Assembly: GCA_947462815.1 (NCBI GenBank)
Contig: CANHQR010000028.1
Location: 1 to 42,889 of the forward strand
Source of the DNA: Pseudobdellovibrionaceae bacterium
GTDB taxonomy: Bacteria; Bdellovibrionota; Bdellovibrionia; Bdellovibrionales; JAMPXM01
DNA: 42,889 nt
Reading direction: 5' to 3'
In this document: one piece after another, positions 1 through 42,889 of the stretch
Numbering within the stretch: position 1 is the stretch's first letter
Layout: every line of letters starts with the position of its first letter
Program-made: the position numbers and the translations under genes
The notes under the pieces: model-generated
Databases searched by the model: none
Told to the model about the DNA's origin: nothing
Seen by the model: the letters and a program-made list of their open reading frames with translations, nothing else

Positions 1-122
1 CCCCTACGAACCACAGCTGTCCGCTGCTCGGAAGTGGCGCCTAGTGGAAAGCAATGTGGACATGGTCGAGGCATCTCCTCGAGGCCAGAGCAAATTCAGC
101 GCCTCGCCTCGTGAAACCCCAA

Positions 123-144
123 AGCACAATCAACTGGCCCAGTT
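123..144. repeat. end of a third palindromic element copy
   Basis: The reverse complement reads AACTGGGCCAGTTGATTGTGCT, matching the ends of the elements at 14384 and 38866. The palindrome is AACTGG-G-CCAGTT, with a matched G-to-C and C-to-G exchange relative to the other copies. The body would lie toward position 1; the opposite end is not visible in the window. The rest of 1-143 has no recognisable gene. Confidence 0.6.
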
Positions 145-1226
145 TACAAATTCTTCGCAAACAAGGCGTAGCGATGTTCCCAGAGATCCTCAGCCTTACC
201 GGCATAGGTCTCCGAGATGTTACCACGCCTTACGAGGGCATGAATCATCCGATCATGACCGGCCGCAAGAGCAGACTCACATGAGTAGCTCATCACGGCG
301 CTCGAAAGCCCTTGCCCACGGAACTTCGCCGAGACCGCTAAAGTCTTAATGACCACATAGTCTTGGTCGATGAAAGCAAATGAAAAAGCCGCCGGCTCCC
401 CAAAAGGCGATCGCAAAAGATACGCATGCTGTAAGCTCGTCGGCCCGCCCTTCAGTGCCGAGAGTCCTGTTACATAGAGCGACTCAAAGACCGCATAGGG
501 AATCGGCGTAAATAGAAAAGCCTCATCGAAGCTCTGCATCGACATATCGTAAAGCCCACGCATCAACTCCGCTCGAGAGCCCGGTTCAAGAATCAAATCT
601 GCAAAGGTATGAGCGCGAAAGCCCGCCGCCTCGGCTTTTTCCCGCGAAGGCTTCAGCTTGGCCGCGAAGCCCACTAGATTTCCGAGACCTTTGGAATGGT
701 ACTTCTCCAAGATCTTGTATCCATTCTCAGGCCATAAAAATTCGTCGCCAACGACCTGCTGAGGCTCCCAAGAGAATCTGGGCGTCGGCCCGATTTGTGA
801 TTTGTCCTCTTGCCAGAGTCGCGCACGATAAGGAAACCATGTCGTCATCACCATCGGCCCAACCACTCGACTCGCGCCGCGCTGTCGAGCCCAGTCTTCC
901 GCAGCCTGGGTGAGCTTTTGAAACGCAGCTCGGCGATTCTCACCTTCGCAGGTCGATGCGAAGAAGCCCAAAGCCACCGCTCGCCCTTGATCTAAACTTT
1001 GCGTCGCACCCATTCGGGAAAACCCATCAGGCGAATTCAGAGCGAAAAACATATTCGGAACATCAAGCGAACGACCTACGAACCGAGCTTCCATGGAATC
1101 GACTTGGGGCGGTGAGACCTCGGCCCCTAAGCCCAAGAATTGACTCAAGATCTGTCCCTGAAGCGGTGCAGATCCCAAGCTGATCACTTCAGATGTGACG
1201 TTCATTTGTGATGAAGACTCACTCAT
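144..1226 (-). CDS. GNAT-type N-acyltransferase (YghO-like)
   Basis: Probable acyl-CoA or acyl-carrier N-acyltransferase, cytosolic. The C-terminal ~100 residues contain the GNAT acyl-CoA loop (RGQGLSSA) after a beta strand. The central part, with a 'WARQRGASRVVGPM' stretch followed by 'FLWPENGYKILEKYHSKGL', resembles tandem-GNAT proteins of the YghO type, a group that includes bacterial ceramide-synthase-like enzymes; this is recognition by eye, not a search. The ATG at 1226 (MSESSSQM) is chosen; an in-frame TTG at 1250 is possible and has no better ribosome site. It is the last gene of a four-gene minus-strand run, 90 bp after the dikinase gene, so it may finish the same product. The TAA stop abuts the end of a repeat element. 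A general GNAT call is safe; the substrate is unknown. Confidence 0.7.
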   Translation of the reverse strand: MSESSSQMNVTSEVISLGSAPLQGQILSQFLGLGAEVSPPQVDSMEARFVGRSLDVPNMFFALNSPDGFSRMGATQSLDQGRAVALGFFASTCEGENRRAAFQKLTQAAEDWARQRGASRVVGPMVMTTWFPYRARLWQEDKSQIGPTPRFSWEPQQVVGDEFLWPENGYKILEKYHSKGLGNLVGFAAKLKPSREKAEAAGFRAHTFADLILEPGSRAELMRGLYDMSMQSFDEAFLFTPIPYAVFESLYVTGLSALKGGPTSLQHAYLLRSPFGEPAAFSFAFIDQDYVVIKTLAVSAKFRGQGLSSAVMSYSCESALAAGHDRMIHALVRRGNISETYAGKAEDLWEHRYALFAKNL

Positions 1227-1316
1227 GTCGCTGATCCCACTTCCGGCCAAAGGCCCATGATCTTACTGGCTGCAGTCTGAGGTTTGACGACTTGTCGACT
1301 CGCTTGATCACGAGTC

Positions 1317-4142
1317 TTAGGGTGCCTTCTCGAGAATACGCATTTCACCTCGCGCTCCATCGAGACGGACACGATCACCTGTCTTCAACTTCTTCATGAG
1401 ACCGCCCGAAATTCCCACGATGGTCGGCAGCCCCAGCTCACGAGCGACGACCGCCGAATGAGACAATAAACTTCCGCGTTCGATCAAAAGACCGCTACAA
1501 CTCGGATAGAGCGGTACCCAGCCCGGATCCGTGCGCTCAGTAACAAGTATTTCGCCATCGATACCCTCAGCATCTTTCATGTCGCGTACAACTCGGACTG
1601 CACCTTCGACAACACCTGGACAGCAGGGCGTCCCGATGAGCACATTAGGATCATCCGACTTCGGTCGATCTTTCGCCAATAGATCGAGCTCCGCAAGGAC
1701 CTGGGCAAACGGCAGACTCACACCCACCGCACCTTCCAGAAGGAAGCGATCGGGCGGAGGCATAGATCGATCGTAGGCCTGGAATTCAGCCTTTCGAAGT
1801 TTGGCGAGCTCGCCGAGAGCCAAAGTCACACTGCGCCCTTCATTGTAGGCGATTAACTCTTCAATCGTTAAATAGAATACATCTCGCTCCGCTTGCAAAA
1901 TCCCGAGCTGCTGCAAGCGATAGCCCATAGCCCTAATCAAATGCCGAGCAACGCCAAAGACTTTCGTGCGCGCAAAACGCAGATTCTCCCGATTGCGCAC
2001 GGCTCTTCGCGTCTGATGGAGAATCCAATTGTAGAACCACAGCTTCCATCCACCCAGGCGGCGGCGAAGTTCATCTTCGGCCTTGGCACGAATCTCTTTT
2101 TCACGTCTTTCCATGGCTTCAATATCATAGGCCTTGGTGCGGATATAACTTTGCACACTGCCGACAACGAAAGCTGGGTCATCGTGGAGATCGCTCTCTT
2201 CAAGCTTCAACTCATTGATGCAGCGAAATCCATATTTATCAAGAAAGCTCTCAAAAGCCGCTTTCACTTTGGGATCGCGACCGGCTTTGATCTCGGCCCA
2301 TACTGCATCGGGCTTGTCAGACACAAACCACTTTTTAAACGCTTCGTCGCGGGTCTTGTCGATATCCGCCGCAATCCTCATCAGCGTCTTTGTCGGCTCT
2401 GTGGATTCAAGATCACCCTGACCACACAGCAAGTCATTCTGCAGAGCCTGAACAGCTTGTGACTGAGTTGCGTCACCTCCGGCCACCCACTTCTCTGTGA
2501 GGCTCTTGAGCAAACCGAAGAAAATCATGCAGAGGTAGTCGTTGATAATCGGCACCTGCCAACGCGATAGAAACGCCGTCTCCAGGTGACTATACTCGCG
2601 AAGCAACTGATCGAGAGGTAGCGAACGATAATTCTTGTGCCGTGCCGTTTCGTAAGTCGGCACAAAGCTTCGGTTAAACTCTGCAATGAGTGAATCAATC
2701 TGCAAGAAGCGACCGACCGTTTTAGCCAACAAAGTGAGTTTCTGAACGAGAGAGTATCTCGGAGGATGCTGAACGAACTCAAAAAGTTTAGCAACCTCGG
2801 GCTTGAGTCCTTGTTTAGTGCCCATCATGGTTTCCATGAAGGACTTGTTCGAGGCGGATCCCGGCAAAAGCAGCACCAGCTTATACCAATTGACGAGGTT
2901 ATAGTAGATCCGCCCGCGGATGAGACCCAGCATGTTGCGAAACACATCTTCTCGCTCGATGATCCAAGCCGGCGGCACACCCATAACATCGCAGAATTGA
3001 ATGTAGACCTGCCGATAAGCGCGCGAGGCAAAGCTAAAGGTCAACGGTGTCGTCACGCCCGAGTAGCTCTCGATGATGTTAGAGTTATCCCATAGCGTAG
3101 GCTCTTGGCCGCGCACATCTGTTTGAAAGAAGACATCCGGAGGCAGACTCGTGATCGGCCGAGTTTGCACACAGTAGAGCTGTTGAGCATCAAAGGCCCA
3201 TTCGCAGTCTTGGGGTGAGCCGAGCTTTTTTTCAAGATCGACCACCAATTGCGCCACGGCTTGAACCTCAGGCGCAGAAAGGCTCGGCGCTTTGGCGCTG
3301 TCTGCGGATACCGCGACCTTAACAAGGCCACCGGCCTCGTTTCGACGAAAAGCTTCGTTTTTCTCAACCAGTTCCGACTTGTATTGGAGTGGAGCCGAGC
3401 TTGACCCCAGAAGGGAGGCCCTGGACACATCAAAGTTGTCGCTCTCTAAGTAACCGCTGACCAGCCCTTCACCCAAACCATAGACAGACGAAACCAAAAC
3501 AGAGTCCCGATCCAGAGCGCGAACGGGATTGCGCGAAAAGGCAACGCCGCTCACACGGGCATCGACCATTTTTTGGATCACGACACCAACAGCGAGATGT
3601 TCCAACTTAATTCCGCGCTCTACGCGATAGGCCAAGGCCCGTGCCGAAAATCCAGAAGCCCAGCAGCGTTTTAGGGATTCGAGAATTTGCTCCTCACCTT
3701 TTTGGAAAAGATAACTTGAGAATTGGCCCGCGAAGGAGTTTTCAGCCGAATCTTCATCCAATCCCGATGAGCGGACCGCAACCGTTTGCTGCTGCCAACC
3801 CAAACGAGCCAACTCGGCCTGAATGGCACTACGGACCTCCACAGGAACTTGGCTTTTGAGAAACTGAGCTTCAATCTCTGAGGCAATGGCGTCAAAGTTC
3901 ACCGTGCGCGCATCGGTGTGGAGATCAAAGGGTAACTTCAACATTTGATCGAGGCGATTCTGAGTGATGAATAACCTGAAGCTCGAGGCAGTCACGGAAA
4001 ACCATTCGGGTACAGGTACACCCAGAAGGCTCATACTCGCCATATTGCGAGCCTTGCCTCCGGCTTCGCGTGTCAGCAAATCACGCCGATCGGTTTCAGA
4101 TAAAGATCGAAGCTCTTCAGGCCGGATGATCAACAAACTCAT
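1317..4142 (-). CDS. PEP-synthase/rifampin-phosphotransferase-like dikinase
   Basis: 941 residues in the order ATP-grasp domain (about 1-340, PPDK N-terminal type, with 'GGKARNMASM' near residue 30 and 'CEWAFD' near 320), a long helical middle region (about 345-830) and a C-terminal swivelling phospho-histidine domain (about 845-935, 'LLSHSAVVAREL', His about 895). The C-terminal PEP/pyruvate-binding barrel of true PEP synthase is absent. This order is that of rifampin phosphotransferase, in which the beta-phosphate of ATP passes through the His to a hydroxyl on a bound small molecule, giving AMP and Pi. The middle region probably sets the substrate, and it is not one I recognise. It lies 27 bp after the UbiA-like gene, so the acceptor may be a prenylated or lipid product. 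ATG with a GGTGG-type ribosome site just upstream. Confidence 0.8.
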   Translation of the reverse strand: MSLLIIRPEELRSLSETDRRDLLTREAGGKARNMASMSLLGVPVPEWFSVTASSFRLFITQNRLDQMLKLPFDLHTDARTVNFDAIASEIEAQFLKSQVPVEVRSAIQAELARLGWQQQTVAVRSSGLDEDSAENSFAGQFSSYLFQKGEEQILESLKRCWASGFSARALAYRVERGIKLEHLAVGVVIQKMVDARVSGVAFSRNPVRALDRDSVLVSSVYGLGEGLVSGYLESDNFDVSRASLLGSSSAPLQYKSELVEKNEAFRRNEAGGLVKVAVSADSAKAPSLSAPEVQAVAQLVVDLEKKLGSPQDCEWAFDAQQLYCVQTRPITSLPPDVFFQTDVRGQEPTLWDNSNIIESYSGVTTPLTFSFASRAYRQVYIQFCDVMGVPPAWIIEREDVFRNMLGLIRGRIYYNLVNWYKLVLLLPGSASNKSFMETMMGTKQGLKPEVAKLFEFVQHPPRYSLVQKLTLLAKTVGRFLQIDSLIAEFNRSFVPTYETARHKNYRSLPLDQLLREYSHLETAFLSRWQVPIINDYLCMIFFGLLKSLTEKWVAGGDATQSQAVQALQNDLLCGQGDLESTEPTKTLMRIAADIDKTRDEAFKKWFVSDKPDAVWAEIKAGRDPKVKAAFESFLDKYGFRCINELKLEESDLHDDPAFVVGSVQSYIRTKAYDIEAMERREKEIRAKAEDELRRRLGGWKLWFYNWILHQTRRAVRNRENLRFARTKVFGVARHLIRAMGYRLQQLGILQAERDVFYLTIEELIAYNEGRSVTLALGELAKLRKAEFQAYDRSMPPPDRFLLEGAVGVSLPFAQVLAELDLLAKDRPKSDDPNVLIGTPCCPGVVEGAVRVVRDMKDAEGIDGEILVTERTDPGWVPLYPSCSGLLIERGSLLSHSAVVARELGLPTIVGISGGLMKKLKTGDRVRLDGARGEMRILEKAP

Positions 4143-4169
4143 TTTCCACCCACTTCAAGACGAAACGTT

Positions 4170-5150
4170 TTACTTTGATGCCGCTGTACCAAAGATCAGA
4201 GCATTGAGGATCGGAGCCCAAATGTGGAAAAACAGCGAGAGCGTCGCCATACCCTCAATCACTTTGTGCGCACGCGGTTTAAACAACAGTACGATGTACG
4301 AAAGAAAGGTCAGCGCGGAAAAGGGCGCCATCCAGACCGTGAGGCCTGTCTGCGAAGCTCCACCTAGGGCAATCAAAGTGAGAAACATGACAATGATGGC
4401 ACTACCTTTAATGCCGTAGATTTGTCGATAAGTTGCGAGGATAGGATGGGCATCAGCATCTTGCTTGCGAGAAACTTCGTAAGTGAAGAAGCTTCCCAAC
4501 ACTGCAACAGACCATGCCAAGATCTGCGCAGTCTGGGCTCCTACGAACTCACGACTCACAAACGGAATCCACGGATGAGGGTCCTCGATGATCATCACGC
4601 TCGTTCGACCCGCGTCTTGAGCGGCAGCCATCAAGATACAAAATGGAATGAGGATAACTTGATGCGTGATCGCGTAAGCGAGAGGACTTCTGCCGAGGGC
4701 CTCGCCGACATAGAACTCTCGATACATCAGCCAAAGCCAGAGTGTCGTCACAATCGCCAAACCAGCGGCCCATCCCGAGTGCAGCGCGAACCCGAATGAG
4801 CCGAGGAGACCTGCGAGCATCAAATATTGGATGACGCGTCCCACGTGGTTCTGACTGAGCCATCCCTGCGGCAGAGGTCGCGACGGATTGGCCACGACGT
4901 CTTTGTCGTAGTCTTTAAGCTCATCCATCAAGCGAAGCGTGCCAAACAACCACAGCGCATACAAAAAACTAGCCAAGGTTTTTAAATTGAAGAGGCCACC
5001 GGGATGATCGCCGCCGCCCGCCTGAGCCGCGCCGGAGAGAGCTAGACCTCCGGAAAGTAGCAAGTAGACAGGGATGGGAAAGCGCATTTTCACATAAGCC
5101 CACCACGCGGCGGCTGAGTTGGTAGGAAAGGTCGGGGTTGTTGGTTTCAT
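4170..5150 (-). CDS. UbiA-family membrane prenyltransferase
   Basis: 326 residues with eight or nine hydrophobic helices. The first Asp-rich motif is 'DELKDYDKD' followed by 'NPSRPLPQG' (about residues 77-95), and a second acidic motif ('YEVSRKQDADAHP') lies near residue 230, the arrangement of UbiA-type intramembrane prenyltransferases that join a polyprenyl diphosphate to an aromatic or other acceptor. The first motif is a variant of the usual NDxxDxxxD. ATG with a good AAGGAG site 7 bases upstream. It sits between the AMP ligase (87 bp upstream) and the dikinase (27 bp downstream), so a role in a shared lipid or meroterpenoid pathway is more likely than ubiquinone or haem synthesis, whose usual neighbours are absent. 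Acceptor and prenyl length cannot be read from sequence. Confidence 0.8.
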   Translation of the reverse strand: MKPTTPTFPTNSAAAWWAYVKMRFPIPVYLLLSGGLALSGAAQAGGGDHPGGLFNLKTLASFLYALWLFGTLRLMDELKDYDKDVVANPSRPLPQGWLSQNHVGRVIQYLMLAGLLGSFGFALHSGWAAGLAIVTTLWLWLMYREFYVGEALGRSPLAYAITHQVILIPFCILMAAAQDAGRTSVMIIEDPHPWIPFVSREFVGAQTAQILAWSVAVLGSFFTYEVSRKQDADAHPILATYRQIYGIKGSAIIVMFLTLIALGGASQTGLTVWMAPFSALTFLSYIVLLFKPRAHKVIEGMATLSLFFHIWAPILNALIFGTAASK

Positions 5151-5237
5151 CTTTCACTCCTTTAGGAGAAAAGTTTGACGTCAAGTGAGAGTCCAACTCA
5201 TTAAGAGCATCAATTTCTCAGCTACAATGCGGTCGAC

Positions 5238-6740
5238 TCACGCATCCTTCTTCCGCCACTGACGACTCGCCTTCGCGCTCTGCGCTCGGTCGATTCGCGC
5301 CCGATGTCGGCGATCTCTTTGAATTCGACAGCTTCTCAATTCCATGATGTCTTGAGCTTCGGCAATCTCACTCCAGGCTCGCTGTAAAGACTCTGTATCG
5401 CCGTCGACATAGACGACCCCGCCACAGGCATTTCGCATCAAAAACACACGGCTATGCCCAAGCTTTGCGGCCAGACGTTGCTCCCACTGAAAATCCGCTT
5501 CGGACTGAGCCGATCGACCCGCGTACCACCAAATCCCTTGGCGTTCGGCGATTCGATCCCCCATTTTATGCCAAACCCGATCCTGTTCATCGCGGCGTTT
5601 ATTTTGCCGGTTTTCCTCTACGACACCTTCGCCTTGGCCGACGTAGAATTGGCAAACATGCGGACCTGTGACCCAGGCCGTATCGGGCTCAAGCTGAGAC
5701 TGGATCATTTCAATCGGGCGCCCCAAGGCTAGCGTCTGAAAACAGCCCGCGTCTCGCGAGACCTGCACGGCCTCGCGAGCATCCATAAGGGCCACCGGCT
5801 CAGCTTCACTCGATCCGTAAATATGCACGAAGTCAGATTCGGGAAACCGTCGAAAGGCCGCTTCAAAGATCTCGCAGTCCGTAAGCGCCCCTCCCACGTG
5901 GACTTCTTGAAGTGAGGTATAACCCGTATGTTTCAACAGCAGCTGTAAAAATGCAGGGCCCAATGTGGCTGTCTGCGGCGCCAAAGCTGTCGGAAGTTCG
6001 CCAGCCCAACGCAGATGCCGAGCTTTCCAAGCCGGCGGAATCACCACTGAAGCACGCTGACTGGCGAGATTCGCGAAAACGAAGTTTGTGAAAATGGTGA
6101 GCTCTGGACCCGAATATCGATCGTGATGCAGAGCCTGTGAGAGTACGCGATGTTGATCGAGCAGATACTGGTGGCGTCTCGCGACACCCTTCGGCGCACC
6201 TGTGGTGCCACTGGTGAAAGCCAAGAGGCCACCGTGCTGAGGCTCAACGCCGACGACTTCGAGACTTGTACCGGTGGCGGCCAGGGCGCGGAGTTGCGAT
6301 AGAGATTTCCAGATCGGGATGCCGCGAATTGCGGGCACTCGTAATCCCCAAAAGCGACCCAACCAGGAAGCCAGGAGCAATCGGGGTTTCAAGCCTCTCA
6401 CCACTCCTTCAATCCGATCCAAAGGCATCCATGGTTCGACAACCGCGACCTCAATTCCAAGCGCCAAGGCCGCCAGCACAAAGGCATAAAGATCGGCTTG
6501 TAGACCCTCTGCCAACAAAACTTTGTCACCATATTGAAGCCCTAATTTCTTTAAAGCACTTTGATAGATCTCGGCCCGTCGACCTAGCTCCGCAAAACTC
6601 ACCACCGACTGGCCTGGAAAAATCAGTGCAGGCCGGGAGCCGACGAGATCCAAGGCACGAAGGACCGGCGCGACGCCATTCAGTCGCCCTTCTCGAACCA
6701 CCTTTTGTTGTTTGAGCTCCGTCGTCATAGGTTCAAGCAT
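5238..6740 (-). CDS. AMP-forming acid ligase (ANL superfamily)
   Basis: 500 residues. The nucleotide-binding loop 'FTSGTTGAPKG' lies near residue 175, 'YGSSEAEP' replaces the usual YGxTE around 310, and 'GDRIAERQGIWWYAGRS' (about 395) is the GD...GR motif. It should activate a carboxylic acid as an acyl-adenylate and pass it to CoA, a carrier protein or an amine. The C-terminal end ('DRRHRARIDR') resembles that of OleC-like and fatty-acid ligases but has Arg/Ala where a catalytic Lys is usual, so the second half-reaction may differ. It is the first gene of the minus-strand run; four 13-bp repeats lie just upstream. There is no clear ribosome site before the ATG at 6740; a second ATG follows four codons later. 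Confidence 0.8.
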   Translation of the reverse strand: MLEPMTTELKQQKVVREGRLNGVAPVLRALDLVGSRPALIFPGQSVVSFAELGRRAEIYQSALKKLGLQYGDKVLLAEGLQADLYAFVLAALALGIEVAVVEPWMPLDRIEGVVRGLKPRLLLASWLGRFWGLRVPAIRGIPIWKSLSQLRALAATGTSLEVVGVEPQHGGLLAFTSGTTGAPKGVARRHQYLLDQHRVLSQALHHDRYSGPELTIFTNFVFANLASQRASVVIPPAWKARHLRWAGELPTALAPQTATLGPAFLQLLLKHTGYTSLQEVHVGGALTDCEIFEAAFRRFPESDFVHIYGSSEAEPVALMDAREAVQVSRDAGCFQTLALGRPIEMIQSQLEPDTAWVTGPHVCQFYVGQGEGVVEENRQNKRRDEQDRVWHKMGDRIAERQGIWWYAGRSAQSEADFQWEQRLAAKLGHSRVFLMRNACGGVVYVDGDTESLQRAWSEIAEAQDIMELRSCRIQRDRRHRARIDRAQSAKASRQWRKKDA

Positions 6741-6782
6741 CCGATCAAAGTTTAGACGAACTCGTAATTTTTCCAGCTCAAG

Positions 6783-6834
6783 TGGCCAGGGTCATTGGCC
6801 AATGCTTCTGGCCAATCTTCTTAGCCAATGTTTT
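6783..6834. repeat. four tandem 13-bp repeats upstream of the ligase operon
   Basis: Units start at 6783, 6796, 6809 and 6822. The first three begin TGGCCA and the last TAGCCA, and the last three share the core GCCAAT. The block lies 43-94 bp upstream of the first gene of the minus-strand operon and between it and the convergent end of a small membrane-protein gene. The even 13-bp spacing suggests repeated binding of one protein, but no regulator can be named. Confidence 0.65.
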
Positions 6835-6898
6835 TTCGCTCATCTCTCTGCATAATCTCTTGGGCCTCGTTTCATTTCCGTACTCATACCCAGAAAGC

Positions 6899-7288
6899 TC
6901 ATATCTCGGATCCCGCTACGGGTTCTGCGCCTCGATGAGCGATCCACAACCAAGATAACAGAGTCCACATTAAATGATTCACGAGGAAGACACCACGAGG
7001 CGCATTTGCGCGCGGGTTTGGAAAAATTCTCCGCGCCTCATCCGCGGCTAGCAAAAGATGGTAGATTGCATTTGCGTGCGCGAGTCTGAGTGGCGAACCC
7101 GGCCAAAAGATCAAGAGACTTATGCCGTTGATCACGAGAAGTCCTGACAAGAGCTGAAAGCGCGATTCGATTTGCCAAGAACCCAAGCGCTCGCGCAAAT
7201 CAACGAGCTCATGACGCCAAAGCCAATCGGCCCAAAACGCGTGAAGCACAAGGAGTGAAACTGTGCAGGCGATGATGAGTTGGCTCAA
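6899..7288 (-). CDS. small three-helix membrane protein of unknown function
   Basis: About 129 residues. Hydrophobic segments lie at about 2-20 ('LIIACTVSLLVLHAFW'), 45-63 and 102-120. No known family recognised. The open frame extends further upstream to 7507, but that part is hydrophilic and lies antisense to the secreted-protein gene. The TTG at 7288 is preferred because it places the first hydrophobic helix at the N-terminus and has a GAGGTGAAG ribosome site directly upstream; a GTG at 7297 is the alternative. It diverges from the next gene. Confidence 0.5.
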   Translation of the reverse strand: MSQLIIACTVSLLVLHAFWADWLWRHELVDLRERLGSWQIESRFQLLSGLLVINGISLLIFWPGSPLRLAHANAIYHLLLAADEARRIFPNPRANAPRGVFLVNHLMWTLLSWLWIAHRGAEPVAGSEI

Positions 7289-7343
7289 AACCTTCACCTC
7301 GATGCCTTGGCCATGGACCACTTCATTGTCCGGGTTCACGCGG

Positions 7344-8246
7344 ATGTTGTCACGATCGAGTGCAGTCGGACTGGGCGTACTCGCGATCCTTTCGACCTCC
7401 ACCGCCGTGGCGCAGGACCCCAGCTCTTTTCCTTCCGAATGGGAGTCTTTGCAGAGACGAAATACTCGAGGTCCAGAGTGCTTTCGAACACATTTGCGCG
7501 AGGCCATTCAACTGAACCGAACACGCGGTGTACTTTATGCCCAACTGAGCCAAGGCGAAAGTCAGGCCCTTACCGATAAACTGATCTCTCTCGAGCGCCT
7601 CGCGATCTTCGGCAGTTACTTACCTTTCCTTGGCTACAATTTCGATGAGCGCGCCCTGGAATGGCAAAACTCTTCAGCCCGCATCCAGATCGTTTGTGAT
7701 GAATTCATCTCGATGCATGAAACTCCAGCCTATCGTTCACAGTTTGCGGATGGCCCAGTCCGTAAGTCCCTCTCGATCGGTCGCGAGCTTGAGGCCGAAA
7801 TTCTTCCGCCCTTGCTTTCCCCAATTTCGATTCAGCGTCGATTGCGAAGGGCCTTGAATTCTTCGCCAGAGAAATTCATCGCCCATCAACATTTGGCCAA
7901 TGAGGCACATCAGCTCCTCCAAGAGCTCGAGGGTCACTGGCCAACCCGCGATGGTCAATACCTCGGCGGACCTCGACCTGACATTTCGGAACTTCGAAAA
8001 TCAAACTGCATGCTCCGTCACATGCTTGAAAGCATCCGACGGATTGCGAGGCTTTCGCCGCGCCATCATATGCGCGCCTTAGATTTTGGACTCCGCTCAC
8101 CTCTTACACTTTCGCAAGATTTGCTCACAGCCCACATCAAGTGGCTCGGTGAGGCCATTGAAATTGATCGAGAGGCCGCAGCCCTTCATCAACGGGGAAT
8201 TCCCATCGTCTGCAATGATGTGCCGACCATTCCCGACGCTCGATAG
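7344..8246 (+). CDS. secreted protein of unknown function
   Basis: About 300 residues with a clear signal peptide (basic start MLSRSS, hydrophobic core, cleavage after AVA before Q). The mature part is mostly alpha-helical with several Cys and many Arg and no domain I recognise. The start at 7344 is chosen because the signal peptide begins there. An upstream in-frame GTG at 7263 has an AAGGAG site and would add 27 residues, but would overlap the start of the divergent membrane-protein gene. A 30-bp hairpin follows the stop. Exported to the periplasm or outside; function unknown. Confidence 0.6.
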   Translation: MLSRSSAVGLGVLAILSTSTAVAQDPSSFPSEWESLQRRNTRGPECFRTHLREAIQLNRTRGVLYAQLSQGESQALTDKLISLERLAIFGSYLPFLGYNFDERALEWQNSSARIQIVCDEFISMHETPAYRSQFADGPVRKSLSIGRELEAEILPPLLSPISIQRRLRRALNSSPEKFIAHQHLANEAHQLLQELEGHWPTRDGQYLGGPRPDISELRKSNCMLRHMLESIRRIARLSPRHHMRALDFGLRSPLTLSQDLLTAHIKWLGEAIEIDREAAALHQRGIPIVCNDVPTIPDAR

Positions 8247-8304
8247 CTTTCGACCGAGACTCACGAGTTCGACTCCTTTGGCGCACACAATCTTCGGCTT
8301 GCTC

Positions 8305-8334
8305 GACAGAGGTCGAGACTTCTCGACGTCTGTC
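8305..8334 (+). terminator. hairpin after the secreted-protein gene
   Basis: The arms GACAGA-G-GTCGA and TCGAC-G-TCTGTC face each other over a six-base loop with a single G/G mismatch. There is no T run after it, so it may be a factor-dependent terminator or an RNA-stabilising hairpin. Confidence 0.4.
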
Positions 8335-8431
8335 CAGTGACAAGCTGGAGCCAAACTCGCCGGACGTCGCAATTTCGGTTCCGTTTTGGAACTTACCTCG
8401 ACAACATATTCCTCAATTTCAACGCTAGAGC

Positions 8432-9823
8432 ATGACTAATTTTCGCTCATCTTTTCGCTCTTCGTTAAAGCTCGATTTCACCACGCCCTCTCTGCGCAAC
8501 CGATTGCGCCAAAACTTGTGCATATGCACCTTGATCTGCACAACGACGCTCTCGATATCCAACGCCTTGGCCCACGTAACTTCGCCTCATGCCGAAGTTT
8601 TCCCCTCTGAAGCACATTGGGTGTTGGTAGATTCTCAACTTCTTCAGCAGTTGAAACTCGAAGTGGTCGCCATTGAACCCCAGTCGCGCGTCGCCCTGGC
8701 CAAGTTGAAAGGTGCGGATCGAGTGCGCGTTGCCGAAGCCGCACACGATCGCGGAGCATGTGGTGGGCATGAACAGATTCAAGATCTTTCTCCGCAAGCC
8801 ACCTCTCGCGAAGCTGTGAAGTGGGCCAAAGAGATCGCGTTTCCCCAACTCGTCGCCGGACACCGTCGCAGTCTTGAAACATCCGCTCGCACTTCAGCCG
8901 GCCAAGCGTCGCCCGATGAAGCCAAGAATGTGGGCCTTCCCCGCACCCCGCTCGCCGTTGACCCACGCATTGAATCGCTCACGCGGCAAGTTTCCGAACA
9001 AAACATCGAAGAGCAAATTCGCTTCCTCTCTGGTTTCAGCAACCGCCAACATAAGAACACGGCGACAGAACAAGTCGTCATTCAGTTCCGAGATCGTCTG
9101 ATCGCTCAACTCAAAGCCCTTTCCTCAGGAGTTAACCCCTGGAGCTTTGATCTGATCCGCCATCAGAGCACCCCGATGCCGAGTTTGCGCTTGAAGTTTG
9201 AGGGCCAAACGACGGGCCAAGACGTGGTGATCTTGGGCGGACACTTTGATTCCATCAATCAGTCTTGGATGGGAGGCCAAAAAGCACCGGGAGCTGATGA
9301 CAATGCTTCCGGGTCGGCCAACCTCGCCGAAATCGCGCGCTTGATCGCGCAGGCTCCGCGCCTCCAGCGCGACGTCGAGATTTATTGGTACGCTGGTGAA
9401 GAAGGCGGCTTACTCGGAAGTGCCGAAATCGCGAAGGCCGCACAAAGTGCCAAAAAATCGGTTCGCGGTGTTTTGCAACTCGATATGTCCTTACATCCAG
9501 GGAGCGGTCGATTCAAAATTGGCTCCATGACGGACTTCACAGATGCGACTTTGCGCGACGATCTCAAGCGCATCAATACCCTCTATATAGGCGCCGAAAT
9601 CATCGACGATCAATGTGGCTATGGTTGCTCCGACCACGCCAGCTGGCACCGGCATGGATTCCCTGCTGTCATGCCGACAGAGGCCAAAAAGCGAGACATG
9701 AACAAGAACATCCACACCGAAAGAGATGTTTTGAGCGCCAGCTCCGATCTCTCTCATTCGGCTATGTTTGCGAAACTCGGACTCGCCTTTGCATTGGATT
9801 TATCGGGACTTGAGCGCCCCTGA
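8432..9823 (+). CDS. secreted M28-family zinc aminopeptidase
   Basis: 463 residues: a long basic N-region, a hydrophobic signal stretch (about 29-47), a propeptide-like segment to about residue 180, then an M28 catalytic domain. The two-zinc ligands are visible: His271 (GGHFDS), Asp289 (GADDN), Glu324 of AGEEGG (Glu323 being the usual general base), Asp351 (LQLDMS) and His428 (NIHTERD). Cys395 and Cys399 (CGYGCSDH) match the disulfide of Vibrio-type leucyl aminopeptidases. It should remove N-terminal residues from peptides outside the cytoplasm. The ribosome site before the ATG is weak. Confidence 0.9.
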   Translation: MTNFRSSFRSSLKLDFTTPSLRNRLRQNLCICTLICTTTLSISNALAHVTSPHAEVFPSEAHWVLVDSQLLQQLKLEVVAIEPQSRVALAKLKGADRVRVAEAAHDRGACGGHEQIQDLSPQATSREAVKWAKEIAFPQLVAGHRRSLETSARTSAGQASPDEAKNVGLPRTPLAVDPRIESLTRQVSEQNIEEQIRFLSGFSNRQHKNTATEQVVIQFRDRLIAQLKALSSGVNPWSFDLIRHQSTPMPSLRLKFEGQTTGQDVVILGGHFDSINQSWMGGQKAPGADDNASGSANLAEIARLIAQAPRLQRDVEIYWYAGEEGGLLGSAEIAKAAQSAKKSVRGVLQLDMSLHPGSGRFKIGSMTDFTDATLRDDLKRINTLYIGAEIIDDQCGYGCSDHASWHRHGFPAVMPTEAKKRDMNKNIHTERDVLSASSDLSHSAMFAKLGLAFALDLSGLERP

Positions 9824-9882
9824 TTCGTCTCTTTGGCGATCGCCTCGCTCAACACGTGTCGAACAAAATCGGAGAGTTTCTT

Positions 9883-9920
9883 GCTGAGACGTGCGTGAGC
9901 TTTGTCTCAGCTTGAGACGA
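9883..9920 (+). promoter_or_regulatory. two overlapping, mutually exclusive hairpins
   Basis: GCTGAGAC (9883-9890) pairs with GTCTCAGC (9904-9911). The same right arm can instead pair with the TGAGAC that follows (9913-9918) over a three-base loop. The intergenic stretch 9824-10111 holds no other feature that I can see apart from the ribosome site of the next gene. Confidence 0.3.
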
Positions 9921-10111
9921 AGCCTTGGTCACAAATTGGGGCGGAATGTTACTTTTCTTCCCAAACCCTTCTCGTCAGATGCCTCAGATTCAAGCCCGAG
10001 CAAAGGCCCCCTGAAGATTCCGTAAAGTTGCAGAAGCTGTCTTCTGCTCCATTTGCCATTTATCGATAATGAAGAGGAAGGCACGAGACGCGTGCCAGAG
10101 GAGTGAAACCC

Positions 10112-10840
10112 ATGTCTGCGGTACGTCAGCTGAACTCCCCCTTCGAGACCTCTTCTCCATCAAGCGCCGATTCGGCCGTCGACTCGAGTGATGACCTGTT
10201 AAAGGGTCAAAATTACGAACTGAAGTCCCTCGTGTATTTCGTCGACGATGAGCCCGCGCTTCGCGACATCTTTCAAGCGCGCTTCGAGGATCAGTTTTGT
10301 ATCAAAACCTTCGCTTCAGGTTTCGAATTGATCAGTCAACTTTAAGAGGGGCGAGTCCCCCACCCCGAAGTGATCGTAACCGATCTTCGCATGCCGGGAA
10401 TGGATGGAGTGCAAATGCTTGCCACCCTACAAGCTCTCGGAAACGAAATCCCAGCCATACTTCTCTCAGGTAACATCGACAAAGACTCCGCTATTGCCGC
10501 CAACAATCGAGGCTTCTTTCGACTGATTGAAAAGCCATTTGAGCCGAGTCACGTCGAAATCTGTGTCCGAGAACTTCTCCAAGAAGCAAAGATTCGACGG
10601 ATTCGCGACGAAATTCGGGTTCAAGTTCATCGCCTTACGGAGATCTATCAAGCGATGCGCCTTGTCCTCGAAGATCGCTTGCCCAACTTTCAAGAAATCT
10701 TGGACGAAACTCTCATGGAGTCGACGGGCCAACATGAAACGCATCGATTCGAAAAAGTCATTCTCGACATCGAATCGCGTTTGGATGACCTCTTGAAACT
10801 GGAGCGAAGCACCGAACGCTTGCGGAGATCTCGACATTGA
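10112..10840 (+). pseudogene. response regulator interrupted by an in-frame TAA
   Basis: A CheY-like receiver followed by a helical, coiled-coil-like tail of about 80 residues. The frame is open from the ATG at 10112 (GAGGAG site 8 bases upstream) to 10840 except for one TAA at 10343-10345 (codon 78). Receiver residues are all present across the stop: acidic pair in 'VDDEP' (residues 45-46), phospho-acceptor Asp in 'VTDLRMPG' (about 91) and Lys in 'EKPFEP'. There is no frameshift and no decay downstream, so this is either a recent single-base change, a sequencing error or an unusual two-part product. A GTG at 10370 could restart translation but would give a receiver lacking its first strand and acidic pair. 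No DNA-binding or enzymatic output domain is seen. Confidence 0.7.
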
Positions 10841-10873
10841 AGTCGATGGACTGAAATCGTCTCGTGACCTTGA

Positions 10874-13531
10874 TCAAACCGGACCTGATTTCGAAGTTTG
10901 CTGATTTGACTCCGACATTGTGTCTTCCGCACCCATCGCCGTCAGTTGACCGACGACTTCACCTTCGTCATTGAGAAGCTTGAGCTCAAAAGACCATGCC
11001 GTTTGGGCATCCTCGCTCTTTAAATGAACAGCGAACAAATGTGCCGCACGCGCTCTGAGGTCCGTGATCACCGATGTCACACCTGCTGCCTTCCAAGCTT
11101 CGCGCTCCAGGCGCAGATCCTCGAGACTCCAACCCATAGGCTCTTTTCGAACTCCGCCCAATTCCACTTCACTCAATCGCCCCAACTCCACCCAATCACT
11201 CAAGATCTGTAAGGCCTCTTCATCTTGGGCTGTGGACCAAGCCTGGATGAATCGCAACGCCTCAGCTTTCCAGATGCGAGTTAAATCTTGGCGGCGGCGC
11301 TTGAGCTGTTCGGCGGCCTCACGCTGAGCCTGGCCGCGCTCGGCCATCGCATCAGGAATGGCTTCAGGCAGAGACGACGTCAGTTTATTCGCTCGAAGAC
11401 CCTCAGCCTGCTCGCGAAGTTTCGACCACTCTTCAAGCAACGATGAGTCGACCGAACGAATCGTGAGCGCCAAGGCTGTTTCCAGCTCGCGTAGCTCATC
11501 CGTCTTCGCTTGATCGGGAACGGTCTGGGCCAACACCTTATAGACTTCGTTGAGCGAACGAAGCAGAAGCCCCTCGGCGCGCTGCAGATCGTATTCCCGA
11601 ATGTAGTCGTGAAACCCCATACCTTTTTCGAACATTTCGCGAACAAGGCTCTTCGGCCTAATGTTCTCGGTGCCGACCCAGGGGTGAGCATCGGACCATG
11701 CATTAAAATGTTCATAGATAAAATCACGCAAAGGCTTCGGGTACTCGACCTCATCGAGCCGAGCCTGGCGCTCATCAAAATCAACTCCTTCAGCCTTAAG
11801 CTCACGATAAAGCGCATCGCGAGCCCGATCCGCTTGCCGGCGAAGAATGACATCTGGATTTTCACAAATGGACTCACACAAAGTGATCACGTCTAAGGCG
11901 TAAGTCGGGGATGAAAGATCCAACGCCTGTAAGGCATCGATCAACCAAAGCGACAAGCTCTGGTGAAGAGAGAAATCGACCTGCAATTTCCAATGCTCGT
12001 GCAACTTAAAGCGTCGCTCTTTCGCCTCACCGATTTGTTCCAAATCGATGAGGCCACGCTCCACCAGAGAGCGGTAGAGTTCGAAGGCTCGCGCGCGGTG
12101 CTTGCGCTTGGCGGCATCAGTCTCGTGGGATCGTCGAATGAGGGAACGCAAGGAGCGACAGCCATCCTCCTGCTCGCGCGTGAGCACGCTCAGAACCAAA
12201 GCGTGATCCACGCGAAACCGCGACGGCAAGGCCTCAGGCTTTGCCGCTTGCAGCTTCTTGAAACTATCCTCCGTCCACATGACAAAGCCTTTTTCAGGTG
12301 GCTTGGCGCGCACCAGCTTCTTCGCTTTCTTAGGATCAAGCGCCGCCTTGCGATCAAGGCGTATATTTTCAATCACATGCTCGGGAGCTTGAGCGACAAC
12401 GAACCCGTGGGTATCAAAACCGCGTCGACCGGCTCGACCCGCAATCTGATGAAAGTCGCGAGCGCTCAGAATCGCCGTCTTCTCGCCGTCATATTTACAA
12501 AGTTTGGTGAAAAGGACCGTGCGAATGGGAACATTCACACCCACACCCAGCGTGTCGGTGCCGCTGATGACTTTTAAAAGTCCCTCTTGGGCCAATGACT
12601 CCACCAGAATTCGATAGCGCGGCAAAAGTCCCGCATGGTGAACACCGACACCGTGTTTCAGGAATCGCTGCAGATCTTTACCAAAGGGCGAACGAAACTT
12701 TTCGCCACGCAGGCGCTCCAGGATGAGCTGCTTTTGTTCTTTGCTGAGCAAATCCACGCTCATCAAGCTTTGCGCCTCCTCGATAGCCGCCGCCTGAGTG
12801 AAGTTCACCATGTAGATGGGCGCCCGATCTCGAGCGAGAAGATCTTGTAAGCTTTCGTGCAGATGCGTATCCCCTCGATACTCAAACTCAAGATCCACAG
12901 GTCGAACTTCACCCACGACGATTCGGGTAGGTCGCGAGTTCAAGGCCTTCAGTCGCTCCGCAAAGCCTTCCAGATCACCCATGGTCGCCGACATGAGCAG
13001 AAAACGAGTCTGCGGAAGCTCCAAAAGCGGGAGCTGCCATGCGACGCCGCGCTCGCGATCCGCATAATAATGGAACTCGTCCATGACCACGTCATCGACT
13101 CGAGCTCGATGCCCCTCGGTGAGAGCCATGTTCGCCAAAACTTCAGCCGTACAGCAGAGAATGGGTGCCTCGCGATTAACGCTGCCATCACCCGTCATCA
13201 ATCCAACATTCTCGGCACCAAACAGTCGACATAGAGAAAGAAACTTTTCATTCACCAGAGCTTTGATGGGACAGGTGTAGACACTTCGCCGCCCCCAGCT
13301 CATCGAGTGAAAGACCATCGCCTCGGCGACTAACGACTTTCCCGATCCCGTGGGCGTATTGAGAATCACATTGTCACCGGAAAACAGCGCCAAGAGACTC
13401 TCTTCTTGTGCCGGATATAGGGTGAGACCGCGCGCCTGGCACTCCTCCAAAAAGCGCGTGAGCACGACATCGACAGGATCGCCGGAGGAAAGCTCATGAA
13501 ATTGTGGCACACGTCGGAGTAAGGAGGCCAT
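10874..13531 (-). CDS. Ski2-like DExH-box RNA helicase (DUF3516 type)
   Basis: About 885 residues from the ATG at 13531; an in-frame ATG at 13606 would add 25 poorly conserved-looking residues. Superfamily 2 motifs are in order: Walker A 'TPTGSGKS' (about 59-66), 'MDEFHYY', 'SATMGD', 'GVGVNVPIRTV' and 'GRAGRRG'. The long C-terminal half is helical and matches in layout the Ski2-like helicases with a DUF3516 region. It probably unwinds structured RNA for turnover or ribosome-related work in the cytoplasm; the substrate is not shown. It is divergent from the carbonic anhydrase gene. Confidence 0.85.
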   Translation of the reverse strand: MASLLRRVPQFHELSSGDPVDVVLTRFLEECQARGLTLYPAQEESLLALFSGDNVILNTPTGSGKSLVAEAMVFHSMSWGRRSVYTCPIKALVNEKFLSLCRLFGAENVGLMTGDGSVNREAPILCCTAEVLANMALTEGHRARVDDVVMDEFHYYADRERGVAWQLPLLELPQTRFLLMSATMGDLEGFAERLKALNSRPTRIVVGEVRPVDLEFEYRGDTHLHESLQDLLARDRAPIYMVNFTQAAAIEEAQSLMSVDLLSKEQKQLILERLRGEKFRSPFGKDLQRFLKHGVGVHHAGLLPRYRILVESLAQEGLLKVISGTDTLGVGVNVPIRTVLFTKLCKYDGEKTAILSARDFHQIAGRAGRRGFDTHGFVVAQAPEHVIENIRLDRKAALDPKKAKKLVRAKPPEKGFVMWTEDSFKKLQAAKPEALPSRFRVDHALVLSVLTREQEDGCRSLRSLIRRSHETDAAKRKHRARAFELYRSLVERGLIDLEQIGEAKERRFKLHEHWKLQVDFSLHQSLSLWLIDALQALDLSSPTYALDVITLCESICENPDVILRRQADRARDALYRELKAEGVDFDERQARLDEVEYPKPLRDFIYEHFNAWSDAHPWVGTENIRPKSLVREMFEKGMGFHDYIREYDLQRAEGLLLRSLNEVYKVLAQTVPDQAKTDELRELETALALTIRSVDSSLLEEWSKLREQAEGLRANKLTSSLPEAIPDAMAERGQAQREAAEQLKRRRQDLTRIWKAEALRFIQAWSTAQDEEALQILSDWVELGRLSEVELGGVRKEPMGWSLEDLRLEREAWKAAGVTSVITDLRARAAHLFAVHLKSEDAQTAWSFELKLLNDEGEVVGQLTAMGAEDTMSESNQQTSKSGPV

Positions 13532-13698
13532 GCCCCCCCAGTTTGCACGAAATGCTCGATAAGAGCAGCAGAACTCCCAAAGAATCGCCTCGATTCGACC
13601 GGTCATTCGAAAAGAGAGTCTGAGGCAGCGCCTCGTGAGAAACGGGCCGATCCCGACGATTGAAATTCAGGCCCGATTGTGTTGGATTTGCCGGCAAG

Positions 13699-14349
13699 AT
13701 GAACAAAGCCTTGGTCCGCCTCATGATCGGTTTTCGCCGTTTCAAGGATAAGTACTTCCAACACGACGATCCCGAGAACTCCCTCTATCAGCGCTTGGCG
13801 ACTTCCGGCCAAACCCCCAAAACCCTCCTCATTGGCTGCAGCGACTCACGAGTTGACCCCGCGATCCTGACCGGCGCTTCGCCCGGCGAACTCTTCGTCG
13901 TTCGTAACGTCGCCAATCTCGTACCACCTTGTGAACCCTCGGCGGTCGGCTTTCACGGCACCAGCTCAGCTCTCGAGTTTGCCGTGAATAACCTGAAAGT
14001 TGAGAACATCATCGTCCTCGGGCATCGGCAGTGCGGCGGTATCCGTTCGCTCATGAATCAAGATCCGCAACAGCCAGCGAGTTTTGTGACGAATTGGATG
14101 AACATCGCGGCCGAGGCCCGCATACGAGTCGAGCAGCTGTGCCCGGGTGCCGACGAAGAGACACGTTGTCGAATGGGTGAGATGGAGTCCATCAAGGTGT
14201 CGATCAGGAATCTGCGGACTTTTCCCTTTGTTCAAGCCGCCATTCAAGATCGTGGACTGAATCTCATCGGAGTCTACTTCGATCTCGAACAAGGCCGACT
14301 CTGGGAGTTAGATGAGCCCGGTGATCGGTTCCGGCAACTCGAGATCTAG
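13699..14349 (+). CDS. beta-class carbonic anhydrase
   Basis: 216 residues from the ATG at 13699. The zinc site is complete: Cys47-Ser-Asp49-Ser-Arg51, His109 and Cys112 (HRQCGG), with the Asp-Arg dyad of beta carbonic anhydrases. It interconverts CO2 and bicarbonate. The N-terminal 'MIGFRRFKDKYF' is typical of this family and gives a possible alternative start at 13723; an upstream TTG at 13660 is unlikely. The gene ends just before a repeat element in a convergent intergenic space. Confidence 0.92.
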   Translation: MNKALVRLMIGFRRFKDKYFQHDDPENSLYQRLATSGQTPKTLLIGCSDSRVDPAILTGASPGELFVVRNVANLVPPCEPSAVGFHGTSSALEFAVNNLKVENIIVLGHRQCGGIRSLMNQDPQQPASFVTNWMNIAAEARIRVEQLCPGADEETRCRMGEMESIKVSIRNLRTFPFVQAAIQDRGLNLIGVYFDLEQGRLWELDEPGDRFRQLEI

Positions 14350-14383
14350 AGGCCGAGACCTCATAACACGGCTGTAGTTGCAA

Positions 14384-14525
14384 AGTGGGCCACTTCATTG
14401 TGCTCACCCCAACTCGTTTTCCTATCCCTTTCGAACAAGCGCGTATTCGAGCCCATGGAGTGCAGCTTAAGCAATTAGAATAACTTGTGATTTTGGCTCT
14501 TCGAGCACAATCAAAAGGCCCAGCT
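14384..14525. repeat. small palindromic element, copy 1
   Basis: A 142-bp unit between two convergent genes. The left end contains the palindrome AAGTGG-G-CCACTT (14383-14395) followed by ATTGTGCTCACCCC. The right end, read in reverse complement, gives TGGGCCTTTTGATTGTGCTC. The two ends match at about 19 of 24 positions as inverted repeats. No coding capacity. Homologous along its length to the unit at 38866-39008. Looks like a MITE or a REP/BIME-like extragenic element; it reaches the stop of the TPR gene. Confidence 0.75.
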
Positions 14526-14527
14526 TC

Positions 14528-15919
14528 TCAAAGCTGAGTCTTAAACTCAAACAAACAGGGCTTCGCCAAGACACTTCGACAATCATCCACAGCCTGACGA
14601 AGCTGAGTCGACTTCTCCACGAGATCCCCTCGACGAATTCGACTCAACCATTGGCGCGGCGAACTTTCTCCCGTTCGGCGCCATTCGCCCATTTGCAGTC
14701 GCGCATAAGCCACGGCGTACAACCAGCTTTCATCTTCAGACGATAAATTCGGTAAAAACAAACGGTCAAAGCTCTCCGACATGGCAGCCAGCTGAGCAAC
14801 TTGACCGTCAGCCAAAGCCAAAGTCGCCTGCTGGCGCCATCGATCCTTGCTTGCGGGAATCTGAATCGCCAAGTCTTGGGCCTGGACCGACCAGCTCGCA
14901 AGACGAGACAGCTCGCTGGCGGGATGCGCGTAGACTGGGGAGATCCGACTCAACATTCGATAAAACTCAGCGGCGGTAAATGCCTCGCCCTTTTGAAAGG
15001 CCAGCTTCGCTCGCAGAGCGAGTACGTCCTCCTGTGGGAACGGCTGGGCTTCGACCTCACCCAGCAGGAGTCCGGCTTCGAGGATTTGCTGGGCCTCGGG
15101 GACAGCGCTGACCTTACGGAAGAGCTCAGCGAATTCGGTCGCTGCCGTCGAACGAATGGAGCCCGGAGTGGCCGGAAGCCTCTGTAGAGCGGAAATGGCG
15201 AGCTGCATCGCTTGTTGGCGAAGCTCGAGATCTAAGGCGAAGCCGATGAGTTCTCGTAGACTCGCGGGTGACATCCACGCCAAGTCACTGCTCGATGATG
15301 CTTGCAAGCCGACACGACCCCGATTGGCCGAGCTCGCAAGCTCTCGCGTAAGTTGATCCACATCCTTCAAGAGGTCCTTATGTCGACGCGAGTCCCGAGC
15401 CGCACGTAAACGCAAGCGTGCACCTTCGGGGTTCGACCAGAGCTTTTGAAGGGGGTTGATCACTTTTGCGAGCGTGAAATGTGCCTGAAGAGCCGTCCCT
15501 CGATCCAGCTGCACACGAGCGAGCTCGAGCCGCACATCATCTTGATGGGTCAGCTGGAGAGCCTGATTCAATTCAGTTTCGGCTTGAACCAGTTCACCTG
15601 CCTCTTCAGCCAATAGTCCGCGAATTCGGTGCGCTAAAGCTGAACCTCGAAGCGGGGCTCGGCCCGCTCGCTCCTCCGTGAGGAGCACCTCTTTGGACCA
15701 CTTCACTTGTCCATCTTGGGCCAATCGCAGCGCCAATTCGAGTCCTTGAAAATCGTCATAGGATTCCGGCAGTTGCTGCCGAATGGCCGACTGTGCTTCG
15801 CCCACCCCAGCCCCGAACACCAAAACTGAGCAAAGAATTCCCATCAAGACTCGAGGCGATCGAGCGCCTCGGTTCCTTGAACGTCTCTTCAGTACGCAGA
15901 GGTCGACTCGCAAGTTCAT
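14528..15919 (-). CDS. TPR-like protein of the TonB cluster
   Basis: 463 residues with a basic leader and hydrophobic segment (about 24-42, 'MGILCSVLVFGAGVGEAQS'), so exported or anchored in the periplasm. The rest is helical with TPR-like repeats (for example around 85-130, 'RGLLAEEAGELVQAETELNQALQL'). TonB2-type clusters commonly end in a TPR protein that helps the TonB complex act on its receptor; this is the same position, 21 bp after tonB. An AGGGTGAC ribosome site lies before the ATG. The exact role is inferred from position. Confidence 0.65.
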   Translation of the reverse strand: MNLRVDLCVLKRRSRNRGARSPRVLMGILCSVLVFGAGVGEAQSAIRQQLPESYDDFQGLELALRLAQDGQVKWSKEVLLTEERAGRAPLRGSALAHRIRGLLAEEAGELVQAETELNQALQLTHQDDVRLELARVQLDRGTALQAHFTLAKVINPLQKLWSNPEGARLRLRAARDSRRHKDLLKDVDQLTRELASSANRGRVGLQASSSSDLAWMSPASLRELIGFALDLELRQQAMQLAISALQRLPATPGSIRSTAATEFAELFRKVSAVPEAQQILEAGLLLGEVEAQPFPQEDVLALRAKLAFQKGEAFTAAEFYRMLSRISPVYAHPASELSRLASWSVQAQDLAIQIPASKDRWRQQATLALADGQVAQLAAMSESFDRLFLPNLSSEDESWLYAVAYARLQMGEWRRTGESSPRQWLSRIRRGDLVEKSTQLRQAVDDCRSVLAKPCLFEFKTQL

Positions 15920-15940
15920 GTCACCCTACTCCCTTCTGCA

Positions 15941-16579
15941 TCACTGCAACTCAAACCGCATCTTCTGCTTCAACCAACTCGCGACGGCCTGACCCGAGGC
16001 CATCGCCGGCTCAAACCGCCAAGTTCGAACTGCCTCTCGGGCGGCCGCATCGAAGACACCGGGCGGCTCGGCCTGCAACACGCGAATCTCTTCCGGTACA
16101 CCGCCCGCGCTCACGAGGATCTCTAAGACAACATAGCCCGAGACGTTTTTCTCTCGAGCCGAGCTCGGGTATTGTGGTTCAGTTCGCTGTGATACACGGG
16201 CGGCACGCTCGACCGCCGACTTTGCCATAGCCTTCGATGCTCCAACCTGGCCTTGGCCACCATCCTCAGCGAATCCGCCGCCAACATCGGCCCCTCCCTC
16301 ACCAAAGCCCTTGAGACTTGAACTGACTTGCGGCTTGAGGTCAGGAAGGTTCTGCGGAAGCTGGACCTGCCTGGACTTCGGGGGCTCCGGCGGTGCCCGC
16401 AGTACTTCTGATACGGGCACCAGTTTTTTGTGTGAGGGCGGCGCCGAGGGTTTTGATCTCAAAAAACTTGGCGAAACTGGCCGAAGCCCTGAGCTCAACG
16501 CCAAAAAGCCCGCCACGCCGATGATCCCCATCAGTGCCGCGACGAACTTTGTACTCTTGCTGTATGGCCAACGTTTCAT
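15941..16579 (-). CDS. tonB: TonB energy-transducing protein
   Basis: 212 residues: short cytoplasmic basic start, one N-terminal membrane helix (about 13-32), a Pro-rich periplasmic spacer ('PPEPPKSRQVQLPQNLP'), a Gly-rich stretch, and a C-terminal TonB domain ('PQYPSSAREKNVSGYVVLEILV...' to 'WLKQKMRFELQ'). It carries proton-motive force from ExbB/ExbD to the receptor in the outer membrane. The ATG at 16579 has an AAGGAAAG site and starts 7 bp after the stop of the preceding gene; a longer frame to 16606 overlaps that gene and is less likely. Confidence 0.9.
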   Translation of the reverse strand: MKRWPYSKSTKFVAALMGIIGVAGFLALSSGLRPVSPSFLRSKPSAPPSHKKLVPVSEVLRAPPEPPKSRQVQLPQNLPDLKPQVSSSLKGFGEGGADVGGGFAEDGGQGQVGASKAMAKSAVERAARVSQRTEPQYPSSAREKNVSGYVVLEILVSAGGVPEEIRVLQAEPPGVFDAAAREAVRTWRFEPAMASGQAVASWLKQKMRFELQ

Positions 16580-16586
16580 TCTTTCC

Positions 16587-17486
16587 TTAAGAGCGAGCGA
16601 TCGCAATAAAGAGTCCCGTGACCGCTAAGCCCAAAAGCGCCAACCAAAACAAGGGAATCCAACCTGCCGCGTGGTCCGCAAAGCTCGCCGCCATCGTAAG
16701 GTCCGAGCGTTTGGTGACACTGTCGTACACAAACGCGGAGAGCGAATCCAAAACAGCGCCGGACTTCAAGGCTTTGAGCATCGCCGGTTCAGCGGCTGCC
16801 ATTTCTAACCAACCGCCTTTTCCATCCGGGGCAACGACGAAAGTTTGGCCCTCGGCCTCGGCAAAGGCCGCTGTTTGTCCCAGATGAATGACTGAACCCT
16901 GACGTCGGCGGCCTTCGCGATCGAGAAAACTCCCCGCCTCAACGCGAACTTCTCGCGCTTGACGCAAGGTCACTTCCGCACGCTCGACTTCAGACGCAAA
17001 GCCATTCCAAAGATCCGCACTCATCGACTGCAAAGAGGCCGCGTCGCCATGATATTGATCCAGAAACTTCTTAAGTTTCTGACGAGCGGCTTCCATGTGT
17101 GTGCCTTGCAGGTTCTGCTTTTGACGACGGTCGTACTCATCGAGTTTCGCCTTGAGCTCATCGCCTTGAATAGCAAGCTTGGCGCGCTCCGCATCCTGCG
17201 CCTTGCGCTGGCTTTCCATCTCGCGCTTCTGCTTAAATCTTCGTTCCTCGAGCTGTTGAATTTGCCGAGCCATCGCATCGCGAAGACTCACCAACTGAGC
17301 TTCTTCACGAGCTGCAGCTTGAAGCCAGGAATTCTCACCGCTCGTCAAGTTTCGGCTCTCCGTCTGCGAGGCCGCCGTCATCGATCCCAGAGTGAAGATC
17401 GCCACGAAACTACCGCCCACCAAAAACCGAGCCAAGCTGGCTCCCACAGCAACCAAGAGCATTCTGAAATCTCGAAGCGTCATCAT
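16587..17486 (-). CDS. TtpC-like periplasmic coiled-coil protein without channel domain
   Basis: About 299 residues. N-terminal signal/anchor helix (about 12-38), a long coiled coil (about 55-145, rich in Glu, Lys, Gln and Arg), a beta-rich region ('RQGSVIHLGQTAAFAEAEGQTFVVAPDGKGGW') and one C-terminal membrane helix ('WIPLFWLALLGLAVTGLFIAIA'). This resembles the N-terminal half of TtpC, the MotA/TolQ/ExbB-type partner in TonB2 systems, but stops after the first membrane helix, so the proton-channel part is missing. The ATG overlaps the previous stop as ATGA and has an AGGAG site 7 bases upstream. Confidence 0.65.
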   Translation of the reverse strand: MMTLRDFRMLLVAVGASLARFLVGGSFVAIFTLGSMTAASQTESRNLTSGENSWLQAAAREEAQLVSLRDAMARQIQQLEERRFKQKREMESQRKAQDAERAKLAIQGDELKAKLDEYDRRQKQNLQGTHMEAARQKLKKFLDQYHGDAASLQSMSADLWNGFASEVERAEVTLRQAREVRVEAGSFLDREGRRRQGSVIHLGQTAAFAEAEGQTFVVAPDGKGGWLEMAAAEPAMLKALKSGAVLDSLSAFVYDSVTKRSDLTMAASFADHAAGWIPLFWLALLGLAVTGLFIAIARS

Positions 17487-18310
17487 TTCGATTCTCCTGT
17501 CGAAAAGCTCACAGGTGTCGCCAACTGAAGATAGGCTGAAGTTTTCTTTTCGCGAGCTTCTTGAAGTGCACTCAATAGGACCGTCTTCGCCGCAGCAGCC
17601 TCGACCCACTCCGGCTCTTGCTCGAGGCCGCGCCAACGACCAATGCGTGCATCGGGGGTAAAAATCCAAGCCTGGATGCCTCCGACTCGCAAGCCCTCGA
17701 CGACCTGCGAAGCTCGAAGTTCGCTAGATTTCTCAGCGCTCGCAGAGCTTTCCCAGCTCAGTTCCTCGCGTACATAATGAATTCCACGAGTCAGCTTCAA
17801 TTCTTGAATCAAAAGCTCGGCGAGCTCCCCCGAAACTTCGTCGGTCGTCGCTTGACCGCTTTGCAAGGAGGATTTGAGCTTCGCCCACTTCGCCACGAGT
17901 TCCTGACGCCCCACCGACAAAGTCGTCGACGTGAGCTTTTCGAGGCGTTGCACCAGTTGCGTCAGCCGAGGCTGATCGGTTTGGGTGACTGTCGTCCCAC
18001 GATCAAGGCGCAACTTTGCGGCTCGAACGCGCTCCTCAAGAATGCGAATCTGCGTCCGCTGAGTTTTAAGTTCCGCATCACCCGCGAGAAGCTGACCGAG
18101 TTCCGCCTGAGCCTCGGCCTCGACCGATTTTTTAAGCTGATCCCACTTCGAATTTTGGGCTTCCACCTCTGCGCGCAGCTCGGCGATCCGTCGACTTGCG
18201 GTCACGAGGTCGTTGGACGCCACCGCAATGGGCGCGAATCCAAGAGTGGCCAAGCCAAGAACGAGAATAAGGTGGACACCGAATTTTTGCGTCGTTGGTT
18301 TGAGCAACAT
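17483..18310 (-). CDS. DUF3450-like periplasmic coiled-coil protein
   Basis: 275 residues with a signal peptide (about 1-31, 'LVLGLATLGFAPIAVAS'), a long coiled coil (about 35-130), and a C-terminal globular part with 'GGIQAWIFTPDARIGRW', the kind of aromatic/Arg motif seen in DUF3450 proteins. These accompany ExbB2, ExbD2 and TonB2. It starts within the stop of exbD (TGATG, one-base overlap) and its own stop overlaps the next start, so it is translationally coupled on both sides. Probably a periplasmic accessory of the TonB complex. Confidence 0.7.
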   Translation of the reverse strand: MLLKPTTQKFGVHLILVLGLATLGFAPIAVASNDLVTASRRIAELRAEVEAQNSKWDQLKKSVEAEAQAELGQLLAGDAELKTQRTQIRILEERVRAAKLRLDRGTTVTQTDQPRLTQLVQRLEKLTSTTLSVGRQELVAKWAKLKSSLQSGQATTDEVSGELAELLIQELKLTRGIHYVREELSWESSASAEKSSELRASQVVEGLRVGGIQAWIFTPDARIGRWRGLEQEPEWVEAAAAKTVLLSALQEAREKKTSAYLQLATPVSFSTGESK

Positions 18311-18717
18311 CAGGGGCTCCCTTCTACAGAAACTGCCAATTTGGAAAGACCGGTCGACTGCAAAAGATCCATGATCCGCACCACCACTCCGTGAGCCGCT
18401 GCGGCGTCGGCCGAAATTACGGCCGTAGAGTCTGGATCCGAAGCGGCTCGTTCAAGAGCTTGTGCGCGCAAGGCCTCGTCGTTGACTTCCAAACCATTGA
18501 GATACATCTGCCCGCTTGCCGAAACCTGTACCGTAAACGGCAGTGCCGTCGAGGATGAACCCGAAGAGGCCTTCGGCAGCTGCACATCGATCTCTTTGGA
18601 AGAGAAGCTCGATGCGGTGACCATGAAAATGATGAGAACGACCAGGATGATATCCACCAGAGGAACGATATTGATCTCGGAGATCACGTCTTGAGATGCC
18701 GAGGGCGATGCGGCCAT
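18310..18717 (-). CDS. exbD: ExbD/TolR-type proton-channel subunit
   Basis: 135 residues: a short cytoplasmic start, one membrane helix containing the conserved Asp ('PLVDIILVVLIIFMVTAS', about 19-36), and a periplasmic ExbD/TolR domain. The membrane Asp is the proton-handling residue of the family. It works with ExbB to power TonB. It starts 9 bp after the exbB stop and overlaps the DUF3450-like gene. Confidence 0.92.
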   Translation of the reverse strand: MAASPSASQDVISEINIVPLVDIILVVLIIFMVTASSFSSKEIDVQLPKASSGSSSTALPFTVQVSASGQMYLNGLEVNDEALRAQALERAASDPDSTAVISADAAAAHGVVVRIMDLLQSTGLSKLAVSVEGSP

Positions 18718-18726
18718 GTGCGAACC

Positions 18727-19347
18727 TCACTTTCTTTCCGAAACAATGACCGCAAGCTCACGCAGAGCCTCCAAGGTCGTGGTCACTTTCTTGACGAGCT
18801 TCTGCAGATAGTTGAAAGCCAAGACCGCAGGGATGGCGACCATAAGACCAGCCGCCGTCGCGATCAAAGCTCCGGAGATTCCCGCCATAACGGCTCCCTG
18901 ACTGCCTTCAGCAGCTGAGCCCAGATCGCGAAAGGCTTTCATGATTCCAAGGACGGTTCCGAAGAGTCCGATGTAGGGTGCATTCGCCCCAACTGTCGCT
19001 AGGAAACCCAAGGATCTCTCCAGGCGAGGCCGCTCCAACAAAATGAAAGTGTCAAAGGCTTCGCGTAGACCTTTGCCTTGTGACGCTTGAATCGCTTCAA
19101 CTCCTAAACGCACGGCCCGATCTTCGAGTGGCCCGCCCACGCTTTCGAGTTCGGCGAATTTCTCGATTTGCGCAGTGCCCAGCATCTCCTGAATGCGAGT
19201 CTCAACTTTTGCGGCTCGACGAGCAGCTCGCGATAGCACCCAGTAGCGCTCAGCGATCAGACCGAGACTCACAACACTGAGAATGAGGAGCAAATACAAA
19301 ACTCCGCGATCGGCAAGGTGGGCGATCTCAAAAAAACTCTCTTCCAT
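18727..19347 (-). CDS. exbB: ExbB/TolQ/MotA-type proton-channel subunit
   Basis: 206 residues with three membrane segments (about 15-33, 115-140 and 160-180). The conserved 'GLFGTVLGIMKAF' and 'GISGALIATAAGLMVAIPAVLAFN' motifs place it in the MotA/TolQ/ExbB family. It forms the channel with ExbD. The ATG at 19347 has a GAGGAG site 10 bases upstream; a TTG three codons earlier is too close to that site. About 86 bp separate it from the ankyrin gene, with short CGGCTTCTT-like repeats in between. Confidence 0.92.
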   Translation of the reverse strand: MEESFFEIAHLADRGVLYLLLILSVVSLGLIAERYWVLSRAARRAAKVETRIQEMLGTAQIEKFAELESVGGPLEDRAVRLGVEAIQASQGKGLREAFDTFILLERPRLERSLGFLATVGANAPYIGLFGTVLGIMKAFRDLGSAAEGSQGAVMAGISGALIATAAGLMVAIPAVLAFNYLQKLVKKVTTTLEALRELAVIVSERK

Positions 19348-19433
19348 AATCTTCAAACTCCTCTCGGCTTCTTCACGGCTTCTTCTCAGCTTCTCTACGA
19401 GTCCCGAAGGACACAGACCATTTACCCTCGGAC

Positions 19434-20144
19434 CTAGTCGATGGCACCTCGGGCCTGTAGATCCTTCGCGATCGCGGTCTGACCCGAGGCACGAGCTGCG
19501 CCCAGAGCCGTCAGACCATCCAGAGATCGCAGGTTCAAGTTACAACCCGGATAACGAATGAGCATTCCGACAACACCTCGAGCACCGGCGCGCGAAGCGG
19601 AAATCAAGAGCGTGTCGCCGCTGGCGGGATGAATGAGATTCACATCCAAACCCTGATCGAGTTCCGCTTTGAGCTTTCGCCACTCTCCCGTCTTCGCAAG
19701 CTCAAACAACTCCGCGAGCTTTTCTGCAGAAATCTCAGTCGGCAAGAGTCTCAAGATCTCGGGATAGTTTTGCGCAAAATCGCGAGCGCTCAGGCCTTGA
19801 GGATCTCTGAGACTTGGATTCGCGCCTCGTGCGAGAAGCTCTCGCACCAAACCCAAGCGTCCCCAACGGGACGCTTCCATGAGAAGTGTGCGCCCCTCCG
19901 CAAGTCGATGATCAACGGACAAGCCTTCCGAGATTCGCTGGAGAACCGCCGTCTCGTCTCCGCGCTGGATCTCAAGCTGAAGGCTTTCGGTGTCGCTGAG
20001 GCGCTGCGGAATATCAGCCGAGACCTCCGATTCGCCAAAGAGATAACGAGACTCATGGTGCCCACAACCGGATCCGAGGATCAGAATCAGCACGCACAGC
20101 ATGCGTCGAACTACAAAAGGCTCAGGTCGCACAAGTCTTAACAT
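19434..20144 (-). CDS. ankyrin-repeat lipoprotein
   Basis: 236 residues. An N-terminal hydrophobic segment ends in a possible lipobox ('ILGSGC', Cys27), followed by ankyrin repeats ('GRTLLMEASRWGRLGLVRELLARGANPSLRDPQG', 'GDTLLISASRAGARGVVGMLI', 'DGLTALGAARASGQTAIAKDLQARGA'). Probably a membrane-tethered periplasmic binding protein. The ATG overlaps the receptor stop by one base (TGATG), so it is coupled to the receptor and likely serves the same uptake system. The lipobox has Gly at -3, so lipidation is less certain. Confidence 0.75.
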   Translation of the reverse strand: MLRLVRPEPFVVRRMLCVLILILGSGCGHHESRYLFGESEVSADIPQRLSDTESLQLEIQRGDETAVLQRISEGLSVDHRLAEGRTLLMEASRWGRLGLVRELLARGANPSLRDPQGLSARDFAQNYPEILRLLPTEISAEKLAELFELAKTGEWRKLKAELDQGLDVNLIHPASGDTLLISASRAGARGVVGMLIRYPGCNLNLRSLDGLTALGAARASGQTAIAKDLQARGAID

Positions 20145-23100
20145 CAGAACACCGCCGAGAGTTGCAAACCAAAACTACGCCCACGTCGATAGGCCAGCGC
20201 CACTTGGTCACCTTGCGTGAGGCGAGTCTCAGTATCGAGTAGGTTCCGAGCTCTCAGCTGAATCTGCATCACGGGATCCCAGCGACGAGCCTGAGAAATC
20301 TCGGGTTGGTGGAACTTCCAGGACATGACGTAATCGAGCTGCGGCTGCGCTTGTTCGTAAATATCCGGGAGACCGCCTGTCGAGGCTTCGCGAATGCGTG
20401 GTCCGACGACATTAAAGAGCAAGCCACTCGCCAAACCATAGGTCTTATGATCGTAGTAGAGCTGGAGATTCACCACCCAGGGTGACTGTCCTTGCAAGGG
20501 ACGTTGATTGGACGTTTGCACCGTTGCGGAACTCGGCTCAATTTCGATTTGCGAGCGAATGAGAGCCAGATTTCCCGCGACGGTGAAGCGTCTGAGCGTC
20601 TCTGACCATCGCCGAAGTCGCCACCGACTTTCGATTTCGACTCCATCGTTTTCAGCGCGCCGAGCATTGTCATAGGTTCGAACTGTCTCGTCACCTTGGG
20701 CTCGCATCACTTGCTCGATGGGACGATCGAAGTCCTTACGGAAGATCGCAATGGAGAAGGACTCTTCCGTGGAGGGATAGAACTCATAGCGCAAATCGTA
20801 ATGGCGGATCACGGAGTTTCTCAGCCGGGGATTGCCTTTGACCTCTTGTCCCGTTTCTTCATCAATGTAAGGAGCCATGGAGAGTTCCTTAAAGTCGGGC
20901 CGCGAAATCGTTTCCGCATAGGCCGTACGAATTTGATGACCCTCGACGAATTCCCAGATTCCCGTCATCGACGGCAAGACATCACGAGTTTCAAGTCCCG
21001 CTCGTACAGGCTTGTTTTCGGGATCAAAGAGATTGTAGGTCAGCACATCCTGGCGCGAGACCTCCTGACGAGCTCCCGCGGAAAAACGCCAACGTTTTTT
21101 CAGCTCAAGATCGACCGTGGTCGAGAGCGAGGAGATCTCCTGACCGGCACGATAGTTGTCGGTCTCTCGAGTTGTCTCGAGAACCTGAAAACCCGTCGGA
21201 GAGATGTTTTCGGCAGAAAGTACCTCTTCAAGAGGTGAGGCCAGATTTAAACTTGAGCCCGAAGGTCGCACATCGCGGAAGTGAAAGCGGCGAAGCTGCG
21301 ATTCGCGATCACGGCGCACCTCCGTCGCACCGAAGCTTGAAGCCCAGGAACCCCAAGCTGTCTTCTGGCTGAGCTTGAGATCGCCACCCCACTCCCGAGT
21401 CTCATCTTTGAGCTCGCTGAAACTTCGCTGGTTGCCATCCGCGCGAGTTGAGAACACAAACTGATCATTTTCCCATTGGTAGCGAGAATCTCTCTGATCG
21501 GGCGCCTCTCGGCCTGCTTGGGCGCGCGAACCACGATAGCGCACTCGCGTTTGGAACCCCGAAGCCGACTGCCACTCGTGTTCGCCTCGAGCCTGCTGAA
21601 TCCACAGTTCACGCTCCACCCAACTGAGCGATGTCGAACGGAATCGCCCGTTGGCATTGGTTTCATCACCCAAAGAGGCTTGATCGGATGAGTGCTTGAG
21701 CCAAATATTGGTGATCGAGAGGCGATGCTGTGCGGAGGCTCCCGAGATCCGAGCCTGATCCCATTGAATACCCCAGTCACCCGTTGCGGCCCAACGCACT
21801 TCGTTTTCGGACTCCACTCTTCGGCTCAAAACATCGCGAACGAGTTTACCTTCAGCTCCAAGAGAATACTTGTTGCTTTCCTTCTCGACGGCTTCCAAAT
21901 CTCGACCATAAAGCACCGAAAGCTGACCACCCATTTTGGCCGTTGGGCTGAACTTCCAGACCTGACCGATCGCGGCGTTCATGGAGGGCTGAGGATTTTC
22001 GGTCACCTCGCGGGTGCTCCAGACTCGCGAGAAACTTCGGCCAAATTCCTGGAGTTGTTCAGGCGTGAAACCCTGAGGAAAGAGCGGGTTGATTTCCTTA
22101 AGGCGACGACCATCAGCGGTGGCCTCACGGACCTGCGCAGGTAAGGCTCGAGTGCCATCGTCAAATCCGAGATGATCCGAGCCCCCGCCTTGATAACCGA
22201 GAACTGAGGTTGCTGAACCGGATGTATTGGCACCAACTTGGAGCCTCGCAAAAAATTGGCTCGGAATCGGCTTGGTTCCGATGCGAATCGCACCGCCACC
22301 AAACTCACCCGGTAAATCGCTTGTGTAGGCTTTTTCGATGATCAAAGTTTCCAAGACACTGGTCGGAAATAAGTCCAGCGGCACAACTCGGCGAGAGGGT
22401 TCGGGGCTCGAAAGAGCCGCATCATTGAGTAAGATCGAGGAGTAACGCTCACCCAGTCCTCGAACGTAAACATACTTTCCGCCCACCAAAGTGAGTCCCG
22501 TCACGCGCCGCAAATTTCCGGCAGCGTCTCCGTCACCACTTCGACTCATCTGCTCAGAACCCAAGACTTCAGCAACACCGCGCCCTTCGCGTCGAATCTC
22601 GATCAGCGCACTGACGCCTCCCTGCACGCGAGGCGCTAAAACTCGAAACTCCTCAAGCGCGGTTGAGGCGGTCTTCAAACGGATCACCCCATTTGCTTGA
22701 GGGTCGGCCTGCAAAGTGACCTGCATGACTTCATATTGAGGATGCGAAACGAAAATTCTTTGACCCGGGCGAGCCGACACCTGCACCTCGCCCAATTCCG
22801 ACGACGTACTGAACTCATCTTGGCCCTCGACCTCGAGTTTCACTCCCGAGATCGGTTGCGACTGATCGTTGAGAAATCGAAATTGATAGGCCTGGAAAGG
22901 AATCTCAGGATTCGACCTATCCGCTGCACGAGGGATAGGCGGAGCATGTTCGACTTCGACTTGGGATTCCGCAAGAGGCTGACCCTCGTTCTTTGCGGGT
23001 CGAGTCCACCGAATGATGACACGCGCGATTCGATCCTGATCGACCTCGACCGGTACCTCCCGATCAGGCTCGGCAGCGATTCCCTGAGGAAACTTTTTGG

Positions 23101-23515
23101 CCGATGACTTGGCCTCAGATTGGGGCGGACGAAATCGGATATGCCACTTTCCCGGTGGAACTCGAAACTCTGCGAGACCAAAGGCGTCCGTCAACTTGAG
23201 CTCTTGAACGCTCGAGCCTTCCGACGAGTGGGCGAGGACTTCAGCTTCCTGAAGCGGACGATAATCGTCTTCACGAAAGTTCTCATAAACGAAGACCCGA
23301 ATCTTTCCTTGGCCAGCGACCGCCTCACTCACAGGACTTGCGGTGGTTTGGATTCGGGCCGAGATCTCACTGGCTTCACCTGATGAGGCGGCGCCACTAA
23401 AAACTACGCCACTAAAAACTACGCCACTGACACACAGTCGACATAACAAGATCCGCAGTCGGCACCCTGCCGCCCACATCACTTGTCTGAGCCGATTTGG
23501 CCAATGGCTTTGCAT
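20144..23515 (-). CDS. large TonB-dependent outer-membrane receptor
   Basis: About 1,123 residues. Signal peptide, then two beta-sandwich domains like carboxypeptidase regulatory or Cna-B modules (about 55-150 and 200-275), a plug domain ('RRVTGLTLVGGKYVYVRGLGERYSS' region, 'PGEFGGGAIRIGT'), and a long beta barrel ending in a hydrophobic strand with terminal Phe ('GLQLSAVF'). It imports an unknown ligand across the outer membrane using TonB. The ATG at 23515 has a GGTGAG site; a GTG four codons earlier lacks one. It heads the run into the ankyrin, exb and tonB genes. A 15-bp tandem repeat lies in the signal peptide. Confidence 0.9.
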   Translation of the reverse strand: MQSHWPNRLRQVMWAAGCRLRILLCRLCVSGVVFSGVVFSGAASSGEASEISARIQTTASPVSEAVAGQGKIRVFVYENFREDDYRPLQEAEVLAHSSEGSSVQELKLTDAFGLAEFRVPPGKWHIRFRPPQSEAKSSAKKFPQGIAAEPDREVPVEVDQDRIARVIIRWTRPAKNEGQPLAESQVEVEHAPPIPRAADRSNPEIPFQAYQFRFLNDQSQPISGVKLEVEGQDEFSTSSELGEVQVSARPGQRIFVSHPQYEVMQVTLQADPQANGVIRLKTASTALEEFRVLAPRVQGGVSALIEIRREGRGVAEVLGSEQMSRSGDGDAAGNLRRVTGLTLVGGKYVYVRGLGERYSSILLNDAALSSPEPSRRVVPLDLFPTSVLETLIIEKAYTSDLPGEFGGGAIRIGTKPIPSQFFARLQVGANTSGSATSVLGYQGGGSDHLGFDDGTRALPAQVREATADGRRLKEINPLFPQGFTPEQLQEFGRSFSRVWSTREVTENPQPSMNAAIGQVWKFSPTAKMGGQLSVLYGRDLEAVEKESNKYSLGAEGKLVRDVLSRRVESENEVRWAATGDWGIQWDQARISGASAQHRLSITNIWLKHSSDQASLGDETNANGRFRSTSLSWVERELWIQQARGEHEWQSASGFQTRVRYRGSRAQAGREAPDQRDSRYQWENDQFVFSTRADGNQRSFSELKDETREWGGDLKLSQKTAWGSWASSFGATEVRRDRESQLRRFHFRDVRPSGSSLNLASPLEEVLSAENISPTGFQVLETTRETDNYRAGQEISSLSTTVDLELKKRWRFSAGARQEVSRQDVLTYNLFDPENKPVRAGLETRDVLPSMTGIWEFVEGHQIRTAYAETISRPDFKELSMAPYIDEETGQEVKGNPRLRNSVIRHYDLRYEFYPSTEESFSIAIFRKDFDRPIEQVMRAQGDETVRTYDNARRAENDGVEIESRWRLRRWSETLRRFTVAGNLALIRSQIEIEPSSATVQTSNQRPLQGQSPWVVNLQLYYDHKTYGLASGLLFNVVGPRIREASTGGLPDIYEQAQPQLDYVMSWKFHQPEISQARRWDPVMQIQLRARNLLDTETRLTQGDQVALAYRRGRSFGLQLSAVF
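23393..23428. repeat. 15-bp tandem repeat inside the receptor signal peptide
   Basis: Two perfect 15-bp units (23393-23407, 23408-23422) and a partial third. They encode repeated 'SGVVF' in the hydrophobic core of the signal peptide. The number of units can change in frame. Confidence 0.85.
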
Positions 23516-23594
23516 GTTTTCACTCACCGTTTGCGCACAGATTCTTAGGTTCGATGCTCGTGATTAGGAAACTCGAAGAACCACGGAGTCGATG

Positions 23595-23629
23595 CAAAAA
23601 ACTCCCCGGGCCGTCTCGGCTCGAGGAGT
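23595..23629 (-). terminator. rho-independent terminator after the beta-helix gene
   Basis: On the minus strand a 12-bp stem (one mismatch) with a five-base loop, arms beginning ACTCC and ending GGAGT, runs straight into six T residues. It lies between the beta-helix gene and the receptor gene and should end most transcripts of the former. Confidence 0.8.
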
Positions 23630-23637
23630 GGTCATTC

Positions 23638-23675
23638 ATCGAGAGAGGGAAGATTCTCAGTACCGCTCTCTCGAT
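23638..23675. promoter_or_regulatory. perfect 10-bp inverted repeat
   Basis: ATCGAGAGAG (23638-23647) and CTCTCTCGAT (23666-23675) enclose 18 bases. It sits just after the stop of the beta-helix gene and before the terminator on the same strand. It may be a second RNA hairpin or a protein-binding site. Confidence 0.45.
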
Positions 23676-23709
23676 TTGAAACTTTTGGCGTTCCGATCAA
23701 ACTTGGAAC

Positions 23710-25044
23710 TTAGTCGCGCGAAGTCTGAATCCAACCCGCCGTCCAATCATCGTTCTCATCCGCAAATGCGCCGATGTAATCGACAAAGTCGAACCACGCG
23801 TCGTCGGGTGTGACGCCTGTGCCACGAGCCGGGCTCTGAGCGGAGGGCAGGAAACCCACCAACATCGGATCCTGAGTCATGTTGCCAGCCTGAGCTTTAA
23901 ACCAAGTCTCGACCAGCCAAGGCTCCACGATGAGTGCTCCCGAACCGTCTTTCTCACCAACTTCGAAGTTCTTCTTGTTGAACACGATCGAATTTTCGAT
24001 GCGAAGTCCCGAAGCCGTGACCGTCTGACCCGAAACTTGACCACCGTGGCGGAAGGTTTCGTTATCGTCGATGTCAATGCCGGCTTTCGCGAAATTCGTG
24101 ATGATCATGTTCGACAACTGAGCGCCCGTGCCCTTGCGAAGCAACATCCCGTAGGAGCCCTTCGTGCCGGCACCGATCATGGTGACGTTTGACAACGTCG
24201 GCTTGGAGCGCGGCTCGGCCGATTGGTCGTTCTTATTGTTGTCCGATTCGAAGCCATTATCCGCCGAGTCTTCGAACTGCTGAATCAAGACGAACTGAGC
24301 TTTACCTTGCCAGCCGTAGTCCCAATCCAGAGAGTCGTCTTCGTTGCCTGTCAGCACAACATGCTTCACGCCAACCGTACCGCCGAAGAACTCGATTCCA
24401 TCATCCGCATTCATGTGCACTTGGATGAAGTCGACCTCTGTACCGCGGCCAACAGCATTAAAGGTGATGCCGTTGAGCTCGTTATCAGGCGAAACCGGGA
24501 AACCCGCGAACTCCACGCGCACATACTTGAGCACACCCGAGTTGTCGTCGGGATTTGCGCCACCGTATTTTCCGGTGTTGCCTTCGCCTTCAGCTTCGCA
24601 CACACCCGTTTTGCAAACGTTCAAAGGAGCGTTACCGTTCAAAACCAAACCGCCCCACTCGCCGCGCTTGCGCTGCGAAGTCTTAGCCGCTGTGAAAACG
24701 ATCGGCGCTTGAGCTGTGCCCTGTGCGAAGATCTTCGATCCGCGCGTCACCACCAAAAAGTCAGCGCCCGACTGTCCGTAAATTTTCACGCCCGGCTCAA
24801 TGTAGAGTTCAGCATTCGATTTATTGTCATCGCCCACATAGACGCCGCCCTCGAGAACATAATCTTGGCCTGCAGTGAGGGTGAAGGCTTGATTGAGAAG
24901 CTTGCCGCGCAAAGCGCAGACTTCTCGACCCTGCAGAACTCCGCGCGTCTCAGTACCCGTCGGACACGCTGCCGAAGCTAGGGCTGGAAACAGGACCATC
25001 GAACCCAAAACGACCGAAGCCTTAAGGCCCCACACTGAACTCAT
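23710..25044 (-). CDS. secreted right-handed beta-helix protein
   Basis: 444 residues with a signal peptide (cleavage near 'ALASA|ACP'). The body has repeating short beta strands and turns ('VLKYVRVEFAGF', 'VDFIQVHMNADDGIEFFGG', 'VKHVVLTGNEDDSLDWDYGW') that suggest a parallel beta-helix. It ends with 'YIGAF...DDWTAGWIQ', an ending I associate with a family of surface proteins encoded beside TonB-dependent receptors. Here the receptor gene follows directly. A surface ligand-binding or ligand-processing partner of the receptor is an inference. A strong GGGAGG ribosome site lies 5 bases before the ATG and partly within a short AAACC/GGTTT stem. Confidence 0.75.
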   Translation of the reverse strand: MSSVWGLKASVVLGSMVLFPALASAACPTGTETRGVLQGREVCALRGKLLNQAFTLTAGQDYVLEGGVYVGDDNKSNAELYIEPGVKIYGQSGADFLVVTRGSKIFAQGTAQAPIVFTAAKTSQRKRGEWGGLVLNGNAPLNVCKTGVCEAEGEGNTGKYGGANPDDNSGVLKYVRVEFAGFPVSPDNELNGITFNAVGRGTEVDFIQVHMNADDGIEFFGGTVGVKHVVLTGNEDDSLDWDYGWQGKAQFVLIQQFEDSADNGFESDNNKNDQSAEPRSKPTLSNVTMIGAGTKGSYGMLLRKGTGAQLSNMIITNFAKAGIDIDDNETFRHGGQVSGQTVTASGLRIENSIVFNKKNFEVGEKDGSGALIVEPWLVETWFKAQAGNMTQDPMLVGFLPSAQSPARGTGVTPDDAWFDFVDYIGAFADENDDWTAGWIQTSRD

Positions 25045-25139
25045 AAAACCTCCCGAGGGTTTAAAAAACGAAATGCCAGGAATTGCCGCTCTCGTAATCG
25101 AAGAGGCGCCCGCAAAGCGAGTTGGCTTTAAGTTAGGGT

Positions 25140-25188
25140 CCGTCAGGATTTGGTTGGGATGCTGAAAGTGAGTGCAAGCGCCTGACGG
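25140..25188. promoter_or_regulatory. 8-bp inverted repeat upstream of the beta-helix gene
   Basis: CCGTCAGG (25140-25147) and CCTGACGG (25181-25188) are perfect inverted copies 33 bases apart, about 96 bp upstream of the ATG. This could be a pair of operator half-sites. The rest of 25045-25316 holds nothing I can name. Confidence 0.35.
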
Positions 25189-25316
25189 TGGAAAGTCGTA
25201 GCCAAGAAGATCTGAGGACCCTCGTCGGCAAATGGGCGAGGAAGAAAGCTGCAGGAGTTAAGGCTCTTTAGCTAAGATTCAGGAGGCTAAGTGATCCGTT
25301 GCGATGAAGGCCGAGT

Positions 25317-26366
25317 TCAGGCTGGACGATCAATCCACTGCCCATTGCCGTTAGTGACCTTGAGAAGCTTCACACCGTAAACGACGAGGCTATCGCGGGT
25401 TTCGACACGCACAATTTGACCGATGAACTCCACGCGAGTTTGTGGGTCAGTACCGATCACCCCGTCGATGATATCTTGCATGCTCAACCAGCTGCCCTTG
25501 CTGCCCGGCATTTCACGCAGAAGCAGACCGAACTGATTGTAGTTGAGAGTCTCAAAGGCTTGACGCGGTCCACCTCGAATCCCCGCGGTGACCGGCATGC
25601 GACCATTGAAGCGAACCGCAATCCGGTTGCGATTGTCTTTGGGGTAGATCAATTCGTTCTGTGCCGACTGGGGTTGTCGAGGAACAGAAATGAATTTTCC
25701 ATTGCTGCAATCGTAAGCTGAGAGCGATCCGCCAAACACGCAGGCCGAATCCACATTGACACGATTGGGGTGAATCTCAGCGCGCTTCACCGGCGTGTGG
25801 CCATGTACGATCAGCTTTCCCCAGTCTTCGGATGACGTGAGAAAGGGGCCGCGTGTCCACAAGCAAACCTCGCGATCGGCCACAGGATCCAAGGCCGAGA
25901 GTGGTTTTTTGAGCGGCACTCCAGCATGTACAAAGAAGTGGCTCTGTGTCTCATGAAAGACCTTCAGCGAATTCAAAAACTCCACATGAGTTTGCGGCAG
26001 CGAAAATGAGCCTGTTCCATCATCATAGTTGGTGAGCGTCGCCGCACCACCATTGAGAATGAACAAACCCGCTCCAGGAGATTCCGGGTGCTCCAAGAAG
26101 TCGATGAACATCGATTCGTGGTTGCCCATTAGAGCCACGACTTCGCAGCGCGAGCGCAGCTCGATCACCTGTTCGATCACAGCACGTGAGTTCGCGCCCC
26201 GATCGACATAATCGCCCAGGAACACCACGAGGGTATCGCGATCAATTTCGAGTTTCGCAATCAAGCGCGTGAGCTCAGAAGCGCAGCCATGGACATCGCC
26301 AATGGCATAAACACGCCGATCCTCAGAAAAACGCTTGGAGCCGCCGAAAACTTTAGAAAGCATCAC
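25317..26366 (-). CDS. metallophosphoesterase fused to a PilZ-like domain
   Basis: 349 residues. Residues 17-220 are a calcineurin-like phosphoesterase of the PrpA/ApaH type with all metal motifs: Asp24/His26 (GDVHG), Asp52 (GDYVDRG), Asn82/His83 (GNHE), His147 and His188/His190 (HGHTP). Residues about 245-340 form a beta-rich tail with 'RIAVR' (Arg248, Arg252) and, 23 residues on, 'NYNQFG' (275-280), which match the PilZ c-di-GMP signature RxxxR and [D/N]xSxxG except Ser to Asn. A c-di-GMP-controlled protein or nucleotide phosphatase is the inference. The GTG start is followed by an ATG; GAAAGG lies just upstream. Nothing links it to the TonB locus. Confidence 0.85.
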   Translation of the reverse strand: MMLSKVFGGSKRFSEDRRVYAIGDVHGCASELTRLIAKLEIDRDTLVVFLGDYVDRGANSRAVIEQVIELRSRCEVVALMGNHESMFIDFLEHPESPGAGLFILNGGAATLTNYDDGTGSFSLPQTHVEFLNSLKVFHETQSHFFVHAGVPLKKPLSALDPVADREVCLWTRGPFLTSSEDWGKLIVHGHTPVKRAEIHPNRVNVDSACVFGGSLSAYDCSNGKFISVPRQPQSAQNELIYPKDNRNRIAVRFNGRMPVTAGIRGGPRQAFETLNYNQFGLLLREMPGSKGSWLSMQDIIDGVIGTDPQTRVEFIGQIVRVETRDSLVVYGVKLLKVTNGNGQWIDRPA

Positions 26367-26474
26367 CTTTCAGCTTAGCGAAAACGCGAAGCGGCAGGCT
26401 CGAAAATTCGACCCGATTGCGCAGAAATCACGACTTGGACTTTCGTCGGGCTCGCTCTTCAAGCTGAGAGATTT

Positions 26475-27983
26475 CTACTCGTGACGAATCAGCATGGGAT
26501 CCGCTTTGATTTGCTGAACCCTGAAGTTCACATCGCGAATGGCGGCTTCGATATCGACCGCGATCGGCCCTAATTTATCGCGAGCTTCGCCGAACTTTTG
26601 CTCGATGTTTTCCAGCTGGAACTTGATGACAGGATAGATCTTCTCGGCAACATAGAATCGCTGAAAGTCTTGTCCCGCTTCAATCATCGGCACCTCGGGG
26701 CTGCCCATAGCCTGAATGAGCCAGTGCGGAGCGGTGAAGCGGCGACGTGATTTAAAATAGGGCGAAGCTTCCAGAAGCTCCAGCTGATTGGACACCATCA
26801 AGAGCGTGCTCGCGAAGGCTCTTTGTGCGAGTTCCCGCTGTGCCCGCATCTCAATCTGCGCCTGCATCGCCAAGCGAATCGCCGCATCTTTTTCAGCATC
26901 ACCCGTGGATTCCATTTGGTCGGCTAATGTCTTTTCGTCTTCAGCCGCTTGCGCCACGGCGGAGCCCGCATCGCCAAATCCTGCGCCCAGTACCTTGGTG
27001 CGATACTGAGTTTCAAACCAAAGAATCGCAAACGGCGAGGCGAAGGGTGCCACCTCCGCCATCTTGCGAAAGCTTCCGAAGAAGCAGTCTTGAACTTCGG
27101 CGCCGAGGTAAGTCAGCTTCGCTTTGCAGAGTGCCGAGCCCGGTTGGTCCGCGTACTTTGCTAGGGTTGCGGCTCGAATCCAGTCTGTTCCCAGCCAGTA
27201 GAAATAGCGCTGAGTCGGCGTGAGATACGGATACATCGTCCCGAGCATGCCGTCGGGAATCAGAAATGGAATTTGCGCCCCGGCTGGCAGATTCTGTTTC
27301 ATCGACGCCAGAATCGCGTACTTGCGATTATCGAAGATCTTCGCCGGCATCATCATCACGGCGACCTGAGTGAGTATGAAGGCTCCGACCATCAACTTCG
27401 CAATCGTCCATTTCGCGGGACGTTCGGGAATAGCTCCATTGAAAGAGAACATTGACGTGATCAACAGCAGCGGCACAGAAAGCGTGGGGCTCAACATACA
27501 AAGCCGCAAAAACGACTTCCATCCACTCGACACCGGCCGGCCCAGAATACGCGCCCAACGTTTCAAAAAGACATTCGTCAAAAGGTAGAAACTCACCAGG
27601 CAGAGGACAAACCAGATTCCGTAAAGAATACCCATCTTCTCCAGATCGAGCACTTGGCGCGACGGCTGGATCAAACCTTTGACGACGGCATAGGCGAAAA
27701 GATTAAACAGCATCAGACCGCCCAAGAGCGTAAAAAACGCCTTGGCGCTGAGACTGCCTTTCGATTTCAGAATGTTCCAGTCGTCATCTTCCAAGACGAT
27801 GGGTTCGCCTTGGTGCTGAGTTTTGGCTTGAAGTTTGGGCTGGGCGAGCTTGGGAACGACGCCTGCTGGCCGAAGGCCGCCTTTCGCGCCACCAGCGGGA
27901 TGAACCCCTCCCAGGGAGTGCTCCGGCACGTTCGGAGGATGAGGACCGGATTGAGGAGGCCCACCGCCACTTTTGTTGTTCAT
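26475..27983 (-). CDS. four-helix membrane protein with Pro/Gly-rich N-terminus, unknown
   Basis: About 502 residues from the ATG at 27983. The N-terminal ~60 residues are disordered and rich in Pro, Gly and His. Four membrane helices lie at about 80-105, 118-140, 160-180 and 196-214. The C-terminal ~280 residues are soluble, with a helical Ala/Glu/Gln-rich part (around 345-390) and a helical end. No family recognised. An in-frame TTG at 28028 has a GGAGG only three bases away and is less likely. Could be a membrane scaffold or sensor; no function is assigned. Confidence 0.7.
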   Translation of the reverse strand: MNNKSGGGPPQSGPHPPNVPEHSLGGVHPAGGAKGGLRPAGVVPKLAQPKLQAKTQHQGEPIVLEDDDWNILKSKGSLSAKAFFTLLGGLMLFNLFAYAVVKGLIQPSRQVLDLEKMGILYGIWFVLCLVSFYLLTNVFLKRWARILGRPVSSGWKSFLRLCMLSPTLSVPLLLITSMFSFNGAIPERPAKWTIAKLMVGAFILTQVAVMMMPAKIFDNRKYAILASMKQNLPAGAQIPFLIPDGMLGTMYPYLTPTQRYFYWLGTDWIRAATLAKYADQPGSALCKAKLTYLGAEVQDCFFGSFRKMAEVAPFASPFAILWFETQYRTKVLGAGFGDAGSAVAQAAEDEKTLADQMESTGDAEKDAAIRLAMQAQIEMRAQRELAQRAFASTLLMVSNQLELLEASPYFKSRRRFTAPHWLIQAMGSPEVPMIEAGQDFQRFYVAEKIYPVIKFQLENIEQKFGEARDKLGPIAVDIEAAIRDVNFRVQQIKADPMLIRHE

Positions 27984-28120
27984 GCCAACCCCATCGTGGC
28001 GAAACTTCCGACCTAAAACGGACGCCAACTTCCTCCATCATTTCACTGAGTCGACGCTCCGGCAAAGTTGATGGGTCAGCCTCGACTTCGCCTCGACTTC
28101 ACGCTAGGTCTTCCACATCC

Positions 28121-29191
28121 ATGACGACTCAATCGACGCCCCACTCACCTGCTTCGGCTCCAAGATCACCGGCCTCACAAGTGCCGCATCCCACACGTGC
28201 GACGCTGGAGCTCGTCTTTGCAAGTTCACTCTGGGGCTTTGGTTTCATTGCGGTGGTTTGGGCGCTCGAAGCCATGTCACCTCTCGAGATCACCGGATGG
28301 CGATTCGCCATTGCGACAAGCTTGGGTCTGATCTACCTCAAGTTTGGCCGGCGCGAACTCTGGACCCAAGTCGGTCTTGCGGCTTGGCCTGGCTTCCTCG
28401 TCGCTGGCACAGTGATGCTGCAAACCTGGGGACTGCAATACACGACCGCCACCAAAAGCGGCTTTCTCACCTGTCTCTATGTGCTGATCGTACCTCTCCT
28501 GGAAGCTGTGACTGGTCGACAAAAGCTCCACATGCGCACGCTCATTTGCGGCGCGATCGCGTTGATGGGGGTGGGCCTCATGACGGGCCTCGATCAGGCC
28601 CTCGGCTGGAGCGCACCCTCCGATCAGCTTTCGCCTGAAATGCGAGCGAAGATGCGACTCAATTGGGGCGATGTGCTGACGCTTGGCTGTGCCCTCGCGG
28701 CCAGTGGACATATCATCGCAGTCGGTCGAGCCGTCGAAAAAGTCCGACAGATCACAGGCCGAGAAGTCGATAGCTTTCGCTTCAATGTTCACCAGAGCCT
28801 ATGGGCGGGAGTTCCACTCCTCGCACTCACACTCCCCATTTTTGGAGTCAATGTTTCGCCTTTAGGAGATGAAGCCCACGCCTGGCCTCTCGCCAATGCT
28901 TGGGCGGCAGGCTGGAAACCCATCGGCGGCCTGATCATGCTCGCCGTCGGCTCAACTCTCATTGCCTTTGCCCTACAGGTGAGAGCCCAAAAATCTTTGG
29001 ATCCAAGCCTCGCCTCTCTCATTTTCCTTTTAGAATCCCCGTTTGCGGCGATTTTCGCCTTTTGGCTTCTCGGTGAGACATTGGGAGGGCCCCAGCTTTT
29101 GGGCGCCGCTTTGATCATGGGTTCCGTCGCGATTGCGAGTTGGCGGGTGGCCGATCGATCCCCAGCTCCTCCGGGCTCGTCTCACCTGTAG
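28121..29191 (+). CDS. EamA/DMT-family transporter
   Basis: 356 residues with ten membrane helices in two EamA repeats: 'LVFASSLWGFGFIAVVWALEAMSPLEITGWRF' opens the first, and 'LIFLLESPFAAIFAFWLLGETLGGPQLLGAALIMGSVAIAS' closes the second. Such drug/metabolite carriers export metabolites or amino acids across the inner membrane. The loop between the fourth and sixth helices ('SAPSDQLSPEMRAKMRLNWGD') is longer than usual. Substrate unknown. It diverges from the membrane protein upstream and is followed by a hairpin. Confidence 0.88.
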   Translation: MTTQSTPHSPASAPRSPASQVPHPTRATLELVFASSLWGFGFIAVVWALEAMSPLEITGWRFAIATSLGLIYLKFGRRELWTQVGLAAWPGFLVAGTVMLQTWGLQYTTATKSGFLTCLYVLIVPLLEAVTGRQKLHMRTLICGAIALMGVGLMTGLDQALGWSAPSDQLSPEMRAKMRLNWGDVLTLGCALAASGHIIAVGRAVEKVRQITGREVDSFRFNVHQSLWAGVPLLALTLPIFGVNVSPLGDEAHAWPLANAWAAGWKPIGGLIMLAVGSTLIAFALQVRAQKSLDPSLASLIFLLESPFAAIFAFWLLGETLGGPQLLGAALIMGSVAIASWRVADRSPAPPGSSHL

Positions 29192-29198
29192 AGCTTGG

Positions 29199-29230
29199 GA
29201 GCTCTCAACCATGATGAACCTTGAGAGCTC
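29199..29230. terminator. perfect 10-bp hairpin between convergent genes
   Basis: GAGCTCTCAA (29199-29208) and TTGAGAGCTC (29221-29230) flank a 12-base loop directly after the transporter stop. There is no T run on either side. A terminator or transcript-end stabiliser for one or both convergent genes. Confidence 0.5.
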
Positions 29231-29285
29231 TCGAAGATGATGAAGCTGCAAGGCTTTTGAATGTGATCGAGCCATAGGGCTCGTC

Positions 29286-30524
29286 TCAAGGATAAATGAG
29301 TTCTCGTTCATTCAGCCAAAGCTTCTCATCCTGCGAGCAAATTCGTTCAAAGGAATCCGCTTCCGCGCGACCTGAATCGACCCACTCACGCAGCTCAGGT
29401 CCTCCATTGATGAGATCAATCGCCAATCGATCGCGTTCGTACTCGTAGTGAAAGTCGCGCCAAATACGATAGTCTGGATGCACGAGGCGAATGCACTTGA
29501 GCCACAGGCTCACCAAACGATAGGGCTTGAAGAGCTGTGGGTCATAATCATCATGATCGCAGTGAATCTGAAATCCCGGGATGATCTGCCCGTGATGCTT
29601 GTGAAAGGTCGGCATAAACCAAATGTCGCGAACCCACGCCCCACGCATCCATTCGGGGGCCAGCTTTTGCATGTGCTGACGAATCGCGGGAAGGTCCAGT
29701 TGCGGTCCACCCATTGTCTCCAAGGGACGAGTGGTGCCGCGTCCCTCAGAAAGTTCAGTACCTTCCAGCAGCACGGTGCCAGGGAAGGCGCGTGCCATGG
29801 CTAGACTCGCGGCATTTGGTGATGGGTTCACCCAAGGGATCACGCCGAGTGGCCAGCCAAAACCTGGTGCGGACGACGCTCGATAGTCGTGCATCTTCAC
29901 AACGTGGTAGGCGACATCGATCTTCAGCTTTTTCACGAACCAATGAGCCGCTTCACCGAGAGTCAATCCATGTCGCATGGGCAGTCCCTCGGCTGCACCC
30001 ACAAAGCTCACCCAGCCAGGGCGAAGCAAACTTCCCTCGACCTCGCGACCCGCGGGATTGGGTCGATCGAGAATCCAGATCTCCTTGTTGTATTTCACGC
30101 CGGCTTCGAGAGCATAAAGCAGCGTCGTGAGGTAGGTGTAAATCCGCGTACCGACATCCTGCAGGTCGATCAGCAAAACATCAAAATTCGAACACATATT
30201 TTCCGTAGGACGACGAACTTCACCATACAAAGAAAACACGGGGATCTTCCAGTGCGGATCGAAATCATCGGGCGTCTCTTGCATATTGTCTTGTCGTTCA
30301 CCGCGCAGGCCATGCTGAGGCCCGAAGGCAGCAGTGATTTGGCCGGGGCGAACACAACCCAGCAGCGCATCCATGCTGTGAACCCACTGTGCAGGTCGAG
30401 ATCCTGGATTTAATCGCGCGATGCTCGCGGGATGCGCCAAAAGCGCCAGTCGCCGATCGCCCAGTTTTTTCGACAAGGGTCCCTTAGTTTTAAGATCCTC
30501 ACACAAGACTTCAATACCCAATCG
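29286..30524 (-). CDS. namZ: DUF1343/NamZ-type exo-beta-N-acetylmuramidase
   Basis: 412 residues matching the DUF1343 family from 'RLGIEVL' to the end. Hallmarks are 'FGPQHGLRG', 'IPVFSLYG', 'DVLLIDLQDVGTRIYTY', 'ILDRPNP' and 'EGTELSEGRGTTRP'. The characterised NamZ removes terminal N-acetylmuramic acid from peptidoglycan sugar fragments. No signal peptide is seen, so it may act in the cytoplasm on imported muropeptide sugars or be exported by another route. The ATG at 30524 has an AAGGAG site 7 bases upstream. It lies downstream of the HDAC-like and DOMON-like genes on the same strand. Confidence 0.88.
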   Translation of the reverse strand, partial: RLGIEVLCEDLKTKGPLSKKLGDRRLALLAHPASIARLNPGSRPAQWVHSMDALLGCVRPGQITAAFGPQHGLRGERQDNMQETPDDFDPHWKIPVFSLYGEVRRPTENMCSNFDVLLIDLQDVGTRIYTYLTTLLYALEAGVKYNKEIWILDRPNPAGREVEGSLLRPGWVSFVGAAEGLPMRHGLTLGEAAHWFVKKLKIDVAYHVVKMHDYRASSAPGFGWPLGVIPWVNPSPNAASLAMARAFPGTVLLEGTELSEGRGTTRPLETMGGPQLDLPAIRQHMQKLAPEWMRGAWVRDIWFMPTFHKHHGQIIPGFQIHCDHDDYDPQLFKPYRLVSLWLKCIRLVHPDYRIWRDFHYEYERDRLAIDLINGGPELREWVDSGRAEADSFERICSQDEKLWLNERELIYP

Positions 30525-30603
30525 CATGTCTCGACTCCTTGTCTTCGTCAAAGTCGCCCGTATCTCCGATCAACACTTCAAACACACTCCGCAACCCATC
30601 CCT

Positions 30604-31257
30604 TTACGGGCGATCCTGAATGGTCGACTCACTTCCATCGAATCGAGCACTCCAGTTCTCCAGGCGATGAAAGTCCGCGGTCGGCGCCGAGTGCTGAAGT
30701 GACCAATAAAACTTCTGCCCATCGAGCTCTTCGATCACCGCCGTAAATCCTAGGGCTCGAGGTGTACCTTTCTCTGTGGGCGGCGAATTGACCTCCGAAG
30801 GAGGCCCGGTGCCATTCCTATTTTGACCATTCCTATTGTGAATAGGATTGCAAATCGGATTCCGCACGAGCACTTTCATGGTCAAAACATCGCCAAGTTG
30901 TTGAATTTCAAGTCGTGGTGGCTCAACAACTTTTGGAAGAGCCGTGACCACAGGTTCTCGGTAGGCGGAAAATTCGTAGCAGGCCCAGTGCAAACTCGGC
31001 GAAAAATTCCACTCGACGTAAGCCGCTTCGGAGCCACGCTGCACAAACATCTCAAAGCACGTGGTCGTCCAGAGTTGATCTCGCCTTTGGCCCCGAGGAA
31101 ATTGGACCAGCGGCCATCGCACAGCGGTTGCACCGGAAACTTCGTAGGTGAGATCCCAGAAATCTGCGGTCGCTCTGAGTGGGCCGAGCACGCTCACGCC
31201 CACATGATGTCGAGGTGATCGAGCCGCTTGAGGATGCACCACCAAGTTCCAGTTCAT
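30604..31257 (-). CDS. DOMON-like (MurB-associated type) protein
   Basis: 217 residues resembling the DOMON-like domain family that is sometimes fused to MurB: 'LVVHPQAA', 'GVSVLGPLRA', 'LWTTTCFEMFVQ', 'YVEWNFSPSLHWACYEFSAYR'. DOMON folds bind haem or sugars; the function of this cytoplasmic branch is not established. A low-complexity Asn/Arg stretch (about 145-165) looks like an insertion. The ATG overlaps the stop of the HDAC-like gene as ATGA, so the pair is coupled. Confidence 0.75.
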   Translation of the reverse strand: MNWNLVVHPQAARSPRHHVGVSVLGPLRATADFWDLTYEVSGATAVRWPLVQFPRGQRRDQLWTTTCFEMFVQRGSEAAYVEWNFSPSLHWACYEFSAYREPVVTALPKVVEPPRLEIQQLGDVLTMKVLVRNPICNPIHNRNGQNRNGTGPPSEVNSPPTEKGTPRALGFTAVIEELDGQKFYWSLQHSAPTADFHRLENWSARFDGSESTIQDRP

Positions 31258-32120
31258 CCCCACACCCTAAGGGCGGCCGAGAAGCTATTGAGATGCAATC
31301 GCACGATGGTACTCAGACCGCCGTCTTCATCAACCTGATAACCGCCCGCAAGATTGAACACGATGGGGATACTGAGTTCGCGTCCAATCCTAAACACGAT
31401 TTCATCGCGAAGCGCCATTTCCTCGGTACTCAGAACGCCACCGAGCGGATCTTGCCGATGCGCATCCGCACCTGCCTGGTACAAGATGACCTGAGGGCGA
31501 AATCGGGCCAGGTCTTCTCGCGTATCGCGCAGCCGCTGCAAGTAAGCCTCCGCTTGCCGGGGCACACGAAAACTCCGGCCCATGCTCAGGTGATAGACAT
31601 TCGCCGCAAGACCGGTCGCTTCGATAATCTCCTCTGTGCCATCGCCAAAGTGATAGTCCGCATCGATGATCGCGACACGCTCAACCCAAGAGTCGGCGAT
31701 GGCTCGTGCAGCGGCCACCATCAAGCCGTTGAAGGTGCAAAAGCCCGTCGCCCTCGCCGTTCCAGCATGATGGAATCCCGAAGACAGCGAGGCGACGACG
31801 GGGCGCTGGCGCTTCACTGCAATCTTCACTCCCGTGATCATCGAACCTGAGGTGTACGGCAGTGTCGCGGCGACCTCGAGCGAAGTGTTGCCAAAACCGT
31901 TGGGCTGTTGTCCCTCGAGGACGGACTTCACAAATCGCGGGTCATGAACGCGGAAAAAATCAGCAAGCTCGGCAGGTTCCGGCTCAATCCACTCCAGATC
32001 TTGCGGCTCCAGCTGACTTTGAAGGGCCTTGGCCACCCATGCCGGTTTGTGAGCTGAAGGCGATAGCTGAGAGCCCGAAACTGCCACCATGCGTTGAGAG
32101 TAGATCACAGGAATTCGCAT
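31254..32120 (-). CDS. histone-deacetylase-family zinc hydrolase
   Basis: About 288 residues. HDAC motifs (numbered from the second Met): the paired catalytic His in 'SGFHHAG' (117-118), zinc ligands in 'DADYHFGDG' (Asp155, His157) and 'YQAGADAHRQDPLGG' (Asp219), and 'NLAGGY'. Bacterial members remove acetyl or related groups from polyamines, acetoin or sugars. Substrate unknown. It is coupled to the DOMON-like gene and sits near a muramidase gene, so an acetyl-sugar substrate is possible but unproven. It diverges from sbcD. Confidence 0.85.
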   Translation of the reverse strand: MRIPVIYSQRMVAVSGSQLSPSAHKPAWVAKALQSQLEPQDLEWIEPEPAELADFFRVHDPRFVKSVLEGQQPNGFGNTSLEVAATLPYTSGSMITGVKIAVKRQRPVVASLSSGFHHAGTARATGFCTFNGLMVAAARAIADSWVERVAIIDADYHFGDGTEEIIEATGLAANVYHLSMGRSFRVPRQAEAYLQRLRDTREDLARFRPQVILYQAGADAHRQDPLGGVLSTEEMALRDEIVFRIGRELSIPIVFNLAGGYQVDEDGGLSTIVRLHLNSFSAALRVWG

Positions 32121-32229
32121 CACCCTCTATCACAGCGACTTTAGTAAAGAGCGTCAACACGTGTCCTCACCCAAACTCTTGCTCTGTTCCGCTCTCCCTT
32201 ATCGGATGGAGAAATGCTAGATCTAACGA

Positions 32230-33438
32230 GTGGCTGAAAAACCCTCTGTGCGGATTTTGCACACTTCAGATTGGCATCTCGGTAAGAGCCTGATGACTCG
32301 CTCGCTTCTTGAGGATCAGCAACGCGTGCTGGACCATGCCCTTGCATCTTGGCGCGCCCATGCACCGCAGATCGCGATCATCGCCGGCGATGTTTTTGAC
32401 CGCGCCATCGCTCCCGAGGATGCCGTTCGCCTGCTGAGCTCGACACTTGAGCGACTGCTCGAGTTCACCGAGCATGTGATCTTGATTCCTGGCAATCACG
32501 ACTCGGCCGGCCGCCTCGGTTTTGCTTCGTCTCTGCTTCGAAGCCGCGGACTCCACGTCATCGCCTCACCTCACTCCGCGCTGAAACCTCTCGAACTTTC
32601 ACCGGACCTCGACCAGGTCGTGCGCATCTGGGCTGTGCCGTTTCTCGAGCCGAGCGAATGGCGAAGTCAGCTGGGCGAAGAGATCCGAACCCACGAAGAT
32701 GTGCAACGAAAGCTCAATGACATCTGGCAAGAGGATTTAGCGAATTCGCAAGATCGCTGTCGAGTGCTGATCACCCACGCCTTCATTCAAGGCGGCCTTG
32801 CCTCGGACTCTGAGCGGCCCTTGCAAATCGGCGGCAGCGAAACTCTGCCCGCCGCGACGCTCGAGATGTTCGACTATGTGGCTTTGGGTCACCTGCATCG
32901 CCCACAAAGTCTGGCCGGCAATCGCTTGGTTTACCCAGGATCACTGTTCCCCTATTCATCGAGCGAGGCCTCCCAAGATAAGGGCTATCGGCTCCTTGAA
33001 ATCGGTCCTGGCCGTAGGCTTCAGCATGATTTCTACGCTTTTGCCGACCAACGCCGCCTGCGCGTCCACCGCGGGATCTTTGACGAACTTTTGCACGGCG
33101 ATCGACAGGGTTCACTGACGAACCCAGGCGACGCCGGCGCCCAGCAACCGGATTATGTTGTGGCCCTCCTCGACGATCCCCAGCTCCCCTTCGAGGCCTT
33201 TCGACGTTTGCAACAGGTATATCCCGCCTTGCTCCATGTTTCTCGAGCTTGGCGAGATGCCGAGACCAACACGCGCACCGAAGAACTGCGAATGAAGCGG
33301 GAGATGAGCGAGTCGGAACTGCTGCCGAACTTCATCTCGCAGTATGCGCGCCATCCAATCGAGGCAGCCGATCAAAGTTGGCTTCTTGAAGAGCTGCATG
33401 AATTTCTGCGCGCTCAGGAAGGGCATGAGGCCCAATGA
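32230..33438 (+). CDS. sbcD: SbcD exonuclease subunit
   Basis: 402 residues, usual length. Metallophosphoesterase motifs: 'HTSDWHLGK' (Asp14, His16), 'AGDVFDR' (Asp53), 'PGNHD' (Asn88, His89), 'ITHAF' and 'LGHLHR'. It forms the nuclease head of the SbcCD (Mre11/Rad50) complex that cuts hairpins and DNA ends. GTG start with no strong ribosome site. Its stop overlaps the sbcC start (ATGA). Confidence 0.95.
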   Translation: MAEKPSVRILHTSDWHLGKSLMTRSLLEDQQRVLDHALASWRAHAPQIAIIAGDVFDRAIAPEDAVRLLSSTLERLLEFTEHVILIPGNHDSAGRLGFASSLLRSRGLHVIASPHSALKPLELSPDLDQVVRIWAVPFLEPSEWRSQLGEEIRTHEDVQRKLNDIWQEDLANSQDRCRVLITHAFIQGGLASDSERPLQIGGSETLPAATLEMFDYVALGHLHRPQSLAGNRLVYPGSLFPYSSSEASQDKGYRLLEIGPGRRLQHDFYAFADQRRLRVHRGIFDELLHGDRQGSLTNPGDAGAQQPDYVVALLDDPQLPFEAFRRLQQVYPALLHVSRAWRDAETNTRTEELRMKREMSESELLPNFISQYARHPIEAADQSWLLEELHEFLRAQEGHEAQ

Positions 33439-36400
33439 AAGTTCATCGACTCGTCTTGCAAGCTTTTGGTCCCTATGCGAATCAAGTCGAGATCGACTTT
33501 GCTCACCTCGCCGAGGGCGGTTTGTTTCTGATTTCGGGCCGTACCGGCGCCGGCAAGACCTCCTTGCTCGACGGCATTTGCTTTGCGCTCTTTGGCCATG
33601 CGAGCGGCGAAGAGCGCGAAGGCAAGACGCTGCGAAGCGATTTCGCCCCCAACGATCGACCGACAGAAGCGACGCTCGAATTCAGTCTAGGCCAACGGCT
33701 CTATCGCGTGCGTCGATCGCCCACCCAGTACCTCAAAAAACAACGCGGCGAGGGCCTCACCGAATCACGCACCTCAGCGGAGCTCTGGCAGTGCGAAGAT
33801 CCGCTCGGCGCTGCGAGCCCCTCCTCCTCAACCAATTGGCGCAGTCTCGCCGCCCAATCGAAAGCCGTCGATCAACGCGTGGAAGAGCTTCTGGGGATGG
33901 ACGAAAAGCAATTTCGCCAGGTGATCTGTCTTCCCCAGGGGCGATTTCGAGAGTTCCTCAATGCTAATTCGGCGGATCGGGAGAAGATTCTCGAGAGACT
34001 CTTTCAAACCGAACGTTTCAAGAAGTTTCAAGAACACCTCACAGGTCGAGTCCGGATCATCCAACAAGAACGTGAACAAACCGGCCGCGGTCTCCTCGCA
34101 CGCCTCGAGGCCACTGGACTGTCCCAGGTCGACGAACTCGTCCCCCAGATGCATCAATTAAAAAGCGGACTCCAAGATGCAAAAAACCGCGAGTCGGCAC
34201 TCCAAGCCGCGGTTGATTTGGCAGCGCGACGAGCCCAGTTCGCCGAACGTTCGGTGGAGGCTCATCGACGACGCGAACTTTTAAGCCAGCAACTCCCTCA
34301 GCTCGAAAGCGAAGGTCAAGAGCTGCAGCGCTTGGAGGATGAGCTTCAAACTTTGCATGAGGTCATTCCCAAACTCCACCGCTTGGAGCAATGGCAAAAG
34401 CTCGATCGCGAATGCCAGCAGCTCCGACAGAAGTCCGAACGCATCCAGTCCGAACTGACTGTCCTCGCCCCCCAACAACTCCAGCAACAAAAGACATTGC
34501 AAGAACTGCTCGAACGAGAAAGCGAGATCCGCATCGATGATGAGCGAATCGCGGAGTTGAGGGTCCGACACGATCAGTTGAAACGCCAGCTTCAGCTCGA
34601 ACAGCAAATTCAATCCGAGCAAGGCGAGTTGAAAGTGAAAGCTCGCGAGATTGAGGATCTCGAAATTCAACTTCGCCAGGCCCAAGCGCGCCTGATGGAT
34701 TGGCAAATCGACCGTGAGACCCAGCTTCGCGGGTTACTTCAGAAGTTGAACCAACGGGCCTTGCAGATCGATCAGGAGCTCGCCGCACAACTCGAGGAGC
34801 AGAGTCGGCTTGAGTCCCAGCTCTTTTCCGTGCGTCTGTCACAACATCTTCGCGATGGCGAGGCCTGCCCGGTTTGCGGCTCGGCAGCCCATCCTGAACC
34901 CGCCCACCTTCGACTTGCTTCGAAAATCGATACGACGTCGGATTCGGAGGTCTTGCAAAAGCGGGCCAAGCTTGACCAAAACAAAGATCAAAAACAAGAC
35001 CAAGAGAAGGAGCAGGCCCCACAATTGGAGCAAGACGCGCTCCGAGCCGAAATGAAAATCCTCGAGCAGCTCCGCGTCGCGATCGAAATTGAATGCAGCG
35101 AAATTGATCTTTGGTGGCAGCACGAAGCGATCGGCTCACATCGCCAACGCCCCAGCCTCGCAACTTCCCCATTGCCGAAACAAACCATGACTCAGCCTGC
35201 CCCCAAGCTCACACAAGAGTCATCAAAACTGATCCATTCGCTGCGAACGGATTTCGCAAAATTTCGCCAGAAACTCGAGGAACTTCGTATCCGCTCGCAA
35301 ACCTCCCGATCCAAGCATGAGTCAGATCATCAGCGTCTTGAAAAACTTCGCGAGGATCTCGAGCGACAGCTCAAGGATTGGGGAACTGAGAGCCGGGATC
35401 TGCAAAGCTTGGTCAACACTGGAAAATCTCTGCGTGAAAAAGTAGATAGCCACCGAAGACAATTACACGAGCAACAGCAAAAACTGAGTGAGCTTGAGAA
35501 ATATTTGGCCGCAAAGGCATCCGAACTCAAAAATTATGGTGAATGGCTGCAGGCCCGAGCCGGGGAAAGCGCAGAGCTCAACCGGGAGTTGGATGAGTCA
35601 GGTCTTCCTGAAGCAGATCGCGAGGCTTTCTTTCACCTCTGGAAGCCGAAGGCCGAGAAGGCCATCTCGGCGGCCGCGCTTCGTCAAAAGCGAGACGAAT
35701 TTCTGCAGCGCCGAGCCCGCACAACAAGCGAACTCGAGCAAATCGAAACGGTCCTCAAAGAGCTCGCTCGCGAACTTGACCATGGCCTTTCGGGTTTACC
35801 GAAACAGAACCAAGAGTTGCAAGCCTACTTACTGGCTTTGCAAAAACAGCGAAGCCAACTCAAGTCGGCCCAAGATGAAATCGCATCTCAGAACAGTCGA
35901 CTCGTGCAAATTGTAGAGCTGCAACGTTGGGTGGCGGAGAAGCAGCAGGCTCTTCAAGTCTTGGAGCAACAGTTCGCACGCGCCAAGAATCTATCCGACC
36001 TGGTCAGTGGTGATCGTCAGGCGAATTCCCTAGGTGTACCACTGTCGCGCTTTGTGCTGCAGAGTCGCTTCGACGAGGTCTTGAAGCAGGCGAACACGCG
36101 CCTTCGTCGCATGAGCCGCGGACAGTTCCAACTGCTCCGACCGCCTCAGACTCACAACCAAGCCCAGGCGCAAGGTTTGGATATCGTCGTGGAGGATGCG
36201 GCGACGGGAACTCAGCGACCCGCATTCACACTCTCGGGAGGCGAAAGCTTTATGGCGGCACTCGCGCTCGCCTTGGGCTTAGCGGATGTAGTGCAAGCCG
36301 ATGCTGGGGGACGTCCACTGGATGCACTGTTTATCGACGAAGGTTTCGGCACGCTCGATACAGAATCCTTAGATTTGGCGCTTCAGACTTTGATGGAACT

Positions 36401-36524
36401 GCAAGCCGGTGGCCGCTTGATCGGCGTTATTTCTCACGTCGGCGAGCTCAAGCAACTGATCCGTCACCAACTCGAGATCGTCAAAGACGCTCAGGGTTCG
36501 CACGCGATCTGGCGGTCGCGCTAG
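33435..36524 (+). CDS. sbcC: SbcC ATPase subunit
   Basis: 1,029 residues: N-terminal Walker A ('GRTGAGKTS', about 36-44), two long coiled coils, a central zinc hook CPVC (Cys478, Cys481), then the C-terminal signature 'FTLSGGES' and Walker B 'ALFIDEGFGTLD'. It is the SMC-like ATPase that holds DNA ends for SbcD. A Lys/Gln-rich insertion ('DQNKDQKQDQEKEQ') follows the hook. Coupled to sbcD. Confidence 0.96.
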   Translation: MKVHRLVLQAFGPYANQVEIDFAHLAEGGLFLISGRTGAGKTSLLDGICFALFGHASGEEREGKTLRSDFAPNDRPTEATLEFSLGQRLYRVRRSPTQYLKKQRGEGLTESRTSAELWQCEDPLGAASPSSSTNWRSLAAQSKAVDQRVEELLGMDEKQFRQVICLPQGRFREFLNANSADREKILERLFQTERFKKFQEHLTGRVRIIQQEREQTGRGLLARLEATGLSQVDELVPQMHQLKSGLQDAKNRESALQAAVDLAARRAQFAERSVEAHRRRELLSQQLPQLESEGQELQRLEDELQTLHEVIPKLHRLEQWQKLDRECQQLRQKSERIQSELTVLAPQQLQQQKTLQELLERESEIRIDDERIAELRVRHDQLKRQLQLEQQIQSEQGELKVKAREIEDLEIQLRQAQARLMDWQIDRETQLRGLLQKLNQRALQIDQELAAQLEEQSRLESQLFSVRLSQHLRDGEACPVCGSAAHPEPAHLRLASKIDTTSDSEVLQKRAKLDQNKDQKQDQEKEQAPQLEQDALRAEMKILEQLRVAIEIECSEIDLWWQHEAIGSHRQRPSLATSPLPKQTMTQPAPKLTQESSKLIHSLRTDFAKFRQKLEELRIRSQTSRSKHESDHQRLEKLREDLERQLKDWGTESRDLQSLVNTGKSLREKVDSHRRQLHEQQQKLSELEKYLAAKASELKNYGEWLQARAGESAELNRELDESGLPEADREAFFHLWKPKAEKAISAAALRQKRDEFLQRRARTTSELEQIETVLKELARELDHGLSGLPKQNQELQAYLLALQKQRSQLKSAQDEIASQNSRLVQIVELQRWVAEKQQALQVLEQQFARAKNLSDLVSGDRQANSLGVPLSRFVLQSRFDEVLKQANTRLRRMSRGQFQLLRPPQTHNQAQAQGLDIVVEDAATGTQRPAFTLSGGESFMAALALALGLADVVQADAGGRPLDALFIDEGFGTLDTESLDLALQTLMELQAGGRLIGVISHVGELKQLIRHQLEIVKDAQGSHAIWRSR

Positions 36525-36841
36525 CCGAAGGGTTGCTGAATCAGTCGCAGCCTCCCCGCGTTCGCTCGTTTCAAACTGGGACACAGAGCTTACGGAATTG
36601 TGAAGTTTGGGCTTCAAAACGAATCAGATCGAGAAAGATCGGCCAAACCGTCAAGTCGATCGGCGATTTTGCCGAATTATTAAGAACTCGATGAAAGTCG
36701 AGTTCGTGGTGATCTTGAGCCGCGAAGCTCTCAAAACCTTCGGACAAATTCTCCGATTTTAACGTTAAGAGTCGGAAAGAGTCAGATGGTTCCACAGCTT
36801 CAGCCGCATCAGCCGACACGAATGAAACAGGAAGGATACTT
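36525..36841. other. 317-bp intergenic region with hairpin and palindrome
   Basis: No convincing gene. GAACTCGA/TCGAGTTC (36684-36705) forms a perfect 8-bp stem with a six-base loop. TTAACGTTAA (36759-36768) is a perfect palindrome about 75 bp upstream of the next start, flanked by near-symmetric TCCGA and TCGGA, and looks like an operator. Confidence 0.45.
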
Positions 36842-37984
36842 GTGGTACGTCAGCTCTCGGATCCTCAAAGTGTTGTGTCGTCTGAAAATTCGGTCGGTGG
36901 CGAACTGTTAAGCCGCCTGTCTCGTTCGCTTCAAGATCAATTCTCGGAGGACCTTTTGATTCAGGGTCCTGAATCTGCGACTTTGCCTCAGCAGCCTTCG
37001 ATCGATTCAGTCATTGAGATCCGCAATCACGGGATCCCCTCATGGACAGCGCGGGTTTCGCAGCGGCCCTCTGAAAACAATGCTCACCAGATTCTGGTTG
37101 AGACCAACATCGAAGTGTTCCCCAACGCCATTCAAAGCCTCGACCAAGACTCACTGCTTCGTCTGACCGCCAATGAGAATCTCGGTCTTCGCGGTGTCAG
37201 TGTGGTCGCGGAGATCCGCGAATCGCAGCGCATTCTCCGCCTGCGCTCGACTTACCTGACGCAAGTCGCGGCTTCACGCGACGAAGAAGAGAACATGGCG
37301 ATCGATCTCATGACTTGCTTGCGATACGCGCAGACGTTGGAGGATCGCATTACGGGCTGCAGTGTGGCCGGGCAATTCTCGTTTGAAATGTATGCGACCC
37401 GCTACGAACAAGCCGGCCGTCAGCCCATCCGCTACACAACAGAATCGAGCAGCGTTTTCACGGGAAGCACCGAGCGTGTGTTCGGACAGGTTTGCGAAAT
37501 TTTGTCTTCGGACTTTTCGTTCCAAGTCAACCGCGTCTCTTCGCAAACGGCGATGATCTCCATGCCGGGAGCCGACTTGCAAATTGTCGGCAAGATCCCC
37601 GAGGAAATCCCGATGTTCACCTGCTCAGCACCTTTAATTCAAATGAACGACTCCATGCGCTTTCAAGATCGCCAGATTTGGGCCATGCTCAACCAGCTCA
37701 ACGCAGAGAGCGAACATGGTCATTTCGAGTTTAACCCCTTCGATCGCGTGCTCAGTTTTGCGAGCTGGAAACATCTGACCAACGATTTGCGACACTCCAG
37801 TTTCGACCACGTGGTTTTGGCGGCCGTTCATGCCTTCGCGAAGGCGCAAAATATGTTGCTCAGCGCCCCGGAGCGCGTGCACACGCCAACCGCCGATCTC
37901 TTCGTTGATCACGACGATAATTTTCTCAACGACGATGACCCACCGCCCTCAGGAAAAATCGAAATTCCGCGAAAGGCCGTCTAA
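36842..37984 (+). CDS. protein with two YbjN-like domains
   Basis: 380 residues, no signal peptide. Two segments (about 95-175 and 265-345) share a pattern of a helix, a beta hairpin ending in a conserved-looking 'LRLRST/LSFASW' strand, and a long helix ('LMTCLRYAQTLEDRI', 'VLAAVHAFAKAQNML'), like YbjN or type-III-chaperone folds. The N- and C-termini are disordered; the C-terminus is very acidic ('DHDDNFLNDDD'). GTG start with an AGGAAGG site. The fold call is by pattern only. Confidence 0.6.
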   Translation: MVRQLSDPQSVVSSENSVGGELLSRLSRSLQDQFSEDLLIQGPESATLPQQPSIDSVIEIRNHGIPSWTARVSQRPSENNAHQILVETNIEVFPNAIQSLDQDSLLRLTANENLGLRGVSVVAEIRESQRILRLRSTYLTQVAASRDEEENMAIDLMTCLRYAQTLEDRITGCSVAGQFSFEMYATRYEQAGRQPIRYTTESSSVFTGSTERVFGQVCEILSSDFSFQVNRVSSQTAMISMPGADLQIVGKIPEEIPMFTCSAPLIQMNDSMRFQDRQIWAMLNQLNAESEHGHFEFNPFDRVLSFASWKHLTNDLRHSSFDHVVLAAVHAFAKAQNMLLSAPERVHTPTADLFVDHDDNFLNDDDPPPSGKIEIPRKAV

Positions 37985-38058
37985 AAATTGCCGACTTCAA
38001 GAGGGCTCGCGCTAAGGTCGACTTGACCGCGTGAAAAACTCGCGCCTAAGTCCCCTCT

Positions 38059-38847
38059 ATGAAGAAGCGTTTAGCGAAGTCGACTCCGAGCTCTCAAACA
38101 GTCGCGAAGAAGAAGTTGCCTCGAGCTCCATCCCGAAAGACTTCGGCTTCAGCGCGAAGTTCGCCACCGGCCTTTAGGCTCCTTCAACGCGATCGCCTCG
38201 CTGTTGCCCTCTGGCTGCGTGATCGGCTCGCGGAGCGATACCCCGAAACCCCCGTGCCCTTGCACCATCGGGACGCTTACACACTTTTGATTGCCGTCCT
38301 TCTCTCGGCACAATGCACGGACGCGCGTGTCAATACCGTCACACCTCAACTCTGGAAATTGGCGGATACACCGGAAAAGATGGCCGTCCAATCAGCGAAA
38401 GACGTGGAAAGTCTGATTCGATCTTGCGGACTCGCGCCGCAAAAATCGAAAGCCATCGTCGAACTCTCCAAGATTTTGGTCCGACTTCACAAAGGACAAG
38501 TGCCGCGCGACTTGCATCAGCTCGAAGAGTTACCTGGCGTCGGACACAAAACGGCGCAGGTGGTGATGGCCCAAGCTTTCGGTGTCCCCAGCTTTCCCGT
38601 CGACACCCACATCCATCGTCTCGCGGCTCGTTGGGGCCTAAGCTCCGGTAAAAACGTTCTGCAAACCGAGCGAGATCTCAAACAGCTCTTCGCTCCGGAA
38701 GACTGGAACGCCTTGCACTTACGAATCATTTTCTACGGTCGCGAGCACTGCACAGCTCGCGGCTGCGATGGGCCTCGAGCCCATCGACAAGGCGGCCGCT
38801 TGTGTCCTCTTTGCTCAGCCTTGGCGACCTCGAGCTGGCGATCCTAG
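38059..38847 (+). CDS. nth: endonuclease III (DNA glycosylase/AP lyase)
   Basis: 262 residues. The HhH-GPD core has Lys164 ('LPGVGHKTA') and Asp182 ('VDTHIHR'), 18 apart as in E. coli Nth. It removes oxidised pyrimidines from DNA. The N-terminal ~40 residues are a Lys/Ser-rich extension not found in the short E. coli enzyme. The C-terminal Cys pattern (231, 236, 249, 252) differs from the canonical C-x6-C-x2-C-x5-C iron-sulfur loop; an 8-bp-arm palindrome in the DNA falls between the second and third Cys. The gene ends 18 bp before a repeat element. Confidence 0.9.
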   Translation: MKKRLAKSTPSSQTVAKKKLPRAPSRKTSASARSSPPAFRLLQRDRLAVALWLRDRLAERYPETPVPLHHRDAYTLLIAVLLSAQCTDARVNTVTPQLWKLADTPEKMAVQSAKDVESLIRSCGLAPQKSKAIVELSKILVRLHKGQVPRDLHQLEELPGVGHKTAQVVMAQAFGVPSFPVDTHIHRLAARWGLSSGKNVLQTERDLKQLFAPEDWNALHLRIIFYGREHCTARGCDGPRAHRQGGRLCPLCSALATSSWRS

Positions 38848-38865
38848 GGCGGAGAGCGCTTATGA

Positions 38866-39008
38866 AGTGGGCCACTTGATTGTGCTGACCCCAATCTATC
38901 TCTCGAGCCCCGGCACATCCGGCGCGTTTTCGAGTCCATCGAAAGTAACTTAAACAAACAAAATCATTTGCTATTCGAACTTTCTGAGCACAATCAAAGG
39001 GCCCAGCT
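38866..39008. repeat. small palindromic element, copy 2
   Basis: 143 bp. The left end has the palindrome AAGTGG-G-CCACTT (38865-38877) then GATTGTGCTGACCCC; the right end is GAGCACAATCAAAGGGCCCAGCT. The ends are inverted repeats (about 17 of 22). Homologous along its length to copy 1 with one base of length difference, the middle being more diverged than the ends. Lies 18 bp after the nth stop. Confidence 0.75.
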
Positions 39009-39339
39009 CAAGGTCCTAACGCACCCACGCGTAGTTTCGGAACGCCTCGTCATGAGGTGCCAAAGTGGAACTTTTCTTTTGGCCAAGCTCAGAATTTTAG
39101 CAATGATCTTAGGCGAAGCTTCGGCTGAAGGATCAGCCAAAGCTCGATGTCCCTCAGGCCAGTTAAGATCGAGAGCGGAGCGCGCCCCACTCGGGACGCT
39201 CTTCCAAGCTCGACGGAGTTCAGGAATAGAACTTCTCCCTTCTGTGCCGCTGATGGCCATCGAAACAACCGCAAATCGCGGCATCGCTGCCCTTTGCGGA
39301 AACACCGCTGATCGCGGACCCAAGGAGAGGGGAAAGACC
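39009..39339. other. 331-bp region with a strong hairpin, no clear gene
   Basis: Open frames on both strands cross this stretch but neither resembles a known protein, and the plus frame lacks a ribosome site. At 39117-39144 there is a 12-bp stem with one mismatch and an AGGA loop (arms AGCTTCGGCTGA and TCAGCCAAAGCT). It might hold a small RNA or a decayed insertion next to copy 2. Confidence 0.35.
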
Positions 39340-40257
39340 ATGTCGTCGAGAACATTTAGGGCGCTCACGCGCCGCGCATTTACCACCACCGCACTGCTCG
39401 CAAGCCTCAGCGTTTCGCTAAGCCCCGCCCAAGCCCACACTCTTTGTGAGGGCTTCCTACCGGAAAACGACATGCGGATCCCGGTTGGCTTCAAAGGTAG
39501 CTTCCGCGGTCTTTCCGGCAGCGGCATTACCGAGCCAGAGTTCAACGATGTCTTAAATCGCCTCGATAAAATCTACGCTCCGATCGTCCGCAAAGAAGGC
39601 GGCAATCTTCAGATCAAACGCCTGTGGTCGGATGCGACAGTGAACGCCTCGGCTCAGCAGATTGGTACGAGCTGGGTGCTCAACATGTACGGAGGCTTGG
39701 CTCGCCATCCCGCTACGAATGTCGAAGGCTTTGCGCTCGTGGCCTGCCATGAGATGGGCCATCACATTGGCGGCGCACCCAAGATCGCCGGCTGGTTTGG
39801 TGCCAATGGCTGGGCAACAAACGAAGGAGGATCGGATTACTTCGCGACTCTCAAGTGCTTGCGCTTGATGTTTGCAACCGACGACAACGAAGCCATCCTC
39901 AATCAGCGGCCACCGGATGCTTACGCTGCTCAACTTTGCGACAAACAGTTCGCGCGCCCCGAGGATCGCCTGTTGTGCAAACGCATCAGCCTCGGTGGAT
40001 CGTCGGTCGCTGGCCTGTTCCAGGCACTGCGCAAAGAAACGACACCGCCGCGCTTTGACACTCCCGACACGTCGCGAGTTCGCAAGACCAATGATAACCA
40101 TCCAGCGACACAGTGCCGCTTGGACACTTACTTGGCCGGCGCACTCTGCCCCGTCGACGTCTCCGTGGGTTTGAGCAACTCGGACTACCGACAAGGCTCT
40201 TGCGTGGAAGGTGCCGATGCGATCGGCTTCCGCCCTCGCTGCTGGTTTGCACCCTAA
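39340..40257 (+). CDS. secreted gluzincin-like metalloprotease
   Basis: 305 residues from the ATG at 39340, which has a GAGAGGGG site 7 bases upstream. Basic start and signal peptide (cleavage near 'PAQA|HTLC'). Zinc motif 'CHEMGHHIGG' (about 130-140) with a downstream 'NEGGSDYFA' (about 157-165) whose Glu could be the third ligand, as in gluzincins; the match is closest to M48-like peptidases but without their membrane helices. Eight or so Cys residues suggest disulfides. The open frame extends upstream to 38968, but that part is unlikely to be translated. Confidence 0.75.
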   Translation: MSSRTFRALTRRAFTTTALLASLSVSLSPAQAHTLCEGFLPENDMRIPVGFKGSFRGLSGSGITEPEFNDVLNRLDKIYAPIVRKEGGNLQIKRLWSDATVNASAQQIGTSWVLNMYGGLARHPATNVEGFALVACHEMGHHIGGAPKIAGWFGANGWATNEGGSDYFATLKCLRLMFATDDNEAILNQRPPDAYAAQLCDKQFARPEDRLLCKRISLGGSSVAGLFQALRKETTPPRFDTPDTSRVRKTNDNHPATQCRLDTYLAGALCPVDVSVGLSNSDYRQGSCVEGADAIGFRPRCWFAP

Positions 40258-40282
40258 GCGGTTTCAGTGCTAAATTCGCGTG

Positions 40283-42889
40283 ATGGCCTCAACCTCACGC
40301 CCTAGCGCAGATTCCAATCCCAACGCGATCTCCCCGAACGCGCTTGTCGGAATCGTCCTCGCCCAGAACTTTGCCAAACGCTTCGGTCGCACCGAGGCGT
40401 TTGTGCTTCCTGAACAAGCGATTTGGAATTCTCGTCGTCAAGTCATTCCGGCCTCACTTGCCCTCACCGACGGTGAGCTGAGCCCCAATTGGGTTTCGCC
40501 ACTTTGGCGACCGAACGACGTTCCCCTCCTGTACCATCCCGATCATGGCGGCTCAGCTTCACGAGGGGTGGCCACGACGATGGAGTGGATGGACGCCGAA
40601 GCCCAAGGCTTGCAGTATTTGTTCGCCGATGGACTTTGCCTCACCGCCGCTGAACTCCTCCGACATCCGCGCGGCCGCGAAATCCCTCGGCCGCTTTTGC
40701 CTCTGAGCTTGCAGCTGCGACCCGAGTTTGAACGCGCGCAATTCGCGCATCGCATGCCACCGGGAGCCCTGCGTCCTCACTGGCTCGCGACTTCGGATCA
40801 GTGTATCGCCTCCGTGCTTGCGGCGGTCGAGCGCCTCAACAAAACCCTGTTTGCCGAGGATGGTCACGAGGTCAAAATCTTCTTTACGACCTCGGCGGAC
40901 AAAAGACGCGAACGCACAGCTTTGCGACTCGATGGACTCGATACGCGTTGGGCTGAGGGAACCCTCATCTGGCGCGTGACCACCAACACCGACGCCAGCA
41001 CGTTGATTTCCGAAGATAACGAAGTCGCGCCTCGCATCTCCCGCGGCGAAGTGCGCATTCGCCTCGACGTCCCCGACGATTTCGCAACCGACACGTATCG
41101 ACTGGATCCGATCTCGGGGCGACTCCAATTTCACAACTGGCGAGAACGACTGGATGCCCTTCGCGCTCAGCTCAGCTTGAGCCTGCAAGTTCGGCCACAA
41201 TCAGAGCCCAACGAAACCTCGCCGGAGTCGAATTCTTCGAACGCCGCTTCAGCGTCGTCGACACCTCCAGCAATTGCGGCCGCTCCCCCGACTCAACCGA
41301 TGAGCTTAACCGACGAAGACGGCAGTTTACGCGTGCGCGGGCATGCGCAGATCCAGGCCTTGATTCGCGAACTTGAGACGCAGACTTCACAAACCGGAGA
41401 TCGCCTGCAGATCGAGCCGCGCCAAGTGACGCTTGAGCCGTCGGAGATCTTGCCTCGGCTTGCGATCTCTGGCGATGCCACCTTTCGCCTGCGCTTTGCT
41501 CTTCGGCTCCCCAAAGAACTCTCGGGAGAAGGCGCTCAGGACTCCCCGCCGCGACTGGAGGCCCATGGCTTCCCGCGCGCGATGAATTACTTGATCTACA
41601 TGTTGCACTCTGGTTTTGGCGCAACAACGGGCTTTGCCAACACGCAGATCGCGCATCAGCGCCGTGGCCTCAAGCGCGAACGGGACTTAAAACTGCTGCG
41701 ACACATCGGCTTTGCGAACTTGTTGTTTTTTGAAGCGTCCTCTCTGGCATTGGGACTACCGGGCTCCGATGGTGAGTTGATTCCGAACGCGCAGGCCTTG
41801 CGACACCGCCTCTACGCTAAGTTTGCAGCCTTCGTCTCGAAGGGAGATCAGTGGAATCCCCAAGCCGAAAGCGATGAGCCTCGCAGCTTCGAACATCTCG
41901 TGAGCGAGGGCTTGATCGCAATTTTGGACGGACTGATCGATCAGATTCTCGACGACGGGCGACCTGAGAAATGCTCTCACATTTACATTCCTGAAGGCGA
42001 AGTCGCACTTCCTGGCGTCTCGCGCTCCGTCCTGAGGCTCTTGCGCGCTCTCGTGGGAGACCTCGCCAATGAATCCGCGGGCGCTTGCTTCACAAAAGTT
42101 CGCTCCCAGGCTTTTGAAAACTTCTTCCACAATCGTCCGGGCTTCGATCGAGAGGATTGGGTGATTCGGCCTGAATTGCCTGCCGAGGCCGATGCCCGAT
42201 TGATCTACACGCCCGGCGTGAACGAGCGTTTTGTGATCCCGACGGCTAAACTCCCCCCTCGCGGAGCCCAGCTTTTGAGCTTGGCCCATTTTGGCTTTGA
42301 GCTCTCACTGGATGGAAAGTCGGTTGAGAAAATTCGCGAAGGTGAATTCCGCCCCGAGTTTCAACTCACGGAAGGCGTCAACCAACAAGACGTGCAGAGC
42401 TTGGCCCTCGGCAATCGCAAAATCGATTGGTTCGAATTGCATCCCAAATTCTTCTTCAAGGGCAAAGAGCTGGCCGTTGAAGATGCGCTGCGCTTGTCGC
42501 GCGAAGGCGTGATCGAGTTTGAGGGCCGCTACTATTTGCTGGAGCAAAAGGAGCTTCCGAGCCTCAAGCGCCTCACACGGTTCTGGGAAAGCCTGCATGG
42601 TGGTGGCGACCCCCTCGCCGAACCGACCAAACGTCGCCGAACGGAGGAGACGTTCTTTCAGCTGCCTCGATCTCGCGCTCTCGAACTGCTCGCGTTGCGT
42701 GCCTCGGGAATCGACATTCAAGGCGGCGAACGCTGGAAAGAGATCTGCGAGTTTTACGATCGTCTGGATCAGGTACGAGAACCACTCCAACTTCCAGAAA
42801 CCTTTAAGGCCCAACTTCAGCCCTATCAAATGACGGGTGTGCAATGGCTCGACGATGTTCGCCGACTGGGTCTCGGTGGAATTTTGGCC
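40283..42889 (+). CDS. SNF2-family helicase, N-terminal part (runs off window)
   Basis: The frame is open for all 869 codons from the ATG at 40283 to the end of the window. The last ~28 residues ('LQPYQMTGVQWLDDVRRLGLGGILA') are the opening of a SNF2/Rad54 ATPase domain, just before Walker A. The first ~835 residues are an unusually long accessory region: no SWIM zinc-finger pattern was noticed, a low-complexity Ser/Pro/Ala linker lies at about 310-340, and several beta/alpha segments follow. Probably a DNA-translocating remodeller or repair ATPase. No clear ribosome site. Only the helicase call rests on strong sequence evidence. Confidence 0.8.
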   Translation, partial: MASTSRPSADSNPNAISPNALVGIVLAQNFAKRFGRTEAFVLPEQAIWNSRRQVIPASLALTDGELSPNWVSPLWRPNDVPLLYHPDHGGSASRGVATTMEWMDAEAQGLQYLFADGLCLTAAELLRHPRGREIPRPLLPLSLQLRPEFERAQFAHRMPPGALRPHWLATSDQCIASVLAAVERLNKTLFAEDGHEVKIFFTTSADKRRERTALRLDGLDTRWAEGTLIWRVTTNTDASTLISEDNEVAPRISRGEVRIRLDVPDDFATDTYRLDPISGRLQFHNWRERLDALRAQLSLSLQVRPQSEPNETSPESNSSNAASASSTPPAIAAAPPTQPMSLTDEDGSLRVRGHAQIQALIRELETQTSQTGDRLQIEPRQVTLEPSEILPRLAISGDATFRLRFALRLPKELSGEGAQDSPPRLEAHGFPRAMNYLIYMLHSGFGATTGFANTQIAHQRRGLKRERDLKLLRHIGFANLLFFEASSLALGLPGSDGELIPNAQALRHRLYAKFAAFVSKGDQWNPQAESDEPRSFEHLVSEGLIAILDGLIDQILDDGRPEKCSHIYIPEGEVALPGVSRSVLRLLRALVGDLANESAGACFTKVRSQAFENFFHNRPGFDREDWVIRPELPAEADARLIYTPGVNERFVIPTAKLPPRGAQLLSLAHFGFELSLDGKSVEKIREGEFRPEFQLTEGVNQQDVQSLALGNRKIDWFELHPKFFFKGKELAVEDALRLSREGVIEFEGRYYLLEQKELPSLKRLTRFWESLHGGGDPLAEPTKRRRTEETFFQLPRSRALELLALRASGIDIQGGERWKEICEFYDRLDQVREPLQLPETFKAQLQPYQMTGVQWLDDVRRLGLGGILA

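Follow-up and report, generated by a model that had tools for sequence, protein, structure and literature searches.

A conserved ligase, UbiA, dikinase and acyltransferase gene core in Bdellovibrionota and other phyla may direct the synthesis of an exported amine-bearing lipid-like compound

INTRODUCTION

Rifampin phosphotransferase (RPH) is composed of an ATP-grasp domain, a substrate domain and a C-terminal swivelling His domain, in that order (PMC4844700, PMC12167813), and its catalytic residues are Arg117, Arg666, Glu667 and His825 in RPH-Lm numbering (PMC4844700). YghO (ECD_02850) is the product of the aca gene in the ceramide locus of E. coli BL21 (PMC9386255). Related enzymes also occur in three other described systems, i.e. 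betaine-lipid synthesis (BtaA/BtaB), the OleA-D pathway to beta-lactones or olefins, and the prodigiosin and undecylprodigiosin pathway with its PigC/RedH-type condensing enzymes and PigE.

Here we analysed a stretch of 42,889 nucleotides from a Pseudobdellovibrionaceae bacterium, referred to as the window, which begins with four genes that the initial annotation had read as an operon that could make an acylated, prenylated and phosphorylated lipid or secondary metabolite, a combination not known from any described pathway. A literature search on OleC/UbiA, DUF3419/UbiA, and BtaA or betaine lipid in Bdellovibrio likewise found no description of the system, and the one paper pairing a UbiA-like gene with Bdellovibrionota gives other gene neighbourhoods (PMC12419801).

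RESULTS

Layout and extent of the four-gene core

The four open reading frames were found where initially placed, all on the minus strand in the order ligase, UbiA, dikinase and GNAT; 87, 27 and 66 bp separate them, where 27-90 bp had been given at first. Their families were recovered as well, with AMP-binding, PPDK_N plus PEP-utilizers, and GNAT matched in Pfam and the UbiA superfamily via an orthologue profile. The genes of the core and its flank are as follows:

144..1250, minus strand: GNAT, a tandem-GNAT N-acyltransferase, distantly YghO-like (368 aa, listed start TTG; PF00583 30.8 bits)
1317..4142, minus strand: DIK, an RPH-type small-molecule dikinase (941 aa; ATP-grasp 26-333, phospho-His domain 862-932)
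4170..5150, minus strand: UbiA-superfamily intramembrane enzyme (326 aa; PF01040 31.4 bits)
5238..6740, minus strand: LIG, an acyl-adenylate (ANL) ligase, OleC/PRK09274-like, first of the four (500 aa; PF00501 94.7 bits)
6899..7507, minus strand: small membrane protein encoded immediately upstream of LIG (57.5 bits against a profile built from the same-position genes of loci L035 and L037)
7263..8246, plus strand: H13, a protein family coupled to the system by co-occurrence with DIK; N terminus signal-like in the window copy

The extent of four genes at 144-6740 proved too small, because base 1 of the window is a contig end, contig C33 of this genome carries a linked second block, and at least one further component, H13, is located just upstream. 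A physical join of C33 with the window contig (C28) was sought by end overlap and by a shared gene, and neither was found. The small membrane protein, of which the start is uncertain and the homologous part begins at about residue 76, is kept in close relatives only. An Rfam search of the whole window returned nothing, and scans for promoters and terminators gave values close to those expected from shuffled sequence.

The core recurs across phyla and is retained or lost as a unit

Scanning one genome per species across 84,980 species yielded 80 loci, 46 of them with enough flank. In 42 of the 46 flanked loci, a UbiA gene of this subfamily immediately precedes the dikinase gene in the same orientation and is itself usually preceded by the ligase gene, of which the position is conserved across related loci and which is fused to UbiA in several. 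GNAT is present in 28 loci (directly downstream in 26), while a formyltransferase (FMT) with a hydrolase-ligase is found in 14 and both in none; this exclusion represents one change on the dikinase tree and so weighs less as independent evidence. Loci carrying the hydrolase-ligase fusion are termed variant B and those without the hydrolase variant A. The four-gene arrangement is not due to chance, and neither a scattering of the genes in related genomes nor other conserved neighbours for each was encountered, so that the initial view of one functional unit held.

Besides Bdellovibrionota, the system is firmly present in Chloroflexota and Gemmatimonadota. Among 99 related genomes, the dikinase, UbiA, the DUF3419 (BtaA-like) gene and H13 are gained and lost together, even when far apart: with relatedness ignored in the Fisher tests, UbiA was found in 22 of 23 genomes with DIK versus 1 of 76 without (p 9e-20), BtaA in 21 of 23 versus 2 of 76 (p 4e-17), and H13 in 23 of 23 versus 2 of 76 (p 2e-20). 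Within genus g20 the system is all-or-none, 12 genomes having it and 5 lacking it. Predatory relatives of Bdellovibrio thus retain or lose the core as a whole, and at least two further phyla have it too.

Linked genes are consistent with a lipid or lipid-like product

Products of the linked genes are a thioester reductase (AAR) that resembles PigE and acyl-ACP reductase, a fatty-acyl-reductase-like enzyme (FAR), a DAGK-type lipid kinase, a LolCE-type ABC exporter, LolA-like proteins and a DUF3419 protein (166 to 207 bits versus a cut-off of 28.2), with which a lipid or lipid-like product is consistent; this part of the original proposal stood, with more genes than the four. A BtaA-like gene is nearby in 33 of the 46 loci. 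AAR is near the core in 21 and the exporter permease in 8, so neither the reductase/kinase block nor the exporter adjoins the core in every case. Co-directional DAGK-FAR-AAR-BtaA-FMT-ABH-LIG-UbiA-DIK-ABC-ABC-LolA runs in L121, and L134 holds UbiA-DIK-DAGK-FAR-AAR-ABC-ABC-LolA-OMP-BtaA. HMG-CoA reductase homologues take the place of the AAR/FAR pair in 11 loci and never occur together with it, and may therefore serve thioester reduction. L122 encodes a CDP-alcohol transferase/CarS-like protein, and many loci encode a P450 that comes closest to the albaflavenone and pentalenene oxygenases. Against the PDB, the DUF3419 profile matched nothing but methyltransferases, and these weakly; for H13 neither a Pfam family nor a PDB match was found. 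The label ‘phytol kinase/VTE5’ for a recurrent membrane protein of Gemmatimonadota-type loci was dropped, as neither Pfam nor NCBIfam supported it.

The dikinase is of the RPH type

DIK was matched by PPDK_N (255 bits) and PEP-utilizers (72.7 bits), and its predicted structure (pLDDT 88.7) by rifampin phosphotransferase 5hv1 (E 3.9e-43), with which it has the three-domain order in common. Two features are relevant to catalysis:

1743..3110, minus strand: substrate-binding middle domain of DIK, residues 345-800 (profile A4); R718-E719 align with R666-E667 of RPH
1458..1460, minus strand: codon (RGSLLSHSAVVARE) of the catalytic His895, invariant in 37 sequences and aligned with RPH His825

By alignment, all four catalytic residues of RPH have invariant counterparts in DIK, namely R124, R718, E719 and H895. 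The middle domain has no Pfam match and carries invariant motifs of its own. DIK reaches the NCBIfam equivalog NF004881, named phosphoenolpyruvate synthase (887.9 versus 883), but the PEP/pyruvate-binding C-terminal domain PF02896, the hallmark of PEP synthase, is absent and the phospho-His domain is C-terminal instead, which makes this name misleading. DIK is thus an RPH-type small-molecule dikinase and not a PEP synthase; the dikinase assignment was borne out in its ATP-grasp and phospho-His parts, while the substrate cannot be read from the phosphoenolpyruvate synthase name.

Motif and profile features of the ligase, the UbiA-like enzyme and GNAT

In the ligase and the UbiA-like enzyme, the following motif sites were located:

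5295..5315, minus strand: C-terminal DRRHRAR motif of LIG with Arg in place of the A10 Lys; across alignment A8, R482 does not vary
4899..4925, minus strand: first Asp-rich motif of UbiA, D76-E-x-K-D-Y-x-x-D84; D76, E77, K79, D80 and D84 invariant in 37 sequences
4464..4478, minus strand: site of the usual second Asp-rich motif of UbiA, here E225-xx-R228-K229; E225, R228 and K229 invariant

LIG scores 122 bits against PRK09274, under the cut-off of 478, and holds the ATP-binding P-loop TSGTTGxPKG and the acidic A5/A7 motifs, with G178, T179, K184, G185, E312 and D395 invariant. The A10 catalytic lysine of ANL ligases is replaced by Arg in LIG, as in 39 of 40 variant A ligases showing the motif (Lys in 1 of 40), whereas all 17 variant B ligases have Lys. 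LIG may therefore not adenylate, and of the acyl activation first ascribed to it the ANL family stands and the adenylating activity is uncertain.

The PF01040 score of UbiA is slightly below the Pfam cut-off of 34.2, and the profile of its orthologues found digeranylgeranylglyceryl phosphate (DGGGP) synthase 6m31 as the best PDB match (E 7e-8). The first motif conforms to (N/D)DxxDxxxD, though with Glu as its second letter, while at the second, DxxxD, the E225xxRK sequence has no Asp pair. Since this second motif is missing, UbiA may not be a prenyltransferase, and the ‘prenylated’ attribute of the product was not borne out despite the UbiA-like gene.

Structure prediction for GNAT (pLDDT 86) gave a model that matches tandem GNATs. 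Against the GNAT profile, E. coli YghO obtained 24.7 bits, in an alignment confined to the N-terminal GNAT domain. In the reverse direction, a YghO query recovers this gene in about 14 loci, with 5e-9 as the best E value, so ‘YghO-like’ applies in a weak sense. In one clade, N-formylation takes the place of the N-acylation first proposed.

DISCUSSION

Chances seem about even that a conserved bacterial pathway, so far undescribed and shared across phyla, has these four genes as its core and serves to make and export a lipid-like compound bearing an amine. In our best reading, it would yield an amino-lipid for export that carries an N-acyl or N-formyl group and may include an isoprenoid part. 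The PigE-like reductase and the FAR-like protein would reduce an acyl thioester to an alcohol, with the HMG-CoA reductase homologue standing in for the pair in other phyla, and the DAGK-type kinase would phosphorylate the alcohol (step 1). The DUF3419/BtaA-like protein, of which the putative role is taken from its family name, would add a 3-amino-3-carboxypropyl group from S-adenosylmethionine, and so bring in an amine and a carboxylate (step 2), and the amine would be capped, with an N-acyl group by GNAT in one clade and by the formyltransferase in the other (step 3). LIG would bind ATP and activate or hand over an acyl or carboxyl group (step 4); DIK could pass the ATP beta-phosphate via His895 to a hydroxyl of the compound, ATP yielding AMP and Pi, as RPH does (step 5); and the UbiA-like enzyme might couple the phosphorylated lipid or prenyl part with the other part inside the membrane (step 6). 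The LolCE-like transporter, LolA-like carrier and outer-membrane protein would then move the product outward (step 7). The numbering of steps 2 to 6 is a listing, not an established order.

A rival reading, to which we give a minor but real share of probability, is an isoprenoid ether lipid, whose prenyl chain the UbiA-like enzyme would transfer, in the manner of DGGGP synthase, onto a glycerol- or homoserine-type head while the dikinase supplies the prenyl phosphate. The nearest solved relative of the UbiA profile, the HMG-CoA reductases, the CarS-like protein of L122 and the P450s favour it, but UbiA keeps the first Asp-rich motif only, the HMG-CoA reductase replaces the AAR/FAR pair and never accompanies it, and the labelled recurrent neighbour families include no recognised prenyl diphosphate synthase. 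Prodigiosin-like chemistry is improbable: DIK as a PigC/RedH-type condensing enzyme and a PigE-type reductase would give a small coloured or bioactive alkaloid, and matches were indeed obtained to RedH (349 bits), PigC (327 bits) and PigE (180 bits), yet far under the cut-offs of 1350, 1300 and 850, with the PigE match stopping near position 348 and the aminotransferase part missing. RPH is also structurally closer to DIK, in a library that may contain no PigC structure.

The sphingolipid and Ole-type pathways are both disfavoured. Beta-lactone or olefin synthesis by OleB hydrolase, OleC ligase and OleD reductase, suggested by the resemblance of the variant B fusion to OleB-OleC (216 and 209 bits to OleC models) and a weak OleD match of the FAR-like protein, was rejected as very improbable, for a FabH query found no FabH/OleA-like thiolase in any locus (a very distant OleA could escape it), variant A lacks both the hydrolase and the A10 Lys, and the Ole cut-offs were not reached. 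Dihydroceramide synthesis with GNAT as the ceramide N-acyltransferase, to which the distant relation with YghO would point, was rejected with slightly more assurance still, because serine palmitoyltransferase and ACP were matched in no locus; the only serine palmitoyltransferase found in the window's own genome is PilZ-fused, 37 percent identical and on another contig. Most improbable of all is drug inactivation by DIK as a rifampin phosphotransferase beside incidental neighbours: the RPH fold and catalytic residues speak for it, but the biosynthetic neighbours are constant, the RPH model NF041857 gives 344 bits against a cut-off of 999, and the middle domain has its own motifs.

Returning to the exported amino-lipid, we tentatively envisage, as a possibility well short of an even chance, that the product belongs to a new class of lipids or lipid-like signals of the outer membrane that are exported. 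It would consist of an isoprenoid or fatty alcohol, an acyl- or formyl-capped aminocarboxypropyl head and a phosphate that an RPH-type dikinase puts in place, and would be made with an ANL enzyme no longer adenylating and a UbiA no longer a normal prenyltransferase, by a pathway present in several phyla and kept or lost block-wise in predatory bacteria. For the RPH-type dikinases, a large and mostly unexplored family, the system would mean a role in biosynthesis and not in breaking down aromatics or inactivating antibiotics. The envelopes of predatory Bdellovibrio-like bacteria are unusual, and a pathway that is all-or-none in one genus bears on what separates strains. The DUF3419/BtaA protein appears here in a setting without an obvious betaine lipid, and H13, a previously unnamed family, is now assigned to a system.

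Compared with known systems, the present one holds distant homologues of both PigC/RedH and PigE, the remaining genes being different from those of prodigiosin synthesis. It shares the hydrolase-ligase fusion with the Ole pathway through variant B, but is without OleA. With bacterial ceramide synthesis (spt, acpR, aasR, epi, aca/yghO) it has in common the distantly YghO-related GNAT, an AMP-forming ligase and an epimerase-type reductase, but not spt or the ACP. A BtaA-family protein links it to betaine-lipid synthesis, which has no counterpart of the dikinase, UbiA and ligase, whereas the present loci hold an N-acyl- or N-formyltransferase. With RPH, its best structural match, DIK shares the domain order and the catalytic residues; it differs by the invariant motifs of its middle domain and by being encoded beside UbiA and a ligase.

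Core genes and their neighbourhood across genomes

The same-strand set of four genes claimed in the initial annotation is present as four minus-strand ORFs with gaps of 87, 27 and 66 bp, and Pfam and NCBIfam support the families given below for LIG, UbiA, DIK and GNAT. These genes open contig C28 of the 3.43 Mb source genome; window base 1 is the contig end, so the sequence 3′ of GNAT is missing.

6740-5238, minus: LIG, AMP-binding ligase
5150-4170, minus: UbiA, weak UbiA match
4142-1317, minus: DIK, ATP-grasp plus phospho-His dikinase
1250-144, minus: GNAT N-acyltransferase
7263-8246, plus: H13, a family tracking dikinase presence and absence in related genomes, even unlinked

A profile of the DIK middle domain (residues 345-800) was searched against one genome per species (84,980 species), and the best 80 of 166 relatives were retrieved together with flanks of no more than 10 kb. 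Loci were labelled with one profile per gene, and counts were made on the 46 whose sequence extends 4.5 kb or more ahead of DIK and 2 kb or more beyond it. The proposed grouping held: the order LIG-UbiA-DIK-GNAT is conserved in closely related genomes, and UbiA lies directly upstream of DIK on the same strand in 42/46 loci, with LIG-UbiA fusions in several. GNAT occurs in 28 loci (directly downstream of DIK in 26) and a formyltransferase (FMT) in 14, never together; part of the ‘absent’ GNATs are gene-calling misses, as YghO matches the expected spot in L069 and L070. A BtaA-like DUF3419 protein is present in 33/46 loci and a PigE-like reductase in 21, while the six with an HMG-CoA reductase homologue all lack the latter; the dikinase tree shows five changes in this alternative to the reductases and kinase. 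In L122, an HMG-CoA reductase-APH-type kinase fusion (1035-3557, plus) adjoins the core, and in genus g20 (L042, L044, L045, L046, L048, L050) a PEGA-domain Ser/Thr kinase and a long-chain acyl-CoA synthetase directly precede it.

A second block lies on contig C33 of the source genome, comprising a DAGK-type lipid kinase, a fatty-acyl-reductase-like (FAR) and a PigE/acyl-ACP-reductase-like protein (AAR), a LolA-like protein, an OMP and DUF3419, with a LolCE-like ABC permease and an ATPase on the other strand. Two relatives, G004 and G010, carry this block just past the core, which makes it probable that C28 and C33 adjoin; no overlap between them was demonstrated. The block follows UbiA and DIK entire in L134, and L121 carries 12 co-directional genes (DAGK, FAR, AAR, BtaA, FMT, hydrolase, LIG, UbiA, DIK, ABC ATPase, ABC permease, LolA-like).

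Elsewhere in the source genome, a putative TonB/ExbB-type energy cluster (window 14528-25044, minus; TonB-dependent receptor at 20144-23527) was read from the ORF list only, and contig C38 (L145, 1435-3330, minus) encodes a PLP-dependent enzyme of serine-palmitoyltransferase/KBL type, whose N-terminal extension looks by eye like a PilZ domain; the protein is a possible c-di-GMP-linked acyltransferase.

Most loci belong to Bdellovibrionota; firm ones outside it come from several Gemmatimonadota (L108-L110, L117) and from Caldilineaceae, among which L116 sits on a chromosome of 5.95 Mb. Isolated metagenome bins titled Planctomycetota, Verrucomicrobia, Fibrobacter, Myxococcales, Chlamydiae and Gammaproteobacteria are leads only, because bins can be mixed. 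Mixing probably explains the titles of L114 (Euryarchaeota; almost identical to Gemmatimonadota L117), L079 (Chlamydiae) and L091 (Betaproteobacteria; clustering with Silvanigrella L090).

Joint gain and loss of the genes

DIK, H13, a DUF3419 profile and a UbiA-subfamily profile (E 1e-20) were each run against one set of 99 related genomes, and hits were taken at E <1e-100 for DIK and E <1e-30 for DUF3419. DIK is present in 23, of which 22 carry UbiA, 21 DUF3419 and all 23 H13, versus 1, 2 and 2 of the 76 others (Fisher p = 1e-17 to 1e-20, kinship of genomes ignored). Within-genus contrasts argue better for coupling than these p-values: in g20, 12 genomes have all four genes and five have none, and g5 and g37 behave likewise apart from a single gene in a genome that is 88 percent complete. 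In g20 about 60 kb or more separates H13 from the dikinase, so the co-occurrence is more than co-location. H13 itself matched nothing in Pfam or PDB and has a conserved C-terminal motif, GIPI..QDVP.

The exceptions are G001, 64 percent complete, and G086, which has UbiA, DUF3419 and H13 elsewhere and only a remote dikinase, so there may be a third form of the system. The remote dikinases of both genomes (L053 and L054, respectively) have similar neighbourhoods (c28, c29, c30), unlike the main loci.

Active-site signatures

The predicted DIK structure (pLDDT 88.7) gave rifampin phosphotransferase (RPH) chains as all top six matches (5hv1, E 3.9e-43, TM 0.64). R124, R718, E719 and H895 align with the catalytic R117, R666, E667 and H825 of RPH-Lm (PMC4844700) and are invariant in 37 sequences, and a Pfam search found no PEP-binding domain in DIK. 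Fold, catalytic residues and the lack of that domain make a small or lipid-like molecule the most likely substrate of DIK, phosphorylated as ATP goes to AMP in the manner of the dikinases discussed in PMC12167813.

UbiA has an invariant first Asp-rich motif, E225xxRK...Y241 in place of the second, and DGGGP synthase as closest solved structure. In LIG the ATP-binding motifs are intact; the A10 Lys is Arg in 39 of the 40 GNAT-type (variant A) ligases with the motif and is retained in 17/17 of the formyltransferase plus hydrolase-ligase type (variant B). All 16 FMT copies read have the formyltransferase-type NxHxxLLP/NxHxxILP motif. The ‘YghO-like’ N-acyltransferase has a predicted tandem-GNAT fold (pLDDT 86) and is only distantly related to YghO, which in E. 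coli BL21 is the candidate ceramide N-acyltransferase (PMC9386255).

Proposed pathway and comparison with known systems

From the observed co-occurrence, gene order and active-site signatures, we infer a chemistry in which the reductases and kinase would convert an acyl thioester into a phosphorylated alcohol, a role that the HMG-CoA reductase homologue, kinase-fused in L122, may take in other phyla. BtaA adds an aminocarboxypropyl group, and DUF3419, if BtaA-like in action, would thereby supply an amine for GNAT or FMT to cap; the subsequent activation, joining and phosphorylation would be the work of the constant trio of LIG, UbiA and DIK, with the product exported by the Lol-type proteins.

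The initial annotation knew of no described pathway with this combination, and the freely accessible literature searched likewise contained no description of the gene set. A sphingolipid pathway is disfavoured, neither serine palmitoyltransferase nor ACP being found in any of the loci, as is an Ole pathway, since the search of the loci for a FabH/OleA-like enzyme gave no hit; prodigiosin-pathway model matches are far below cut-offs. We rate this as a lipid or lipid-like biosynthetic locus of a known kind, each enzyme coming from a known superfamily, although the class of product may well be new. DIK falls far below the model cut-off for rifampin phosphotransferase proper.
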